A stretch of 64,000 nucleotides of DNA from Hypnocyclicus thermotrophus (GCF_004365575.1 NZ_SOBG01000004.1:1-64000); one strand, 5' to 3'; positions 1 through 64,000 are shown, numbered from the stretch's first letter. Made by a program: numbers and translations. Notes: generated by a model not told the origin, from the sequence alone.

Positions 1-120
1 AAATATTGTTTTTAGTGATTCAACATTTTAGCATAGATTCTTATTAGATGTGTCTTTTTTTTTATTTATTTGTGCAATTAATTATACAATGTTCCTTTTA
101 GTTATTAATTATAGTTAATA

Positions 121-147
121 AAAAAAAGGACAAAATGTCCTTTTTTT
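121..147 (-). terminator. Rho-independent terminator after hflC
   Basis: The stem GGACA/TGTCC pairs across an AAA loop and is flanked by seven A and seven T residues, so it can end transcription from either side. It lies 5 bases beyond the hflC stop codon and closes the long minus-strand cluster. The 120 bases further left hold no gene that I can see. Confidence 0.85.
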
Positions 148-152
148 AAATT

Positions 153-1013
153 TTATTTAGTTTCTGATAAAACTCTAAATAATTCTGTTTCTGTTGATAA
201 TATCATTCTATTATTATTTTTTTCTCCAAATATTTTTTCATATGCTTCAAGAGTTCTTACAAATCTATAAAATTCTTTATCTTTATTATAAGCTTCTGCA
301 TATATTTGCAATGCTTTTGAATCTCCTTCTCCTTTAATATTTTGAGATGTTTTATATGCTTCTGCTAAAATAATTGTTTTTTCTTTATCTGCATTTGATT
401 TTACTTGTAATGAAATTTCTTGCCCTTCTGCTCTATATTTTTTTGCTTGTTCATTTCTTTCAGCTTCCATTCTTCTATAAATATTTTCTTCATTTTGTTT
501 AGGAAGTTCTGCTCTTTTCATACGAGCATCTATAAGCTCTATTCCAAATTCAGCTAATTTTACAGAACTATCTTTTGTTATTATTTCCATTATATTTTCT
601 CTTTCAGTAGAAATAATTTCAATCAATGTATATTTTCCTATTACTTGTCTAAGCTCCGAATACACTATATCATCTATTCTAGTTTGTGCCCCAACATAAC
701 TATTAACAGTTTGTAAAAATTTTAATGGATCTTTTATTTTCCATTTCGCATAACTGTCTACTACTAAATTTTTCTTATCTTTCGTTATTATTTCTTTTGG
801 CTCTGAATCATATTCTAATATTCTTTTATCAAATTTTACAACTTGGTCTATTATTGGCATTTTAAATTTTAATCCAGAAGTTTCAATAGGTTTACCAACT
901 GGTTTCCCTAACCTAATTAATATTGCTTGTTCCATTTCATTTACTTGAAACATACTAGAAAATACAACTACAATAGCAATTATAATTACTCCTAAAAATA
1001 TTCTACTTTTCAT
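153..1013 (-). CDS. hflC: HflC-type membrane protease modulator (SPFH/band 7)
   Basis: This is the HflC partner of the HflK/HflC complex, which in other bacteria surrounds the membrane protease FtsH and restrains it. The 286-residue product has one N-terminal membrane anchor (about residues 5-23), an SPFH/band 7 domain (about 24-190) and a charged, coiled-coil-prone region rich in E, A and K (about 190-260). Family assignment is from overall pattern and pairing with hflK. I take the start at 1013 because AAAGGAGG precedes that ATG at good spacing; a longer reading frame begins 57 bases upstream but has no ribosome site and lies inside hflK. The gene overlaps the end of hflK by 11 bases, so the ribosome site is inside hflK, which suggests coupled translation. 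It is the last gene of the cluster. Confidence 0.9.
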   Translation of the reverse strand: MKSRIFLGVIIIAIVVVFSSMFQVNEMEQAILIRLGKPVGKPIETSGLKFKMPIIDQVVKFDKRILEYDSEPKEIITKDKKNLVVDSYAKWKIKDPLKFLQTVNSYVGAQTRIDDIVYSELRQVIGKYTLIEIISTERENIMEIITKDSSVKLAEFGIELIDARMKRAELPKQNEENIYRRMEAERNEQAKKYRAEGQEISLQVKSNADKEKTIILAEAYKTSQNIKGEGDSKALQIYAEAYNKDKEFYRFVRTLEAYEKIFGEKNNNRMILSTETELFRVLSETK

Positions 1014-1971
1014 TTGTAATGCCTCCTTTGTCAATAATATTAAGTAGACCACTATCAAGATTTTTATCAATAATAGTTTTATCTACATTTGGCATTACTT
1101 TTTCTAATGTTTCTAAATATAGTCTAGTTTTTGTTACTTCTTTACCTAATTGATATTTTTCATAAAGTTGTAAAAATCTAGCTACATCTCCTTCTGCTTC
1201 TTTAATTCTTTTTTCTTTATATGCTAAAGCTTCATTTATTAGTTTTTCAGCTTCTCCTCTTGCTTTTGGTAAAATATCATTTCTATACCCATTTGCTTCA
1301 TTTATATATCTTACTTTATCTTCTCTTGCACTAGCTACATCTTTAAATGCATTTAATACTTCTTTAGGAGGTTGAACATCTTGTAATTGTATATTTACAA
1401 TACTTATCCCACTATCATAAACATCTAATAATTTTTGTAATTTTTTTTGTGTTTGAGATTGTATCTCACCTTTTCCTATAGTTAAAATATTTTCTAATGT
1501 CGAGTTTCCCACTACAGTTCTAAGTGATGCTTGTGCTGCATCATATACAAGCTTTCTTTGATTTTTTACATTAAAAAGAAATTTTTTAACATTATTTATT
1601 TTGTATTGTACTGTAAAATCTATTTCTACAATATTTTCATCTCCTGTTAACATAAGAGATTCTGTCCTTTTATCTTGATATTTTGCTGGTGGTCCTGGAT
1701 CAATAGTTCTAAAGCCTATTTCTTCTCTATATACTTTTGTTGTTTTAACTTTGATTACTTTCCCAATAGGAGCTGGAAAATACCAATTTAATCCTGGATT
1801 ACTTTCTTTTGTGTATTTACCAAAAGTAAGTACAACTGCTTTTTCATCTGGTCCTACTGTATATATTCCTGTTAACAAATAAAGCGCTAATACAATTACT
1901 ATGCTTAAAAAGCCCAATTTTTTTACAAAATTAATAAATTTTTTAAAATTAGGGTTATTAAAATCTGCCAT
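1003..1971 (-). CDS. hflK: HflK-type membrane protease modulator (SPFH/band 7)
   Basis: This is the HflK subunit of the HflK/HflC assembly, an inner-membrane SPFH complex that limits FtsH proteolysis. The 322-residue product has a short cytoplasmic N-terminus, a single membrane segment (about residues 19-39), an SPFH domain starting at the typical GPDEKAVVLTFGKY stretch (about 41-54), and a helical C-terminal part. The N-terminus lacks the long Gly/Pro-rich extension of the E. coli protein. AAGGAGG lies 8 bases before the ATG. The gene follows disA after 11 bases and overlaps hflC by 11, so the three are almost surely cotranscribed. The link to c-di-AMP synthesis is positional only. Confidence 0.9.
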   Translation of the reverse strand: MADFNNPNFKKFINFVKKLGFLSIVIVLALYLLTGIYTVGPDEKAVVLTFGKYTKESNPGLNWYFPAPIGKVIKVKTTKVYREEIGFRTIDPGPPAKYQDKRTESLMLTGDENIVEIDFTVQYKINNVKKFLFNVKNQRKLVYDAAQASLRTVVGNSTLENILTIGKGEIQSQTQKKLQKLLDVYDSGISIVNIQLQDVQPPKEVLNAFKDVASAREDKVRYINEANGYRNDILPKARGEAEKLINEALAYKEKRIKEAEGDVARFLQLYEKYQLGKEVTKTRLYLETLEKVMPNVDKTIIDKNLDSGLLNIIDKGGITNEK

Positions 1972-1982
1972 TTTTTTCCTCC

Positions 1983-3047
1983 TTATTTTTTTTCAAGCTC
2001 TATTGTAAATCTTAACCTCCTTATTCCATTTTTTATAATTTTAGCTTTAAATTTACTTATATTATCTATCTCTGCTAACTCTTCTTCTGATGCACTTAAA
2101 ATATTATTTAATCCATCAAAATGAGATACTAAAATTTTTATATCTTTAGTTGTAAGTCTTATTATTTTCCCTAATATTCTAAATCCTTTTGGGACTACTT
2201 TTGTATCTAAACTAGCATAACTTCTTTTATATCCGAGTATATAAGAGATATTTTTTAAGTCCAATAGTTCTTCTTCTGTTAACTCTTCTAATTTTTCAAA
2301 AATGTCTTCGTTTTCTGTTTCTTCTTCTATTTTATAATAATCTCTTATTAAATCCTGTATTTCTATATTAATCTCATTCATTATTTCATCAAGTTGAAGT
2401 GATAACAAAGTTCCTTCTGTTCCTAATTCTATAATATTTAATTTTAACGCTTTTGATATTCTAACCATAAGCTCAAATTTTTGTATAATCATACATACTT
2501 CATATAATGTAACTAAATCATCAAATTCCATCATTGTAAGATTTGTAAGTGATTTTACTAAAACTTCTTTATATCTTTCTAACGTTTTCATTGCTTGTGA
2601 GGCTTCAGTCATTATAACACTTATATCTCGTAAAAGATACTTTATATTATTTTTATATATTGATATTCTTTTTCTTTTTTGAGAAATTGATATAACTAAT
2701 TCTCCTGTTTGTTTAGCTACTCTTTCAGCAGTTCTATGTCTTGTTCCACTTTCTGTTGTTTCTATTTTAGGATTTGGTTGAAGTTGAACATTTGCATATA
2801 ATATTTTATTTATGTCTTTACTAAGAATTATTGCACCATCCATTTTAGCCAATTCATAAATCCTTTGAGGATTATAATCACAATCAATAAAAAATCCTCC
2901 ATCTATTATTTCTAATATTCCTTTATCATCACCTATTACTAAAAGTCCTCCTGTCCCTGCATCAAGAATATTATTTAAACCTTTTCTTATTTCTGTTCCT
3001 GGTGCTACAAAAGAAAGGATATCTTTTATTTCTTTATTTTTATACAT
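1983..3047 (-). CDS. disA: DNA-integrity scanning diadenylate cyclase
   Basis: DisA condenses two ATP into c-di-AMP and, in Bacillus, scans DNA for recombination intermediates. The 354-residue product has the N-terminal DAC domain with both signature motifs: DGA at residues 70-72 and RHRTAE at 103-108. A helical spine follows, then a C-terminal helix-hairpin-helix DNA-binding region (about 300-354). Length and domain order fit the family. The gene sits 2 bases downstream of radA, the usual neighbour in Firmicutes, where RadA interacts with DisA. No c-di-AMP phosphodiesterase gene is recognisable in the window, so the turnover enzyme must be elsewhere. Confidence 0.95.
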   Translation of the reverse strand: MYKNKEIKDILSFVAPGTEIRKGLNNILDAGTGGLLVIGDDKGILEIIDGGFFIDCDYNPQRIYELAKMDGAIILSKDINKILYANVQLQPNPKIETTESGTRHRTAERVAKQTGELVISISQKRKRISIYKNNIKYLLRDISVIMTEASQAMKTLERYKEVLVKSLTNLTMMEFDDLVTLYEVCMIIQKFELMVRISKALKLNIIELGTEGTLLSLQLDEIMNEINIEIQDLIRDYYKIEEETENEDIFEKLEELTEEELLDLKNISYILGYKRSYASLDTKVVPKGFRILGKIIRLTTKDIKILVSHFDGLNNILSASEEELAEIDNISKFKAKIIKNGIRRLRFTIELEKK

Positions 3048-3049
3048 GT

Positions 3050-4402
3050 TTACCTCATCCTTTCTAATAAATCATTTAAATTTTTTAAGTATATTATTTT
3101 TAAATTAATATTTTTATTTTCCAAATCTTTTCTATTACTCTCTGGAACATATACTCCTTTAAATCCAAGTTTATAAAGTTCAATAAGTCTTTTTTCTATA
3201 AAAGCTACTTTTCTTATTTCACCTCTAAGACCTAGTTCACCTATAGCTGCTATTTTTTGACTAATTTCTATATCTTTAAAGGCTGAAAAAATAGACATAA
3301 CTACTGCCAAATCCGCTGAAGTATCTTTTATACTTATTCCTCCAGGTATATTTATAAAAATATCTTTATTTGCTAGATTCAGAGATAATTTTTTTTCTAT
3401 TACTGCTGATAATATCTGTACTCTATTTTTATCAAAACCTTGTACAATTCTTCTTGGTATTCCAAATTCTGAATTAATTAGTAAACTTTGTACTTCTAAT
3501 AAAAATATTTTACTTCCTTCTAATATTGGCACCACTATACTTCCTATATTTTTTTCGTCTCGTTCACTCAAAAAAAATTCTGAAGGATTTTTTATTTCAC
3601 TTATGCCATCTTCTTCCATGTTAAATATCCCTATTTCATTAGTAGAACCAAAACGATTTTTTATTCCTCTTAGAATTCTATAATAATTTCCTTCTTCACC
3701 TTCAAAGTTAAGAACTGCATCAACCATATGCTCTAATAATTTTGGCCCTGCTACTTTTCCATCTTTGGTTACATGTCCTACTATAAAAAAAGATATTTCC
3801 ATTTTTTTTGCTATTTCAACTATTTTCAAAGTACACTCTCTTATTTGAGTAATTGTTCCTGGAATTGAATCTATAGTATTACTATAAATAGTTTGAATAG
3901 AATCTATTATCACTACATTTGGTTTTTCCTTTTTTATAAATTCTAATATAGACTCTATTTCTGTCTCATTTAATAAGTATAAATTATTTTCATTAACATG
4001 AAGTCTATTTGCTCTAAATTTAATTTGATTTACTGATTCTTCTCCTGATAAATATAATATTTTTCCATATTTACAATACTCTTTTGAGCTTTGTAAAAGT
4101 AATGTAGATTTTCCTATTCCAGGACTTCCAGTAAGTAAAACTACTTCCCCTTTTACCAATCCACCACCAAGAACTCTATCAAATTCTTTTAGTGTAGTTG
4201 TATATCTATAATTAGACATAGTTTCTATTTCATCTAATTTAACAGCACTTATATTTTTTGTCTTATTATTACTTTTACTGAATGAAAGTTCATTTTCCTC
4301 TTTAAAAGTATTCCAATTTTCACAATTTGGACATTTACCTAACCATTTAGAACTTTCATATCCACATTCTTCACATATATATCTTATTTTATTTTTTGCC
4401 AT
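3050..4402 (-). CDS. radA: DNA repair protein RadA (Sms)
   Basis: RadA is a RecA-like, Lon-related ATPase that promotes branch migration during recombinational repair. The 450-residue product shows the full family layout: a zinc finger with C10, C13, C24 and C27; a RecA-type ATPase with Walker A GSPGIGKST (92-100); the RadA-specific KNRFG motif (248-252); and a C-terminal Lon-protease-like domain without the proteolytic dyad role. It starts 11 bases after coaD and ends 2 bases before disA, so it is inside the operon. It is intact, with the usual length. Confidence 0.96.
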   Translation of the reverse strand: MAKNKIRYICEECGYESSKWLGKCPNCENWNTFKEENELSFSKSNNKTKNISAVKLDEIETMSNYRYTTTLKEFDRVLGGGLVKGEVVLLTGSPGIGKSTLLLQSSKEYCKYGKILYLSGEESVNQIKFRANRLHVNENNLYLLNETEIESILEFIKKEKPNVVIIDSIQTIYSNTIDSIPGTITQIRECTLKIVEIAKKMEISFFIVGHVTKDGKVAGPKLLEHMVDAVLNFEGEEGNYYRILRGIKNRFGSTNEIGIFNMEEDGISEIKNPSEFFLSERDEKNIGSIVVPILEGSKIFLLEVQSLLINSEFGIPRRIVQGFDKNRVQILSAVIEKKLSLNLANKDIFINIPGGISIKDTSADLAVVMSIFSAFKDIEISQKIAAIGELGLRGEIRKVAFIEKRLIELYKLGFKGVYVPESNRKDLENKNINLKIIYLKNLNDLLERMR

Positions 4403-4413
4403 TTTTTCCCCTA

Positions 4414-4914
4414 TTATCTTTTTTCATTAGCTTTTTTTATTACATCATCTATTATAACTTTTGGTAAAAATTCTGTTAATTCTCCTTTATTTAATGCTAT
4501 GTCTTTTACTATACTTGCACTTAAATATAGGTTTTCTCTAGAAGCTGGTAAAAAAATAGTTTCTATACTATTTTTAGAAAGTACAGAATTTGTAAGAGCT
4601 AATTGAAGTTCATATTCATAATCCGATACTGCTCTAAGACCTCTAACTAATATATTACATTGTTTTCTATTCATAAAATCTACTAATAATCCTTCAAAAC
4701 TATCTATTTTAATATTTTCTATTTTTTCATTTTCTAGACTTTTTTTTATCATGTTTTCTCTTTGTTCTAAAGAAAACCAGTATTTTTTATTAGAATTATT
4801 AAGAACCCCTACTATTACTTCATCAAAGATTTTACTACTTCTTTTTATTATATCAAGATGTCCTTTTGTTATTGGATCAAAGCTTCCAGCATATATTGCT
4901 TTTTTTTTCTCCAT
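4414..4914 (-). CDS. coaD: Phosphopantetheine adenylyltransferase
   Basis: CoaD transfers AMP from ATP to 4'-phosphopantetheine, the penultimate step of CoA synthesis. The 166-residue protein carries the nucleotidyltransferase motif GSFDPITKGHLD (residues 10-21, with the T/HxGH signature TKGH at 16-19), the substrate-binding RGLRAVSDYEYE (91-102) and the C-terminal LSASIVKDIA stretch that replaces the common ISSS motif. CoA supplies the prosthetic group for the acyl carrier protein encoded upstream in the same cluster. It follows rng by 12 bases. Confidence 0.96.
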   Translation of the reverse strand: MEKKKAIYAGSFDPITKGHLDIIKRSSKIFDEVIVGVLNNSNKKYWFSLEQRENMIKKSLENEKIENIKIDSFEGLLVDFMNRKQCNILVRGLRAVSDYEYELQLALTNSVLSKNSIETIFLPASRENLYLSASIVKDIALNKGELTEFLPKVIIDDVIKKANEKR

Positions 4915-4926
4915 AAATCCTCTTTT

Positions 4927-6393
4927 CTATTTTTCATATATTAATTCATAATCATTAAAATTTTGTTTATTTAATTTTTCTAACTCAAAACTTTTATTTT
5001 TACTCTTTAAATATGTATTAATAAATTCTTTATATGTTGAATTTAATATTTCATACACTCTTTCACTTGCTAAAATTTTTATTTTATTAATATCATCTTC
5101 TTTTGCATCTTGTTTTACCTGCTCTATTATTTCATGGACTATAGCTTCTACAGATCTCACATAACCATTTCCTTTACATAAATAGCATTCTTCTAAAAAA
5201 TAATTAGAAAGAGGTTTTCCTTCTCTTTTTCTAGTCATCTCAATAAGTCCTAAATCTGTAAAATGTATTATATTATTTTTTACTCTATCTTTTGACAAAT
5301 TCTTTTCAAGTTCTAATAGTACTTTTTCTTTATCTTCTTCAATTCTCATATCAATAAAATCTATTATTATTATTCCACTTAAATTCCTAAGTCTAAGTTG
5401 TCTAGGAATCTCTCTTGCCGCTTCTAAATTTGTTTGAAGTACTGTCTCTTCTAAATTATGCAATCCTACATTCTTTCCAGTATTTACATCTATACTAATG
5501 AGCGCCTCTGTTTTTTCTATCACTAAATATCCGCCACAATCTAACCATACTTCTTTTTTTAATGCTTTTTCTACTTCTGACTTTATTTTATAATAGTCTA
5601 AAATCTCTTGTTCTTCTGTAAAAAGTTTTATTTTAGTTGACATTTCTCTTTCAGAAAATGCGTTAATATAATCTATTATTTCCCAATATTTTTTTTCGTC
5701 ATCAATAATAAGTTCATTTATTTCATGAGAAAATATATCTCTTACTACTCTATTTACTAAATCATTATCACTGTATAATATTTCTCCAATTTTAGCTCTA
5801 CTTATATTATATTCTATTTCTTGCCATTTTTTTACTAAATACTCTATTTCTCTTTCAAAATATATATCTTCTTTCCCTTCTGCTTCTGTTCTAATTATAA
5901 GTCCTACATTTTCTGGCTTTATTCTTTCTATCAAATCATAAAGTCTTTTTCTTTCAGTCTCATCCTTAATTTTTTTAGAAATTCCTATATAATTGTTATT
6001 TGGCATAAGTACTAAATATTTACCTGGTATTGTATAATGTGTTGTAACTCTAGCTCCTTTATTTCCTCGAGGCTCTTTTAAAATCTGTACTACAACTTCA
6101 TCATCTTTTTTTAATATATCTTCTATAGGTCTATCACTATTTTCTACTCCATCTAAATATCTTTCTTCAAATTCTCTAAGATCATTAACATACAAAAATG
6201 CATTTTTTTCAAGTCCTATATTAATAAAAGCTGACTCCATACCTGGTAATACATTTTCTACTTTTCCTTTATAGATATTACCTACTATTCTAGTTAAATC
6301 ATCTCTTTCTACTAGAAATTCAATTAATTTATTATCTTCTATAAGAGCTGCATTTGATTCAAATTCTTTTACTGATACAATAATTTGCTTCAT
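4927..6393 (-). CDS. rng: Ribonuclease G/E family endoribonuclease
   Basis: This endoribonuclease cuts single-stranded A/U-rich RNA, as RNase G does in rRNA 5'-end maturation and mRNA decay. The 488-residue length is that of RNase G; there is no long C-terminal degradosome scaffold as in RNase E. An S1 domain lies at about residues 36-125. The metal-binding aspartates are visible: IDVNTG (D302) and IIDFIDM (D345, D348). The zinc-link CxxC that joins dimers is C403-Y-L-C406. The first four bases overlap the last four of the preceding radical SAM gene (ATGA), which suggests translational coupling. The gene lies just after rnc in the same transcript, so two RNases are coexpressed. Confidence 0.93.
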   Translation of the reverse strand: MKQIIVSVKEFESNAALIEDNKLIEFLVERDDLTRIVGNIYKGKVENVLPGMESAFINIGLEKNAFLYVNDLREFEERYLDGVENSDRPIEDILKKDDEVVVQILKEPRGNKGARVTTHYTIPGKYLVLMPNNNYIGISKKIKDETERKRLYDLIERIKPENVGLIIRTEAEGKEDIYFEREIEYLVKKWQEIEYNISRAKIGEILYSDNDLVNRVVRDIFSHEINELIIDDEKKYWEIIDYINAFSEREMSTKIKLFTEEQEILDYYKIKSEVEKALKKEVWLDCGGYLVIEKTEALISIDVNTGKNVGLHNLEETVLQTNLEAAREIPRQLRLRNLSGIIIIDFIDMRIEEDKEKVLLELEKNLSKDRVKNNIIHFTDLGLIEMTRKREGKPLSNYFLEECYLCKGNGYVRSVEAIVHEIIEQVKQDAKEDDINKIKILASERVYEILNSTYKEFINTYLKSKNKSFELEKLNKQNFNDYELIYEK

Positions 6394-7433
6394 CTTCCAT
6401 CATCCCATGTTTTAATAATATTTTTTAAGATTTCTTCTCTTTTATAGATAGTATTATTTATTTTGTACTCAAAAATATTTATATCTTTATTTTGTATTAT
6501 TTTTAAAATATTAAAATATTTAATTTTATTTACTTTATTTATCCCTACAACTCTAGACATATTTCTAGGATTTGTTTCAATTATATTTATTTTATTTTTT
6601 GATAAAATTTTATCAAAAAATAAAGAAATAATTTTACCTTCTACTAATTCTTTAAAAGCTGGATGAAATGGCCCTGCTATAATTACCCCATCCTCTCTTA
6701 AATCATCCGAAGGTTGTAATCCTACTCGAATAATTTTTATATTATTAAGCTCAAAATAAGCTATAGCTAAAGCTGAGATTTTTATAGCTTCATTTAATGA
6801 AAGAGGAGTAAATTCTCCTCTTTTATATAATATTTCTAATTTAGTTTTATTAATCACTAACGTCGGATAAATTCTAACTATATCTGGTTTTATTTTAACT
6901 ACTTTTTTTATTGTTTCTAAATCACTATTAAAGTTACTTCCATTTAATCCTGGCATTATCTGTATTCCTAAAATAATGTTATATTTTTTAATAAGTTCTG
7001 ATGCATAATATACTATTTCTTCTTTATATCCTCTTTCAGATAATGATAAAACTTCATTGTCAAGTGATTGTACTCCAAGTTCAATTGTCGTAACATTATA
7101 TTTTTTTAATAATGATAATATCTTATCATCTATACAGTCAGGTCTAGTTGATAATCTTATCCCATTTACTACACCCAAATCTATATACGATTTTACTATT
7201 TTTAGAAATTCTTCTTGTATATTTAGTGGTAACGCTGTAAAAGTCCCCCCAAAAAAAGCTACTTCTTTATTTGAATTTTCTGGTAAAGTTTCTAAATATT
7301 CGTCAATAATTTTTTTAACTTCATTAGGCGTAATATTAGTTATAACTCCTGTTATTTTATTCTGATTACAAAAAGTACATGTATTTGGGCATCCATAATG
7401 TGCTATAAATATTGGTATATTATAATGCTTCAT
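6390..7433 (-). CDS. Radical SAM protein, Elp3-like N-terminal architecture
   Basis: This is a radical S-adenosylmethionine enzyme of unknown substrate. The 347-residue protein starts with the cluster motif C15-x3-C19-x2-C22 (CPNTCTFC), followed by an FGGTFT glycine motif near residue 64, a common radical SAM feature. It resembles the Elp3/MiaB/NifB-type group found next to rnc in Fusobacteriota and Clostridia but lacks the acetyltransferase domain of true Elp3. Gene order between rnc (14-base overlap) and rng (4-base overlap) hints at RNA modification, but that is inference from position. The exact reaction cannot be read from the sequence. Confidence 0.8.
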   Translation of the reverse strand: MKHYNIPIFIAHYGCPNTCTFCNQNKITGVITNITPNEVKKIIDEYLETLPENSNKEVAFFGGTFTALPLNIQEEFLKIVKSYIDLGVVNGIRLSTRPDCIDDKILSLLKKYNVTTIELGVQSLDNEVLSLSERGYKEEIVYYASELIKKYNIILGIQIMPGLNGSNFNSDLETIKKVVKIKPDIVRIYPTLVINKTKLEILYKRGEFTPLSLNEAIKISALAIAYFELNNIKIIRVGLQPSDDLREDGVIIAGPFHPAFKELVEGKIISLFFDKILSKNKINIIETNPRNMSRVVGINKVNKIKYFNILKIIQNKDINIFEYKINNTIYKREEILKNIIKTWDDGR

Positions 7434-8139
7434 TTATATTTACTCCCATTTTTTTACATGCATTTTTTGCTGCATGTTGTTCAGCTGTTTTTTTGTTTTT
7501 ACCTTTTCCTACACCTATAAATATCTCTTCTGAAATTTTCACTCCTATTTCAAAGCTTTTCTTATGATCTGGTCCTATTTCTTTTATTACTTCGTATATT
7601 GGGATAACCTTATAAACTCTTTGTGCATACTCTTGTAATATTGTTTTATAATCAATTAATTCTTCATTTTCATTTATATGAAGTATTCTGTATTCAAGAT
7701 ATTTTAAAGCAAATTCTTTTGCACTATTAAAATCAGAATCTAAATAAATCGCACCTAAAAGAGCTTCAAAAGCATCACCTAATATAGATTCTCTTTCTCT
7801 TCCCCCAGTTAATTCCTCTCCTTTACTTAATAGTAAAAAATCTCCTAATCCAATTTCTAAAGAAATCTCTGCTAATACTGGTTCGCTTACTATCATTGAT
7901 TTTAATTTTGCTAATTCGCCTTCATTTGAATCAGAAAAATTTAAATATAAATACTCCGTAACGATAAGATCTAGAACTGCATCACCTAGCAGTTCTAGTC
8001 TTTCATTATTTGTGTTTTTATAATCCCAATTTTCATTACCATAAGATCTATGTATTAAAGCTTTTTTTAGAAGTGTCTGACTTTTAAAATAATATCCTAA
8101 ACGTTTTTCTAATTCATTTAGGTTTTTATTTTCATACAT
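7420..8139 (-). CDS. rnc: Ribonuclease III
   Basis: RNase III cleaves double-stranded RNA, including rRNA precursors and structured mRNAs. The 239-residue product has the catalytic signature NERLELLGDAVL (residues 45-56), the second acidic region (GDAFEALLGAIY) and a C-terminal double-stranded RNA-binding domain (about 168-235). I place the start at 8139 because AAAGGAG lies 9 bases before that ATG; an in-frame ATG 39 bases upstream lies inside the end of fabF and lacks a site. Only 13 bases separate it from fabF. The end overlaps the next gene by 14 bases. The acpP-fabF-rnc order is common in bacteria. Confidence 0.95.
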   Translation of the reverse strand: MYENKNLNELEKRLGYYFKSQTLLKKALIHRSYGNENWDYKNTNNERLELLGDAVLDLIVTEYLYLNFSDSNEGELAKLKSMIVSEPVLAEISLEIGLGDFLLLSKGEELTGGRERESILGDAFEALLGAIYLDSDFNSAKEFALKYLEYRILHINENEELIDYKTILQEYAQRVYKVIPIYEVIKEIGPDHKKSFEIGVKISEEIFIGVGKGKNKKTAEQHAAKNACKKMGVNINEAL

Positions 8140-8152
8140 AAATAACACTCCT

Positions 8153-9394
8153 TTAATCTGTATATTTTTTAAATGCAATTACTGCATTATGCCCACCAAA
8201 TCCTAATGAACTTGATAACCCTACATTTATTTTTCTTTTTCTTGCTTGATTTGGTACATAATCTAAGTCACATTCTTCATCTGGATTATCATAATTTACT
8301 GTAGGAGGTAATACTTCTTCATCAATAGCTAAAGCTAATATTGCTCCTTCTATTCCGCCAGCTCCTCCTAATGCATGTCCAGTCGCACCTTTTGTTGAAC
8401 TAACTGCTAAATCAAATGCATGCTCTCCAAATACACTTTTTATAGCTGCCGTTTCATTTTTATCATTTGCTGGTGTTGACGTCCCATGTGCGTTTATATA
8501 ATCAACATCTGTTAATTCTACTCCCGCTTCTTCTAAAGCTAGTTTAAATGCTCTTGCTGCTCCTTCACCACCAGCTGCTGGAGCCGTTATATGATATGCA
8601 TCAGAAGTTGCTCCATATCCTATTACTTCAGCATAAATTTTAGCTCCTCTTTTTTTAGCAGATTCTAAACTTTCTAAAAATAAAACCCCTGCTCCTTCTC
8701 CCATAACAAATCCATCTCTATCTTTTGTAAATGGTCTTGAAGCTTTTTCAGGTTCATCATTTCTTGTAGAAAGTGCTTTTAATGCAGCAAAACCTGCTAC
8801 TCCAAATGGCGTTATACAAGCTTCCGTTCCTCCAGCTAACATTGCATCTGCTTCTCCATATTTTATCATTCTATATGCATCACCTATTGAATGTGTTCCA
8901 GCTGCACAAGCAGTAACTATTGTTTTTGAAGGTCCTTTTGCTCCTAAATAGATAGAAATATTTCCTGCACCCATATTTTCTATAAGAGCTGGTATTGTAA
9001 ATGGTGACATTCTTTTAGGTCCTTTTTCTAACATAACACTATGTTGTGCCTCTAATATTTCAAGTCCACCTATACCAGAACTAACTAAAACTCCTACTTT
9101 ATATGCATTTTCATCTGTTATTTTATACCCAGAGTCCTCTAACGCCATTTTAGACGCTGCTATTCCAAATTGTGTAAATCTAGCTAATTTTTTTAATTCT
9201 TTTTTAGGCATACCATATTCTTCAGGATTGAAATCTATTACTTCCCCTGCTATTTTTACTGGAAAGCCTTCTGTGTCAAACCCTTGAATATGTCTAACTC
9301 CTATTTTCCCTTCTTTTATAGCATTCCAAGATTTTTCTACTCCTGTTCCTAATGCTGTAATTAATCCTACTCCTGTAATTACTACCCTATTCAT
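8153..9394 (-). CDS. fabF: 3-oxoacyl-[ACP] synthase II
   Basis: FabF condenses malonyl-ACP with a growing acyl-ACP and is the main elongation enzyme of type II fatty-acid synthesis. The 413-residue protein has all catalytic residues of the Cys-His-His family: C163 in TACAAGTHS, H303 in NAHGTSTPAND and H340 in GATGHALGGAG, with K335 also present. It is full length. A perfect 11-bp stem-loop separates it from acpP upstream, so its level may be set below that of the carrier protein. No second ketosynthase II or FabB copy was seen in the window. Confidence 0.97.
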   Translation of the reverse strand: MNRVVITGVGLITALGTGVEKSWNAIKEGKIGVRHIQGFDTEGFPVKIAGEVIDFNPEEYGMPKKELKKLARFTQFGIAASKMALEDSGYKITDENAYKVGVLVSSGIGGLEILEAQHSVMLEKGPKRMSPFTIPALIENMGAGNISIYLGAKGPSKTIVTACAAGTHSIGDAYRMIKYGEADAMLAGGTEACITPFGVAGFAALKALSTRNDEPEKASRPFTKDRDGFVMGEGAGVLFLESLESAKKRGAKIYAEVIGYGATSDAYHITAPAAGGEGAARAFKLALEEAGVELTDVDYINAHGTSTPANDKNETAAIKSVFGEHAFDLAVSSTKGATGHALGGAGGIEGAILALAIDEEVLPPTVNYDNPDEECDLDYVPNQARKRKINVGLSSSLGFGGHNAVIAFKKYTD

Positions 9395-9435
9395 TATCTA
9401 TTTCACCTCTTTAATATTTCTTTATAATATTAATA

Positions 9436-9460
9436 AAGGGGTATTAGCTTAATACCCCTT
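9436..9460 (-). other. Perfect stem-loop between acpP and fabF
   Basis: The arms AAGGGGTATTA and TAATACCCCTT form an 11-bp perfect stem with a 3-base loop. No T run follows on either strand, so it is not a classical terminator. It could stabilise the 3' end of acpP mRNA, act as a processing site, or partly reduce read-through into fabF. Confidence 0.6.
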
Positions 9461-9485
9461 GATCACAAACATTTATATCTTTTGA

Positions 9486-9710
9486 TTATTGATTTTTTTC
9501 TACGTAATCAATAACATCTTTTACAGTTTTAATTTTTTCTGCATCTTCATCAGGAATTTCAATTCCAAATTCTTCTTCGAAAGCCATGATTAATTCAACA
9601 GTATCTAAAGAATCTGCTCCTAAATCATCAACAAATGATGCTTCTAAAGTCACTTGTGACTCATCTACTCCTAATTGATCAACTATTACAGCTTTTACTC
9701 TTTTTAACAT
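9486..9710 (-). CDS. acpP: Acyl carrier protein
   Basis: The acyl carrier protein carries growing fatty acids on a phosphopantetheine arm. The 74-residue acidic product has the DSL motif with the modified serine at S34 (GADSLD) and the usual four-helix length. The start at 9710 is fixed by AGGAGG 7 bases upstream; a longer in-frame reading would begin inside the promoter described at 9743-9771 and can be excluded. The gene has its own strong promoter and is followed by a stem-loop without T run, both consistent with the high expression typical of ACP. Confidence 0.97.
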
Positions 9711-9742
9711 TCTATTACCTCCTAATTTTTTCTTCATATATG

Positions 9743-9771
9743 ATAATAACAAATTTTCTTTATTTTTTCAA
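9743..9771 (-). promoter_or_regulatory. Sigma70-type promoter of acpP
   Basis: On the minus strand there is TTGAAA (9766-9771), a 17-base spacer and TATTAT (9743-9748), about 33 bases before the acpP start codon. Element match and spacing are close to consensus. Confidence 0.75.
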
Positions 9772-9832
9772 GAAATTTTGTTAAAAAAACAACATAAAAT
9801 AAACTTTATAATGCATAATTAAATATAAAAGT

Positions 9833-10588
9833 TTATACCATTACCATTCCACCATCTACTGTTATTGTTTTTCCAGTAATATATGATGATAAATTTGATG
9901 CTAAGAATAATGCTGCATTAGCAACATCTTCTACAGATCCCATTTTATTCATAGGAATTTTCCCCATAATTGCTTCTTTTACATCATCTTTTAGTAAATC
10001 TGTCATATCACTTTTAATATATCCCGGAGCAATAGCATTTACTCTTACTCCTCTTTTTGCTGCTTCATATGCTATTGATTTTGTAAATCCTATAAGTCCT
10101 GCTTTTGACGCAGCATAATTTGCTTGTCCAAGATTACCTACTAATCCTATAACTGAAGCCATATTTATTATACTTCCGCTTCTTTGTTTCATCATAATTT
10201 TATAAGCAGCTTGTGCACAATTAAAGGCTCCTGTTAAATTTATATTTATTACTCTCTCAAAATCTTCTTTACTCATTCTCATAAATAAACCATCTTTTGT
10301 TATTCCTGCATTATTAACAAAAATATCTACGCTACCAAAGGTATCTTTTGTTTTATTTACTAAATCTATTGCATCTTCCATTAAAGTAACATTAGTTTTT
10401 ACAAAAATAGTCTCTACGCCATATTTTTCTTTTATTTCATTTGCAGTTGCAATTCCCATATCTTCTAAAATATCACTTATTACTATATTTGCCCCTGCTT
10501 CTGCTAATTTTTCAGCTATAGCTCTTCCTATCCCTCTAGCCGAACCAGTAATAACTGCTGTTTTTCCTTTTAAATCAATAGTAATCAT
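9833..10588 (-). CDS. fabG: 3-oxoacyl-[ACP] reductase
   Basis: FabG reduces 3-oxoacyl-ACP with NADPH. The 251-residue short-chain dehydrogenase has the cofactor motif TGSARGIG (residues 14-21), NNAG (92-95) and the catalytic set S145, Y158 and K162 in YAASK. It ends in the GKTITVDGGMVM stretch typical of the family. AGGAGG precedes the ATG. It lies 15 bases after fabD; the 122-base gap to acpP contains the acpP promoter. It is intact and of normal length. Confidence 0.96.
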   Translation of the reverse strand: MITIDLKGKTAVITGSARGIGRAIAEKLAEAGANIVISDILEDMGIATANEIKEKYGVETIFVKTNVTLMEDAIDLVNKTKDTFGSVDIFVNNAGITKDGLFMRMSKEDFERVININLTGAFNCAQAAYKIMMKQRSGSIINMASVIGLVGNLGQANYAASKAGLIGFTKSIAYEAAKRGVRVNAIAPGYIKSDMTDLLKDDVKEAIMGKIPMNKMGSVEDVANAALFLASNLSSYITGKTITVDGGMVMV

Positions 10589-10603
10589 AACATCCTCCTA
10601 AAC

Positions 10604-11509
10604 TTAAAAATCTAAATCATTAACTTTTTCTATATTTATTACTTTTAAATTTCTATCTATTTTTCTTAATAAACCTTTTAAAACTTTTCCTGGTCCAATT
10701 TCATAAAATGTATCTACTCCTAATTCTTTTAATTTATCTATAGTTTCAACCCATCTTACTGGTCCAAAAGTTTGTCTATATAATTCATCTATTAAATTAT
10801 TTTTTGCTACTATTTCAACTGAAGTATTTGCAATTAAACTTGCTACTCCTTCTTGAATTTCAAAATTATTTAGATATTCTTTTAATTGTTCTCCAGCTTC
10901 TTTCATAAGCGATGAATGAAATGGTCCTGATACAGCTAATACAAGAGCTCTCTTTGCTCCTGCTTCTTTTAACTTCTCACAAGCTTCATTTATAGCCTCT
11001 ACTTCTCCAGCTATAACCGTTTGATTAGGCTCATTAAAGTTAACTGCTTCTACAACTCCAGATATATCTTTTAATATTTCTTGAATTTTTTCTTTTTCTA
11101 AACCAATTATAGCAGCCATTGTTCCATTTACTTTTTGAGCAACTTTATTCATTATCTCTCCACGTTTTGCAGTAAGTTTTATTGTATCTTGTAATGATAA
11201 AAAGTTTGCTGCTCCAAGTGCTGAATATTCTCCTAATGAATGTCCTGCTACATAATCAGCTTTTATTCCTTTTTCTTCTAATAACTTTGTAAGTACTAAA
11301 CTCATAGCAACTATTGCTGGTTGCGTATATTTTGTTTCTTTTAATTTTTCTTCTGGTCCATTAAACATTATCTCTTTTAAATCTATATCTAAGCTATCAA
11401 ATATTTCATTAAAATATTTTTTAGCAAGCTCATTATTTTCATATAAATCTTTACCCATCCCAACATATTGAGCACCTTGCCCTGGGTATAAAAATGCTAT
11501 TTTTGACAT
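10604..11509 (-). CDS. fabD: Malonyl-CoA-[ACP] transacylase
   Basis: FabD loads malonyl groups from CoA onto ACP. The 301-residue protein has the substrate loop PGQGAQ (residues 9-14), the nucleophile S91 in GHSLGEYSALGA and the catalytic H198 in GPFHSS. AAGGAGG precedes the ATG. Unlike the neighbouring 4-base overlap between plsX and fabH, fabD is set off by 65 bases that hold a near-consensus promoter and an operator-like palindrome, so its transcription, and that of the genes after it, can be controlled separately from fabH. Confidence 0.96.
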   Translation of the reverse strand: MSKIAFLYPGQGAQYVGMGKDLYENNELAKKYFNEIFDSLDIDLKEIMFNGPEEKLKETKYTQPAIVAMSLVLTKLLEEKGIKADYVAGHSLGEYSALGAANFLSLQDTIKLTAKRGEIMNKVAQKVNGTMAAIIGLEKEKIQEILKDISGVVEAVNFNEPNQTVIAGEVEAINEACEKLKEAGAKRALVLAVSGPFHSSLMKEAGEQLKEYLNNFEIQEGVASLIANTSVEIVAKNNLIDELYRQTFGPVRWVETIDKLKELGVDTFYEIGPGKVLKGLLRKIDRNLKVINIEKVNDLDF

Positions 11510-11520
11510 CTTTCCTCCTT

Positions 11521-11542
11521 ATAAATAACAGGTGTAATTTAT
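11521..11542 (-). promoter_or_regulatory. Operator-like palindrome at fabD transcription start
   Basis: The arms ATAAATAACA (11521-11530) and TGTAATTTAT (11533-11542) match as an inverted repeat at 9 of 10 positions around a central GG. The palindrome overlaps the predicted start of transcription just after the -10 box. Its core reads ATTACACCTGTTAT on the minus strand and matches the accD promoter (41620-41633) at 12 fixed positions. A repressor site is the simplest reading; the protein is unknown. It does not match the FapR or FabT consensus as I remember them. Confidence 0.6.
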
Positions 11543-11569
11543 TTTATCATAAGAGATTATAAGTGTCAA
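11541..11569 (-). promoter_or_regulatory. Sigma70-type promoter of fabD
   Basis: On the minus strand TTGACA (11564-11569) is followed after exactly 17 bases by TAAAAT (11541-11546), 31 bases before the fabD start codon. The -35 is perfect. It begins just 5 bases upstream of the fabH stop in genome coordinates, so it is an internal promoter of the cluster. Confidence 0.8.
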
Positions 11570-11574
11570 CTAGA

Positions 11575-12570
11575 TTATTTAGCCCACTTAATAACACAAG
11601 AAGCATATGTAAGTCCTGCTCCAAATCCTACTAATAATATATTATCACCTTTTTTTAATTTTTTATTCTCATATATTTCTGAAAGTGCTATTCCTATTGA
11701 TGCTGCTGAAGTGTTTCCAAATCTATCCATGTTCATATAAAATTTGTCTATAGATTCATTAAGTTTTTTAGCTGCTGAATCTATTATTCTAAAATTGGCT
11801 TGATGTGGTATATATAATTTTACATCATCTATTGTTAATTCAGCTTTTTCTAGCGTTTTTAATGTTGTTTTTGGTAATACATTTACTGCAAATTTAAATA
11901 CCTCTTTACCTTTCATTTTTAAATAATGCATTCTATTATTTACAGTTTCTACTGTTGCTGGATTTCTAGATCCGCCTCCTGGTTGATCTAGAGTATGTCC
12001 TCCACTTCCATCTGCTCCAAGATCAAATGATAAAACACCATATCCTTCTTCTACTTCACTTAAAACAACTGCTCCTGCTCCATCACCAAAAAGTACACAA
12101 GTATTTCTATCTGTCCAATCCATTATTTTAGATAAAGCTTCTGCTCCAATAACAAGAACATTTTTATAGGCTCCTGTTGATATAAAATTTGCACCTGTAA
12201 CTATCCCATATACTAATCCACTACAAGCAGCTTCTAAATCAAACACTGCTGCATTTTTTGCTCCTAATTTATCTTGAATAATAGCTGCCGTCGCTGGAAA
12301 AGGATAATCTGGTGTAATAGTTGCTACTATAATTAAATCTATATCTTCAGGTTTTAAATTAGCATCTTTCAAAGCTTTTTTAGCGGCCTCATAGCCTAAA
12401 TCACTTGTAGCTTCATTTTCTTCTGCTATATGTCTTTCTTTTATTCCAGTTCTAGATGTTATCCATTCATCACTCGTTTCAACTATTTTTTCTAAATCAA
12501 AATTAGTCATTATTTTTTCTGGAACATAAGCACCTACTCCTACTATTCCTACACTTTTTAATTGTTTCAT
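11575..12570 (-). CDS. fabH: 3-oxoacyl-[ACP] synthase III
   Basis: FabH starts fatty-acid synthesis by condensing acetyl-CoA (or another short acyl-CoA) with malonyl-ACP. The 331-residue protein has the catalytic triad C116 (EAACSGLVYG), H256 (IPHQANF) and N286 (GNTSAAS). Its first four bases overlap the end of plsX (ATGA), and AGGAGG lies within plsX, so the two are translationally coupled. Primer preference (straight or branched) cannot be decided from the sequence. Confidence 0.96.
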   Translation of the reverse strand: MKQLKSVGIVGVGAYVPEKIMTNFDLEKIVETSDEWITSRTGIKERHIAEENEATSDLGYEAAKKALKDANLKPEDIDLIIVATITPDYPFPATAAIIQDKLGAKNAAVFDLEAACSGLVYGIVTGANFISTGAYKNVLVIGAEALSKIMDWTDRNTCVLFGDGAGAVVLSEVEEGYGVLSFDLGADGSGGHTLDQPGGGSRNPATVETVNNRMHYLKMKGKEVFKFAVNVLPKTTLKTLEKAELTIDDVKLYIPHQANFRIIDSAAKKLNESIDKFYMNMDRFGNTSAASIGIALSEIYENKKLKKGDNILLVGFGAGLTYASCVIKWAK

Positions 12571-13595
12571 TTAAGTCCTCCTACTCGCTCCTTTTTATCA
12601 ATACTTTCTTTTATATTTTCTATAAAATTACTTTCAGCAAATTTTTTTGCAACATTAAGAGCATTCTTTATAGCTTTTCCGTTTGAATTACCATGAGCTT
12701 TTATGGAAATACCATTCAATCCTAAAAATAATGCTCCTCCATATTCAGATGAATCCAAACTATTTTTTACTGTTTTAAATACAGGTTTTAAAATTAGCGC
12801 AGCTAATTTATATAAAAAATTTGTTTCTATTTCTTCTTTTAATATATCAAATATAGTTTTTGCAACTCCTTCAGCTGTTTTTAGTACTATGTTTCCTGTA
12901 AATCCATCTGCAACTACTACATCTGCTTTTCCTTCTGTTAGCATTTCTCTTGATTCTATATTCCCAATAAAATTAATGTTTGAATTAGATTTTATCAATT
13001 CATATGATTGTTTTACTAATTCATTTCCTTTTCCTTCTTCTTCTCCAATATTCAAAAGAGCTACTTTAGGATTTTTTATTTCTAACAAAATTTTAGCATA
13101 TTCCATTCCCATTATACAAAACTGCTCTAAATATTCAGGTTTACAATCTGCATTAGCACCTACATCCATCATTACCATTTTCCCATTTTTTTTAGGAAAA
13201 ATAGTTGTTATAGCTGGTCTTAATACACCTTTTATTCTTTTTAATGTAAGCTGGCTAGCTGTCATAAGTGCTCCTGTATTTCCAGCAGATACTACTGCAT
13301 TAGCTTTTCCATCTTTTACAAGTTGGACAGCTATATTCATAGAAGCTTTTTTCTTTTTTCTTACCGCCAGTGCTGGTGGCATAGATTCTTTCATTAATAT
13401 TTCTTCATCTGTATGTATAATTTCTATTTTTTCTTTATCGTAACTATATTTTCTTAATTCTTCATTAATTTTTTCTTCATTTCCTACAAGGATTATTTTA
13501 ATATCACTATTTTCTTTTATAGCTTCTACTGCACCTTGTACTGTTGAGCTAGGAGCAAAATCGCCTCCCATAGCATCTAAAGCTATTTTTATCAC
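12567..13595 (-). CDS. plsX: Phosphate acyltransferase PlsX
   Basis: PlsX makes acyl-phosphate from acyl-ACP, feeding PlsY in phospholipid synthesis. The 342-residue protein starts with the family hallmark IALDAMGGDFAP (residues 4-15). The start is GTG at 13595, preceded by AAGGAGGTG at correct spacing; no better ATG is available. It overlaps fabH by 4 bases. A terminator-like hairpin stands between rpmF and plsX, so read-through from the upstream promoter may be partial. The plsX-fabH pair links phospholipid and fatty-acid synthesis, as in many bacteria. Confidence 0.95.
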   Translation of the reverse strand: MIKIALDAMGGDFAPSSTVQGAVEAIKENSDIKIILVGNEEKINEELRKYSYDKEKIEIIHTDEEILMKESMPPALAVRKKKKASMNIAVQLVKDGKANAVVSAGNTGALMTASQLTLKRIKGVLRPAITTIFPKKNGKMVMMDVGANADCKPEYLEQFCIMGMEYAKILLEIKNPKVALLNIGEEEGKGNELVKQSYELIKSNSNINFIGNIESREMLTEGKADVVVADGFTGNIVLKTAEGVAKTIFDILKEEIETNFLYKLAALILKPVFKTVKNSLDSSEYGGALFLGLNGISIKAHGNSNGKAIKNALNVAKKFAESNFIENIKESIDKKERVGGLK

Positions 13596-13612
13596 TTAAA
13601 ACACCTCCTTAA

Positions 13613-13647
13613 TTTATACAAAAAAAGCAAGATTTAATCTTGCTTTT
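13613..13647 (-). terminator. Terminator-like hairpin between rpmF and plsX
   Basis: AAAAGCAAGATT (13623-13634) pairs with AATCTTGCTTTT (13636-13647), and on the minus strand the stem runs into a T-rich tail before the plsX ribosome site. It lies inside an apparent operon, so it may act as an attenuator that makes ribosomal-protein mRNA exceed lipid-gene mRNA. Confidence 0.65.
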
Positions 13648-13654
13648 AAAAAAA

Positions 13655-13834
13655 TTATTCAGCTTGTGCTATTACTTGTTTCCCATTGTAGCTTCCACAT
13701 TCTAAACAAACTCTATGAGGTCTTTTTGGTGCTCCACAATGATCACATGTTGATAAGCTAGAAGCTTTAATTGCATGATGAGATCTTCTCATATTTTTTT
13801 TAGCTTTAGAAGTTTTTTTCTTAGGTACTGCCAT
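13655..13834 (-). CDS. rpmF: 50S ribosomal protein L32
   Basis: This short gene encodes a 59-residue ribosomal protein L32. It begins [20 protein letters not shown], the standard L32 N-terminus, and carries the zinc-binding form of the protein with C30-x2-C33 and C43-x2-C46. It ends ...GKQVIAQAE. It lies between yceD and plsX, an arrangement found widely in bacteria, where it ties ribosome production to membrane lipid synthesis. A GGAGG-type site lies upstream of the ATG. Confidence 0.95.
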
Positions 13835-13856
13835 TTATCTCATTCCTCCTATATAC

Positions 13857-14363
13857 TTATTTATTTTTTTTATTTGTTATATCTATAAGTTGTTGCCATC
13901 TAGGATCTACTCCATCATCTAAATAATTGTCAAAATTTTCAACCCCTTGGCAATTATTACTACATATTGGATAACTTGGTAATTCTAATATTATATGTTC
14001 CCTTATTAAATTAGCTAAGTCTATTTCATCATCCTTTAGCTCTTCAAAAATTTCTCCACTATTCTCGTATTCATCCTCTAATTCATTTATAATTTTTTTT
14101 ATTTTTGCCTTATCAATAAAATGTCCTTCTAATTCACCTTCTAAATAGTAATGAAATTTATTTAAACATTTTCCACACTCTAGTTTAACTTCTGTGTTAA
14201 AATTTCCTTTTATAAAAACCTCATCATCAATTAATGTTAAGTTTACATTAAAATCTATTGGTTTTGAAATTTTAAATTCTTCAGAATCCAATATTGGTAA
14301 ACTATCATTAATTACCACATGGCTTTTGTTTTCTTCTTTTAATTTTTTCAAATCAATTTTCAT
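13857..14363 (-). CDS. YceD/DUF177 family protein
   Basis: This 168-residue protein belongs to the YceD (DUF177) family, whose members sit next to rpmF and have been linked to 23S rRNA maturation in plants and bacteria. Visible family features are C63-x2-C66 in the central part, a second cysteine pair near the C-terminus (CSNNC) and the closing DPRWQQL motif. The region between is acidic. It is the first gene of the long minus-strand cluster and has a perfect promoter upstream. The exact biochemical role is not established. Confidence 0.85.
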   Translation of the reverse strand: MKIDLKKLKEENKSHVVINDSLPILDSEEFKISKPIDFNVNLTLIDDEVFIKGNFNTEVKLECGKCLNKFHYYLEGELEGHFIDKAKIKKIINELEDEYENSGEIFEELKDDEIDLANLIREHIILELPSYPICSNNCQGVENFDNYLDDGVDPRWQQLIDITNKKNK

Positions 14364-14416
14364 GTGCTATCACCATTTTTTTAATTATTTAAAAAAATAA
14401 TTAATACTTTTTTTAA

Positions 14417-14435
14417 GATAAAATAACATTTTATC
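14417..14435 (-). promoter_or_regulatory. Palindrome in the yceD leader
   Basis: GATAAAAT and ATTTTATC form a perfect 8-bp inverted repeat around a 3-base centre, about 15-30 bases downstream of the predicted transcription start. It could be an operator or an RNA hairpin. It shares only a TGTTAT half-site with the fabD/accD motif, so a common regulator is not demonstrated. Confidence 0.45.
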
Positions 14436-14455
14436 CTTTTAGAAATACCTTAATT

Positions 14456-14484
14456 ATTATATGAAATTTCATAAATTTTGTCAA
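14456..14484 (-). promoter_or_regulatory. Consensus sigma70-type promoter of the yceD-rpmF-plsX-fabH operon
   Basis: On the minus strand TTGACA (14479-14484), a 17-base spacer and TATAAT (14456-14461) give a perfect consensus promoter. The leader to the yceD start codon is about 85 bases. Confidence 0.88.
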
Positions 14485-14909
14485 GTAATTTTTCTTAACA
14501 AATTATTCTAAAAAACAATAATTTAATATATCATATCTGTATATAGATTTCAATAGTCTAATAAATAAATATTTTTAATCTTTAAATTAAATTTAAATCT
14601 ACATTTTTTAGTAATAAAAATTAAAATATATTTTATCTCTAAAATATAAACAATAAAAAATCTTGACTTTTTTTGTAAAAAATATATAATTTTAATAAAT
14701 TATAAGATATAATTCGACTTGTTTACATAAAAAAATCTAGAGAAACTTAAATTAATAATTCTTATAAATGGAATTTTAAAAATTGCATTAAACTATAATA
14801 ATTGTATTAATTACTATAAAATATCTTATCACACAGTAAAATAAAAAAAATTTTTCTAAATCAACTTAGACTACTATGTCTGAATATATTATACACTAGG
14901 AGGTTTACT
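14485..14909. other. Long AT-rich intergenic region before bioY
   Basis: No gene is visible in these 425 bases. A plus-strand promoter candidate, TTGACT (14663-14668), 16 bases, TATAAT (14685-14690), would give a leader of roughly 210 bases ahead of bioY. Just before the bioY ribosome site an imperfect inverted repeat (TTAGAC at 14866-14871, GTCTGA at 14878-14883) is present. I could not recognise a BirA operator or a known riboswitch. Confidence 0.5.
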
Positions 14910-15503
14910 ATGAATATTATTTTAAAAAGAAAAAAATTTTTCTTATGGCGAGACAATCTTAATTTAACCCACTCTCTTTTGTTAACCTTTGTTTTTACAA
15001 TTCTTACAGGAATCTCTGCACAAATAAAAATACCACTTATTTTTACACCTGTACCAATTACTCTTCAAACTTTTATTGTATTAATAGCTGGTGTAATTTT
15101 AAAGAAAAATTATGCTGTATTTTCTCAAGTTTTATACATAATTTTAGGTATTTTTGGTGTTAAATGGTTTTCTGGTGGAAAAAGTGGTTTAAGTGTATTA
15201 GCAGGTCCCACTGGAGGATATCTAATTGGTTTTGTATTTGCAGTATATTTTATCGGGCATATTAGAAAAAAATATGATAATAATACAAATATTTTAATAA
15301 ATCTTATTCTAATGTTTACTGCGGATATTTTTATTGTATTTGGATTAGGATTATTACAATTTGCTATATGGTTTAAATTATCTAATGGAAACTTTTTACC
15401 TTTTTCAACTCTTTTAAATATGGGATTTACTCCTTTTATAATTGGTGAATTTTTTAAAATATTTTTAGCTGTATTAATCACTACAAATTTTAATAATAAA
15501 TAA
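14910..15503 (+). CDS. bioY: BioY biotin transporter (ECF S component)
   Basis: BioY binds biotin in the membrane and works alone or with the energy-coupling factor module (EcfT and two ATPases). The 197-residue protein has about six hydrophobic segments and the family features: a PLIFTPVPITLQTF stretch early on (residues 45-58) and a glycine-rich LAGPTGGYLIGF (98-109). AGGAGG precedes the ATG. No ECF module genes and no biotin synthesis genes are nearby. Biotin is needed by acetyl-CoA carboxylase, whose carboxyltransferase subunits are encoded at 41.7-43.6 kb, so the transporter supports the same pathway. Confidence 0.92.
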   Translation: MNIILKRKKFFLWRDNLNLTHSLLLTFVFTILTGISAQIKIPLIFTPVPITLQTFIVLIAGVILKKNYAVFSQVLYIILGIFGVKWFSGGKSGLSVLAGPTGGYLIGFVFAVYFIGHIRKKYDNNTNILINLILMFTADIFIVFGLGLLQFAIWFKLSNGNFLPFSTLLNMGFTPFIIGEFFKIFLAVLITTNFNNK

Positions 15504-15541
15504 AAAAGAACCAATTTCAATTATGAAATTGGTTCTTTTTT
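15502..15541. terminator. Bidirectional terminator between bioY and leuD
   Basis: An 18-bp perfect stem (15502-15519 with 15524-15541) around a 4-base loop has A runs on one side and T runs on the other. It serves both converging genes, bioY and leuD. Confidence 0.93.
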
Positions 15542-15543
15542 AT

Positions 15544-16092
15544 TTATTTTATAAATCCTTTTTTTTGAGCATAATTAAACAATCCACCTGCTTCTATTAT
15601 ATTTGCTACATCTCCTAAAGAATTTAATTTATACTCTTTATTTTTTGTAATATTTTTTATTATAGCATTTTCTAAATCTATTTCTGCTTCATCACCAGTA
15701 TCAAAAAAACTATCTATTTTTTCTTTTGACTCAAATGGAACTAAAAATCCTCCATCTACAGAGTTTCTATAAAAAATTCTAGCATAATCTTTTGCTACTA
15801 CTGCTTTGATTCCTGCTTTTTGTAATGCAAGTGGTGCATGTTCTCTAGATGAACCACATCCAAAGTTGTTTCCTACTACCATTATTTGATATTCTGAAAT
15901 ATAAGCGTCTCCTTTTATAAAAGGCTGTTTTTCTGCAATATCTAAAGGTAATCCTGACATTGCATATTTACCATAAAGCTTTGATTCTTCAGGATCATCT
16001 GTTTTATAAACCAAGTGCATAGCTGGTATTATTTGATCTGTATCTATATTATCTCCTAAAACATATACTTTTCCTTTTATTATTTTTTCCAT
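15544..16092 (-). CDS. leuD: 3-isopropylmalate dehydratase small subunit (LeuD/HacB family)
   Basis: This is the small swivelling subunit of an aconitase-family hydro-lyase, most simply 3-isopropylmalate isomerase of leucine synthesis. The 182-residue protein has GDNIDTDQIIPA near the N-terminus (residues 13-24) and the GNNFGCGSSREHAP substrate loop. It follows leuC by 35 bases. It belongs to the short archaeal/clostridial LeuD type, which also includes homoaconitase and 2,3-dimethylmalate dehydratase small subunits, so the substrate is inferred. Confidence 0.85.
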   Translation of the reverse strand: MEKIIKGKVYVLGDNIDTDQIIPAMHLVYKTDDPEESKLYGKYAMSGLPLDIAEKQPFIKGDAYISEYQIMVVGNNFGCGSSREHAPLALQKAGIKAVVAKDYARIFYRNSVDGGFLVPFESKEKIDSFFDTGDEAEIDLENAIIKNITKNKEYKLNSLGDVANIIEAGGLFNYAQKKGFIK

Positions 16093-16127
16093 TCTTAGTC
16101 ACTCCATTTCTAATTTTTATTTTTTAA

Positions 16128-17426
16128 TTATTTCAAAAATTTTCTTGGATCTGTTATATATCCAGTAACTGCAGAAGCTGCAGCTGTATATGGAGATGCT
16201 AAATAAATTTGTGATTTTAACGATCCCATTCTTCCAGGGAAGTTTCTATTTGTCGTAGAAATTACTACTTCATCTGCATGCGTTCTTCCAAATGTATCTT
16301 CAGGTCCTCCAAGACAAGCAGCACAAGATGGTTTACCTACCTTACACCCTGCTTTTTTAAATATTTCTATTAAGTTTTCTCCACCTATAGTTATTTGTTC
16401 TAATTTTTTTCTAACTGTTGTAGTAGCCGGTACTATAAATGTATCTATCGCTACTTTTCTTCCTTTTAATATTTTTGCTGCAGCAAAAAAATCCTCTACT
16501 TTTCCACCTGTACAAGAACCTATATAAGCTCTGTCAAGTTTTACATCCTCACAATTTTTTGCTAAATCTACATTTCCAGGAGAATACGGCTTTGCTACAA
16601 CTGGTTCTAATTTTGCAGAATCATATATATATTCTTTTGCATATACTGCATCTGTATCAGAATAAAATAAATCATAGGCTTTATCTGTTCTTGCATTTAC
16701 ATATTCTATGGTTTTATCGTCTGGTTCAATTATTCCACATTTTCCACCTGCTTCTATTGCCATATTACATATAGTCATTCTTTCTTCTACACTTATTCCT
16801 CTTATTCCACTACCATCGTATTGCATACATTTATATGTAGCTCCTGAGAATCCTACTTCTCCTATTGAAATTAAAGCGATATCTTTCCCCATTATATATG
16901 GCGGAAGTGCTCCTTCAAAAGTAAATCTAATTGTTTCTGGGACTTTTACCCATAATTTACCTGTTCCCATTATATATGCAGCATCTGTATTTCCTATCCC
17001 AGAGGCAAATTGTCCAAAGGCTCCAGCTGTACATGTATGAGAATCTGTTCCAAATAAAACTTCCCCAGGTCTAGTATGTCCTTCTTCAGCTAAAGCTACA
17101 TGACATACCCCTTTATACTTATCTGTAAATGGTTCATAATAATATGTAAGTTCTTGTTCATTTGCAAATTCTTTTACATACTCTAAATTTCTCATCGCAT
17201 GTTTGTCTTTTGTAAAAATATAATGATCTGGAATAAGCACTACTTTATCTTTATCCCATACTTTTGCATCTTTTCCAAATTTTTCTTTAAATATAGCCAT
17301 TGTCCCTGGTCCTGTAACATCATGAGTAAGCAAAGTATCTACTTCTATCCATATATTTTCACCAGGAGTTACTTTCTTTTTACCAGCATGTTTTGCAAGG
17401 ATTTTTTCAACTATTGTCATTCCCAT
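16128..17426 (-). CDS. leuC: 3-isopropylmalate dehydratase large subunit (LeuC2 type)
   Basis: This is the iron-sulfur subunit of the aconitase-family enzyme. The 432-residue protein has the three [4Fe-4S] ligands C305 (GSCTGG) and C368, C371 (CAACLGG), together with GTDSHT (126-131) in the active site. The length is that of the archaeal/clostridial LeuC2 branch rather than the longer proteobacterial LeuC. GGAGG precedes the ATG and a consensus promoter lies 40 bases upstream. No leuA or leuB is adjacent, so the enzyme could instead serve another 2-alkylmalate; leucine synthesis remains the most likely role. Confidence 0.86.
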   Translation of the reverse strand: MGMTIVEKILAKHAGKKKVTPGENIWIEVDTLLTHDVTGPGTMAIFKEKFGKDAKVWDKDKVVLIPDHYIFTKDKHAMRNLEYVKEFANEQELTYYYEPFTDKYKGVCHVALAEEGHTRPGEVLFGTDSHTCTAGAFGQFASGIGNTDAAYIMGTGKLWVKVPETIRFTFEGALPPYIMGKDIALISIGEVGFSGATYKCMQYDGSGIRGISVEERMTICNMAIEAGGKCGIIEPDDKTIEYVNARTDKAYDLFYSDTDAVYAKEYIYDSAKLEPVVAKPYSPGNVDLAKNCEDVKLDRAYIGSCTGGKVEDFFAAAKILKGRKVAIDTFIVPATTTVRKKLEQITIGGENLIEIFKKAGCKVGKPSCAACLGGPEDTFGRTHADEVVISTTNRNFPGRMGSLKSQIYLASPYTAAASAVTGYITDPRKFLK

Positions 17427-17465
17427 AAAAACTCCTCCTAAATTGTATTATTTAATTCATACATA

Positions 17466-17494
17466 ATTATATATAAAAACCTTAGTTTTGTCAA
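17466..17494 (-). promoter_or_regulatory. Consensus sigma70-type promoter of leuC-leuD
   Basis: On the minus strand TTGACA (17489-17494), 17 bases and TATAAT (17466-17471) form a perfect match, about 40 bases before the leuC start codon. Confidence 0.87.
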
Positions 17495-17650
17495 TACTCT
17501 CTTTTATATATTTTATTTCTTTTTTTTGCTTTAATTGTCTTTTTTATATTACGACTATTTTAGTTTAACTTATATTTTTCATATTTTTCAAGTTTTTTAA
17601 AATACAGTAATTATATTTTACTTTTTTAATAATGAAAATAACAACAAATA

Positions 17651-17693
17651 AAAAACAGGCTAAAATAAAATCAACTCATTTTAGCCTGTTTTT
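17651..17693. terminator. Terminator after the FabK-like gene
   Basis: AAAAACAGGCTAAAAT (17651-17666) pairs perfectly with 17678-17693 across an 11-base loop, with flanking A and T runs. It lies 4 bases beyond the stop codon of the FabK-like gene and insulates it from leuC. Confidence 0.9.
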
Positions 17694-17696
17694 TTA

Positions 17697-18629
17697 TTAA
17701 TAAGCTTTTAATTTATCAAAAACTTCTTTTACTGAAACAATCTCATTTACTTTATATACATCTTTCCCAGAAAAATATAATCCATCTTCAAGATTTCCTG
17801 CATGAGCATTTAATAATTTTTCTTTTACACAAAACTCATGGTTACAATGTTTTAAACAATTATCACAATTTCTTGGTTTTTCTATCTCACCATTAAATAA
17901 TCTTTCCACAAATCTTGTTTTTATTGCATTTGCTGGAAGTCCTGCTGGACTATCTATTCTTACTACATCGCCTTCTTTTGCATTTACATATATCTGTTTA
18001 AATTTTTCTGATACATTACATTCGTATGTAGCTACAAATCTTGTTCCCATTTGGATACCGTCTACTCCTAAATCAAACATTCTTTTAGCATCTTCTGGCG
18101 TTACTACTCCTCCTGCTCCAATTACTGGTATTTTTACAGCTTCTTTTATCTCTTTTACTATATCCCATGAATCATCATCAGTTCCAAGATGCCCTCCTGC
18201 ATTACCACCTTCAACAACTATTGCACTAGCTCCTAATCTTTGAGATAGTTTTGCTAATTTTACAGATGATACAATAGGTACCACTGGAACATTATACTCT
18301 TTTCCCCATTGAAATACATCTCTTGAAAAACCTGCACCACATACAACTAAATCTATTCCTTCTTTCATTGCTGTAATAACAACATCTTTAAACTCTGTCA
18401 CAGCAAACATTACATTTATTCCTATTATTCCATTAGTCATTTCTCTTGCTTTTCTTATTTCAGACTTTACTTCATCTAATGGAAGTGCTGACCCAGCTAT
18501 TAAACCTATTCCACCTTCATTTGCTACTGCTGCTGCCAAATTTGATAGCGAAGCTTTTACTGCCATTCCACCTTGTACAATTGGTATTTTTACATCTAAA
18601 TCTGCTATTTTTAATTTTGGAAATCTCAT
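17697..18629 (-). CDS. FabK / nitronate monooxygenase family flavoprotein
   Basis: This FMN-dependent TIM-barrel protein belongs to the family that holds enoyl-ACP reductase II (FabK) and nitronate monooxygenase. The 310-residue product starts with PIVQGGMAV (residues 16-24) and has the catalytic-loop histidine H147 in GGNAGGHLG and the phosphate-binding GAGGV. No FabI, FabL or FabV is in the window, and the rest of the fatty-acid set is nearby, so it may be the enoyl reductase. A C-terminal cluster C255, C258, C262, C267, absent from classical pneumococcal FabK as I know it, could bind a metal or iron-sulfur centre. It is monocistronic with its own promoter. Confidence 0.8.
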   Translation of the reverse strand: MRFPKLKIADLDVKIPIVQGGMAVKASLSNLAAAVANEGGIGLIAGSALPLDEVKSEIRKAREMTNGIIGINVMFAVTEFKDVVITAMKEGIDLVVCGAGFSRDVFQWGKEYNVPVVPIVSSVKLAKLSQRLGASAIVVEGGNAGGHLGTDDDSWDIVKEIKEAVKIPVIGAGGVVTPEDAKRMFDLGVDGIQMGTRFVATYECNVSEKFKQIYVNAKEGDVVRIDSPAGLPANAIKTRFVERLFNGEIEKPRNCDNCLKHCNHEFCVKEKLLNAHAGNLEDGLYFSGKDVYKVNEIVSVKEVFDKLKAY

Positions 18630-18669
18630 CTTAACGCCCCCTATATATTTTTATTTTTAATTTCAACTT

Positions 18670-18698
18670 GTTATAGTAAAAAATTTTATAATATTCAA
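18670..18698 (-). promoter_or_regulatory. Promoter of the FabK-like gene
   Basis: On the minus strand TTGAAT (18693-18698), 17 bases, then TATAAC (18670-18675), about 40 bases before the start codon. A TGTTAT half-site overlaps the -10 box (plus strand 18669-18674) and the surrounding 14 bases match the fabD/accD motif at 9 of 12 fixed positions, which is only suggestive. Confidence 0.65.
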
Positions 18699-18713
18699 AT
18701 AAATAAAAATAAT

Positions 18714-18761
18714 AAAAAAACTGTGTAAAAAACTATTTCTAGCTATCTACACAGTTTTTTT
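18714..18761. terminator. Terminator at the end of the glucan locus
   Basis: AAAAAAACTGTGTA (18714-18727) pairs with TACACAGTTTTTTT (18748-18761) across a 20-base loop. It lies directly after the stop codon of the 1124-residue phosphorylase and ends the minus-strand glucan operon before the FabK-like gene. Confidence 0.88.
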
Positions 18762-18762
18762 A

Positions 18763-21700
18763 TTATAATTTTAAATAAACTTCTATTATTTCAATATTAT
18801 TACTTCTATTAAATATATCATTACTTACTTTTTTATTAAATTTTAATTCTTTAAATTCTTGTATATCTCCACATTTATATTTAACTACTAAACTAGGGTT
18901 TTCTGAAATAACATATTTTATTTTTGTATTTGCAAAAGAAAATTCTAAATACTCATTATTTATAAATTCTTCTTTTTTTAACATTATTGGATTAAATATT
19001 ATTTCTTTATTTTTTACATAGATTCCTAATTCTAAGAATCTACTTAAAATATCTTCTTTTACTTGACCAGTCATTCCTGGTTGTTGTACTCCACTTTGTT
19101 TTGGTGTATGAGAATATGGATCTGTTGTAAAGGCCCCATAATCTTTTGGATTTTTATGAATTCCTAACCCTTCTTTTATTTTATAATAATAATTTATAAG
19201 TTTTTCTAATTTTGATTTTTCTACATTATTCTTATCAAATATATATATATTTTCAGCTACTGCAAGAACTAATTTTGATACCATATGCCAATAAATACTT
19301 CCAAGTCCTTCATATTTATAGAATGTTCCTGATCTTCCTGTAAATAATCTATGTTGAAATACTTCTTCATAGATATCTAAAAGTTTTGATTTTTCTTCTT
19401 TTATTAACGAATTATATTTTTCATTAAGTGATAAGAACTCTAGCTTTTCTAATAAAACATTTTTATTTCTAAAAGAACTATCAAAATGATAATTTCCCTC
19501 TATATCTTTTTTAATAAAAGTTTCATTATTTTCTTTTAAAAGTTCTTGTACAATTTTTAAACTTTCTACTTTTTCTTTAGGCAAAATATTTTTCTCTAAG
19601 AAATTTGGAAGTCTTTTATCTGGATAAAGCATAAAACTCTCTTGATCTTTTCTGTATAATTCACTACTATACATTTTTTCAATTAATTGGATAACTTCAT
19701 CAATATCAAGCTTAAAACTACTTAATGCAGCAACTTGTCCTTCAAGCATATCATATAAAAATTCTACTTTCATTTCTTTATCATTATAATTTGTTATATT
19801 ATATGCACTATATAGACCATTTTCTTTTTTATTATGAACTATTGATTTATCTACAAATTTTAATAAAATATCAAATAAGTCTAATAATTTTTCTTTACTA
19901 TATTCTATTTTTTCAGTTTCTTCTAACTTATAAACTATTTCTCTATATTTTTCACCAGCTAATCCTAACTCATCTGTTATTATTAATCTTTTTTTATCAT
20001 CAAAATCATTATTTAAATACTCTTTATTTTTTACAAATATAGAATAAATACTATCAGTTAACTGAGCTAATTCTTTTGATAATTTATAACTATTTTCATT
20101 ACTATTTTTATATAATTCTTTTATAAATTTTAAAAATCTACTTATATAACATAATGTAACAACAGATACTCCATACCCTACAAGTGCATTATTAGCATCA
20201 TTCCATTCAGGTCTTTGAGTATTCATCCATATTCCTGCATCTAAAATAAAATTGTATATTTTAGCATGTAAAGATACTAATAATTTTTCTGTAAAATTAA
20301 CCAATCTTGGAGTTTTACCATTTAATACAAATTTTGCATCGTAACCAATTTCTTTTTCTATTTTCTCTATTAAATTATTTAGTTTAGTATCAAAATCTAT
20401 TGTATTTTGAGGATCTTTCTTTATGTCTTCATATTTTTTTATTCTATATGGTACATTTGCAAATGTAAAAATATTTTTATTTAAAAACTCTTTTAATTTT
20501 TCTGGATAATATTCATTTGCTAATTCGAGAAGTTTTAACAAATAAATTATTTGATGATCTCCCCAATATCCAATAAATGACCAAGGATCTTCTGGATCAT
20601 GTAATTCCCAATCAATACCATTTTTAGTTATTCTATATGGATTGTATCCATCAATAGTAGAAGCATTTAAAAATTTTGTAATCATCGAAAAAATAAATCC
20701 TGGATATGATATAGCTAATGATTCCCAATTTTGAAAAATATCTCTCCAATTCCCTTGATAATAAAATTGATATTCACCTTTTTCATTTTTTATATCGATA
20801 TTAAAAATATTCCAAGGTCTACTTGGATCTCCATGTCTTCTTGAAAAAATAAGTGGCAAATATTCTAATGTTATTCTTATTAAATGTGGATTATTTAATT
20901 TTTCAACATGATTTATCAATTCAAAATAATTAATTTCATATTCTATTTCATTAAAACTATTTTCAAATTCATTATAAATTTCTTTATTACAGCTATTTAA
21001 ATATTTCAAATAATCTTTTTTATCTATTAAATAATCCTTATAAAATATTCCGCCTCTCATAATATTGAACATTACATTTGAAAGATGTCTTTTATCGTTT
21101 AATTTATCATTTGTAAATTGAATTCCATCAGATAATGCTATAAATCTTTTTAATTCTTCATATCCTATTTTTATATCATTTTCAAGTTTCTCAATTATAT
21201 TATCTTTTTTTATATTTTTTATTAATTTTACTAATTTTGAATAATCATAATTTAAGTCAAAAGTTATAATCCATTCTTTTTCATTTTCTAATTCAAATTG
21301 TAAGTTAACTAAATATGATCCTTTTTCTCCTTTTACTTCTTTTTCCTCTTTAACTAATTTACCTTCTCTAAAATCATTTAATTGCTTACTACTTAATAGT
21401 ATTTTTTTATTTTTTATTTCATTAAATATTCCCCATACAACATTTGCTGAAAGTGCTTCACTTGGTTCTGCTCTATCTACAGGTACCGAACTAAGTCGAT
21501 ATATACCTAAATTTACATCTTTTATTAATTCTACTTTTTTATATCCATCTATAAGAGTACTTTTAGTATCTTGTACTAATTTTTCTACTCCATATGGAAG
21601 TATATTTTGTAATCCATCAATTATATCTATTTTTATTTTTTCACTATTTTTATTAATAATTTTACTTTTTTTTATAAAACCATATTTTTCACTATTCTCA

Positions 21701-22137
21701 TAAGAATATTGAAATGTAATATTTAAATCATTATTTATCTCTTCAAATATTATTTTATTTCCTAAATCATTTTTATATATATTTCTTTGAATATCATAAA
21801 TTAAATTTAAAGAAAATGGCTCCCATAAATATTTTTTATTTTTTATTTCAACTATCATTATTGTTTTATTTCCTGTTATTTCATATGTATCATGAATTTT
21901 ATCATCTGTATAATAAGGAAATATAGTATTATCAGGATTTTTTCTACCTGCTGTAAGTCCTCCTGTACTTGAAATAAACATAAAATGATCACTATTACTT
22001 GTGATAGTCATAAAAAATGGATTCATTTTATCAACATTATTTATTTTATAATATTCTTTATTATTTATTTTTACTATTTCTGGTAAAATTTTTTTTTCTG
22101 AATGTTTTATTTTATTTTCTCCTAAAAATATTTCCAT
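18763..22137 (-). CDS. GH94-clan glucoside phosphorylase, probably GH149-like beta-1,3-glucan phosphorylase
   Basis: This 1124-residue cytoplasmic protein (no signal peptide) belongs to the large inverting phosphorylases related to GH94. Key motifs are STGGLTAGRKNPDN (57-70), RRHGDPSRPWN (433-443), GNWRDIFQNWE (462-472), GYWGDHQ (523-529) and EWNDANNALVG (644-654), which carries the expected catalytic aspartate. From memory these motifs fit family GH149, beta-1,3-oligoglucan phosphorylases, better than cellobiose phosphorylase; family assignment should be treated as inference. The reaction would release glucose 1-phosphate from imported laminari-oligosaccharides. It is the last gene of the glucan locus, 102 bases after yesL, in a gap with no clear promoter, so it is probably read from upstream. 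Confidence 0.78.
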   Translation of the reverse strand: MEIFLGENKIKHSEKKILPEIVKINNKEYYKINNVDKMNPFFMTITSNSDHFMFISSTGGLTAGRKNPDNTIFPYYTDDKIHDTYEITGNKTIMIVEIKNKKYLWEPFSLNLIYDIQRNIYKNDLGNKIIFEEINNDLNITFQYSYENSEKYGFIKKSKIINKNSEKIKIDIIDGLQNILPYGVEKLVQDTKSTLIDGYKKVELIKDVNLGIYRLSSVPVDRAEPSEALSANVVWGIFNEIKNKKILLSSKQLNDFREGKLVKEEKEVKGEKGSYLVNLQFELENEKEWIITFDLNYDYSKLVKLIKNIKKDNIIEKLENDIKIGYEELKRFIALSDGIQFTNDKLNDKRHLSNVMFNIMRGGIFYKDYLIDKKDYLKYLNSCNKEIYNEFENSFNEIEYEINYFELINHVEKLNNPHLIRITLEYLPLIFSRRHGDPSRPWNIFNIDIKNEKGEYQFYYQGNWRDIFQNWESLAISYPGFIFSMITKFLNASTIDGYNPYRITKNGIDWELHDPEDPWSFIGYWGDHQIIYLLKLLELANEYYPEKLKEFLNKNIFTFANVPYRIKKYEDIKKDPQNTIDFDTKLNNLIEKIEKEIGYDAKFVLNGKTPRLVNFTEKLLVSLHAKIYNFILDAGIWMNTQRPEWNDANNALVGYGVSVVTLCYISRFLKFIKELYKNSNENSYKLSKELAQLTDSIYSIFVKNKEYLNNDFDDKKRLIITDELGLAGEKYREIVYKLEETEKIEYSKEKLLDLFDILLKFVDKSIVHNKKENGLYSAYNITNYNDKEMKVEFLYDMLEGQVAALSSFKLDIDEVIQLIEKMYSSELYRKDQESFMLYPDKRLPNFLEKNILPKEKVESLKIVQELLKENNETFIKKDIEGNYHFDSSFRNKNVLLEKLEFLSLNEKYNSLIKEEKSKLLDIYEEVFQHRLFTGRSGTFYKYEGLGSIYWHMVSKLVLAVAENIYIFDKNNVEKSKLEKLINYYYKIKEGLGIHKNPKDYGAFTTDPYSHTPKQSGVQQPGMTGQVKEDILSRFLELGIYVKNKEIIFNPIMLKKEEFINNEYLEFSFANTKIKYVISENPSLVVKYKCGDIQEFKELKFNKKVSNDIFNRSNNIEIIEVYLKL

Positions 22138-22239
22138 TTTCTTTCCTCCAAAAGATTATTTATTTTTCACAATTCTAAATTAAGTATACGAAATTATGAA
22201 AATTTTATTTATTTTTCTTATTTATATTCTAACCTCTTA

Positions 22240-22800
22240 TTATTTATTATATTTTTTTAAAGTATAGTAAATTAATATATTTAAAAAAATTAATCCCAAT
22301 CCTATCCCAAATACAATAAATAAAAATATATTAAATACAAATATAACATATATTAAGTACAATACACCTAAAAACGGAACTATTATCCAAATATTTAAAT
22401 TTAAAAATTTAAATGCAAAACTAAAAATGTTTTTTATTTTCATTTCATAATTCGCTTTGATATAGGCTATAATAAAAAAATACATTAAAAAATATATTTC
22501 TAATATTCCATAAATAAAAGACAACTTTTTCCCTATTTCAAGAATTATAAAAAGCAGAAAAAATATAAGAGTTAAAACTACTGATTCTCTTATATTTTCT
22601 CTAAATAATTTTTTATAATTTTTAAAAATTTCAATTTTTCCATTATCAATCCATTTTCGTGTAATATATGCCACACTTGTTAATGAAGAAAAAAGAGTAA
22701 CAATCCCAAGTGAGCTCAATATAAAAAATATACTTAATTTCATTATTTTATATATTATATCTAAAAAGTTATAAAATTTACTTTCTATTGTTACTCTCAT
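22240..22800 (-). CDS. YesL/DUF624 membrane protein
   Basis: This 186-residue protein is almost entirely hydrophobic, with about five membrane segments, and matches the YesL (DUF624) family in size and in the N-terminal pattern of a first segment followed by a conserved SLTSVAYI-type stretch. YesL proteins accompany CUT1-type oligosaccharide importers of the LplA/LplB/YtcP kind together with YesM and YesN, exactly as here. Their role is unknown; an accessory function for the transporter or the sensor is guessed from position. AAGGAG precedes the ATG. The gene lies 12 bases after the GH30 gene. Confidence 0.78.
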   Translation of the reverse strand: MRVTIESKFYNFLDIIYKIMKLSIFFILSSLGIVTLFSSLTSVAYITRKWIDNGKIEIFKNYKKLFRENIRESVVLTLIFFLLFIILEIGKKLSFIYGILEIYFLMYFFIIAYIKANYEMKIKNIFSFAFKFLNLNIWIIVPFLGVLYLIYVIFVFNIFLFIVFGIGLGLIFLNILIYYTLKKYNK

Positions 22801-22812
22801 ATTATTTCTCCT

Positions 22813-24165
22813 TTATTTTTCTAATATTATAGTTTGAATAGAATGTGGTTTTATCATTCCTTTAACTTTTTCTTCATCTAATTCTATTTCATAAGTTTTT
22901 TCTTCATTTTTTTCATTCATTATGACAACTATATACTTAGCTTCTCCAGCCCAAGTTGTCACCCATAAATCATTAGAAGATAATTTATGTTCTAATCTTT
23001 TGTATCCTCTCTTTATATATTTACTAAAATGTCCAATATAAAAATAAGAAGAATTATAATATATTTTATTTTCTTTAGTATCTGCAATTATTGGAGCATC
23101 GCAAAAATTATTTACATGATTTGGACCACCAAATTCATTAAGTACTATATTCCAATCACACCAAGCAATTGTATAATGATTAAGATCATTTATAATATGT
23201 TTTCCATATTTTTCTCCAGTCCACCATTCACCTACAAGTGATGTTTTCCCCGTATTATAATGTGGATTGCATCCTTCTGTAAAAAGTAAATTCTTTCCAT
23301 ATGTTTTATGCGTATAATCAAGTACACTGTCATCCATATTTGTACTATTATCACCATTTTGACCATACCAATGGAATCCAACTCCCCAAACCCATCTTGC
23401 TGCTTCTTTATCAGATAATATAGTATCAACTCTTTCTTTCATTATATCTTTATTATGATCCCATACTATTATTTTTATATTTTCTAATCCTTCTTTTTTT
23501 AAAGTAGGCCCTAATATTTTTACAAAATCTCTTTCTTCATCACTTTCATAAATACAATTATCCCAAGGTGTTTCAGCCATAGGTTCATTTTGAATAGTTA
23601 ATCCCCATATGTCTACTCCTTCTTTTTTATATTCTTTTATATATTTAGCAAAATATTTTGCCCATACTTCTCTATATTCTAATTTTAATTTCCCACCATT
23701 ATTCATTCTACCATTTGTTTTCATCCAAGCAGGAGGAGACCATGGAGAAGCAAATAATTTTATCTCTGGATTTAAAGAAAACGCCTTTTTAATAAGAGGT
23801 ATCAAAGATTTTTTATCTCTTTCAATTGAAAAAGTTTTTAATTCTATATCATCTGGTGTTTCACAATAAGCATAATTTTCTAAAGAAAAATCACAACTAT
23901 TTATATGTGTACGACAAAAAGAATAACCTATTCCCTCTTCTTTATCAAAATAAGCTTTTAATATTTCCTCTTGCTTATCTTTACTAAGTTTATCTATAGT
24001 TGTAGAGGCAGCTTCTGTAAAAGCTCCCCCTATTCCAAGCATTGTTTGATATTTTTTTTCAGAATTAATTTTTATTTTTATTTCTCCTGAATCTATTCTT
24101 TGAAATTCTTTTTCTGTTAATCTATCATTAGTATTTTTAGCTGTTTCAATTAATCTTATCTTCAT
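22813..24165 (-). CDS. Cytoplasmic GH30 glycoside hydrolase
   Basis: This 450-residue enzyme belongs to GH30 (glucosylceramidase/beta-1,6-glucanase family). The acid/base glutamate is E194 in IQNEPMAETPW and the nucleophile is E297 in LLFTEGCNPHY; SPWSPPAWMKT (140-150) is a typical clan A feature. There is no signal peptide, so it acts on imported sugars. Beside beta-1,3-glucan phosphorylases, removal of beta-1,6 glucose branches of laminarin is the most likely task, by inference. I place the start at 24165 because GGAG fits that ATG with 6 bases of spacing; the ATG at 24171 would abut the ribosome site. Confidence 0.88.
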   Translation of the reverse strand: MKIRLIETAKNTNDRLTEKEFQRIDSGEIKIKINSEKKYQTMLGIGGAFTEAASTTIDKLSKDKQEEILKAYFDKEEGIGYSFCRTHINSCDFSLENYAYCETPDDIELKTFSIERDKKSLIPLIKKAFSLNPEIKLFASPWSPPAWMKTNGRMNNGGKLKLEYREVWAKYFAKYIKEYKKEGVDIWGLTIQNEPMAETPWDNCIYESDEERDFVKILGPTLKKEGLENIKIIVWDHNKDIMKERVDTILSDKEAARWVWGVGFHWYGQNGDNSTNMDDSVLDYTHKTYGKNLLFTEGCNPHYNTGKTSLVGEWWTGEKYGKHIINDLNHYTIAWCDWNIVLNEFGGPNHVNNFCDAPIIADTKENKIYYNSSYFYIGHFSKYIKRGYKRLEHKLSSNDLWVTTWAGEAKYIVVIMNEKNEEKTYEIELDEEKVKGMIKPHSIQTIILEK

Positions 24166-24174
24166 AATCATCTC

Positions 24175-27100
24175 CTATTCAAAGTGACAAATTACTTTAT
24201 CCACTCTTTTCTCTCTAAGCTTATAAGCAACTTCTCCAGAAATCATATTTCCGGAAACTTCTATTTTTTCTCCCTCAATAAATAACTCTATCTTACTTAT
24301 TTTTACTCCATTTTCTCCATAAGTAGATTTTTTAGATGGATTTATATATTTTATATTAATTTTTGAAAATAACTTAAATTCAATTTCTCCATTTTCATTA
24401 AAAAATTCTGTATTTATTTTTGGATTAAATGTAAATGTTAAATCATTATTTCTATACTCAAATAATTTATCACCTATAAAAATGTACTTCCACATACTTA
24501 AAAATTCTGCTGTAGATCCACTAAGTCTTGCACTAAATCCTTGTCCGTGTAGATTTTCATTTCCATTTGCACTACTTACTATAAATGATGAATTTTCAAG
24601 TACACTTCTTCCGTATGTTTTATAATCTAAAAATGGTGGTAACATAGTTTTTATATCTTTATAAAATTCATCTACTAAATTAGCTTTTAATATCTCTAAT
24701 AAGTATTTGAATTCCATATGCATAAATATAGATTCATTTTCTAGCCATCCTGGCGTGAATGCTCTAAGTCTTCCTATACTATATGGTTCATTTTCTATGC
24801 TTTCTGATGTTTTATACATTTTTAATTTTTTATCATATATATTTGATTCTTTTACAAATTTATATAACTGTTTTTGCTCTTCATTATCTATTATTTTAAA
24901 TGCTCTTGCTACTCCCTCTAAAAAATGTGGTAATGCTCTTACATCAAATTTTTTAGGAGTTATTATTCCATCTTTTTCTTCGTATTCTGTTAAAGTATAT
25001 GTGAAATATGTAGGATAAATTCCTTTCCCATACTCTTTTGCTAATTTTATTCCTTTTTCCATTTTATTTAACATTTTTTCTATAGTTTTTATTAAAAACT
25101 CTTTTTCTACTATTTCTTTTGCTCCATCAATATAAAAAAATACTTTTTCTCTATAAGCCTCTTTTAAAGTTGCTACTTTATCCCAATACTCAAATTGATT
25201 ATTATTTTCAAAATAATTATCTAATTCATTAGAAATTCCTATAATAAAGTCTTTTAATTCAACTAATATTTCAAATTGATTATTATTTGTAGATTTTAAA
25301 TTTTCTAATAAAAATTCTAATATTCTTTTTAATTCAAAAGTTTCACTCATTCCAGAACCAATTATTCCAGGAAGTCCATTTAATGCATCATTCCATCCTG
25401 GTTTATTAGCTTCCATTTCAAGCCCCATTCCTAATGGATCAAGTGTTGCAAATTTATTTATTCCTAAAAGAAGAAGTTTTTCAAACATATTTGTTGAATA
25501 TATTTCTCTAGTTTTGTCAACTAAATAATTATGACCTCTTTCTTTTAAAATTTCTTCTTTTTTATGATTTTCAAGTACTGCTCCTATTTGCATTACATTC
25601 CCTTTGTAAATTTTGTATTTATCCTTTCTTGCTTGTACAAACGCAGGACTATCAAATACTCTATATTTATTTTTATTAAATAAAATCTCTTCTATTTTTT
25701 CTGGATATATTTCTTTATATGAATCAATTAAATCCATTAAATATGTAAAATGATCAATCCAGTATCCTTCTCCAAATTCTGCTTGCTCAAACTGTTCACA
25801 GTCGTACATTAGTTTATTTATAAACTCTGTTTCATTTACTTTTAAATTAATTTTATTATTATTAATAAATGTTAAAACTTCTCCAGGAGTAAAATAATTA
25901 TTTAATAAATATTCTCTTAATTCATCCATTTTATTTTCAACTAATTCAAATATCTTTGAATTAGAATCTAATCTAAATACAGTTCCTTTTACAACTAACG
26001 GATTATTTCCATCAGCTTGAATAAAATTAATAAACATATTTAAATTGAAATCTTCTATTTCTGGATTAAATAATATATCATTTCTTCTGTTTTGTAATAC
26101 GTCTCTAAAATTTCCATTACCTTGAGAATATTTATTTGCTTGTAATGAGAAAAAATTATAATCTCTTTCTAAATCTCCATGTTTTCTAGAAAATATATGA
26201 TATACATTTTTACCATTTTTACTATCAAATACTAATGGATAACCTCCTCTTAAAATATTATCCATATAATTTTGCTCACAATATTTATTAAACAATTCAT
26301 TTGAGGTTTTAGTATAAATATTGTCAACTACTTCTTCAATTACTTCATCAGCTTCTTTTAATTTTCTTTCAACAAACTCATTTGTTTTCAAGATATTAAT
26401 TTTTGCATTTATATCATCTCTATCTTCAGCAAAGCCAAACATACTATTTATTATCATTTTTTCATTTGATTTTACTATTTTTTCAATACAAGAAAATGCA
26501 CTTGGAAGGGTATTTTCACAATATTGTTTTTTTAATAAAATCTCTTTTAATTTCTCATTTTTAAAATTATACGGAACTTGTAAACTCGTGTTCATTTCAA
26601 ATAAAATATTTTTATCATATATAACATCTAAAAGATTATCTTCATTTGTTGCAAAATAAAAGTATCCACTTTTTATCTCTTCAACTACTTCTATATCTCC
26701 AATTTCTGTTCTTACACCATAAAATGGAACTTTTTTATCTGTATTTGATATTTGCATCCAAGCTCTAGCTGTAAATCCCATCTCCTTAAATAATGTGCTT
26801 GAAACACCATATGGCAATACTTCTGGTAATCCATCTACTATTTCTATATTTTTATCTTTATCAGATAAATTTTCTATTTCTACTCTTCTTATTAATCCAG
26901 GAAATTCTTCATTTGAAATAGTAAAATAAACCACTTTTACTTTTAATTCTAATTCTTTATTTATTTCTACTATTTCTAATTTATTTTTGTATATATACAT
27001 ATCTCTACTAATGTTATCGCTATGAGTTGTTTCTGAAAATGCTTCATAATATTCATTTTCAATTTTTAAAAATGTTCTAAACCCTTTTAAAGGTGTCGAT

Positions 27101-27297
27101 GTATAACTTTGATCAGCTGGTTTAAATTCCATTATAGAATTGTCTTTATTTGTAATCCCAAAACTAGCAATTCCCTGACCTCTGTTTACATAAAATACCC
27201 ACATCGGTATACCTTCTTTACCTGCAATCCCTGGTAAAAAACTAGAAAAACATTTTTGTTTATCATAGTTGTTAATTAAAAAATCAGTCTTTTTCAT
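24175..27297 (-). CDS. GH94-clan glucoside phosphorylase, probably GH161-like beta-1,3-glucan phosphorylase
   Basis: This 1040-residue cytoplasmic protein is a second, distinct GH94-related phosphorylase. It begins with SSFLPGIAGKEGIPMW (18-33) and FYVNRGQGIASFG, then SRKHGD (370-375), GNFRDV (395-400), GYWIDH (511-516) and GWNDALNGLPG (634-644) with the expected catalytic aspartate. From memory this pattern resembles family GH161 (the Paenibacillus beta-1,3-oligoglucan phosphorylase type). It differs from the 1124-residue protein throughout, so the two are not a recent duplication. Two extra ATG codons lie upstream; the third ATG has GGAG at proper spacing and I use it. It overlaps the yesN-like gene by 14 bases and lies 9 bases from GH30. 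Confidence 0.78.
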   Translation of the reverse strand: MKKTDFLINNYDKQKCFSSFLPGIAGKEGIPMWVFYVNRGQGIASFGITNKDNSIMEFKPADQSYTSTPLKGFRTFLKIENEYYEAFSETTHSDNISRDMYIYKNKLEIVEINKELELKVKVVYFTISNEEFPGLIRRVEIENLSDKDKNIEIVDGLPEVLPYGVSSTLFKEMGFTARAWMQISNTDKKVPFYGVRTEIGDIEVVEEIKSGYFYFATNEDNLLDVIYDKNILFEMNTSLQVPYNFKNEKLKEILLKKQYCENTLPSAFSCIEKIVKSNEKMIINSMFGFAEDRDDINAKINILKTNEFVERKLKEADEVIEEVVDNIYTKTSNELFNKYCEQNYMDNILRGGYPLVFDSKNGKNVYHIFSRKHGDLERDYNFFSLQANKYSQGNGNFRDVLQNRRNDILFNPEIEDFNLNMFINFIQADGNNPLVVKGTVFRLDSNSKIFELVENKMDELREYLLNNYFTPGEVLTFINNNKINLKVNETEFINKLMYDCEQFEQAEFGEGYWIDHFTYLMDLIDSYKEIYPEKIEEILFNKNKYRVFDSPAFVQARKDKYKIYKGNVMQIGAVLENHKKEEILKERGHNYLVDKTREIYSTNMFEKLLLLGINKFATLDPLGMGLEMEANKPGWNDALNGLPGIIGSGMSETFELKRILEFLLENLKSTNNNQFEILVELKDFIIGISNELDNYFENNNQFEYWDKVATLKEAYREKVFFYIDGAKEIVEKEFLIKTIEKMLNKMEKGIKLAKEYGKGIYPTYFTYTLTEYEEKDGIITPKKFDVRALPHFLEGVARAFKIIDNEEQKQLYKFVKESNIYDKKLKMYKTSESIENEPYSIGRLRAFTPGWLENESIFMHMEFKYLLEILKANLVDEFYKDIKTMLPPFLDYKTYGRSVLENSSFIVSSANGNENLHGQGFSARLSGSTAEFLSMWKYIFIGDKLFEYRNNDLTFTFNPKINTEFFNENGEIEFKLFSKINIKYINPSKKSTYGENGVKISKIELFIEGEKIEVSGNMISGEVAYKLREKRVDKVICHFE

Positions 27298-28693
27298 CAT
27301 CATCTCCTATCTCTCCTTCTTCTTTATATCTTAATCTATATTCTATTGGTGTGATTTTTTCTATTTTTTTAAATATTTTTGAAAAATGTTTTGGATTCTT
27401 ATATCCTACTTCTTCTGCTATTTCATATATCTTATAATCTACTCTTTTTAAATATTCTTTTGCTTTTTCTATTCTTATTTTGTTTAAATAATCTAAAAAA
27501 TTCATTTCAAGATGTTTTTTAAAAATTGTTGAAAAATATGAATAATTTAATGAGACATAATTTGATACAACTGCCATATTTATATCTTTATTATAATTTT
27601 GTTTTATATATTCTAATGCTTTTTCTATATATACTTCTTCTATATTTTTACTATTCTCTTTTATAGAGCATATTTTTTTGAATGATTCCAAAATTTTATT
27701 AATATATTCTTTCATATTTTTACTTTTAATTTTTAAAAAATTTTCATTTAAAATATCTTTTTCTATTTTATCCTGATTTTTCAGAAAAATTCTTAAATAA
27801 AATAAGTTATGCAATTTTTCAAAACTTTCAATATCTCCATTGTTTATAAATTTATCATTAAATAGACTATTTATTTCTTTCTCTATTTCTTTAATTTTAC
27901 CATATTTTAAATAATTATATATAGTATCTATTTTTTCATTATCTATTTCAATTTTTTTTCTATTTTTTATATTTTCATAAGTTATATTCTCTTTTTCAAA
28001 AAATATTTTATATTTTTTTAATTTTTCTATTTCATTAAAACTATCTTTTATACTTTCTTTTTTACTTCGGCATAAAAAATTGTACTCTATATCAGAAAAA
28101 TCTATTTCTTTTTCAGATAAAATAATATATTGATTTTCATTTATATTTACAACTATATCTGATAAGCTATTTATATTATAAGTAGTTTCAATATAATAAC
28201 AAGTTAAATTTTTTATATTTTTCTTTAATTTAATTAACAATTTTTCTATTTTATTATATTTCTTTCTTTCTAAAAAGATTAAAAAATCTTTTATAAAATC
28301 CTTTTTTTTATTTTGATTTTCTTTTTCTATTTCATTAAATATTTCATAAATATTATCTCTAAGCTCTTTTTCATCAATAGGTTTTAGTAAATAATTTTTC
28401 ACTCCATATTGTATACTTTGTCTTGCGTATTCAAACTCATTAAATCCACTTAATATAATAGTTTTTATCTTTTTATCAAGTTTATTTACCTCTTTAAGTA
28501 GTTCCATCCCATTCATTGTAGGCATATTAATATCTGTTATGATAATTTCAAATTCTTCTTTCTCTATTATTTCTAATGCTTCTTTTCCATTTTTCGCTAA
28601 CTTAATATCTAAATCAATAAAATTATTTTCTAATATTGTAGCAATTCCTAATCTAATAAATTTTTCATCATCTACAACTAAAATTTTTTTCAT
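27284..28693 (-). CDS. YesN-type response regulator, receiver plus AraC DNA-binding domain
   Basis: This is the transcription factor of the two-component pair. The 469-residue protein has a receiver domain (1-120) with the acidic pocket D8-D9, phosphoacceptor D54 (ITDINMP) and K104 (LLKPID). A long, poorly conserved linker follows (about 125-355). The C-terminus is an AraC/XylS double helix-turn-helix (about 362-465) ending near the second-helix signature GYKNPKHFSKIFKK. It lies 5 bases after the kinase gene. AraC-type regulators bind direct repeats; the 40-bp boxes at 34010-34049 and 40244-40283, each with a 20-base-spaced direct repeat, are the proposed sites. Confidence 0.9.
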   Translation of the reverse strand: MKKILVVDDEKFIRLGIATILENNFIDLDIKLAKNGKEALEIIEKEEFEIIITDINMPTMNGMELLKEVNKLDKKIKTIILSGFNEFEYARQSIQYGVKNYLLKPIDEKELRDNIYEIFNEIEKENQNKKKDFIKDFLIFLERKKYNKIEKLLIKLKKNIKNLTCYYIETTYNINSLSDIVVNINENQYIILSEKEIDFSDIEYNFLCRSKKESIKDSFNEIEKLKKYKIFFEKENITYENIKNRKKIEIDNEKIDTIYNYLKYGKIKEIEKEINSLFNDKFINNGDIESFEKLHNLFYLRIFLKNQDKIEKDILNENFLKIKSKNMKEYINKILESFKKICSIKENSKNIEEVYIEKALEYIKQNYNKDINMAVVSNYVSLNYSYFSTIFKKHLEMNFLDYLNKIRIEKAKEYLKRVDYKIYEIAEEVGYKNPKHFSKIFKKIEKITPIEYRLRYKEEGEIGDDDEKD

Positions 28694-28698
28694 TCATA

Positions 28699-30312
28699 TC
28701 ACATCTCTTTTATTTTTATTAATATCCTAGTAAATTTATCTTTTTCACTTTTTATTTTAAATATGACCTCCGACTTAAAATATAAGTTTAATCTTTCTTT
28801 TATATTTTCAAGACCTATACCACTCCCTTTTGTTGTCTCTCTTATCCCTATACCATTATCTAAAATATCAAATATTAAATTTTTATTTTCTCTTGATATT
28901 TTTATTTGAATAATTCCTTTTTTATTTGACGGTATAATTCCATGTAAAATAGAATTTTCTACAAGAGGTTGTAGTATCATCTTAGGAATTTCTTGTTCTT
29001 TTAATTCTTCTCCTATAAAATATCTAAATTCTATATATTCATCAGTTCTTATAGAAAAAAGTTCTATATATCGTTTAATATAATCTATCTCTTCATATAT
29101 TTTTACTTCTGTTTTATTTATATTCATACTATAACGAAGTATTCTACCAAGGTTAGTAATTGCTTTAGATACTTTGTAATCTTTATTTATATAAGCTATC
29201 ATTTTTATACTTTCAAGAGTATTTTGTAAAAAATGACTATTAATCTGAGATTGTAATGCTTTTATTTCAAACTCTCTAGATTTTCTTTCTCTCATTATAT
29301 TATCCTCAATTAATTTTTTTATTCTCTTTGTCATAGAGTTTATTTGCATTGTTAAAACATAAAAATCATCAACTTTATTATTTAATGGAATTTCGACATC
29401 TAAATTTCCATTTTTTATCTCTTTTATTCCTTCTATTATATATTCTAATTGTTCAAATATTCTAATTGATACAAAATAAGATATATAATATATAATAATA
29501 AGACTAATTATTGCTATAAACATAAGATAAATTCCATATGTTATCATATCTTTATTTATATTGTTTTTCTCTATATAGTTTATAAAATACATATCTAAAA
29601 AAGGTATGTATTTATAATAAATAATAGATCTATTATCTTCTATTAAAGAAATTTTTTTCTTATTCATGAACTCGTGTTTATAAAACTTTTCAAAATTAAA
29701 TATACCATTTTTTAAATCTATTGTATAGTCATTTTTTACAAAATAATATTCCCCATTATCTTTACCTATTATTTTGTCCAAATCTATTTTAAGTTCTAAA
29801 TATACACTTTTAGGATAAAAATATATTTTTTTTATTGAATAAATGTAATTTTTATTATTTTCTCTAATTATCGTAGTATTATCTTTTAACAAACTTTTAT
29901 CTGGTAAATGATTTTTTATAATTGGTTGTATCTCTAACAAGTTTTTATTATCAACATATATTTTAAATTCTGATATTTCTTTCGAAATAGATAGTATTTT
30001 TTCATAATTATTAATTGTTTTTTTTATTTCTAAATACTCTAATGGTTTTTTTTCTTTTTCAGAAGTTAAAAATTCTAATAATTCAAAATCACCTCTAAGT
30101 ATTGTTTTTATTCTCTCTAATTTAAAAAAATTTTCATTTAAATTATTAGCTATCTGTTCAGTTCTATAAAATCTGTCTTTTTTTATTTTTATCTCTTGCG
30201 TTTCATTTAATGTATAAAAAATATATATAGCAATAATTATTACAGGAATAAAAATTATTGCTATATATGCAAAAGATAGTTTCTTAAATATTTCGCTTTT
30301 AATTTTTTTCAT
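28699..30312 (-). CDS. YesM-type sensor histidine kinase
   Basis: This inner-membrane sensor has 537 residues. Two membrane segments (about 13-35 and 257-282) flank an extracytoplasmic sensor domain of about 220 residues, followed by HAMP (283-340), the His_kinase domain with phosphoacceptor H360 in QSQINSHFLQNTLE, and an ATPase domain with LVENSILHG and GSGIGLENIKERL. The layout matches the LytS/YesM class that pairs with AraC-type regulators. The ribosome site (AAGAGG) is buried in a long hairpin with the upstream sequence, so its translation may be throttled relative to the abundant solute-binding protein. The ligand is probably a glucan oligosaccharide, by context. Confidence 0.9.
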   Translation of the reverse strand: MKKIKSEIFKKLSFAYIAIIFIPVIIIAIYIFYTLNETQEIKIKKDRFYRTEQIANNLNENFFKLERIKTILRGDFELLEFLTSEKEKKPLEYLEIKKTINNYEKILSISKEISEFKIYVDNKNLLEIQPIIKNHLPDKSLLKDNTTIIRENNKNYIYSIKKIYFYPKSVYLELKIDLDKIIGKDNGEYYFVKNDYTIDLKNGIFNFEKFYKHEFMNKKKISLIEDNRSIIYYKYIPFLDMYFINYIEKNNINKDMITYGIYLMFIAIISLIIIYYISYFVSIRIFEQLEYIIEGIKEIKNGNLDVEIPLNNKVDDFYVLTMQINSMTKRIKKLIEDNIMRERKSREFEIKALQSQINSHFLQNTLESIKMIAYINKDYKVSKAITNLGRILRYSMNINKTEVKIYEEIDYIKRYIELFSIRTDEYIEFRYFIGEELKEQEIPKMILQPLVENSILHGIIPSNKKGIIQIKISRENKNLIFDILDNGIGIRETTKGSGIGLENIKERLNLYFKSEVIFKIKSEKDKFTRILIKIKEM

Positions 30313-30320
30313 AAAAAAGC

Positions 30321-30371
30321 ACCTCTTCTTAGTCTTTTATATTATTATACCTCAATTTACTAAGAAGAGGT
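30321..30371 (-). other. Hairpin that covers the yesM-like ribosome site
   Basis: A 13-bp perfect stem (30321-30333 with 30359-30371, arm ACTAAGAAGAGGT) has a 25-base AT-rich loop. On the minus strand the second-to-be-made arm contains the AAGAGG ribosome site of the kinase gene and is followed by GCTTTTTT, so the structure could act as terminator and as translation block. It lies between the binding-protein gene and the kinase gene. Confidence 0.7.
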
Positions 30372-30401
30372 ACTAAAAATTTTATTTTTTAGATTTTTTT
30401 A

Positions 30402-32030
30402 TTATTTTAATCCTAATTTAGCTTTATTTTCTTGCATTTTTTTACTTCTATATGCTTCTAATTTTTCAAATCCAACTTTATTTCTATAATCAATAAAATC
30501 TTGTAGTATATCATCAAATTCTTTTTCTGATTCTGCAGTTATTAATTTACCAATAACTGTAGATCTTTTTAATGCAATTTTATCAGCAATTATTCCTTCT
30601 GGAGTATTTTTCTTAGGTTCTATCATTTCCATTTGGAATCTAGGATATACTTTTCCATATGTCCATTCAATTGGTTGTTTACTAGGTCCTGCAGGTGGTA
30701 ATCCCCATTTTTCTTGTTGCATAGCAACATCCATAAACATCCAATGCATATCATCAGCACCATGAATTTGATCAAATGCTTTTCTGTTTTCTTCTCTTAA
30801 TTTTTTTACTTCTGGTAATAATTGAGGTTTACCGTCAATCATATCCCAAGTTTTCCCTTGTTTTCCTAAATAAACTGTTCTTTGTCCTTCTTCACTTATC
30901 ATATATGTAAAAAATCTAATCGCTTTTGCTGGATCTTTACAGTTTTTAGATATTAATGTAACTGTCCATCCACTTATTCCTGGTCCAGCTAATTGATGTT
31001 CATCACCTTTAGAATTTTTAGGCCCATCTACAGCTATGTATACTGAATTTGGATCTTCTTTATATCTTACTGTTAAAGGTCTTAACGCATCTATATGAGG
31101 ATATAGCATTGAAAAATATCTTCCTTGAGACATTTTTTCTTCGATTTGTGATCTTTTATCAACAAATACATCTGTAGCAATAAGTCCTTCTTCATAAGCT
31201 TGTCTAAATGTTTTTAACCATTTTATATAGTCAGGATCTGTATATCTATCATATACTTTTCCATCTTTTTCTAATGGTACTGCTAAGAAATTTTGTAAAT
31301 AATCACCTAAACTATTTTCAACTCCTTCTTGAAATCCAATAGGAATAATAGGTTGTCCATTTACTGTAGGAAATTTTTCTTTTACCGCTCTTAAAGCTTT
31401 TAAAAATCCTTCAGGTGTAGTCATATCAGGACTTCCTATAGCTTCATACATATCTTTTCTTACTAAGAAAGTTTGATTCGAACTAATTTTTGTAGCTGTT
31501 TTATAATCTTCTAATGTATAAGATGCATTTGGATATCCATAAGTATGTCCATCTTCTTGTTTAAACCAATTTAATTTATCTTTGCTAGCTATTTTAAAGA
31601 AATACGGATCATATTTTTCTGCTAATTCATCAAGTGAATATACTTGACCACCTTTTATCATTAAATCAATAATAGAATCTCTTGCATCTAAAGTAATCAG
31701 ATCTGGTAAAGTACCAGAAGCTATCATTGTATTTAATTTTTCTGTACCATTTCCAGCTGGTACTATATAATTTACAGACACTCCAGTTTTTTCTGTAATT
31801 TCTTTTGTTACATAATCTTCTCCCCATTTTCCTCCAAACCAAGAATAGTTAATATACCAATCAAATGTTACTTTAGAATCATCTTGTTGCCATCCTGGTT
31901 TATTAGGATTAACTTTCACTTTCTCTTCTTTTACATCTTTTTTCTTATTAAAGAAAAGCCCTGCATTTACATTTACTACCATAATTGAGAACATAAGTGC
32001 TAATGTTAAAAATAATTTTCTCTTTTTCAT
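30402..32030 (-). CDS. ABC transporter oligosaccharide-binding protein (LplA/YtcQ type)
   Basis: This is the periplasmic substrate-binding protein of a CUT1-type importer. The 542-residue precursor has a classical signal peptide with likely cleavage after VNVNA (about residue 23) and no lipobox cysteine, so it is a soluble periplasmic protein rather than a Gram-positive lipoprotein. The mature part matches the family-1 binding fold with KLNTMIASGTLPDLI (about 98-112). AGGAGG precedes the ATG. It follows the two permease genes by 42 bases. With GH16 enzymes and beta-1,3-glucan phosphorylases around it, laminari-oligosaccharides are the expected ligand. Confidence 0.88.
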   Translation of the reverse strand: MKKRKLFLTLALMFSIMVVNVNAGLFFNKKKDVKEEKVKVNPNKPGWQQDDSKVTFDWYINYSWFGGKWGEDYVTKEITEKTGVSVNYIVPAGNGTEKLNTMIASGTLPDLITLDARDSIIDLMIKGGQVYSLDELAEKYDPYFFKIASKDKLNWFKQEDGHTYGYPNASYTLEDYKTATKISSNQTFLVRKDMYEAIGSPDMTTPEGFLKALRAVKEKFPTVNGQPIIPIGFQEGVENSLGDYLQNFLAVPLEKDGKVYDRYTDPDYIKWLKTFRQAYEEGLIATDVFVDKRSQIEEKMSQGRYFSMLYPHIDALRPLTVRYKEDPNSVYIAVDGPKNSKGDEHQLAGPGISGWTVTLISKNCKDPAKAIRFFTYMISEEGQRTVYLGKQGKTWDMIDGKPQLLPEVKKLREENRKAFDQIHGADDMHWMFMDVAMQQEKWGLPPAGPSKQPIEWTYGKVYPRFQMEMIEPKKNTPEGIIADKIALKRSTVIGKLITAESEKEFDDILQDFIDYRNKVGFEKLEAYRSKKMQENKAKLGLK

Positions 32031-32072
32031 TTTTACCTCCTGTTTTTTATTTTTTATAGAAAATTTAATAAT

Positions 32073-32957
32073 TTATTCTTTTACAGCTCCTAATAACATT
32101 CCTTTAACAAAATATTTTTGTAAGAATGGATATACTGTTACTATTGGGAATGTTGTTAGAACCATTGTTGCTAATTTTATAGATTCCGATGTAGTTTTTG
32201 CAACATTTGTAAGTGTTGCTGGCATTGCATCCATCATTTGATTTGATGAACTTTGTGCTATTACTTTATATAAAAATGTTTGTATTGGTTGTAAGTCTGG
32301 ATTATTAATATAAATTACCCCTGTAAAAAAATCATTCCAATGAAATACTCCATTAAATAAAGCTATTGTAGCAATTACCGGCATAGATAACGGTAAGACT
32401 ATCTTTATAAATATCTGAAAATCATTTGCGCCATCTATATACGCTGATTCTTCCAAACTTTGCGGCAATTCTCTAAAAAATGATTGAAATATAATCAAAT
32501 CAAAGAAACTAAATAATGTTGGAATAATATATACTAAAAAATTGTCTAAAAGACCTATTTTTTTTATTAATAAGAAAGTAGGAATTAACCCACCATTAAA
32601 AAACATTGTAATTATTCCAATTGTTAAATAAATTTTTCTTCCTGCTAATTCTCTTTTAGAAAGTCCATAAGCAACCATAGCTGTAAAAAAAACGTGTGTA
32701 ATAACCCCTATAACAGTTCTTGAAATAGTTATTCCAAATGCTTTAAATATACCTGGTGTTTTAATTACTGTAATATAACTTTCTATACTAAATTTTCTTG
32801 GCCACCAATATATTCCTCCAAGCATAGTATCACTAGCATCGTTAAATGATAAAACAAGTGTGTACCATACTGGATAAATTATTATAAAACAAAATAATAC
32901 CATTATTACTGTATTTATTATATCAAATGTTTTTTCACCTTTTGATCTCATACTCAT
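32073..32957 (-). CDS. ABC transporter permease (YtcP/CUT1 type)
   Basis: This is one of two membrane subunits of the oligosaccharide importer. The 294-residue protein has about six membrane segments and the EAA loop ESAYIDGANDFQIFIKIVLP, which docks the ATPase. It matches the YtcP/AraQ group. AAGGAGG fits the ATG at 32957. The gene lies 15 bases after the LplB-type gene and 42 before the binding protein. No ATPase gene is present in the locus; as in many CUT1 systems, a shared MsmK/UgpC-type ATPase encoded elsewhere must supply energy. Confidence 0.92.
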   Translation of the reverse strand: MSMRSKGEKTFDIINTVIMVLFCFIIIYPVWYTLVLSFNDASDTMLGGIYWWPRKFSIESYITVIKTPGIFKAFGITISRTVIGVITHVFFTAMVAYGLSKRELAGRKIYLTIGIITMFFNGGLIPTFLLIKKIGLLDNFLVYIIPTLFSFFDLIIFQSFFRELPQSLEESAYIDGANDFQIFIKIVLPLSMPVIATIALFNGVFHWNDFFTGVIYINNPDLQPIQTFLYKVIAQSSSNQMMDAMPATLTNVAKTTSESIKLATMVLTTFPIVTVYPFLQKYFVKGMLLGAVKE

Positions 32958-32972
32958 ATTCTTCCTCCTTAT

Positions 32973-33929
32973 CTAAAATAGCGCTTTACCATTTATTTTT
33001 TTACTTGTATAATTTGCAGATACTAGTAATATAAATGCTATTACAGACTTAAATAATCCAACTGCTGTTGCATATGAAAATCTAAGTGATTGAAGCCCCA
33101 TTTTATACACAAAAGTATCAATAACTTCACTTGCTGATAAGTTTAATGGATTTTGTAATACTAACATTTGTTCAAAGTTTGTATTTAAGATTCCACTTAC
33201 TGCAAGAATAAATAATATTGTTATTGTTCCTTTTATAGAAGGAAGTGTAATATGCCAAATTTGAGCCATTTTCCCGGCACCATCAATTTTTGCAGCCTCA
33301 TAAAGTGTTGGGTTTATCCCCGCTATTGCTGCTAAATAAATAATTGCATTCCATCCTAATTCTTTCCAAATATCTGATATAATTGATATTCCCCAAAAAT
33401 ATTTTGGATGTGCTAAAAAAACTATCGGTTCTTGAATAATACCTACTCCCATTAATACTTTATTCATAAGTCCTGTTTGAGATAACCAATTTATCATTAT
33501 CCCACCAAGCACAACCCATGAAAAAAAGTGTGGAAGATATGATATTGTTTGTACATATTTTTTTAGTTTACTATTATATAATTCATTAAGCATAATAGCA
33601 AACGCTATTGGTAATGGAAACCCAATAATTAATTTTAACACGCTAATTCCCAACGTGTTTTTCATAACAAGAAAAAAATTATCATCCATAAAAAATTCTT
33701 TAAAATTTTCTAATCCTACCCATGGTGCACTATTAAAAGTATCAATTATAGTATAATTTTTAAATGCTATAATGATTCCATACATTGGAATATAATTAAA
33801 TATAATCATCCAAATAATTCCAGGTATAACCATTAAATGTAAATACTTCTGTCTTTTAATTAATTTCCAAGTTTTTTTTAATTTCTCATTAAAATTTTCT
33901 TTTCTCTTTAATGACCCTGGTTGTTCCAA
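32973..33929 (-). CDS. ABC transporter permease (LplB/CUT1 type)
   Basis: This is the other membrane subunit of the importer, of the LplB/UgpA group. The 318-residue protein has a basic N-terminal region, six membrane segments starting at HLMVIPGIIWMII, and the EAA loop EAAKIDGAGKMAQIWHITLP. I take the TTG at 33929 as start: GAGGTGAGAGG precedes it at proper spacing, whereas the in-frame GTG at 33938 lies inside that site. The distance from this start to the upstream 40-bp box (81 bases) also equals that for the GH16 gene (80), supporting the choice. It is the first gene of the inner transport-and-phosphorolysis set. Confidence 0.9.
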   Translation of the reverse strand: MEQPGSLKRKENFNEKLKKTWKLIKRQKYLHLMVIPGIIWMIIFNYIPMYGIIIAFKNYTIIDTFNSAPWVGLENFKEFFMDDNFFLVMKNTLGISVLKLIIGFPLPIAFAIMLNELYNSKLKKYVQTISYLPHFFSWVVLGGIMINWLSQTGLMNKVLMGVGIIQEPIVFLAHPKYFWGISIISDIWKELGWNAIIYLAAIAGINPTLYEAAKIDGAGKMAQIWHITLPSIKGTITILFILAVSGILNTNFEQMLVLQNPLNLSASEVIDTFVYKMGLQSLRFSYATAVGLFKSVIAFILLVSANYTSKKINGKALF

Positions 33930-34009
33930 ACCTCTCACCTCTTTTTCTTTTTTTGTTCTATTTAATTATTAACTATACAATAATAGTACTATTTATTCAT
34001 AAAAATAAA

Positions 34010-34049
34010 AAGATAAGTATTTTGAGATTTGGTATCTATTTTTTGGATT
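34010..34049 (-). promoter_or_regulatory. 40-bp regulatory box B before the transporter operon
   Basis: This 40-base element matches box A (40244-40283) at 33 of 40 positions without gaps. On the minus strand it holds two AATCnnAAAAT-type units starting 20 bases apart, about two helical turns, the layout expected for an AraC-type dimer, and ends in TATCTT. It lies about 81 bases before the lplB start and just after the GH16 lipoprotein gene. The likely binder is the YesN-type regulator encoded in the same operon. Confidence 0.7.
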
Positions 34050-34066
34050 TATATTTTTTTATAAAT

Positions 34067-34876
34067 TTATTCATATGTTATTACTTTTATATAATCTATT
34101 TCCATTATTTGCGGAAAAGTAGTATTAATATCAGGAGATTCTGGCCAATTTCCACCAACTGCTACATTTAATATTATAAAAAAATCATCATCAAATACCC
34201 AATTTGAAATATTACTTCGCTTTTCCTCGTGGTACATTTCATTATCTACATACCATTTTATTGAAGTAATATCCCACTCCACTTTAAATATATGAAAATC
34301 ATCTGAAAAGTCTCCACTAGATAAAGTATAATTAGAGCTTTTTCCATTAGCTCCAGAATATCCTGGTCCATGAATAGTACCATATATTTTAGAAGGATTA
34401 TCACCTAAAAGTTCCATTATATCTATTTCACCACAATCTGGCCATCCTTTTGTAGATATATTTTCTCCAAGCATCCATATAGCAGGCCAAATTCCTTTAC
34501 CTTTTGGTAATTTAGCTTTTACCTCTACAGTCCCATATGTAAAACTAAATTTCCCTTGTGTTTTTAATCTACTTGATGTATATTGATATCCATTTTTATT
34601 TTCTTTTTTAGCAGTTATTATTAATTTACCATCTCTTAATTCACTGTTTTCTTTAGTATAATATTCTAATTCAGCATTCCCCCATCCATTGTTCCCATTT
34701 CCTACTTCAAATGTCCAGATATTTTCATCTATTTTATCCCCATTAAAGTTTTCTTCCCACACTACTTCTTTTTTATCACTATTATCAATTATTTTTATCC
34801 CACCATTTGTTTTATTAAATCCCCTATTACACCCAATAAATAAGATTAAGATTATAAAAACTAAATATTTTTTCAT
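34067..34876 (-). CDS. GH16 beta-glucanase lipoprotein
   Basis: This 269-residue secreted enzyme belongs to GH16 (laminarinase-type endo-beta-1,3-glucanase). A lipoprotein signal ends at the lipobox LFIGC (C16), so the protein is anchored in a membrane, probably facing outward or the periplasm. The catalytic motif GEIDIME gives nucleophile E150, D152 and acid/base E155; WPAIWML marks the substrate cleft. It has no extra binding module, in contrast to the large GH16 of the same locus. It is preceded by a long palindrome and followed by the box before lplB; transcription probably comes from the upstream porin set. Confidence 0.93.
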   Translation of the reverse strand: MKKYLVFIILILFIGCNRGFNKTNGGIKIIDNSDKKEVVWEENFNGDKIDENIWTFEVGNGNNGWGNAELEYYTKENSELRDGKLIITAKKENKNGYQYTSSRLKTQGKFSFTYGTVEVKAKLPKGKGIWPAIWMLGENISTKGWPDCGEIDIMELLGDNPSKIYGTIHGPGYSGANGKSSNYTLSSGDFSDDFHIFKVEWDITSIKWYVDNEMYHEEKRSNISNWVFDDDFFIILNVAVGGNWPESPDINTTFPQIMEIDYIKVITYE

Positions 34877-34902
34877 TAAGAACTCCTTATTATAATTTTA
34901 AC

Positions 34903-34934
34903 AATAGCCTGCTAAAATATTTTAACAGGCTATT
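34903..34934. other. Long palindrome before the GH16 lipoprotein gene
   Basis: AATAGCCTG (34903-34911) pairs with CAGGCTATT (34926-34934), and the interior TAAAAT/ATTTTA continues the pairing after one C-A mismatch, giving a 32-base near-perfect palindrome. No T run follows on either strand, so a terminator is not clear; RNA processing, mRNA stabilisation or protein binding are possible. The rest of the 128-base gap holds nothing else that I recognise. Confidence 0.55.
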
Positions 34935-35004
34935 TTAGAGGAGATGTTTAAAACTGTTACTACTTCTATATAAAAGTATTCCCTTTATACATTTTCTTAC
35001 TACT

Positions 35005-35808
35005 TTATTTTTTTAATAAACTAATATTAGAAATTCTTACTGTTGTTGCTGCATCTGAGCCTGTGCCTGATACATTTCCTAATTCAAACACTAATTGACA
35101 ATTACTTGCATCTGCTGCAGTCTCTGTAGATGTAAATGCTATTGTTTTTGTTTCTTTTGTTGTTATTACACTTATTTTTTCAGAATGTTGTTCGTTCCAC
35201 CATGGATCACTTGATAAACCTTCTCCTACTTTTACATTTATATCCCTTGCTTCATCTGCTTCTATATCAAATGTTATTGTATAATTAGTACTATTTTCTA
35301 ATGCAGATGGTAATGTGAAGTATACTTTTGTTGAATAACTATTACTTCCTATTGCATTTATTTTTGCTATTAATTCATCTCCATTTCCTGTTGCTGTTAC
35401 ACTTCCACCATCACCCTCATATTTTCCTATTATGTATGCATCACTTTCCCCTAAAAAATCTGCTGTTACTTTTGTTGTATCTACTACATTTGCTGCTGTA
35501 ACAGTAATTTCTTTTGTTGCTACATTTCCATCTATTGCTAAAGTTATTATAGTAGTTCCTTCTTTTATTCCTGTAACTACCCCTTTGTCTGATACTGTTG
35601 CTATAGATGTATCTAAACTTTTCCACACTACTCTATCATATTCAACTCCTATAGGTTCTATAACTGCTGAAAGTTGAATAGTTTCTCCTATGTTTAAGCT
35701 AGAATCACCACTTATTGATACACCTTCAACTTTTGTTGTTTCAGGTTTTAAACAAGCTGTAAACATAGATAATACTAGTATTAATAATAATGCTCTTACT
35801 TTTTTCAC
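35005..35808 (-). CDS. Big2-domain lipoprotein with C-terminal carbohydrate-binding module
   Basis: This 267-residue lipoprotein has a signal ending in the lipobox MFTAC (C19). Residues about 28-108 form a bacterial Ig-like (Big2) domain (VEGVSISGDSSLNIGETIQL and a SLDTSIATVSDKGVVTG stretch). Residues about 115-267 resemble a CBM4/9-type carbohydrate-binding beta-sandwich, ending in VRISNISLLKK, like the terminal strands of the modules in the large GH16. No catalytic motif is seen. Between the porin and the GH16 lipoprotein it probably captures glucan chains at the cell surface, a role like that of SusD, though unrelated. The start is GTG with AAGGAGG upstream. Confidence 0.8.
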   Translation of the reverse strand: MKKVRALLLILVLSMFTACLKPETTKVEGVSISGDSSLNIGETIQLSAVIEPIGVEYDRVVWKSLDTSIATVSDKGVVTGIKEGTTIITLAIDGNVATKEITVTAANVVDTTKVTADFLGESDAYIIGKYEGDGGSVTATGNGDELIAKINAIGSNSYSTKVYFTLPSALENSTNYTITFDIEADEARDINVKVGEGLSSDPWWNEQHSEKISVITTKETKTIAFTSTETAADASNCQLVFELGNVSGTGSDAATTVRISNISLLKK

Positions 35809-35848
35809 TAAAAACCCTCCTTATTTAATTATATTTTTTATTTAATTA

Positions 35849-37762
35849 TTAAAATGCTACTGTAATACTAGCTTTTAATTCATGTGTTATATAGCCCGAA
35901 TAATCATCAGCTACGTCCCACATCCAATTTTCCCAGTCACTTCCAGAGTGCGACCAACTTTCTAATCCATCATACCAAACATGGCTAACTTCTTTTTTAT
36001 ATACTGAATTTTCTAATTCTGTTTTACTAGCTTCTCTGTTTAATTTATAATTATCATATTTATACATTAAATCAAATGTTACATCATTTACTACATATTT
36101 AATTCCTGTTTTTATCAAATATTGTCTTCCATAAGCATCTTTTATAACATCATTGTTTTCAGTAGCATATCCAAAATTATAACTTCCATATAAAGTAGTT
36201 TTATCATTCATTTTATAATCTGAAGAAGTTCCTACTTTTATTCTTTGTTCATTTGAAAAGTTTTGTGAAATTGTATTATCGTCACCAGTATAGTAATTTA
36301 CATCTACATTTATATTAGTATTTAATTTTGCGCCTTGAACTAATGCATATCTAGCATTTACATTATAATCATTATAAAGAATATCTGTTTCTTCTACCCC
36401 ACCATTAGATACATCTTTTCCACTATTTGTTTTCACAAGTCTTCGATAGCTCCCAGCTACTCCCCATTTATCTTCATTTATTTCTACTTTTCCTAATAAT
36501 TGTGTTTCGTTAGTATCTTCATTATCATTTAAAGCTGATCTAGTTTTATCATAATTTGTGTAATCAACTGTTGTTTTTACTATTAAATCAAATGGTAATG
36601 TATAAACAATTTTTCCATTATATCCTTTTTCATATCCTGTTCCATCTTCATATGCAAAACTAGCATTCCCAAGCCATGAATCATGTCTCTGAGAATTTCC
36701 AAGTACCGCAGTATAATCTTCTCCTACATTTTTATATCCAACAGATACTTCTAAATCATCAAACGGAGTAACAACTACTGTGGCATCTACTATTGTATTA
36801 TCTTTTTTAGCATCTACTCCACTTAAATCATAGCTATCTGTAATCCAAGGAATAACTTGTCCTGTAGTATTCATTACAGATGTTACATCCTTTCCATAGT
36901 TTGCTATTATATATTCTCCTTTTATACTTACTAAATCAATTGGTGCAAATTCACCATTTACTGCCAATCTTAAAGTATCTAAATCTTTACCAAAATTACT
37001 TCCTGATATTTCACTAGACTTATCATGTACATTTACCGCTAATACTCCTATATTTCCTAATCCAAAATCTTTTTTAACATCAAATCCATATACCAATTTT
37101 GTTGACTTAAGATCATTTTGTGTTAAATTTGAAGCTGTATTTGTTGTTACATCTTTACCATCTATACTTGAAGGTGCTTCACTTGCTTGAAACATAAATG
37201 TTTTTGTAGTAAATCCATACACGTCATCATTTTCTAATAATACTCCTTCACCATAAGGTAATGGTTCTCCCCAATTATCTTCTAATTGCATAGCTAATAC
37301 TCTTTTATTAAAATCAAAATTAAAATTATTTGTTAATGTAAATTTCCCTATATCAGTATTTGTTGTCAATGTTATATCTTTAATTATTAGTGGAGAATTA
37401 TCTCTTACTGTAGCAAATTCTTGTCCATAAGTTATTCCTGAACCATTTGCTTGACCTATTAATTCATCAATTATAGTTTCAAATCCTAAGTTTATATTTG
37501 TATTTTCATTTAATTTAACATTACTATTTAAATTTAAAATAGCCTGAAATTTATCTCTATTATCATTCCAGTTATCATTTGTTGATTGTTTCCAGTCTCC
37601 AGTACCAAAAATATTCCCATTACCATTCATCGAGTACCATTTATTTCCGTTTATTTCTCTAAATTCATCAAAGAAAAACTGTAGTGACCCACTCATATCA
37701 ATTTGTGCTGCTGCTGCAGTTATTGAAAATAATGCTAAAGCTAAAGCTACATGTTTTTTCAT
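35849..37762 (-). CDS. Outer-membrane beta-barrel porin
   Basis: This 637-residue precursor has a classical signal peptide (cleavage after AAAAA/Q near residue 20) and a body of repeated amphipathic, Asn/Asp-rich strands. It ends in LKASITVAF; the terminal phenylalanine is the hallmark of BAM-inserted outer-membrane barrels. There is no TonB plug domain, so it is a porin or passive channel and not a SusC homologue. Within the glucan locus it is the obvious route for laminari-oligosaccharides across the outer membrane. AAGGAGG precedes the ATG. It lies between the large GH16 and the Big2 lipoprotein, in the same transcript. Confidence 0.85.
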   Translation of the reverse strand: MKKHVALALALFSITAAAAQIDMSGSLQFFFDEFREINGNKWYSMNGNGNIFGTGDWKQSTNDNWNDNRDKFQAILNLNSNVKLNENTNINLGFETIIDELIGQANGSGITYGQEFATVRDNSPLIIKDITLTTNTDIGKFTLTNNFNFDFNKRVLAMQLEDNWGEPLPYGEGVLLENDDVYGFTTKTFMFQASEAPSSIDGKDVTTNTASNLTQNDLKSTKLVYGFDVKKDFGLGNIGVLAVNVHDKSSEISGSNFGKDLDTLRLAVNGEFAPIDLVSIKGEYIIANYGKDVTSVMNTTGQVIPWITDSYDLSGVDAKKDNTIVDATVVVTPFDDLEVSVGYKNVGEDYTAVLGNSQRHDSWLGNASFAYEDGTGYEKGYNGKIVYTLPFDLIVKTTVDYTNYDKTRSALNDNEDTNETQLLGKVEINEDKWGVAGSYRRLVKTNSGKDVSNGGVEETDILYNDYNVNARYALVQGAKLNTNINVDVNYYTGDDNTISQNFSNEQRIKVGTSSDYKMNDKTTLYGSYNFGYATENNDVIKDAYGRQYLIKTGIKYVVNDVTFDLMYKYDNYKLNREASKTELENSVYKKEVSHVWYDGLESWSHSGSDWENWMWDVADDYSGYITHELKASITVAF

Positions 37763-37845
37763 AATTCCTCCTTATTTTGTTTTATTTTTAGTTAATAATT
37801 ATATTTTTAAAAAAATTATTTTATATAAAAAATTATTTTTTCATT

Positions 37846-40164
37846 TTACTCTTTTACAACTTCAAATTTAATATTATCTAGTTTTACTGTATGTGGTCTA
37901 TTTTTAGTTTTTCCTACTTTCCCTAATAAAAACTTTAATCCTACTTCTTCTGATTTATCCGCTACAAATTCTATAGTATAAGTTTTTGGTTTTTTCTCTG
38001 CTTTTACTAGTGCTTGTCCTTTTCTTTGATATGTAGAGTTTTCAATGCTTACTCTTATCTCTCTTGCTCTACTACTTGAAATATCAAAACTTACTCTATA
38101 TTTTATTCCTTTTATTATATTTACATTTTGTGATAAAATATTACTCCATTCTTCAGCTCCTATATCTTTTACTTTTATTTGAGCAGTACCGCTTCTTATT
38201 ACAAATGTAGATTCTCCACCAAATCCATAATCTTTACCAAAGAATAATGTCCAATTTTTCTTTGTAGAACCTTTTGAAAAATTATCATCAATTAATATAG
38301 TTTGAATTTTTGAATAATCCACTTGTTCTGTCATTTTAATATTGTCTAATGTTAACTCATCTTTAGAGCCTAAAAATTCAAATATTAAGCTTGTTCTCAA
38401 GTCTGTTATATTTTTATTAGTAAAATTAATTTTATACTCTTTTTCTTCACTCGAAAGTTTTATTTTTTGTTCAAAATATTTTTTGTTTCCATTTTTATCT
38501 TGTAAAATTATTCTTATACTATTTCCTTTTTCTGATTTTGCCTTAAATTTAAGGTTATATATTGCATCTTGTTTTAATTGAATATTTTCTTGAATTAATT
38601 TTGGATTATCACCATTATTTATTATATTTAATACTCTTTCTATAACTTTTGCTTCACTATTAGTTGATTTAAAATCCCAAAATAACATTCTTTTTTGATC
38701 ACCTTGATCAAATGTACCATTATAAACTAAATTTCCATTTACTAAAGGTGCTTTACTCATTGATAACAACTCTTTTACTGGATCTTCTATCATTTCAAGC
38801 TTTATATTCCCAAGCCATACTCCTAATTTTGAAAGACCTAAATGAAATTCTACTTTTCCATTTGGATCACTATCTTGTATCATCTGAAACATTGTAGTGT
38901 ATCTATTTATATCTTTTGTTAAATTAAAAGTATTAGTATGGTAAGCTGCCCATCCTCTATTTTCACCGCCACCAATTTTTATACCTATTTCTCTATTATT
39001 TTCAGCTTTTGCATCAAAACTTAATTTATAGTATCTACCTTTCATTATTGGAGCTTCTTGAATTACTTGTATTGAGTACGATTGATTTCCTTGATTATCA
39101 ATATTCGCTTTTAAAAATTTCTCTCCATTTATAGTTTCATACGTATAACTTCCCGCTCCTCCAAAATGAGTAAGTAATTGCCAATTTTCTCCATTATTAG
39201 CAAAATCTCCATTATATATAAAGTTTCCATTTATTGGTTGTTTTATATCTGCTGGTAATTTTTCTAAATCAATTTTAGGTTTTGATATATTTTCATTGTA
39301 TCCACCTTCTAATTCATATACTCTAATATAATCTACTTCTAAAGTTTCAGGAAATTTTGTGCTCCCGTCTGGATCTCCATCAAACCATCCACCAACTGCT
39401 AAATTCATAATTAAATAAAAAGGTTGGTCAAATGGCGCAGGATATGTATAATCCACTGCTTCATTTTTATTTTTTGAATACCAGTTATTTTGTACTTGAT
39501 ATAATTCCCCATCTACGTACCATCTAATTTCTCCAGGTAACCACTCTACTATATAATCATGAAACTCTGTTGCATCACCATTTTTAAAATGGTACTCTTT
39601 TCCAGTATGTACATTTGCTGGCCAAGTTCCACCGTAATGAAGTGTCCCTGCTATTTTACTAGTGTCACTTCCCCAGCCTTCTATCATATCTATTTCTCCA
39701 GAAGCTGCCCAACCTCCATAAACATCATCTTGAGGTAACATCCATATTGCTGGCCAAAGTCCTTTTCCTTTTGGTAATTTAGCTCTAAATTCTACTTTCC
39801 CATATTTTTGAGCAAATTTTCCCTTTGTTACTATTTTTCCTGATGTATAACTAAATTTTTGTTTCCCGCCTGCTGCTTCGCCTTCAAAAGATTCTTTTTT
39901 TGCAGTGATTATTAATTTACCATCAGCTACTTTTATATTATCTTGTCTATCTGTATAATATTCTTTTTCATTGTTCCCCCAACCAGCAACCCATGTACCA
40001 TTAGCCCAAAATCCATTACCAATAATATAATCCCATTTTGAACTATCTAATTTATTTCCGCTAAATTCATCTTTCCAAGTTAAATTCCATTTTTCATTTG
40101 CATTTGCAAATAATTGCATTGATAATAATAACAAAAACACTAGCCAAGTGCTTTTTCTTCTCAT
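37846..40164 (-). CDS. Secreted multimodular GH16 beta-glucanase with three CBM4-like modules
   Basis: This 772-residue precursor has a Sec signal peptide (cleavage after LFANA, about residue 22). The GH16 domain (about 27-283) has the catalytic GEIDMIE with nucleophile E157, D159 and acid/base E162. Three CBM4/9-like modules follow at about 315-455, 478-608 and 628-772, each opening with an NG(N/T)F- or DDNF-type strand and closing with an (L/I)DNIK-type strand. No lipobox is present, so it is periplasmic or exported. It is the first gene of the outer set and lies 80 bases after box A. Endo-cleavage of laminarin or a similar beta-1,3-glucan is the expected activity. Confidence 0.93.
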   Translation of the reverse strand: MRRKSTWLVFLLLLSMQLFANANEKWNLTWKDEFSGNKLDSSKWDYIIGNGFWANGTWVAGWGNNEKEYYTDRQDNIKVADGKLIITAKKESFEGEAAGGKQKFSYTSGKIVTKGKFAQKYGKVEFRAKLPKGKGLWPAIWMLPQDDVYGGWAASGEIDMIEGWGSDTSKIAGTLHYGGTWPANVHTGKEYHFKNGDATEFHDYIVEWLPGEIRWYVDGELYQVQNNWYSKNKNEAVDYTYPAPFDQPFYLIMNLAVGGWFDGDPDGSTKFPETLEVDYIRVYELEGGYNENISKPKIDLEKLPADIKQPINGNFIYNGDFANNGENWQLLTHFGGAGSYTYETINGEKFLKANIDNQGNQSYSIQVIQEAPIMKGRYYKLSFDAKAENNREIGIKIGGGENRGWAAYHTNTFNLTKDINRYTTMFQMIQDSDPNGKVEFHLGLSKLGVWLGNIKLEMIEDPVKELLSMSKAPLVNGNLVYNGTFDQGDQKRMLFWDFKSTNSEAKVIERVLNIINNGDNPKLIQENIQLKQDAIYNLKFKAKSEKGNSIRIILQDKNGNKKYFEQKIKLSSEEKEYKINFTNKNITDLRTSLIFEFLGSKDELTLDNIKMTEQVDYSKIQTILIDDNFSKGSTKKNWTLFFGKDYGFGGESTFVIRSGTAQIKVKDIGAEEWSNILSQNVNIIKGIKYRVSFDISSSRAREIRVSIENSTYQRKGQALVKAEKKPKTYTIEFVADKSEEVGLKFLLGKVGKTKNRPHTVKLDNIKFEVVKE

Positions 40165-40243
40165 TTCTTCACTCTCCTTTGTTTTGTTTTGATACTTTTT
40201 TTTTACTTACAATACAATTAAACCACTTTATAATACAAAAAAT

Positions 40244-40283
40244 AAGATAGATATTTTTGGATTTGGTTTCCATTTTTTTGATT
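40244..40283 (-). promoter_or_regulatory. 40-bp regulatory box A before the GH16-porin operon
   Basis: This element matches box B at 33 of 40 positions. On the minus strand the repeated units AATCAAAAAAAT and AATCCAAAAATA start 20 bases apart and run into TATCTT, followed 8 bases later by TATTAT/TATAAA, a likely -10. It lies 80 bases before the GH16 start codon. It is in the divergent spacer with the HPt-like gene but 52 bases from that gene's -35 box, so an effect there is uncertain. Confidence 0.7.
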
Positions 40284-40335
40284 CCAAAAAATAAAACCTA
40301 AAAAAATAAATCAAAGCAAAAAATAAAAATAGATT

Positions 40336-40364
40336 TTGACTTTTTTTTATTTTTTTTGTACTAT
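40336..40364 (+). promoter_or_regulatory. Promoter of the HPt-like gene
   Basis: TTGACT (40336-40341), a 17-base T-rich spacer and TACTAT (40359-40364) stand 30 bases before the proposed start codon. Confidence 0.7.
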
Positions 40365-40393
40365 GAAGTTATTAATAAAAAATGGTGATAATT

Positions 40394-40642
40394 ATGACAA
40401 ACGAAGAGTTAAAAAAAATTTTTTTAGAAAATAATAATAAAATATTAAACAATTTAGATAAGAATAATGATAATTATAGACAGGCTATACATAAATTATG
40501 TTCTATTGCTATGTGTTTTGATGATGATATTGTTATTGATTTATCTATTGAAATTGCTGAAAACAAAGAAAATAAAAAGTTAGTTAAAGAAAAGTTGGAT
40601 AATTTAAATAATTATATTCAAATTAATTATAAAAATTATTAA
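40394..40642 (+). CDS. Small HPt-like phosphotransfer protein (putative)
   Basis: This 82-residue, mostly helical, acidic protein resembles a histidine phosphotransfer domain: AIHKLCSIAMCF places H33 where HPt domains have the phosphoacceptor HxLKG motif, but the usual G is C here, so the match is degenerate. I take the ATG at 40394 because GGTGAT precedes it at good spacing; a frame-extending ATG at 40382 lacks a site. It lies 12 bases before an OmpR-type response regulator gene, which makes a phosphorelay role plausible. Without a kinase nearby, the function remains open. Confidence 0.5.
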   Translation: MTNEELKKIFLENNNKILNNLDKNNDNYRQAIHKLCSIAMCFDDDIVIDLSIEIAENKENKKLVKEKLDNLNNYIQINYKNY

Positions 40643-40654
40643 AAGGAGTAACCA

Positions 40655-41326
40655 ATGAATATTTTAATTGTTGATGATTGTATTGAATTAGCAAACAAAA
40701 TAAAAGAAACTTTTGATAAATCTTATACAGTTTATATTGAACATACTCCTAATAAAGTATTAGACATTGTTAGTTCAAATGAAATAGATCTTATTATAAT
40801 GGATATAGATTTAGGTCATTCAAAAAATGGTTTTGATTTAATTAGAGAAATACGAAATGATGCTGATAATTATGGTATTCCTTATATTTTTGCATTAACA
40901 GCTAAAAAACAAGATTTTTATGAAGAAATGGGATATAATTTAGGTGTTGATGATTATTTAAAAAAACCTTTTCGTTTAAAAATATTAAATGAAAAAGTTA
41001 AAATTTTAGCAAAACGAATAAAAAAATCTACTTCAAATTTACAGTATGGTAATTTAATATTAAAATCTGATACTAACGAAATATTGATTGAAGATAATAA
41101 CTTTTTTTTAAATGATCCGTACTTTTCACTTTTAGAATTTTTAATATTAAACAAAAATATAAATCTGTCTAGAAAAAAAATTTTTGAAAATATATGGCCT
41201 GAAGAAATAGTTGATAATTATAGAAGAGTTGATGTTACAATAAAAAGATTAAAAGATAAAGTCCCATATATAAAAGATAAGATAGAGACTATTTATGGTT
41301 TTGGATATAAACTTATAAAAATTTAG
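40655..41326 (+). CDS. OmpR-family response regulator, no adjacent kinase
   Basis: This 223-residue transcription factor has a receiver domain (1-115) with D7-D8, phosphoacceptor D50 (IMDIDLG) and K104 (YLKKPFR), and a winged-helix DNA-binding domain (about 130-223) ending in the family signature TIYGFGYKL. AAAGGAG precedes the ATG. No sensor kinase gene is next to it, only the HPt-like gene, so it may receive phosphate through a relay from a hybrid kinase elsewhere. Its 3' end is overlapped by the first copy of the tandem repeat. Confidence 0.88.
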   Translation: MNILIVDDCIELANKIKETFDKSYTVYIEHTPNKVLDIVSSNEIDLIIMDIDLGHSKNGFDLIREIRNDADNYGIPYIFALTAKKQDFYEEMGYNLGVDDYLKKPFRLKILNEKVKILAKRIKKSTSNLQYGNLILKSDTNEILIEDNNFFLNDPYFSLLEFLILNKNINLSRKKIFENIWPEEIVDNYRRVDVTIKRLKDKVPYIKDKIETIYGFGYKLIKI

Positions 41327-41327
41327 C

Positions 41328-41463
41328 CAAAAAATACATATGCTCCTGAAGATTTCTATCTTCAGGAGCACTATATATTAATAGACTAACCCCTTTGTCC
41401 ATCTTAATTATATCTTTAACTTATTACTAACTTGTTACACAGTTTGTTTTAATTGTTTTTTTA
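41328..41463. repeat. Tandem repeat, copy 1, with perfect 13-bp hairpin
   Basis: This unit begins CAAAAAATACATATGCT, the same as copy 2 at 41471. It holds a perfect 13-bp hairpin (41341-41353 with 41358-41370, loop TTCT), then an AT-rich stretch with a core (about 41379-41430) that is nearly identical in both copies and includes AGACTAACCCCTTTGTCCAT. On the minus strand the core encodes a short peptide start MDKGVSLLI in an open frame 41313-41402. No function is known. No T run follows the hairpin closely on the plus strand, but a T6 run lies a few bases beyond on the minus strand. Confidence 0.75.
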
Positions 41464-41470
41464 TTTTTTT

Positions 41471-41595
41471 CAAAAAATACATATGCTTTTAAAAATTTTT
41501 ATCTTCAGAAGCATATGTATTAATAGACTAACCCCTTTGTCCATCTTAGATATATCTTTAACTTATTACACATTTTATTTCAATTGTTTTTTTTA
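41471..41595. repeat. Tandem repeat, copy 2, with decayed hairpin
   Basis: Offset 143 bases from copy 1. The first 17 bases and the core are the same, but the left hairpin arm has changed (GCTTTTAAAAAT instead of GCTCCTGAAGAT), leaving a 9-bp stem CATATGCTT/AAGCATATG; an 11-base segment of copy 1 is missing near the end. The minus-strand frame again starts MDKGVSLLI (41470-41544). Together with copy 1 this fills the 346-base spacer between the OmpR-type gene and accD, apart from the accD promoter. Confidence 0.75.
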
Positions 41596-41609
41596 TATTA
41601 TTATTACTC

Positions 41610-41638
41610 TTGAAATAAAATTACATATGTTATATAAT
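41610..41638 (+). promoter_or_regulatory. Promoter of accD with an embedded operator-like motif
   Basis: TTGAAA (41610-41615), 17 bases and TATAAT (41633-41638) form a good promoter 35 bases before the accD start. The spacer holds ATTACATATGTTAT (41620-41633), identical outside its central two bases to the core of the palindrome at the fabD start of transcription. A protein bound here would block RNA polymerase. Confidence 0.75.
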
Positions 41639-41672
41639 ATTTTAAAATATTTTATAAAGGAGAGGATTCGCC

Positions 41673-42521
41673 TTGGGAATTTTTTCAAGTAAAAAAAAAT
41701 ATGCAACTGTAAAAAGTGAAACTGATGGAAAAACTATAAAACCGCTTTCTACAAATAATTTATGGGTAAAATGTGATTCATGTGGTGAAATTTTATATAG
41801 AAAAGATATCGAAAATAATTATAAAAAATGTCCAAAATGTGATTTTTATTTTAATATGAGTGCAACAGAAAGGATTTCTTTATTAATTGATAAAAATACT
41901 TTTAAAGAATATGACGCTAATATAATATCAGAAAACCCTCTTAATTTTCCTGGTTATGAAGAAAAAAAAGAAAGAGCTAAAAACAAAAGCTCCCTTAATG
42001 ATGCTGTTATTTCTGGCGTTGGAAAATTAAATAATATTGATGTAAGTATCGCTGCTATGGATTTTAATTTTATGGGCGGTAGTATGGGGAGTGTTGTAGG
42101 AGAAAAAATTACTCGTGCTATTGAAAGAGGAATCGAATTAAAAATACCTGTTATTATAGTCGCTACCTCTGGAGGCGCTAGAATGCAAGAGGGAATTTTT
42201 TCACTTATGCAAATGGCTAAAACTTCGGCAGCACTTGAAAAACTAAGAGAAAATAAACTTCCATTTATATCAATACCCGTAAATCCTACTACTGGTGGTG
42301 TTACTGCTTCATTTGCTATGCTTGGTGATATTATAATCTCTGAACCAAAAGCTTTAATTGGATTTGCAGGTCCACGTGTTATAGAACAAACTATAAAACA
42401 AAAATTACCAGAAGGATTTCAGACTAGTGAATTTTTATTAGAACATGGGATGATTGATATAATAGCTAAACGTGAAGAATTAAAAGATACAATTTATAAA
42501 GTATTAAATATCCTTATTTAG
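41673..42521 (+). CDS. accD: Acetyl-CoA carboxylase carboxyltransferase subunit beta
   Basis: AccD is the zinc-bearing half of the carboxyltransferase that moves the carboxyl group from biotin to acetyl-CoA, giving malonyl-CoA. The 282-residue protein has the zinc ribbon C34-x2-C37...C53-x2-C56 and a crotonase-like fold with SGGARMQEG. The start is TTG, preceded by AAAGGAGAGG at proper spacing; no ATG gives a full domain. It is followed by accA after 98 bases. accB and accC are not in the window. The shared motif with fabD suggests coordinated control of malonyl-CoA supply and its transfer to ACP. Confidence 0.95.
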   Translation: MGIFSSKKKYATVKSETDGKTIKPLSTNNLWVKCDSCGEILYRKDIENNYKKCPKCDFYFNMSATERISLLIDKNTFKEYDANIISENPLNFPGYEEKKERAKNKSSLNDAVISGVGKLNNIDVSIAAMDFNFMGGSMGSVVGEKITRAIERGIELKIPVIIVATSGGARMQEGIFSLMQMAKTSAALEKLRENKLPFISIPVNPTTGGVTASFAMLGDIIISEPKALIGFAGPRVIEQTIKQKLPEGFQTSEFLLEHGMIDIIAKREELKDTIYKVLNILI

Positions 42522-42619
42522 TACTTTATAAAAAAAATTGATAAAGCCTCGTACTAAAATATAACATAAATAAAAACTTAATAAAAGTTTGATTAATATA
42601 AAATTATCGGAGGATAAAA

Positions 42620-43564
42620 ATGGATTTTGAAAAAGATATTAAAGATTTAGAATTAAAAATAGAAGAACTTAAAAAATTTTCCGAAGAAAAAGGAATAGAT
42701 TTAAAAGAACAAATTGATAAATTAGAAGAACTTAAAGCTGATAAAATGAAATCTCTATATGAAGAAATAACTCCATGGCAAAAAACTCAAATTGCAAGAC
42801 ATCAAAATAGACCCTATACTTTAGATTATATTGATTTAATTATAGAAGATTTTGTTGAATTACATGGTGATAGATTATTTAAAGATGATAAATCTATTAT
42901 TGGAGGATTAGGAAAAATCGGTAATGAGAAAGTTGTTATAATCGGTCATGAAAAAGGTAGAACTTTAGATGATAAAATCTTTAGAAATTTCGGTTCCCCA
43001 AATCCTGAAGGATATAGAAAAGCTCTTAGACTTATGAAATTAGCCGAAAGATTTAATTTACCTGTTATTAGTTTTATTGATACTGCTGGTGCATATCCAG
43101 GACTTGAAGCAGAAGAAAGAGGCCAAGGAGAAGCAATAGCTAGAAATCTTATGGAAATGGCTGGACTTAGTATTCCTACAATTTCTATAGTTATAGGAGA
43201 AGGTGGAAGTGGTGGAGCTTTAGGTATAGGTGTTACCGATAAAATTTTTATGTTAGAAAATAGTTATTATTCTGTTATTTCTCCTGAAGGATGTGCTTCT
43301 ATACTATTTAGAGATGCCTCAAAAGCATGTGATGCTGCTGAATATTTAAAATTAGATGCAAAACATTTACTAGAATTTGGTATAATTGATGATATAATTT
43401 CTGAACCTCTTGGGGGAGCTCATAGAAATCCTGAATATACTGCAAATAATATAAAAGAAAAAATTCTTTCTACTTTAGAAGAATTAAAATCTTTTGAAAT
43501 ATCACTTTTAAAAGAAATTAGATATAAAAAATTAAAAAATATTGGTAAATATAATCTAATATAA
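42620..43564 (+). CDS. accA: Acetyl-CoA carboxylase carboxyltransferase subunit alpha
   Basis: AccA pairs with AccD to form the carboxyltransferase. The 314-residue protein has an N-terminal helical region with PWQKTQIARHQNRPYTLDYI (residues 51-70), a crotonase-like core with DTAGAYPG and GEGGSGGALGIG, and the normal length. GGAGG precedes the ATG. In the 98-base gap after accD, TTGATA and TATAAC at 16 bases form only a weak promoter candidate, so accA is probably read mostly from the accD promoter. A terminator follows. Confidence 0.96.
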   Translation: MDFEKDIKDLELKIEELKKFSEEKGIDLKEQIDKLEELKADKMKSLYEEITPWQKTQIARHQNRPYTLDYIDLIIEDFVELHGDRLFKDDKSIIGGLGKIGNEKVVIIGHEKGRTLDDKIFRNFGSPNPEGYRKALRLMKLAERFNLPVISFIDTAGAYPGLEAEERGQGEAIARNLMEMAGLSIPTISIVIGEGGSGGALGIGVTDKIFMLENSYYSVISPEGCASILFRDASKACDAAEYLKLDAKHLLEFGIIDDIISEPLGGAHRNPEYTANNIKEKILSTLEELKSFEISLLKEIRYKKLKNIGKYNLI

Positions 43565-43573
43565 CTCTCTAAG

Positions 43574-43596
43574 GTTGCGTTTTACGCAACTTTTTT
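43574..43596 (+). terminator. Terminator after accA
   Basis: GTTGCGT pairs with ACGCAAC across a TTT loop and is followed by TTTTTT. It is a classical Rho-independent terminator 9 bases after the accA stop codon. Confidence 0.9.
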
Positions 43597-43678
43597 GTTA
43601 AGTATAATTTTATTTTTTTTTGATTTGTAAATCTATCCTTAAATAGCACACTTTTGTTAGTTATGTTTAAAAAAAACA

Positions 43679-43707
43679 TTGTAAAATGTTGTTTTTTGGT
43701 ATATAAT
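43679..43707 (+). promoter_or_regulatory. Promoter of pfkA-pyk
   Basis: TTGTAA (43679-43684), 17 bases and TATAAT (43702-43707) precede pfkA by about 72 bases. An imperfect inverted repeat, AACATT...AATGTT, overlaps the -35 region (about 43675-43690) and could be an operator or an RNA hairpin. Confidence 0.65.
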
Positions 43708-43779
43708 GAAACGGAATATGTATATTTTAAATTAAAAGTCTATCAATATTTATAGTCTTGAGAAAGGAGAATGGTTTAA

Positions 43780-44742
43780 TTGAAAAATATAGCTATATTA
43801 ACTAGTGGTGGAGATGCCCCTGGTATGAATACTGCTATTAGAGCAGTTGCTAAATATGCAATGTCAAAAGGAATTACAGTATATGGCATTAAAAGAGGAT
43901 ATGCTGGAATGTTAAATGATGAAATTTTTGAACTTACTCCAAAAGATTTAGGTGGAATTATTGACCGTGGAGGAACTTTTCTTTTAACTGCTAGATTGCC
44001 TGAATTTAAAAATCCAGAAGTAAGAGCTGAAGCTGTAAAAAATCTTAAAAAAAGAGAAATTGAAGGATTAGTAGTTATTGGTGGAGATGGTTCTTTCCAT
44101 GGAGCTGATTTATTATACAAAGAACATGGAATAAAAGTAATTGGTATTCCTGGTACTATCGATAATGATATTGCAGGTACTGATTATACAATAGGGTTTG
44201 ATACTACTTTAAATATAATTTTAGATGCTATATCAAAAATTAGAGATACTGCTACTTCTCATGAAAGAACTTATTTAATTGAAGTAATGGGAAGAAATGC
44301 AGGAGATTTAGCTCTTTATTCATGTCTTGCTGGTGGTGGAGATGGATTATTAATACCTGAAAAAGAATTTTCTATTGATGACTTAGCTATGCAAATAAAT
44401 AAAAGAAGAGAACAAGGTAAACTACATGACGTTATTTTAGTAGCTGAAGGTGTAGGTTCTGCTTTTGAAATAGCTGAAAAATTAAAAGGAAAAGTAAAAA
44501 GTGAAATGAGAGTAACTGTTCTTGGTCATATCCAAAGAGGTGGAACTCCTAGTGGATTAGATAGAATTATTGCTACAAAAATGGGCGCTCATTCAGTAGA
44601 ATTATTAGAAGAAGGTAAAAGTGGTTTAATGATAGGAATTGAATCAAATAAATTAGTTACTTATCCTATATCTCATGCATGGGAATCTAAAAAAGAAATT
44701 GATATAAAAGACTATGAGTTAGCTTTAACTTTAGGTCATTAA
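43780..44742 (+). CDS. pfkA: ATP-dependent 6-phosphofructokinase
   Basis: PfkA phosphorylates fructose 6-phosphate at the committed step of glycolysis. The 320-residue protein has ILTSGGDAPGMN (residues 6-17), GGDGSFHGA and the catalytic loop PGTIDNDI (D in TIDND). The glycine in GGDGS is the mark of ATP-using enzymes. The start is TTG with AAAGGAG 10 bases upstream; the ATG between them is followed by a stop codon. It is followed by pyk after 48 bases. Both act on hexose phosphate that glucan phosphorolysis would supply. Confidence 0.95.
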   Translation: MKNIAILTSGGDAPGMNTAIRAVAKYAMSKGITVYGIKRGYAGMLNDEIFELTPKDLGGIIDRGGTFLLTARLPEFKNPEVRAEAVKNLKKREIEGLVVIGGDGSFHGADLLYKEHGIKVIGIPGTIDNDIAGTDYTIGFDTTLNIILDAISKIRDTATSHERTYLIEVMGRNAGDLALYSCLAGGGDGLLIPEKEFSIDDLAMQINKRREQGKLHDVILVAEGVGSAFEIAEKLKGKVKSEMRVTVLGHIQRGGTPSGLDRIIATKMGAHSVELLEEGKSGLMIGIESNKLVTYPISHAWESKKEIDIKDYELALTLGH

Positions 44743-44790
44743 TTTTATAAAAGAAACAAATAGATTGAATTAATTAGGGAGGTTTTGTTA

Positions 44791-46206
44791 ATGAAAAAAA
44801 CAAAAATGGTTTGTACTATTGGACCAAAATCAGAATCAAAAGAAATGTTAACTAAATTAGTTAATGCAGGAATGAACGTAATGAGATTAAATTTCTCACA
44901 TGGTGATTACGAAGAGCATGGTGCTAGAATTACTACAATTAGAGAAATAATGAAAGAAACTGGTAAATACGTTGCTGTATTACTAGATACTAAAGGTCCA
45001 GAAATCAGAACTATTAAATTAGAAAATAGTGAAGATGTTATATTAGAAGCTGGTCAAGAATTTACAATAACTACTGATAAAACTGTAGTAGGAAACAAAA
45101 ATATAGTTGCTGTTACTTATGCTGATTTTGCAAAAGATTTAAAAGCTGGAGATACTATATTATTAGATGATGGTTTAATAGGATTAACTGTAAAAGAAAC
45201 TACTGATACAGAAGTAAAATGTGTTGTAAATAATACTGGAGAATTAGGAGAAAATAAAGGAGTTAACTTACCAGGTGTATCAGTTAATTTACCAGCTCTT
45301 GCTGAAAAAGATAAAGCTGATTTAAAATTTGGTTGTGAACAAGGTGTAGATTTTGTTGCAGCTTCATTTATCAGAAAAGCTTCTGACGTAAAAGAAGTAA
45401 GAGAAATATTAGATGCAAATGGTGGAAAAAATATAAAAATAATTTCTAAAATAGAAAATCAAGAAGGATTAGATAACTTTGATGAAATCCTAGAATTATC
45501 AGATGGAATTATGGTAGCTAGAGGAGATTTAGGAGTAGAAATTCCTGTAGAAGAAGTTCCTTTTGCTCAAAAAATGATGATAGAAAAATGTAATGAAGCT
45601 GGTAAAATAGTAATTACAGCTACTCAAATGTTAGATTCTATGATAAGAAATCCTAGACCTACAAGAGCAGAAGCTGGAGACGTTGCCAATGCTATATTAG
45701 ATGGTACAGATGCTGTAATGCTTTCTGGAGAATCTGCAAAAGGTAAATACCCTGAATTAGCTGTACAAACTATGGCTAAAATCTGTGAAAGAACTGATAA
45801 AGAATTAGAGAAATTTGGACCTTTATACTACGAAGCTGATACTACATTAACTGAAGCTGTTGCTAAAGGTGCTGTAGAAGTTGCTGAAAATCTAGGCGCT
45901 AAAGCTATATTTGCTTTAACTGAAACAGGAAATACAGCTAGAAACTTAAGAAAATCATTCCCAACTGCAATGATCTTTGCAATAACTACAAACGAACAAA
46001 CAGCTAGACAATTAATGCTAACTAGAGGAGTTTATCCATTTGTTGTAGACTCAATTTCATCAGCTGAAGATTTCTATAAAAAAGGATTAGAAGTAGCTAA
46101 AAAATGTGATTTATTAGCAAATGGTGATATTATCGTATTTACTTCTGGTGCTAATACTCAAGAAGGAACCACAAATAGTATTAAAATAGAAACTTTAGAA
46201 AAATAA
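44791..46206 (+). CDS. pyk: Pyruvate kinase
   Basis: Pyruvate kinase makes ATP and pyruvate from phosphoenolpyruvate. The 471-residue protein has the substrate motifs MRLNFSHG (about residues 31-38), [17 protein letters not shown] and TATQMLDSM. It lacks the extra C-terminal PEP-synthase-like domain of some Bacillus enzymes. The ATG at 44791 has GGGAGG 8 bases upstream; a TTG six bases earlier is also in frame but worse placed. It shares an operon with pfkA and ends at a terminator. Confidence 0.96.
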
Positions 46207-46231
46207 TTAATAATTTTTATATATTTTAACT

Positions 46232-46259
46232 AAAAAGGTGGAAATTCCACCTTTTTTTT
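46232..46259 (+). terminator. Terminator after pyk
   Basis: AAAAAGGTGGAA and TTCCACCTTTTT form a 12-base inverted repeat with a very short loop and a run of eight T residues. Confidence 0.9.
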
Positions 46260-46378
46260 ATTCAAATTTAAAGAAAAATGTATTATAATATAATATATCA
46301 AAATATTTATAATATATAATTTTAATTTTAACATTTTGAAGTTTTTTATCATCATTTAACATATAAATGGAGACCTCT

Positions 46379-49300
46379 ATGAAAAAAATATTTTTTATTT
46401 TTTTATTAATATATAATATAATTTTTAGTTATGGAAATATTCAAGATTTTGAAAAACTTAATTTTAAATCTGGTTTAATTTCTAATAATGTAAATTCTAT
46501 AACTAGTGATTCAAATTCTATTATTTGGTTTGCAACTGATAATGGTTTATCTAGCTATGATGGCTATAACTTTAAAAATTTTCAAGTGAATATTTTCGAA
46601 AAAAATTCAATTCCTATTAATGATATCACTAGTATTGTAAATTATAATGAATTTATGATTATGCTCCATAAAAAAACTCTTGTATTTTACAATATAGTTA
46701 AAAATATTTTTTTTTCTATCCCTCTTAGTCCTAAACAAAGAGAAGAATTTAATTCAAAAAAAATACTAATAAAAAATAATAATATTTATGTTGCAACTAA
46801 TAAGGGGTTAAAAATATTACTTGATTTTACAAAAAATAATTTTGTTTTTTCAAAATTTAATGATTTATCTATTAATGATTTTATTTTTTATAATGATGAA
46901 ACTTTATTATTAGCTACCAATAAAGGATTATATAATTTTAATACTTCTAACTATTCATTAAAGAAAATTAAAAATTTTAGTAATATTGAAAATATTTATT
47001 CTATAAAAAATAATATTGTTTTTTATACTAATAATAAGCTATATTATACTGACATTAATGGTAATATAAAAAATAAAATATACTTAGAAGATACTTTTAA
47101 TAAAATATATATTGATTCTAATAATGTTACTTGGCTTGCTGGTAATAAAAAACTCTATTATGTAAAAAATAATCATCTTTATTTCTTTTCAAATAAAATA
47201 ATTAAAGATATTTATGAAACCCAAAATAATATTCTTTGGTTTTCTGTTAAAAATGAAGGGATTTATTATAAAAATATTTCAAATGATAATTTTGATATTA
47301 ATCAAAATTATCAAAATGTTAATAAAGTTTATTTAAAACAAAATAATCTTTTTATAGCTACTAATAATGGCTTATTTATAAACGATGAAGAAATAATATT
47401 TGATAAAATTATTGATTTTAAAGTTACTCATAATAAAATTATTGCATATAATAAAAATAAAATATATTTTATTGATCCAAATACTTTTTTAGTTACTCAA
47501 ACAGAAATATTAAATGAAGAAATATTCTCTTTAGAAATTTATAAAAATACTCTTTTTTTATCTACTGAAAATAATTTATACCAAATAAATTTAATTACTA
47601 ACGAATTTAAACCTTTAGATAAATATTTTCCTATTGATTCTATATTTACAGGAAAAAGAGTCTATTTAAACTTAAATATATCAAATCATTCTTTATTTAT
47701 GATAGTTAAAAATGTCGGATTTGTTGAGTATGATATTTTAAAAAATAAATTTAAAATACACAATAAGTTAAAAGTTGGTAATAAAACTTATTTTATTAAA
47801 GATATTACTTCATATAATATAAAAAATAATTGTATATACTTCACTTCATTAAGTGCAGGTTTATTAAAATTAAATTTAAGTGATGATAAGTTATTTTTGA
47901 TTTCTAAAAAAATTATTGGTGAAAAAATAAATGATATTTTATTTCTTAATAATAATATATGGCTTATTAATAATACAAATTTATTAAAATATAGTCTCTT
48001 TAATGATGAGCTTTTTACTTTTACATCTGAAGATGGATTATTAAATACTAGGTATAATCATTTATTTTATTATAAAAATACTTTATTCTTGTCTGGGGAA
48101 AATGGCTATATAAAATTTAATCCTATCAATATAATAATCAAAAATAATAAATCAAAAATAATTTTTAGAGAATTAAATTTATTAAATAGTAATCAAACTA
48201 TTGACATAACTTATACTAAAGATATTACTATAACTAAAGCTAATAATAATTTTGAAATTTGTTTTGCTTTACTTGAGTATAAACAAAACAAAAATTATAA
48301 TTATATGATAAAGTTAGAAGGTTATGATAAATCATGGAAATCTTTAGGTAATTATAATAAAGTAAAATATACTAACCTTCCTGCTGGTAAATATAAATTA
48401 AATATTACTTATATTGATAATAATGGTATTTTATCTAAAAATAGTTCATTTATTAATTTAACTATAAAATATCCATTTTATTATAATAAATACTTTATTT
48501 TATTTATAATTTTACTTACAATATTTATAATAATATATTTTATTAATTATTTTATTAAAATTAGAGAATTAAAAATTGAAAACAAATTATCTAATTTATC
48601 ATTACTTCTCAGTACTTCCCTTGATTTAGATACTGTTATACACGATTTTTTAAAAAAATTATGTGAAACATTTAAGATGAATGAAAGTACTTTAATGTTA
48701 AATCTTGATGATAAATGTACTAAATTTGTATATAAATATTCTATTGATAAACTTTATAACACTTTATCTGATGAAAAAGTTATTCTTGATATTTTTGATA
48801 AAAATTTATCTCTTGAGAAATTAACAAATGGAGATAAAATATTTTATAAATCTTATATAGAATATAAAGGACTTCATATAGATTTTTTTATACCTGATAA
48901 ATTTCGTGGTGCTTTAATTGTTCCATATAAAAATAAAAATGGGCAAAAAATATTAAAAAAACTTGAAAAAATACTAAAGCAAGCAATTATTAGTATAAAC
49001 AATGCTACTTTATATAGAAATATATCTAAATTTGCAAACTATGATACTTTAACTAATATTTATAATAGAAGATATTTTATTGATATATTGTCTCATATAT
49101 TAGAACAAACTAAACGTTATTCTCATAAACTAGCAATTGTTTTAATTGATATAGATTATTTTAAAAAAATAAACGATACTTATGGTCACGATATTGGTGA
49201 TAAAGTTTTAGTAGAATTTTCAAAAGAAATACAAAATAATATAAGGAAATCTGACATATTTGCTAGATATGGCGGAGAAGAATTTATTTTAGCTCTTCCC

Positions 49301-49543
49301 GAAACAAATTTTAAAGAAGCTTTTAACTTAGCAGAGCGTCTAAAAAATAAAATCGAACAATTAAAAATAGAAGTTAATTCTACTACTAAAATATCATTTA
49401 CTGCTAGTTTTGGGTTAGCAATGTATGTTAATGAAGAAAAGTTAGATGATATAATTAAAAAAGCTGATGTTGCATTATACAAAGCTAAAAATAGTGGACG
49501 AAATAATGTAAAATCATACAATGAAATATGTAATTTATTTTGA
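46379..49543 (+). CDS. Periplasmic-propeller (Reg_prop/Y_Y_Y) diguanylate cyclase
   Basis: This 1054-residue membrane protein joins a large periplasmic sensor to a c-di-GMP-making domain. It has a signal peptide/first membrane segment (about 1-19), many Reg_prop beta-propeller blades (first: IWFATDNGLSSYDGY, about 45-59), a Y_Y_Y domain (about 615-700, LEGYDKSWKSLG), a membrane segment (about 704-728), a GAF-like region (about 745-875) and a GGDEF domain (about 885-1050). The active site is intact (GGEEF, 965-969), with the inhibitory site RKSD (956-959). Such propellers usually feed histidine kinases in glucan-degrading Bacteroidota, so this fusion to a cyclase is less common. The start at 46379 is chosen from the GGAG 6 bases upstream. 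Confidence 0.9.
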   Translation: MKKIFFIFLLIYNIIFSYGNIQDFEKLNFKSGLISNNVNSITSDSNSIIWFATDNGLSSYDGYNFKNFQVNIFEKNSIPINDITSIVNYNEFMIMLHKKTLVFYNIVKNIFFSIPLSPKQREEFNSKKILIKNNNIYVATNKGLKILLDFTKNNFVFSKFNDLSINDFIFYNDETLLLATNKGLYNFNTSNYSLKKIKNFSNIENIYSIKNNIVFYTNNKLYYTDINGNIKNKIYLEDTFNKIYIDSNNVTWLAGNKKLYYVKNNHLYFFSNKIIKDIYETQNNILWFSVKNEGIYYKNISNDNFDINQNYQNVNKVYLKQNNLFIATNNGLFINDEEIIFDKIIDFKVTHNKIIAYNKNKIYFIDPNTFLVTQTEILNEEIFSLEIYKNTLFLSTENNLYQINLITNEFKPLDKYFPIDSIFTGKRVYLNLNISNHSLFMIVKNVGFVEYDILKNKFKIHNKLKVGNKTYFIKDITSYNIKNNCIYFTSLSAGLLKLNLSDDKLFLISKKIIGEKINDILFLNNNIWLINNTNLLKYSLFNDELFTFTSEDGLLNTRYNHLFYYKNTLFLSGENGYIKFNPINIIIKNNKSKIIFRELNLLNSNQTIDITYTKDITITKANNNFEICFALLEYKQNKNYNYMIKLEGYDKSWKSLGNYNKVKYTNLPAGKYKLNITYIDNNGILSKNSSFINLTIKYPFYYNKYFILFIILLTIFIIIYFINYFIKIRELKIENKLSNLSLLLSTSLDLDTVIHDFLKKLCETFKMNESTLMLNLDDKCTKFVYKYSIDKLYNTLSDEKVILDIFDKNLSLEKLTNGDKIFYKSYIEYKGLHIDFFIPDKFRGALIVPYKNKNGQKILKKLEKILKQAIISINNATLYRNISKFANYDTLTNIYNRRYFIDILSHILEQTKRYSHKLAIVLIDIDYFKKINDTYGHDIGDKVLVEFSKEIQNNIRKSDIFARYGGEEFILALPETNFKEAFNLAERLKNKIEQLKIEVNSTTKISFTASFGLAMYVNEEKLDDIIKKADVALYKAKNSGRNNVKSYNEICNLF

Positions 49544-49554
49544 CGAGGTGAACA

Positions 49555-50145
49555 ATGATACATTCTTTAGAAAACTTAATAGACCAGTTTAATAAACTTC
49601 CTGGGATAGGTAAAAAAACTGCTACTCGACTTGCTTTTGCAATACTTGATATGGAGATAAAAGAAGTTGAAATTTTTTCAAATTCACTTATTTTAGCTAA
49701 AAAAAATATAAAAAAATGTAGTACTTGCGGTAATTTTAGTGAAGATGATATATGTGATATTTGTCAAAATCAAAAAAGAGATCATAGTATTATATGTGTC
49801 GTAGAAGATAGTAAAGATATTATTGCTATGGAAAGAGCTAAAAATTATAATGGCGTATATCATGTATTACATGGTAAAATTTCTCCTCTAAATGGTATAA
49901 ATATTGATAATTTAAATATAAAAAAATTGATTGAAAGAGTTGCTAAAAATGACATTAAAGAAGTTATTTTAGCACTAAATCCAGACCTTGAAGGTGAAAC
50001 TACTGCTATGTATATAAATAAATTACTTAAAAATTTTGATATAACCATATCTAAAATAGCTAGTGGTATTCCTATGGGAGGAAATATTGAATATTCCGAT
50101 ATTGCTACACTTTCAAAAGCTTTAGAAGGACGAATCAAAATTTAA
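49555..50145 (+). CDS. recR: Recombination protein RecR
   Basis: RecR works with RecO (and RecF) to load RecA at gaps. The 196-residue protein has the N-terminal helix-hairpin-helix (LPGIGKKTATRLA, 15-27), a zinc finger with C55, C58, C67 and C70, and a Toprim domain. AGGTGA precedes the ATG. It begins 11 bases after the diguanylate cyclase gene, so it may be cotranscribed with it. Length is normal. Confidence 0.95.
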   Translation: MIHSLENLIDQFNKLPGIGKKTATRLAFAILDMEIKEVEIFSNSLILAKKNIKKCSTCGNFSEDDICDICQNQKRDHSIICVVEDSKDIIAMERAKNYNGVYHVLHGKISPLNGINIDNLNIKKLIERVAKNDIKEVILALNPDLEGETTAMYINKLLKNFDITISKIASGIPMGGNIEYSDIATLSKALEGRIKI

Positions 50146-50163
50146 ATAAAAAGGGTGATAAAA

Positions 50164-51447
50164 TTGAAAATAATGACAACTATTGAAAAAGTTATTTATT
50201 TAAGAAAAAAATATAAAATTAGCCAAGAAGAATTAGTACGTGGTAAAGTTGCTAGAAGTTATTTAGCTATGGTTGAAACTGGTACAAAACCTTTAGGTAA
50301 AAATTTATTAAATATTATAGTTGAAAATTTTAATCTAATTTTTGAAGAAAGAGGTATTGATAAAAGAATTACAAAAGAAGAATTATTAAAAACAAAAGAA
50401 GAACAAATTACTGAATTTTGTAATAAGTATTTAGAATTACTAAATAACGATTTAACTGAAAAAGAGTTTGAAAACTACAGAAAAGATATTGAAGAGGTAT
50501 TTTTTAATGAATATTCACCTCGAAATAAAACTAGGATGTTTAAAAAAATAGCAGAAATTTTTTATAATAATTTTGAATATAATTTAGCTAAAAATTATTA
50601 TTTAAGAACTATAAATGACACTATTCAAACTAAAGATTATGATAGTCTTTCAGAAATCCTTAGTAATTTAACTAGAATTTATAATATTATTGAAGAATAT
50701 TCTGAATTTTTAGATTTGCAAGTTTTACTTACTAATCATATAAATTATTTAAATTTTGATGAAAAACTAAAAGTTTTATTTAATTTCATTTTATTGTATA
50801 TGAAAACAGAAAACTATGAAAAAGCTTTAGAGTTTATCTTAACACTAAAAAAAGATATATATGCTCCTGAAGATGAATTTGAATTAGAAATTTTAAGAGC
50901 TGAATGTTTAATAAATCTTAATAAAAAGAAAGAGGCTAATTCTATTTATAGAGGTTTATTAATTAAATTTAGTAATACAAACCAAAAACTTATATGTAAT
51001 AGTAAATTAGCTCTTCTTGCCATTGATTCTGGTGATAATATCAAATTAAAATATTATCTAAGAAAGGCTAAAATTTTATTAAAAACAATAGAAGAAGAAA
51101 ACACTTTGACTGATCCTCATGTATTAGATTCTATTATGAATTTTGCAGAAATTTATAGAGTTGTTAATAGTGCAAAAGACGCAATAAGTCACTATGAATT
51201 TGTATTAAAACTATGTAACGAATCATTAAGTAATGAATCTATTGCTATAAAAGCTAAAGTTATTAAATCTTTACTTTCATTATATGGTGGACAAGATTTT
51301 AAAAAGGTTAAAGAGTTAGAAAAAATTTATTTTGACTCTCTAATCCATTATGCAAACCACGCTGTATTAAATGCTGATTTTATAGATTTTTATTATAGAA
51401 ATAATCATTTTTACGAAGTGGAAAGATTTTTAAAAATCTTTAAATAA
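50164..51447 (+). CDS. HTH-TPR regulator (Rgg/PlcR-like architecture)
   Basis: This 427-residue protein has an N-terminal Cro/C1-type helix-turn-helix (about residues 8-58, ISQEELVRGKVARSYLAMVE) and a long array of helical TPR-like repeats up to the C-terminus. The layout is that of RRNPP-type regulators such as PlcR and Rgg, which bind peptides, but no propeptide gene is visible nearby. The start is uncertain: TTG at 50164 fits the AAGGGTGAT site best; GTG at 50155 and ATG at 50173 are alternatives. It follows recR by 18 bases. Target genes are unknown. Confidence 0.72.
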   Translation: MKIMTTIEKVIYLRKKYKISQEELVRGKVARSYLAMVETGTKPLGKNLLNIIVENFNLIFEERGIDKRITKEELLKTKEEQITEFCNKYLELLNNDLTEKEFENYRKDIEEVFFNEYSPRNKTRMFKKIAEIFYNNFEYNLAKNYYLRTINDTIQTKDYDSLSEILSNLTRIYNIIEEYSEFLDLQVLLTNHINYLNFDEKLKVLFNFILLYMKTENYEKALEFILTLKKDIYAPEDEFELEILRAECLINLNKKKEANSIYRGLLIKFSNTNQKLICNSKLALLAIDSGDNIKLKYYLRKAKILLKTIEEENTLTDPHVLDSIMNFAEIYRVVNSAKDAISHYEFVLKLCNESLSNESIAIKAKVIKSLLSLYGGQDFKKVKELEKIYFDSLIHYANHAVLNADFIDFYYRNNHFYEVERFLKIFK

Positions 51448-51484
51448 AAAAATCCAAATAGATATTTTCTATTTGGATTTTTTT
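51446..51484. terminator. Bidirectional terminator between the HTH-TPR gene and the phosphoesterase gene
   Basis: A 17-bp perfect stem (51446-51462 with 51468-51484) around a 5-base loop has A and T runs. Both converging genes end here; the phosphoesterase stop codon lies in the stem. Confidence 0.92.
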
Positions 51485-52521
51485 ATTTCTAACAATATAA
51501 CTTCTGGCGAATTCATATTTCTATATTTCATAAACCCATTTCCTATTCCACTTGAAATTATAAACTCTTTTTCTCTTTCTTTAAAATAACCATATATTTT
51601 TTTATAAATAATTTTATATAATATATTTATTGGGAATATTTGTCCTGCATGTGTATGCCCAGCTAAATATAAATCTATATTATAATTTAGTATTTCTTTT
51701 CTTGTTAGTGGACTATGCTCTATACAAATATTATATTTATCTTTTTTTAAATAAAATTCTTTTAATTGTTTTCTCCCAAGATGTCTTTCTTTTCTTCCTA
51801 AAATACTTAATTCATCATATTCAAAACTATCATCTGCTAATATCTCTACATCTATTAACTTACAAAATTCTATATATTTTTCTAATTCATCATAAACATC
51901 ATGATTTCCTATTACTGTATATACTTTTTTAGATATCTCTTTAATTGTTTCTTTTAATAAAAAAATTATATTTTTATCAATAAGTTTATAATCATAATCT
52001 AATATATCGCCTCCAATTAAAATAAAATCAAAATCTATTTCTTTTATTTTTTTTATAATTCTTTTTATTTTATTTTTATTTGTTAGCTCACTTAAATGTA
52101 AATCGGAAAAAAATAGTATTTTATATTCTTTTTTTATTTTTTTACTAAATACTCTATATTTTTTTAATTTAATTATTTTATTATTAATGTACGAAAATAA
52201 ACTATAAATTATAAAAAATATTAAATAATACTTTAAATTCATCTTAAATATAATAACTATTGGTAGTGTCCATACAAAATAAATAAATATAAATGTATAA
52301 TGTCCTGCTATAGTAAGTAATATTTTTCTTAATTCTCTATTATGAGTTTTATCTATTATATTTCCTATTATAAAAAATGGCGATAATATCAGAAATATTT
52401 CCTTAAATTTAATATTTAGATAATTTAATTCAAAATAAATAAAAAATACAAGTATATAATACAAAGTAAATTCTACCATTTTTCTAATAATCCAAGTTTT
52501 TCTTATATTTTTATTATCCAA
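51469..52521 (-). CDS. Membrane metallophosphoesterase (YaeI/YkuE-like)
   Basis: This 350-residue protein has about four N-terminal hydrophobic segments (residues about 15-125) and a calcineurin-like phosphoesterase domain with all metal-binding motifs: FSDLHLSE, GGDILDYD, GNHDVYDE and AGHTHAGQ. Members of this group hydrolyse UDP-diacylglucosamine or related lipids or unknown phosphoesters, so substrate is not decided. Its first 8 bases overlap the NUDIX gene, and with the helicase gene upstream it forms a three-gene minus-strand unit. Confidence 0.8.
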   Translation of the reverse strand: MDNKNIRKTWIIRKMVEFTLYYILVFFIYFELNYLNIKFKEIFLILSPFFIIGNIIDKTHNRELRKILLTIAGHYTFIFIYFVWTLPIVIIFKMNLKYYLIFFIIYSLFSYINNKIIKLKKYRVFSKKIKKEYKILFFSDLHLSELTNKNKIKRIIKKIKEIDFDFILIGGDILDYDYKLIDKNIIFLLKETIKEISKKVYTVIGNHDVYDELEKYIEFCKLIDVEILADDSFEYDELSILGRKERHLGRKQLKEFYLKKDKYNICIEHSPLTRKEILNYNIDLYLAGHTHAGQIFPINILYKIIYKKIYGYFKEREKEFIISSGIGNGFMKYRNMNSPEVILLEIKKSK

Positions 52522-52927
52522 TTTTATTTTCTCCTAAAAAATCTTTAATTATTTTCTCTTTTATTTCTTTTGGATATATTAAATAACTTGGAATATACTT
52601 TTTATCAATCATCGTTACAATATATTTACCTTTAAAATAGTTATTAAATTCTTTTGCATTACCACTTCCATACTCTCCATCAATATACTCACATAAATAA
52701 TATTTTTCCTTAGTTTCACCAAATTTATATTTATACATCTTCTTAATTACTCTTACATCTATACCTAATTCTTCTTTTACTTCTCTTATTACTGCTTGTT
52801 TTCCTTTTTCTTTTTTCTTTATTCCACCACCAGGAAATACATAATATTCATTTTCATTTTTTATTCTTTTTATAAGGCATAATTTATCATCTATAAATAT
52901 TATAGCTCTTGCTGTTTTTCTTTTCAT
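52514..52927 (-). CDS. NUDIX hydrolase
   Basis: This 137-residue protein hydrolyses a nucleoside diphosphate linked to another group. The full Nudix box is present at residues about 34-56 (GGIKKKE...REVKEELGI), with the metal-binding glutamates. The rest does not fit MutT specifically. AGAGGTGA precedes the ATG. It lies 18 bases after the PLD-helicase gene and overlaps the phosphoesterase gene by 8 bases. Pairing of NUDIX proteins with DUF3427 helicases occurs in other genomes as I recall, so a shared task in nucleotide or nucleic acid damage control is possible. Confidence 0.86.
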   Translation of the reverse strand: MKRKTARAIIFIDDKLCLIKRIKNENEYYVFPGGGIKKKEKGKQAVIREVKEELGIDVRVIKKMYKYKFGETKEKYYLCEYIDGEYGSGNAKEFNNYFKGKYIVTMIDKKYIPSYLIYPKEIKEKIIKDFLGENKIG

Positions 52928-52945
52928 TTTTCACCTCTTTAAAAA

Positions 52946-55900
52946 TTATAAAATTAATTCTAAATATTTATTATTAGGTATTTTATTATTTAGTTTCCAT
53001 CTAATATACATAGGTTTATTACCATTACTATTATAGTACTCTGCTTTTCCTAAATAAACAAATTTTTTTATTATTCCATTAATCTTTTCATATTTTCTAA
53101 TAAATATATGTACATTGTATCCTAATTTTTTATGGTTTACAAAAATATTTCCGATTTTTGAGTCATGTGATGTTTTATTTTGACTTATCCATTGTATAAT
53201 ATCTTGATTTTGAAAATAATTATCATATTTTAAATGTACAGGAATGTCTTGTGATTTATTTATAGTAATAAATAAACAAATTTCTTTATTACTTATAGCA
53301 TAACCTGCTCTCCAACTTCCTCTAGGTACATTTGATAAAAATAGATACTGTAACTCTAATCTACTATATTCTTTATATAATATAAGATCTTTATTATCAA
53401 AATATTTTTGATAATATACAACTAAAAATTCTAAAAATTTTATGAAATAATCTCTAATATTATTATCTATTATATACACATTTTTTAATCTATAAAAATT
53501 ATGAAATGGCTCTATAATATCATCCTCTAAAAGCTCTTCAATCGCTCTTTCTATATATTCTATTTTATTTTTTTTAAATTGTTTTGAGATATCATTTTCT
53601 AATTTTTTTATACTCAATTCTTTTTTATTTAGTAATTCTTTTACTATATATACTACTTGTGGATACTTTATAGGCACTCTTTTTTCAAAATAATTAAACA
53701 AATAAAACAATTCTTTATTATTTAATATTTTTCTTTCGACTTCAGATATATCACCTATTATTTTTTTAAATTTTAAATAACTTTTATATTTTGTAATAAT
53801 ATCTTCTAATTTTAATTGCTGATAAAATAAAAAATCTATAAATTCTATTTCTCTTAATTCATCAGTATTTTTAATAATATTTTTCATTTCAAAATAAAGT
53901 GTTTTTATAATTTCATCTTTTATTTTTAATTTTTCTATTTTTTCTAAAATATTTTGCCTTGCAATTTTATCTAATTCAATATAAAAATTTTCTGTATAAT
54001 CAAGATAATTTCTTTTCAAATCTTTTATTATATTTGTATCATTTCCAACTAAATTTTTTTCTATTGCATAAGGTAATATATAATTTTTTCTATAATTTCC
54101 AATAAAATCTAAAATAGTAACAAAATGTTTATCTTTCGACTTCCTTAAACCTCTTCCTAATTGTTGTATAAAAATAGTCATAGATTCTGTTGGACGCAAA
54201 AATAAAAGTGTATTTATTTCTGGTATATCAATCCCTTCATTAAATATATCTACACAAAATATTATCTCTATTTCACCATTTTTCAATTTTTTTATTATAT
54301 TTTTTCTTTCTTTTATACTATTATCTGCTATTAAATATTCTGTTTTATATCCTTTTTTATTAAACTCTATACTCATATATTTTACATGTTCTTTATTTAC
54401 ACAAAATCCTAATGCTTTTAATTTATCACCATCAAAAGAATATAATTTTAATTTTTCAACAATAAAATCTACTCTTTTATTTATATTTAAATGTTTTACT
54501 AAATCTATTTCATCATACATATTATTTTTATTTTTTATTTTTTCATAATTTATACTATTATCTGTTATTCCAAAATAATGAAAAGGTACAAGTAATTCTT
54601 TTTCAAGTGCCTCTTTTAATCTTATCTCTCCAACAAGATTATAATCACATATTTCTAATACATCTTTCCCATCCATTCTTTCTGGAGTTGCTGTGAGACC
54701 TAACAAAAATTTTGGTTTAAAATATTTAATTATTTTTTTATATGAATTACTACTCGCATGATGAAATTCATCTATTATTATATAATCAAATTCTTCTTTT
54801 TTATATTTTTTTAAATTTATTTCTTTTGATAGTGTTTGTACTGTAGCAAATAAATATTCATTCTCAAACTCTTTATAATTCATTGTTAATTTTCCATAAT
54901 TTTTATTTTTTATTATTTTTTTAAAACTATCTATCCCGTTATCTAAAAGCTCTTCTCTATGTGCCAAAAAAAGTAGTTTTTTAGGATTAAAATTCTTTAC
55001 ATCAAATGCAGATAAATAAGTTTTTCCTGTTCCTGTAGCTGCTATAACTACTGCTTTTTTATTCCCTTTTTTTCTTGTTTCTTTTAAATTTTTTAAAATA
55101 TTTGTTTGCATAATATTTGGTTTTATTTTATTTTCTTCTATTTTTTCTTTTATACTAAAACTATTTATTTTATACTTATTTTTATAAAATTCTTCATATT
55201 TTTTTATTATGTTATTATTTAACAAATACACTTTATCACTATTCCATATTCTATAAAATTCTTCTATTGCATCATTATAAATATCTAAATATGGTGCATC
55301 ATAAAGCTTTACATTCCATTCATTTGAAGTAAAAAAAGCTATTTGAGATATATTTGCTGATCCTATTATTACACTATTCATATTTTTCTTTCTATTAAAA
55401 ATATATGCTTTTGTATGAAAACTTTCTAAATTTGCATCATAAAGTTTTACTTCTATATTTTTAAATTCTAATAATTTTTTTAATGCCTTTGGTTCAGTAA
55501 TATTTAAATATGTTGATGTAATAATTTTACCTTTTATCCCTAATACCTCTAATTCTTTTAATTCACTAATTAATAATTGAAGTCCAGACATTTTTATAAA
55601 ACTAACTATAAAATAAAATTCATTACATGTTTTTAATTGATTTTTTAATTCTTTTAATAAATTATTATTTTTTGTTTTTTTATTTATAATAAGAGAATTA
55701 TTTTTTATTTCAAAATCATTCGTCACATCAATATTTGTATTATTGTCCGTATACATAATTTTGTTTAATGGGAATTCAATTTTTTCATTTAAATATTTAC
55801 TATATTTTTTTATCACTTCTTCATAACTATTATTTTCATTTTCTAGATATATCTTTCCTATTATGTCCTCTAATATTTTTTCTTTGTACTCTTCTATCTT

Positions 55901-55972
55901 ATAATATTTCTTATTTTTTATATTTTTATAATCTTTATCTCTAATTTTTAATTCTTCATAAATATTTTTCAT
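52946..55972 (-). CDS. PLD nuclease-like / SF2 helicase / DUF3427 protein
   Basis: This 1008-residue protein has an N-terminal phospholipase D-like domain (about 105-245) with the single catalytic motif HTKAY (186-190) and GSANIS (204-209), and a superfamily 2 helicase core with Walker A ATGTGKT (312-318), DEFH (401-404) and QQLGRGLRKS as motif VI. The C-terminal part (about 730-1008, NVPRGSWRAGY) is a DUF3427-like domain. The layout is known from many bacteria and has been linked to defence or DNA repair by architecture only. Very high A+T, many Lys/Asn. It starts a three-gene unit with NUDIX and phosphoesterase genes. GGTGA precedes the ATG. Confidence 0.87.
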   Translation of the reverse strand: MKNIYEELKIRDKDYKNIKNKKYYKIEEYKEKILEDIIGKIYLENENNSYEEVIKKYSKYLNEKIEFPLNKIMYTDNNTNIDVTNDFEIKNNSLIINKKTKNNNLLKELKNQLKTCNEFYFIVSFIKMSGLQLLISELKELEVLGIKGKIITSTYLNITEPKALKKLLEFKNIEVKLYDANLESFHTKAYIFNRKKNMNSVIIGSANISQIAFFTSNEWNVKLYDAPYLDIYNDAIEEFYRIWNSDKVYLLNNNIIKKYEEFYKNKYKINSFSIKEKIEENKIKPNIMQTNILKNLKETRKKGNKKAVVIAATGTGKTYLSAFDVKNFNPKKLLFLAHREELLDNGIDSFKKIIKNKNYGKLTMNYKEFENEYLFATVQTLSKEINLKKYKKEEFDYIIIDEFHHASSNSYKKIIKYFKPKFLLGLTATPERMDGKDVLEICDYNLVGEIRLKEALEKELLVPFHYFGITDNSINYEKIKNKNNMYDEIDLVKHLNINKRVDFIVEKLKLYSFDGDKLKALGFCVNKEHVKYMSIEFNKKGYKTEYLIADNSIKERKNIIKKLKNGEIEIIFCVDIFNEGIDIPEINTLLFLRPTESMTIFIQQLGRGLRKSKDKHFVTILDFIGNYRKNYILPYAIEKNLVGNDTNIIKDLKRNYLDYTENFYIELDKIARQNILEKIEKLKIKDEIIKTLYFEMKNIIKNTDELREIEFIDFLFYQQLKLEDIITKYKSYLKFKKIIGDISEVERKILNNKELFYLFNYFEKRVPIKYPQVVYIVKELLNKKELSIKKLENDISKQFKKNKIEYIERAIEELLEDDIIEPFHNFYRLKNVYIIDNNIRDYFIKFLEFLVVYYQKYFDNKDLILYKEYSRLELQYLFLSNVPRGSWRAGYAISNKEICLFITINKSQDIPVHLKYDNYFQNQDIIQWISQNKTSHDSKIGNIFVNHKKLGYNVHIFIRKYEKINGIIKKFVYLGKAEYYNSNGNKPMYIRWKLNNKIPNNKYLELIL

Positions 55973-56040
55973 AAAATCACCATTTTTTTATTTTTGTATA
56001 TATACACATATTATTATTTTTTATTTTAGGAAATCCCATA

Positions 56041-56071
56041 TAAAAAAAGAGGAATTTATTTATATTCCTCT
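56041..56071 (-). terminator. Terminator after engB
   Basis: AGAGGAAT pairs with ATTCCTCT across an 8-base loop, and on the minus strand a run of seven T residues follows. It ends the lon-engB unit, 6 bases after the engB stop codon. Confidence 0.87.
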
Positions 56072-56077
56072 ATAAAA

Positions 56078-56656
56078 TTATAAATTTTCTTTAATAAAAT
56101 CTAATAATTCTTGTTTTCCAGTATTGTTTAATGATGAATAAAATAATACATCATTATTATCAAATACTAATTTCTTTTTTATTTCTTTTAATTGTTTAAA
56201 TTTTTCATTATTAGACAATTTATCAACTTTTGTAAATATTATTTTATAATCTACTTCATTATGTTCTAGCCATCTAAGCATTTCTAAGTCTTCTCCTGAA
56301 GGAACTCTTCTTATATCTAATAAAACAAATACTAATTTTTTTCTATCTGATTGTAAATAATCACCTATAATTTTTCCCCAATTATCTTTTACAGCTTTTG
56401 GTACTTTTGCAAATCCATATCCAGGTAAATCTACAAAATAAAATTTTTTATTAATTAAAAAATAATTTATTAACTGTGTTCTTCCCGGTGTTTTGCTTGT
56501 TTTAGCTAATTTTTTTCTATTTGTTACACTATTTATTAATGATGACTTTCCTACATTTGATTTCCCTACAAATGCAAACTCTGTATATTCTAACTGTTCT
56601 GGATAGCCATTTTTTTCTACAGCCGATATAACAAAGTCAGCGTGCTTAATCTCCAT
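56078..56656 (-). CDS. engB: Ribosome-biogenesis GTPase EngB (YsxC/YihA)
   Basis: EngB is a small GTPase needed for 50S subunit assembly. The 192-residue protein has G1 GKSNVGKS (residues 31-38), G3 DLPGYGFAK and G4 TKVD, and the N-terminal stretch IKHADFVISA typical of the family. AGGAGA precedes the ATG. It lies 25 bases after the flavin reductase gene. The lon-engB neighbourhood is found in many bacteria. It is the last gene of the minus-strand protease cluster. Confidence 0.95.
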   Translation of the reverse strand: MEIKHADFVISAVEKNGYPEQLEYTEFAFVGKSNVGKSSLINSVTNRKKLAKTSKTPGRTQLINYFLINKKFYFVDLPGYGFAKVPKAVKDNWGKIIGDYLQSDRKKLVFVLLDIRRVPSGEDLEMLRWLEHNEVDYKIIFTKVDKLSNNEKFKQLKEIKKKLVFDNNDVLFYSSLNNTGKQELLDFIKENL

Positions 56657-56681
56657 TTTTACTCTCCTATTTTTCTATTTT

Positions 56682-57164
56682 TTATTCTTCTGTATAATTT
56701 TCCATAATTTCTACAATTTCACCAATATACATTATATGATAATCATTTTCATAAAATTCTTCTATTTTTTTGTCTATAAATGATTCTGGAGTTAAATGTT
56801 GTCTATATATTTTTTTACAATATATTACCATATTTGCTTGTTCAAAATACACTTTTCCATCTTCTATTGCTGGTATAAGAGATGTTTCTTTTATTTTATC
56901 TAATTCTCTTCCACTTACTTTTCCTAAGTAATCCAACTCTTTTTTATACTCTTTATCAAAAAATGACAATGTGAAATATTCGCTCGCATCTATAAACTCT
57001 CTTGTATATCTTTGAGGTCTAACAAATATATAAACCACTTCTTTATTCCATAAAACTCCCATACCGCCCCATGATGCAGTCATAGTATTAATTTTATCTT
57101 CTTTTTGTGCACTAATTAACATCCAATCTTTTCCAATTTTTTCAAATACATTAAATTTTTTCAT
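56682..57164 (-). CDS. Flavin reductase-like protein (FMN-binding split barrel)
   Basis: This 160-residue protein resembles the flavin reductase family: an FMN-binding split beta-barrel with NTMTASWGGMGVLWNK (26-41) and RPQRYTREFIDASEYF (49-64). Such proteins reduce free flavin or bind FMN in small-molecule reduction; the substrate is unknown. AAGGGGG precedes the ATG. It lies 42 bases after lon and 25 before engB, so cotranscription is likely; a functional link to them is not evident. Confidence 0.8.
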   Translation of the reverse strand: MKKFNVFEKIGKDWMLISAQKEDKINTMTASWGGMGVLWNKEVVYIFVRPQRYTREFIDASEYFTLSFFDKEYKKELDYLGKVSGRELDKIKETSLIPAIEDGKVYFEQANMVIYCKKIYRQHLTPESFIDKKIEEFYENDYHIMYIGEIVEIMENYTEE

Positions 57165-57206
57165 TTCATCCCCCTTTTAACCTAAATAGGGCGACTACTG
57201 CCACCC

Positions 57207-59516
57207 TTATTTATTGTCAAAAATTATTTTTTCTACTTCATCATAATGTTTTACAAAATGAATTGTTATATCTTTTTTTATTTCTTTAGGTAATTCTTCT
57301 GTATCTGGCTCATTATCAATAGGAAGTATTACATCTGTTACTCCTATTCTATGAGCTCCTATGATTTTTTCTTTTATTCCACCCACTGGTAATATATCAC
57401 CTGTAATAGTTACTTCTCCTGTCATAGCTACATCTTGTCTTACAGGTCTATTTGATAGTGCTGAAATAATTGCAGTAGTTATAGTAATACCTGCTGATGG
57501 TCCATCTTTGGGTACTGCACCTTCTGGAAAATGTAAATGTAAATCATATTTTTCATAAAATTTTTCTTCTATTTTATAATCTTGTCGTTTTGCTCTTACA
57601 TATGAATATGCTACTTGAGCAGACTCTTTCATTACGTCTCCAAGTTTACCCGTTAAAGTTAATTTACCTTTACCTTCCATTTTTATAGCTTGTACTTCAA
57701 GTGCTGTTCCACCTACAGCAGTCCATGCAAGTCCATTTACTATCCCTATTCTAGATTCTTTTGATTTTTGTTTATCTGGTCTAAATTTAGCTTTATCTAA
57801 ATATTTTTCTATATTATTTACACTAATAATTAGACTTTTCTTATCTTTATCTATTACTTCTTTTGCTACTCTTCTAAATACTTTATTTATCTCTCTTTTT
57901 AGATTTCTAACTCCCGCCTCTTTTGTATATTCATTTATAATTTTTTTAAGAGCTTCATCAGAAATTTTAACATTTATATCTTTTAATCCATTTTCCTCTT
58001 TTGAAGCTGGGATTAAATATTTTTTAGCAATATGTTTTTTTTCAAATTCTGTATATGAACTAAGATTAATAATCTCCATTCTATCCCTAAGAGGCATAGG
58101 AATTCTTCCTAAATCATTTGCTGTTGCTATAAAAAATACTTCTGATAAATCAAATGGCGTATCTACATAATGATCTTCAAAATGAATATTTTGAGCTGGA
58201 TCTAGTACTTCTAACATTGCAGAAGCTGGATCTCCTCTAAAATCTGTAGCCATTTTATCTATTTCATCTAAAAGCATTAATGGATTTTTACTCCCCGCTT
58301 CTTTTATTCCTTTTATTATTCTACCAGGCATTGCTCCTATATATGTTCTTCTATGTCCTCTAATTTCAGCTTCATCTCTTACTCCACCAAGTGATATTCT
58401 TACAAATTCTCTATTTAACGCTCTTGCAATTGAGTTTGCTAATGAAGTTTTTCCTACTCCTGGAGGCCCTACAAGACAAAGAATAGAACCTTTCATATTT
58501 GGATTTAATTTTTTAACTGCTAAAAATTCTAATATTCTTTCTTTTACAGTCTTCAATCCATAATGATCTTCTTCTAATATTTTAAAAGCTTTTTGTATAT
58601 CTAATATCTCTTTTGTTTTTTTATTCCACGGCAAATCTAAAAGAGTTTCTATATAGCTTCTTATCACCGAAGCTTCAGAGGAAAATGATGGCATTTTAGC
58701 AAATCTATCTAATTCTTTATTTAATTTTTCTTTTACTATTTTAGGTAATTTTGCATTTTTTACTTTTTTCCTAAATTCACTTACTTCATCACTTTCATTT
58801 GCAGTTTCCCCAAGTTCTTCTTTAAGAGCACTTATTTTTTCTTTTAAATAATAATTTCTTTGTACTTCATTCATTTTTTCTTTTACTTTATTATCAATTT
58901 GTTTTTCAATTCCTACTATTTGAACTTCTTGATTAATTCTTTCAAGTAAAGTATATGCTCTTTCTTCTATATTAACTACTTCTAATAAAGTTTGTTTTTT
59001 GTCATTTGAAATTTGTAAATTAGATGTTATTAAATCTAATATTTTATCAAGATTTTTTAATCCTTGTAAATTTATTATTAAATCTGGTAATATTTTACCT
59101 GTAAGTTTAGCATATTTTTCAAAATTTTCAATTACTTTTCTTTTTAATGCTTCTTGCTCTTCTTCACTTATTTTTTCTGAATACAATTCCTCATATTCTG
59201 CAAAATAAGCCCCCTCTTCAATTACTACATTATTTATTTTAACTCTATTTTTTGCTTCAACTAATACTTTTATATTTCCATTTGGCATTTTTAATGTTTG
59301 TAATACATTTACAAGAACTCCTATATCATATATATCATTAGGTAATTTTGGATTTTCTTTTTTTGCATCTTTTTGCATACAAAGTATTAAAGTGTTATCA
59401 TCAATAAGCGCTTTTTCAAGTGTTGCTACACTTTTATCTCTTCCTACAAAAACAGGTGTTATTATTCCAGGGAAAACTATCAAATCTCTTGTTGGTATAA
59501 ATGCTGCTTTCTTCAT
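57207..59516 (-). CDS. lon: ATP-dependent protease La
   Basis: Lon degrades misfolded and regulatory proteins in the cytoplasm. The 769-residue protein has the N-terminal substrate-binding domain (about 1-200), a helical linker, the AAA+ module with Walker A GPPGVGKT (350-357), and the C-terminal protease domain with the Ser-Lys dyad S674 (KDGPSAG) and K717. Length and order are those of bacterial LonA. GGGAAGTGA precedes the ATG. It lies 33 bases after clpX, so three ATP-dependent protease genes form one unit. Confidence 0.97.
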   Translation of the reverse strand: MKKAAFIPTRDLIVFPGIITPVFVGRDKSVATLEKALIDDNTLILCMQKDAKKENPKLPNDIYDIGVLVNVLQTLKMPNGNIKVLVEAKNRVKINNVVIEEGAYFAEYEELYSEKISEEEQEALKRKVIENFEKYAKLTGKILPDLIINLQGLKNLDKILDLITSNLQISNDKKQTLLEVVNIEERAYTLLERINQEVQIVGIEKQIDNKVKEKMNEVQRNYYLKEKISALKEELGETANESDEVSEFRKKVKNAKLPKIVKEKLNKELDRFAKMPSFSSEASVIRSYIETLLDLPWNKKTKEILDIQKAFKILEEDHYGLKTVKERILEFLAVKKLNPNMKGSILCLVGPPGVGKTSLANSIARALNREFVRISLGGVRDEAEIRGHRRTYIGAMPGRIIKGIKEAGSKNPLMLLDEIDKMATDFRGDPASAMLEVLDPAQNIHFEDHYVDTPFDLSEVFFIATANDLGRIPMPLRDRMEIINLSSYTEFEKKHIAKKYLIPASKEENGLKDINVKISDEALKKIINEYTKEAGVRNLKREINKVFRRVAKEVIDKDKKSLIISVNNIEKYLDKAKFRPDKQKSKESRIGIVNGLAWTAVGGTALEVQAIKMEGKGKLTLTGKLGDVMKESAQVAYSYVRAKRQDYKIEEKFYEKYDLHLHFPEGAVPKDGPSAGITITTAIISALSNRPVRQDVAMTGEVTITGDILPVGGIKEKIIGAHRIGVTDVILPIDNEPDTEELPKEIKKDITIHFVKHYDEVEKIIFDNK

Positions 59517-59549
59517 TTTATCACTTCCCTTTCTCTTTAAATCATAGAA

Positions 59550-60794
59550 TTAATTATTGTATTCTATAATAACTTTACTTCTATCATCAATTGCATCTTT
59601 TGTAATTATTACTTTTTTTATATTCTCATTAGAAGGTACATCATACATTAAATCTAACATTACATGCTCCATTATAGAACGAAGTCCTCTAGCACCAATT
59701 TTTCTTTCTATTGCTCTTTTAGCAATATTTTTTAATGCTTCTTCTTCAAATTCTAACTCTACATCTTCAAGTTCAAAAAACTTTCTGTATTGTTTTACTA
59801 ATGAATTTTTAGGTTCTGTTAATATTTTAATTAAAGCTTCTTCATTTAAACTTTCTAATGTAGTTATTATAGGTAATCTTCCTATTAATTCTGGTATTAA
59901 TCCATGCCTTACTAAATCTTCCGGAAGAACTTGTTCTATTATCTTACCTTCATTTTCTTCTTTAATTTTTTTAATTTCAGAACCAAATCCCATTGATTTT
60001 TTTTCTGTTCTTTCTTTTATTTTTTTATCAAGACCTTCAAAAGCTCCACCAACTATAAATAAAATATTTTTAGTATCTATTTCTATAAGCTCTTGATGAG
60101 GATGCTTTCTTCCACCTTGAGGTGGTACACTAGCTTTAGTTCCTTCTATTATCTTTAATAACGCTTGTTGAACTCCTTCGCCTGACACATCTCGCGTAAT
60201 TGATACATTTTCAGATTTTCTAGCAATTTTATCTATTTCATCAATATATATTATTCCTCTTTCTGCTGCTTTTACATCCATTTCCGCTGCATGTAACAAT
60301 CTTACTAATACATTTTCTACATCATCTCCTACATACCCTGCTTCTGTAAGAGTTGTAGCATCTGCAATAGCAAATGGCACATTAAGAGTTCTTGCTAATG
60401 TTTCTGCAAGAAGTGTTTTTCCTGAACCTGTCGGCCCTATTAATAATACATTTGATTTTTGTAATTCTACATCATCATCATGTTTTTTCGTATCTTTATG
60501 TAATATTCTTTTATAATGATTATATACAGATACTGCTAATGTTTTTTTAGCTTCATTTTGTCCTATTACATACTCATCTAGTTTTTGTTTTATTTCAATT
60601 GGTTTTAATAAATTCACATTATTAAATGATGATAACTCTTTTGTTTCATCACTTTCTAACTCCATTGCTAATAGTTCTTCACAAGCTTCTACACACTCAT
60701 CACATATATACGCTTCTACTCCTGATATTAGTTTATATACTTCACTCTCTTTTTTCCCACAGAATGAACAATGCGGTTGCTTTTTATCTAGCAT
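59550..60794 (-). CDS. clpX: ClpX, ATPase subunit of ClpXP
   Basis: ClpX unfolds tagged proteins and feeds them to ClpP. The 414-residue protein has the N-terminal zinc domain with C9, C12, C31 and C34, Walker A GPTGSGKT, Walker [10 protein letters not shown], and the IGF-like loop replaced by MGFGSE, which needs checking because ClpX normally docks ClpP by (L/I/V)GF: here GFG lies in the same region. The ATG overlaps the clpP stop codon (TAATG), and the GAGGTGA site lies inside clpP. It is full length. Confidence 0.96.
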
Positions 60795-61384
60795 TACTTT
60801 TCACCTCTGTCATTATAAAACACTTTATCTATTAATCCATAGTCTTTAGCCTCATCTGCGCTCATAAAATTATCTCTTTCAGTATCTTTATATACTTCTT
60901 TTATTTTTTTACCTGTATGTTTTGAGATAATATTTGATGTTATTTCTTTCATTCTAAGTATCTCTTTTGCTTGTATCTCTATATCTGTAGCTTGTCCTCT
61001 AGCCCCACCTAGTGGTTGATGTATCATTATTCTAGAATTTTCTAATGCATATCTTTTTCCTTTTGTTCCAGCTGTAAGAAGTAATGCACCCATACTTGCA
61101 GCTTGCCCTATACAAACAGTTGATACATCTGGTTTTATATATTGCATTGTATCATATATAGCAAGTCCTGCTGTTATAACTCCACCAGGGCTATTTATAT
61201 ACATTGTTATATCTTTTTCTGGATCTTCTGCTTCTAAAAATAAAAGTTGTGCTACTATAGAATTTGCTACAGTATCATCTATTTCTGTTCCTATAAATAC
61301 TATTCTATCTTTTAATAATCTAGAATATATATCATAAGCTCTTTCGCCTCTTCCTGTGTTCTCTATTACCATAGGATTATACAT
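60794..61384 (-). CDS. clpP: ClpP protease subunit
   Basis: ClpP is the serine protease chamber that works with ClpX. The 196-residue protein has the catalytic S97 (GQAASMGA) and H122 (MIHQPLGG), with the aspartate in the ERDNFM segment. There is no long propeptide. AGGAGG precedes the ATG. It follows tig after 73 bases and overlaps clpX by one base. The tig-clpP-clpX-lon order is a well known bacterial arrangement. Confidence 0.97.
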
Positions 61385-61418
61385 AGTAATACCTCCTAGT
61401 TGTGTTTAATTAGAATTT

Positions 61419-61442
61419 AAGGACAGAAAATTTTCTGCCCTT
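61419..61442 (-). other. Hairpin between tig and clpP
   Basis: AAGG-A-CAGAAAA and TTTTCTG-C-CCTT pair with one A-C mismatch. No T run follows on the minus strand, so it looks like an internal mRNA hairpin that could separate trigger factor from protease expression. Confidence 0.45.
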
Positions 61443-61457
61443 TATAGTTTATTTAAA

Positions 61458-62747
61458 TTATTTTACATTTTCTACTAATAAATCAATAGTTTTTTGTATT
61501 TGTAAATCTATTTTTAAATTTTCTTTAAAATTTTCTAATGTTTTAGCTTTTGTTAATTCTTCTATTAATTTTTCAGTTTCCATATTGTACATAGCAGCTA
61601 TTTCATCTATTTTTGTACTTAATTCTTCTTCATTTACTTCTACATTTTCTATTTCAGCAATTTTTCCAAGAACTAAATCACTTTTAACTTTATTTTCAGA
61701 TAAAGGTTTTAACTGACTTAATAACCCATCTTTTGTTAATCCTGACATTTGCATATACATTTCTAATGTAGCACCTTGCATTTTTAATTGATTTTCAAAA
61801 TCTCTTATTCTCGCTTCTGTTTCTTTAGCTACCATAGAAGATGGTACTGCTACTGTAGCATTATTAACCGCTGCGTCTACTACTTTATTTCTAAATTCAT
61901 TTTCTACTCTTGTTTTTTCTCTATTTTCTATTTCTTCTCTTTTTTTAACTTTTAAATCTTCTACTGAATCGTATCCTTTTGCTTTTGCAAATTCATCATT
62001 TAATTCAGGTTTTATATTTTTTTTAATAGAATTTAATTTTACTTTAAATGTAACAGGTTTCCCTGCTAATTCAGGTTTAAAATAGCTTTCAGGGAATGTT
62101 ACATTTATTTCTCCTTCTTGCCCTTTTTTATATCCTACTAATTGTTCTTCAAAGTTATCTATAAATGTTTTTGAACCTAATGATAATGGATAATTTTCTC
62201 CTTTTCCACCTTCAAAAGCAACACCATCTAAAAACCCTTCAAAATCAATGTTAACTGTATCTCCAATTTGTGCTGTATAATCATCTTCTGCATCTTCTAA
62301 TTTTGAATCAGCTTCTACCATAGATTCAATCTCTTTTTCTACAACTTCATCAGTAACATTCACATCTTCTTTTGTTACTTCTAATCCTTTGTATTCTCCT
62401 AATTCAACTTCTGGAAATACTTCTACAGTAAACACTCCATGAAATTTATCTTCTTCTAATTTTACTTCTACAGTTTTTAAATAATCTACTGGTTTTAAAT
62501 TATTTTCAACAATTATATTTTCATAATTAGCTTTTAATAATTCATCTGTTAATTCTTCTTTAATATTTGCTTCAAAGTTTTTTTCAATTAATGAAAGTGG
62601 AGTTTTACCTTTTCTAAACCCTGGCATTTCTACCTTTGATTGTATATTTTTAAGTATCTCTTCTCTTTTTTTAGATACTTCTTCACCTTCTAAATTTAAT
62701 GTTATTTCTACTACAGAATTTTCTAATTTTTTGATTTCTACTGACAT
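61458..62747 (-). CDS. tig: Trigger factor
   Basis: Trigger factor is the ribosome-bound chaperone and peptidyl-prolyl isomerase. The 429-residue protein has the ribosome-binding motif PGFRKGKTP (residues about 41-49), an FKBP-like domain (about 160-240) starting at GDTVNIDFEGFLDG, and a helical C-terminal domain. I take the ATG at 62747, with AAGGAGG upstream; a longer frame starting 42 bases earlier overlaps recJ and has no ribosome site. It lies 16 bases after recJ and starts the protease group. Confidence 0.95.
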   Translation of the reverse strand: MSVEIKKLENSVVEITLNLEGEEVSKKREEILKNIQSKVEMPGFRKGKTPLSLIEKNFEANIKEELTDELLKANYENIIVENNLKPVDYLKTVEVKLEEDKFHGVFTVEVFPEVELGEYKGLEVTKEDVNVTDEVVEKEIESMVEADSKLEDAEDDYTAQIGDTVNIDFEGFLDGVAFEGGKGENYPLSLGSKTFIDNFEEQLVGYKKGQEGEINVTFPESYFKPELAGKPVTFKVKLNSIKKNIKPELNDEFAKAKGYDSVEDLKVKKREEIENREKTRVENEFRNKVVDAAVNNATVAVPSSMVAKETEARIRDFENQLKMQGATLEMYMQMSGLTKDGLLSQLKPLSENKVKSDLVLGKIAEIENVEVNEEELSTKIDEIAAMYNMETEKLIEELTKAKTLENFKENLKIDLQIQKTIDLLVENVK

Positions 62748-62763
62748 TGTTTCCTCCTTAAAG

Positions 62764-64000
62764 TTATTTGAAAATATTATAAAATTCATCTTTTATTTTA
62801 AAATCTTTTATTTTTATTTGTAAAATTTCTTCGCCTTTATAAAAAACTTTTTCAGGATAATAGACTATATCAAATTTTTGTATTATACAGTTTTGTTCAT
62901 CTATTTTATGCCCTAAATTAAATCCTACTGCAGAATATAATTTTTTATTTTTTTTAATAAATGTTTTAAAATGTCTATTATCTACCCCAAATTTTTTAGT
63001 ATTTATAAATACTACATCTTTATCTAAAAAAAGTGGCTCTGGGTTACCAAGTCCATAAGGCGATAACTCTTGTAAATCTCTTAATATTTCATCATTTATA
63101 TCTTCTAATTTTAATTCACTATCTATATTTATTTGTTTTTTTTGTTTTTTATCACCATTTTTTAAAATATACTCTCCTACTAACTCTTTTATTTCTTCTA
63201 AGTCATTAATATTTGCTACAAATCCCGCAGCTAAATCATGACCACCAAATCTATTAAATTTATGAGAAATTTGAGATAGTACATTGAATATATTTATCCC
63301 TGATATACTCCTACAAGAAGCTTTTCCTACGCCATTTCGTGTACTTACAATAAATACTGGTACATTATATTTTATCGAAAGCCTAGATGAAACAACGCCT
63401 ATGACTCCAGGGTGCCATTTTTCTGATATTTCAAATATATATTTTATATTTTTTATATTATTATATTTTTTATCAATTTCATTAAATATTACTTTTTCAA
63501 GAGCTCTTCTTTTTTTGTTTAATTTTTTCATTTCTTCTATTATATCATATATATTAAACTCATCTTCTTCTAAAAAAAACTCTACTCCAATTCTTGAATT
63601 TCCCACTCTACCTAATGCATTTAAAAGCGGTGATATAAAAAAACTAATATCTGTTGTCGTTATCTCTTTTTTATTAAATCTTAAATATTTTAATAAATAT
63701 ACAAGACCCTTTATATTAGTATTTCTTATTTTTTTTAATCCATTTTTTATTATTACTCTATTTTCATCTATCATAGGAACTACATCTGCTACTGTTCCTA
63801 TCATAATAATATCTATATATTCATAAATTTCATTTAAATCTTCATCTAATGCCGTATATACAGCTTCAGCTAATTTTAATGCTACTCCAGCTCCAGAAAG
63901 AAATTTGAATTTATAATTTTTACTTAATTTGGGATTAATAGTCACTATAGTTTTATCATCTTCTTCTACTAATTTATGATGATCTGTTATTACTATATCT
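62764..64000 (-). CDS. recJ: Single-stranded-DNA exonuclease RecJ, C-terminal part (cut by window end)
   Basis: RecJ degrades single-stranded DNA 5' to 3' in repair. The reading frame runs without a stop to the right edge of the window, so the N-terminal part is missing. The visible part begins in the DHH domain: the DIVITDHH motif lies at the edge (about 63970-64000), followed by GAGVALKLAEAV and GTVADVVPM, and a DHHA1 domain with RFGGHDLAAGF. The GTG at 63945 is an internal codon and not a start, because motif III lies upstream. It is cotranscribed with tig (16-base gap). Confidence 0.93.
   Translation of the reverse strand, partial: DIVITDHHKLVEEDDKTIVTINPKLSKNYKFKFLSGAGVALKLAEAVYTALDEDLNEIYEYIDIIMIGTVADVVPMIDENRVIIKNGLKKIRNTNIKGLVYLLKYLRFNKKEITTTDISFFISPLLNALGRVGNSRIGVEFFLEEDEFNIYDIIEEMKKLNKKRRALEKVIFNEIDKKYNNIKNIKYIFEISEKWHPGVIGVVSSRLSIKYNVPVFIVSTRNGVGKASCRSISGINIFNVLSQISHKFNRFGGHDLAAGFVANINDLEEIKELVGEYILKNGDKKQKKQINIDSELKLEDINDEILRDLQELSPYGLGNPEPLFLDKDVVFINTKKFGVDNRHFKTFIKKNKKLYSAVGFNLGHKIDEQNCIIQKFDIVYYPEKVFYKGEEILQIKIKDFKIKDEFYNIFK

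Follow-up and report, generated by a model that had tools for sequence, protein, structure and literature searches.

At the Escherichia coli araBAD operon, AraC, which has two helix-turn-helices per monomer, has as its site araI1-I2, two 17-bp direct half-sites with a 21-bp period, the proximal one touching the -35. Comparable in setting are AviRS, MosSQ, and AxeRS of Caldicellulosiruptor bescii, two-component regulators of CUT1 sugar transporters, whose AraC-type members have tandem-repeat operators upstream of the promoter and are inferred to be activators (PMC8579813). Two-component control of glycan transport and hydrolase genes is also described for XynDC of Geobacillus (PMC4194401) and XydSR of clostridia (PMC3572039), and XygSR of clostridia, with an AraC-type XygR, is a further example as cited in PMC8579813. 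For the AraC/XylS family, no operator consensus had been identified (PMC3572039). The GH161/GH94 beta-1,3-glucan clusters of Bacillota and Acholeplasma combine GH161 with GH16, GH30, GH3, or GH1 and with genes for ABC transporters, the ATPase gene being absent (PMC6484121); no mention of regulators or of fusobacteria was found in that paper. The boxes described here fit an already known kind of gene switch, and their regulon is a newly described example of it, not a surprising one.

A putative glucan locus and its two boxes

The window, the whole stretch of 64,000 nucleotides from Hypnocyclicus thermotrophus analysed here, carries two operons, each with a box ahead of its first gene. The features are as follows, in window coordinates.

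40243..40283, - strand: box A, operator of the GH16 operon; half-site 1 at 40264-40280 (CAAAAAAATGGAAACCA), 4-nt spacer, half-site 2 at 40243-40259 (CAAAAATATCTATCTTA)
37846..40164, - strand: GH16 glucanase with three CBM_4_9, first gene behind box A (PF00722, PF02018)
35849..37762, - strand: putative outer-membrane protein, 637 aa (signal-like N-terminus and position; the DUF2490 match is sub-threshold)
35005..35808, - strand: Big_2 and CBM_4_9 surface protein (domain match)
34067..34876, - strand: second GH16 enzyme, 269 aa (domain match)
34009..34049, - strand: box B, operator of the lplB operon; half-site 1 at 34030-34046 (CCAAAAAATAGATACCA), 4-nt spacer, half-site 2 at 34009-34025 (TCAAAATACTTATCTTT)
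32973..33929, - strand: lplB-type permease, first gene behind box B (PF00528; TTG at 33929, Shine-Dalgarno GAGGTG at 33936-33941)
32073..32957, - strand: lplC-type permease (PF00528)
30402..32030, - strand: lplA-type solute-binding protein (PF01547)
28699..30312, - strand: YesM-type sensor histidine kinase (PF06580 and PF02518)
27284..28693, - strand: YesN-type response regulator, proposed binder of both boxes (REC PF00072, 4-115; AraC HTH_18 PF12833, 377-453)
24175..27303, - strand: GH161 beta-1,3-glucan phosphorylase (PDB 9qqk 'gh161 phosphorylase', E=1.3e-236)
22813..24171, - strand: GH30 glucanase (PF02055, E=1.8e-84)
22240..22800, - strand: DUF624 membrane protein (PF04854)
18763..22137, - strand: GH149 1,3-beta-glucan phosphorylase (NF058639, 1493.6 bits, cut-off 1150; PDB 6hq6)

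All genes of the box B operon run in one direction with short gaps, and the order lplB-lplC-lplA-yesM-yesN, with its CUT1 transporter, is shared by the window with almost all of the 80 loci from other genomes described below. The regulator gene, coding for REC and AraC HTH domains, adjoins that of the PF06580/HATPase_c kinase, which is the basis for naming the pair YesM and YesN. Of the two beta-1,3-glucan phosphorylases, GH149 scores above its curated cut-off and GH161 is recognised by its PDB match, and the GH30 enzyme resembles an endo-1,6-beta-glucanase (NF053856, 243.9 bits, under the curated cut-off of 700). From this domain content we assign the locus to the use of beta-1,3(/1,6)-glucan (a laminarin-type sugar), which gives a fusobacterial locus a putative beta-1,3-glucan function.

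The original prediction had singled out the two boxes as 40-bp segments identical at 33 of 40 positions without gaps and equally distant from two start codons. Recomputation returned the same identity between box A (40244-40283, - strand) and box B (34010-34049, - strand), with 80 nt from the end of box A to the GH16 ATG (40164) and 81 nt from the end of box B to the lplB TTG (33929). When the promoter pair was simulated 2,000 times with a first-order Markov model, the best 40-nt match averaged 25.4, peaked at 31, and was never 33; with both promoter regions simulated in the same way and the match held to the matched distance, the maximum was 30. These values argue against the reading that the boxes mean nothing for regulation and arose as an AT-rich chance match or by recent duplication of a promoter, as do the flanks of boxes A and B, which align poorly outside the box, although the 25% GC window does hold other direct 33/40 matches, found in a local duplication at 41.3-41.6 kb, between the two GH16 paralogues, and in three distant AT-rich chance pairs. 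Since the 33/40 match is not unique in such a window, its significance comes from the matched promoter position, and the evidential weight lies in that position and in the uniqueness of the boxes rather than in the bare identity.

Searched with up to three mismatches, the box pattern occurs twice in the window (0 in 100 shuffles) and exactly twice across the 2.2 Mb of the genome (reversed control: 0), these copy numbers being counts from pattern searches. Many unrelated copies genome-wide had been named as grounds for abandoning the regulon, and the pattern search gave two copies of the full box. This specificity in the genome belongs to the full box only: the bare consensus skeleton, with two mismatches in a 25% GC genome, gives 228 matches versus 219 for the reversed control, and is unspecific and uninformative. 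Two candidates for additional sites, 54099-54135 in the window, which lies inside a coding ORF, and C11:41365 in the genome, were rejected, each having three mismatches versus 0 and 1 for the boxes.

Conservation and architecture of the operator

The lplB protein served to fetch lplB loci from other genomes, 80 in total, almost all from Bacillota and two from Fusobacteriota; 77 of them carry the operator of the boxes no more than 350 nt ahead of lplB (0 of 240 shuffles scored over the threshold). It is missing from this interval in the remaining three. In one (L029) it is farther out, ~460 nt upstream of lplB, at 9541 (40.1 bits); in L006, the other fusobacterial relative, a LamB porin gene stands before lplB, and only a weak candidate site (5.1 bits) is found upstream of LamB-lplB; and in L042 lplBCA is followed by a ThuA-like gene, with no yesMN and no operator, whereas L044, from the same strain, has both.

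A scoring model trained without the window and without its close relative L005 places box A first (21.1) and box B second (17.1) in the 64 kb. The best scores of this model on 20 random 64-kb sequences have a maximum of 18.7 and a median of ~11; a single score is insufficient, and the ranking of the two boxes as first and second is decisive. L005, a Fusobacteriales MAG from a same-genus relative, keeps both boxes and the promoters downstream of them, and aligns poorly with the window upstream of each box. That a model built from other genomes finds both boxes, and that both are kept in L005, make chance or duplication an extremely improbable account of the match. A search of 61 genomes of the family found the box pattern in two, the same two that have a yesN orthologue; the second of these, from a congener (G039), has boxes identical in sequence to those of L005, so that the two are probably the same genome. 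The operator is conserved and real, common to most of the Bacillota lplB-yesMN loci examined and to two related fusobacterial genomes.

In the model of two half-sites, the operator consists of direct 17-bp repeats, C[CT]RAAAWWTnGnnMCCn and YRAAAWnTGAnnCCTTA, separated by 4-5 nt. The period is 21 in 49, 22 in 26, and 20 in 4 of 79 sites, both window boxes among them, and with 21 or 22 in 75 of the 79 the operator has the direct repeats ~21 bp apart of AraC/XylS-type tandem operators. A single ungapped 40-nt matrix was abandoned for the two-half-site model because, the period being 21 or 22, it fits poorly. Each box had been read as two AATC-plus-A-run units 20 bases apart; this spacing is true of both boxes, but the second AATC varies across loci and is not conserved among relatives, and the register with period 20 gives way to CnRAAA-n7-MCC with period 21. 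The common GCCTTA end of half-site 2 has its first C replaced by T in the fusobacteria, and the window boxes therefore score below most Bacillota sites.

A TANNNT -10 hexamer starts exactly 21 nt past the operator in 67 of 79 aligned sites, and the corresponding hexamers in the window are:

40217..40222, - strand: predicted -10 hexamer TTTAAT, starting 21 nt past half-site 2 of box A
33983..33988, - strand: predicted -10 hexamer TACTAT, starting 21 nt past half-site 2 of box B

The box A hexamer is imperfect, with T instead of A at position 2. Judged by sequence, the promoter-proximal half-site stands at the -35, with a predicted -10 at a fixed distance, as in class-II promoters. The start-codon distances are equal because both promoters share this operator-to--10 architecture and have leaders of similar length. 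The TTG start of lplB, which the equal spacing had been taken to favour, is consistent with the Shine-Dalgarno sequence 6 nt before it and with the same TTG in L005.

A generic sigma-70 scan gave as many sites as expected by chance, and no promoter-like match on the - strand at either predicted promoter, as expected if these promoters need an activator. Half-site 2 also reaches far enough into the -35 region that YesN could act there as a repressor or dual switch, the unphosphorylated protein blocking RNA polymerase until the sugar appears, and some AraC-family proteins both repress and activate. We consider repression of this kind unlikely. The silent scan is what activator-dependent promoters would give; the tandem-repeat regulators of C. 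bescii are inferred activators, and most characterised family members activate (PMC8579813); and XydR of Clostridium cellulolyticum, a related AraC-type response regulator, has been modelled as an activator (PMC3572039). Activation thus seems favoured, by the lack of a recognisable -35 and by analogy with the similar C. bescii sites.

The 1.61 Mb of loci contain 15 further sites above 22 bits (0 with the reversed matrix), of which 12 have a -10 hexamer at offset 21-22. The genes behind them include GH16 genes in L005, L011, L025, L027, and L031, plus L008, a GH1 gene in L010, a GH94-type phosphorylase gene in L065, and ThuA in L040 and L060, and GH16 under the shared operator thus recurs in Bacillaceae, Caldicoprobacter, and fusobacteria. 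In Defluviitalea (L007), a site of 17.1 bits, below the 22-bit threshold, precedes a GH30 gene.

YesN as the candidate regulator

The original prediction took the boxes for YesN sites defining a two-operon regulon. Copy number, conservation, and co-occurrence with yesN speak for this, and the part that fell was the register; binding itself is predicted. YesN, noted before as the one AraC-type response regulator at the locus, is also the sole one known in the genome, which has three AraC-type HTH_18 proteins: YesN alone is known to carry a response-regulator domain, and the other two (C2:322791 and C8:7580) are short, at 289 and 262 aa. As binding by YesN is proposed from sequence comparison, a different transcription factor, such as one of these two, could occupy the boxes, but we regard this as very unlikely. 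Neither HTH_18 protein is encoded near a box, whereas YesN is encoded behind box B and has homologues in 75 of the 80 loci; of the other five, contig ends truncate L006, L020, L074, and L075, and L042, where yesN is truly absent, lacks the box as well. Covariation at the recognition helices also points to YesN.

Residue 432 of YesN stands at the start of the recognition helix of HTH2. With Glu there, base 13 of half-site 2 is C in 47 of 47 cases; with Lys, it is C in 0 of 16, all 16 having G, T, or A. Mutual information computed over the YesN columns without correction was dominated by phylogeny and by the variable linker, and distance-corrected and tree-based versions were used in its place. 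After distance correction, residue 432 ranks first of 478 YesN columns for base 13. Residue 389 in the HTH1 recognition helix, which by our own alignment we take to be equivalent to MarA R46, ranks first for position 2 of half-site 1 and within the top 16 for the purines of RAAA. On the tree, residue 432 and base 13 changed as a pair independently 3-4 times, each time concordantly and never to the contrary; these changes are too few for significance, and the covariation is suggestive without being significant. The YesN encoded in the second operon very probably docks at this operator.

We speculate, with rather less than even confidence, that the operator and its regulator are a portable module governed by a recognition code (at 432, Glu with C and Lys with G or T; 389 following the CnRAAA purine), which may have been transferred together with its cis-sites between Bacillota and Fusobacteriota, the outer-membrane protein gene being added in the latter.

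Predicted regulation and comparison with known systems

We think it highly probable that the boxes are operators of YesM-YesN and that they define an AraC-type, class-II activated regulon for beta-1,3(/1,6)-glucan use, in which binding and activation are predictions. YesM would sense an extracellular beta-1,3(/1,6)-gluco-oligosaccharide, either directly or via the LplA binding protein, and a dimer of phosphorylated YesN would then occupy each box, its half-sites about two helical turns apart. Each monomer would place one of its two helix-turn-helices on CnRAAA and the other on MCC, about one turn further. Half-site 2 would reach the -35 region, with the -10 at a fixed distance, and from this arrangement we predict class-II activation by YesN at promoters that lack a good -35. 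Phosphorylated YesN would turn on both operons: that of box A, with its secreted GH16 glucanases, its surface protein, and its putative outer-membrane protein, and that of box B, with the LplBCA importer, YesMN, GH30, and the GH161 and GH149 phosphorylases; with yesMN behind box B, positive feedback would follow. Phosphorylation dependence, the ligand, and autoregulation are proposed here from knowledge of the family and from the position of yesMN.

The two-box observation becomes in this way a testable regulon with a defined operator. The operator helps to predict YesN-type regulons, many of which are unassigned, and to place promoters and start codons, and it allows tests of whether AraC-type response regulators follow a residue-base recognition code.

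Compared with araI1-I2 of AraC, the boxes share half-site length and period and, by prediction, contact of the proximal half-site with the -35 and an activator with two helix-turn-helices per monomer. The differences are that the regulator here is a REC response regulator with a sensor kinase, whereas AraC binds the sugar itself, and that the half-site sequence is CnRAAA-n7-MCC. As with AviRS, MosSQ, and AxeRS of C. bescii, the regulator adjoins a CUT1 ABC transporter and the operator is a tandem repeat, a likeness of layout, and the substrates there are others. Two-component control is common to XynDC, XydSR, and XygSR and the locus described here, as is an AraC-type regulator where one is stated (XydR and XygR), but those systems serve xylan, straw, and xyloglucan, and this one beta-1,3-glucan. 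In its enzymes and transporter the locus has a set similar to that of the GH161 clusters (PMC6484121); unlike them, it has GH161 and GH149 in one operon, in a bacterium with an outer membrane.

Glucan phosphorylase genes and noncoding features of the window

One fusobacterial operon in the window (18763-27303) combines GH149 and GH161 beta-1,3-glucan phosphorylases and also includes GH30; HMM and PDB matches strongly support the predicted GH149 and GH161 assignments. Within the operon preceded by box A, one of two matching 40-nt elements proposed as YesN operators, a hairpin (TAGCCTG...CAGGCTA, 34900-34950) lies between the gene for a Big_2 and CBM_4_9 surface protein and the second GH16 gene; it lacks a clear T-run, and is possibly an attenuator or an mRNA processing site. 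A segment of ~100-140 bp is present as a tandem duplicate at 41328-41600, with identity up to 38/40, in the following arrangement:

40655-41326, OmpR-type regulator gene, one flank of the duplication
41340-41371, strong hairpin, part of the duplicated segment
41673, accD-like gene, the other flank

Repeats upstream of the boxes

At the locus of a same-genus relative, L005, degenerate GTG-rich repeats (like 'TTTGTGTAA...CCGTGG') occupy the DNA immediately upstream of both boxes (2490-2650 and 9740-9880); these repeats are absent at the corresponding place in the window.

Variation among lplB loci of other genomes

A ThuA-like gene is preceded by a strong operator, scoring 40.3 bits under the two-half-site model, in both L040 (17042-17790) and L060 (17040-17780), which suggests that some YesN regulons include ThuA proteins. 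L042 (9980-14217) has the transporter genes lplBCA followed by a ThuA-like gene, with both yesMN and the operator missing, and is a natural example of joint loss or absence of regulator and site. At the related locus of a Leptotrichiaceae MAG (L006, 4660-10912), a LamB porin gene is the first gene of the lplBCA operon, with GH16 and GH1 oriented divergently from it; here, an outer-membrane porin is joined to the transport operon itself.
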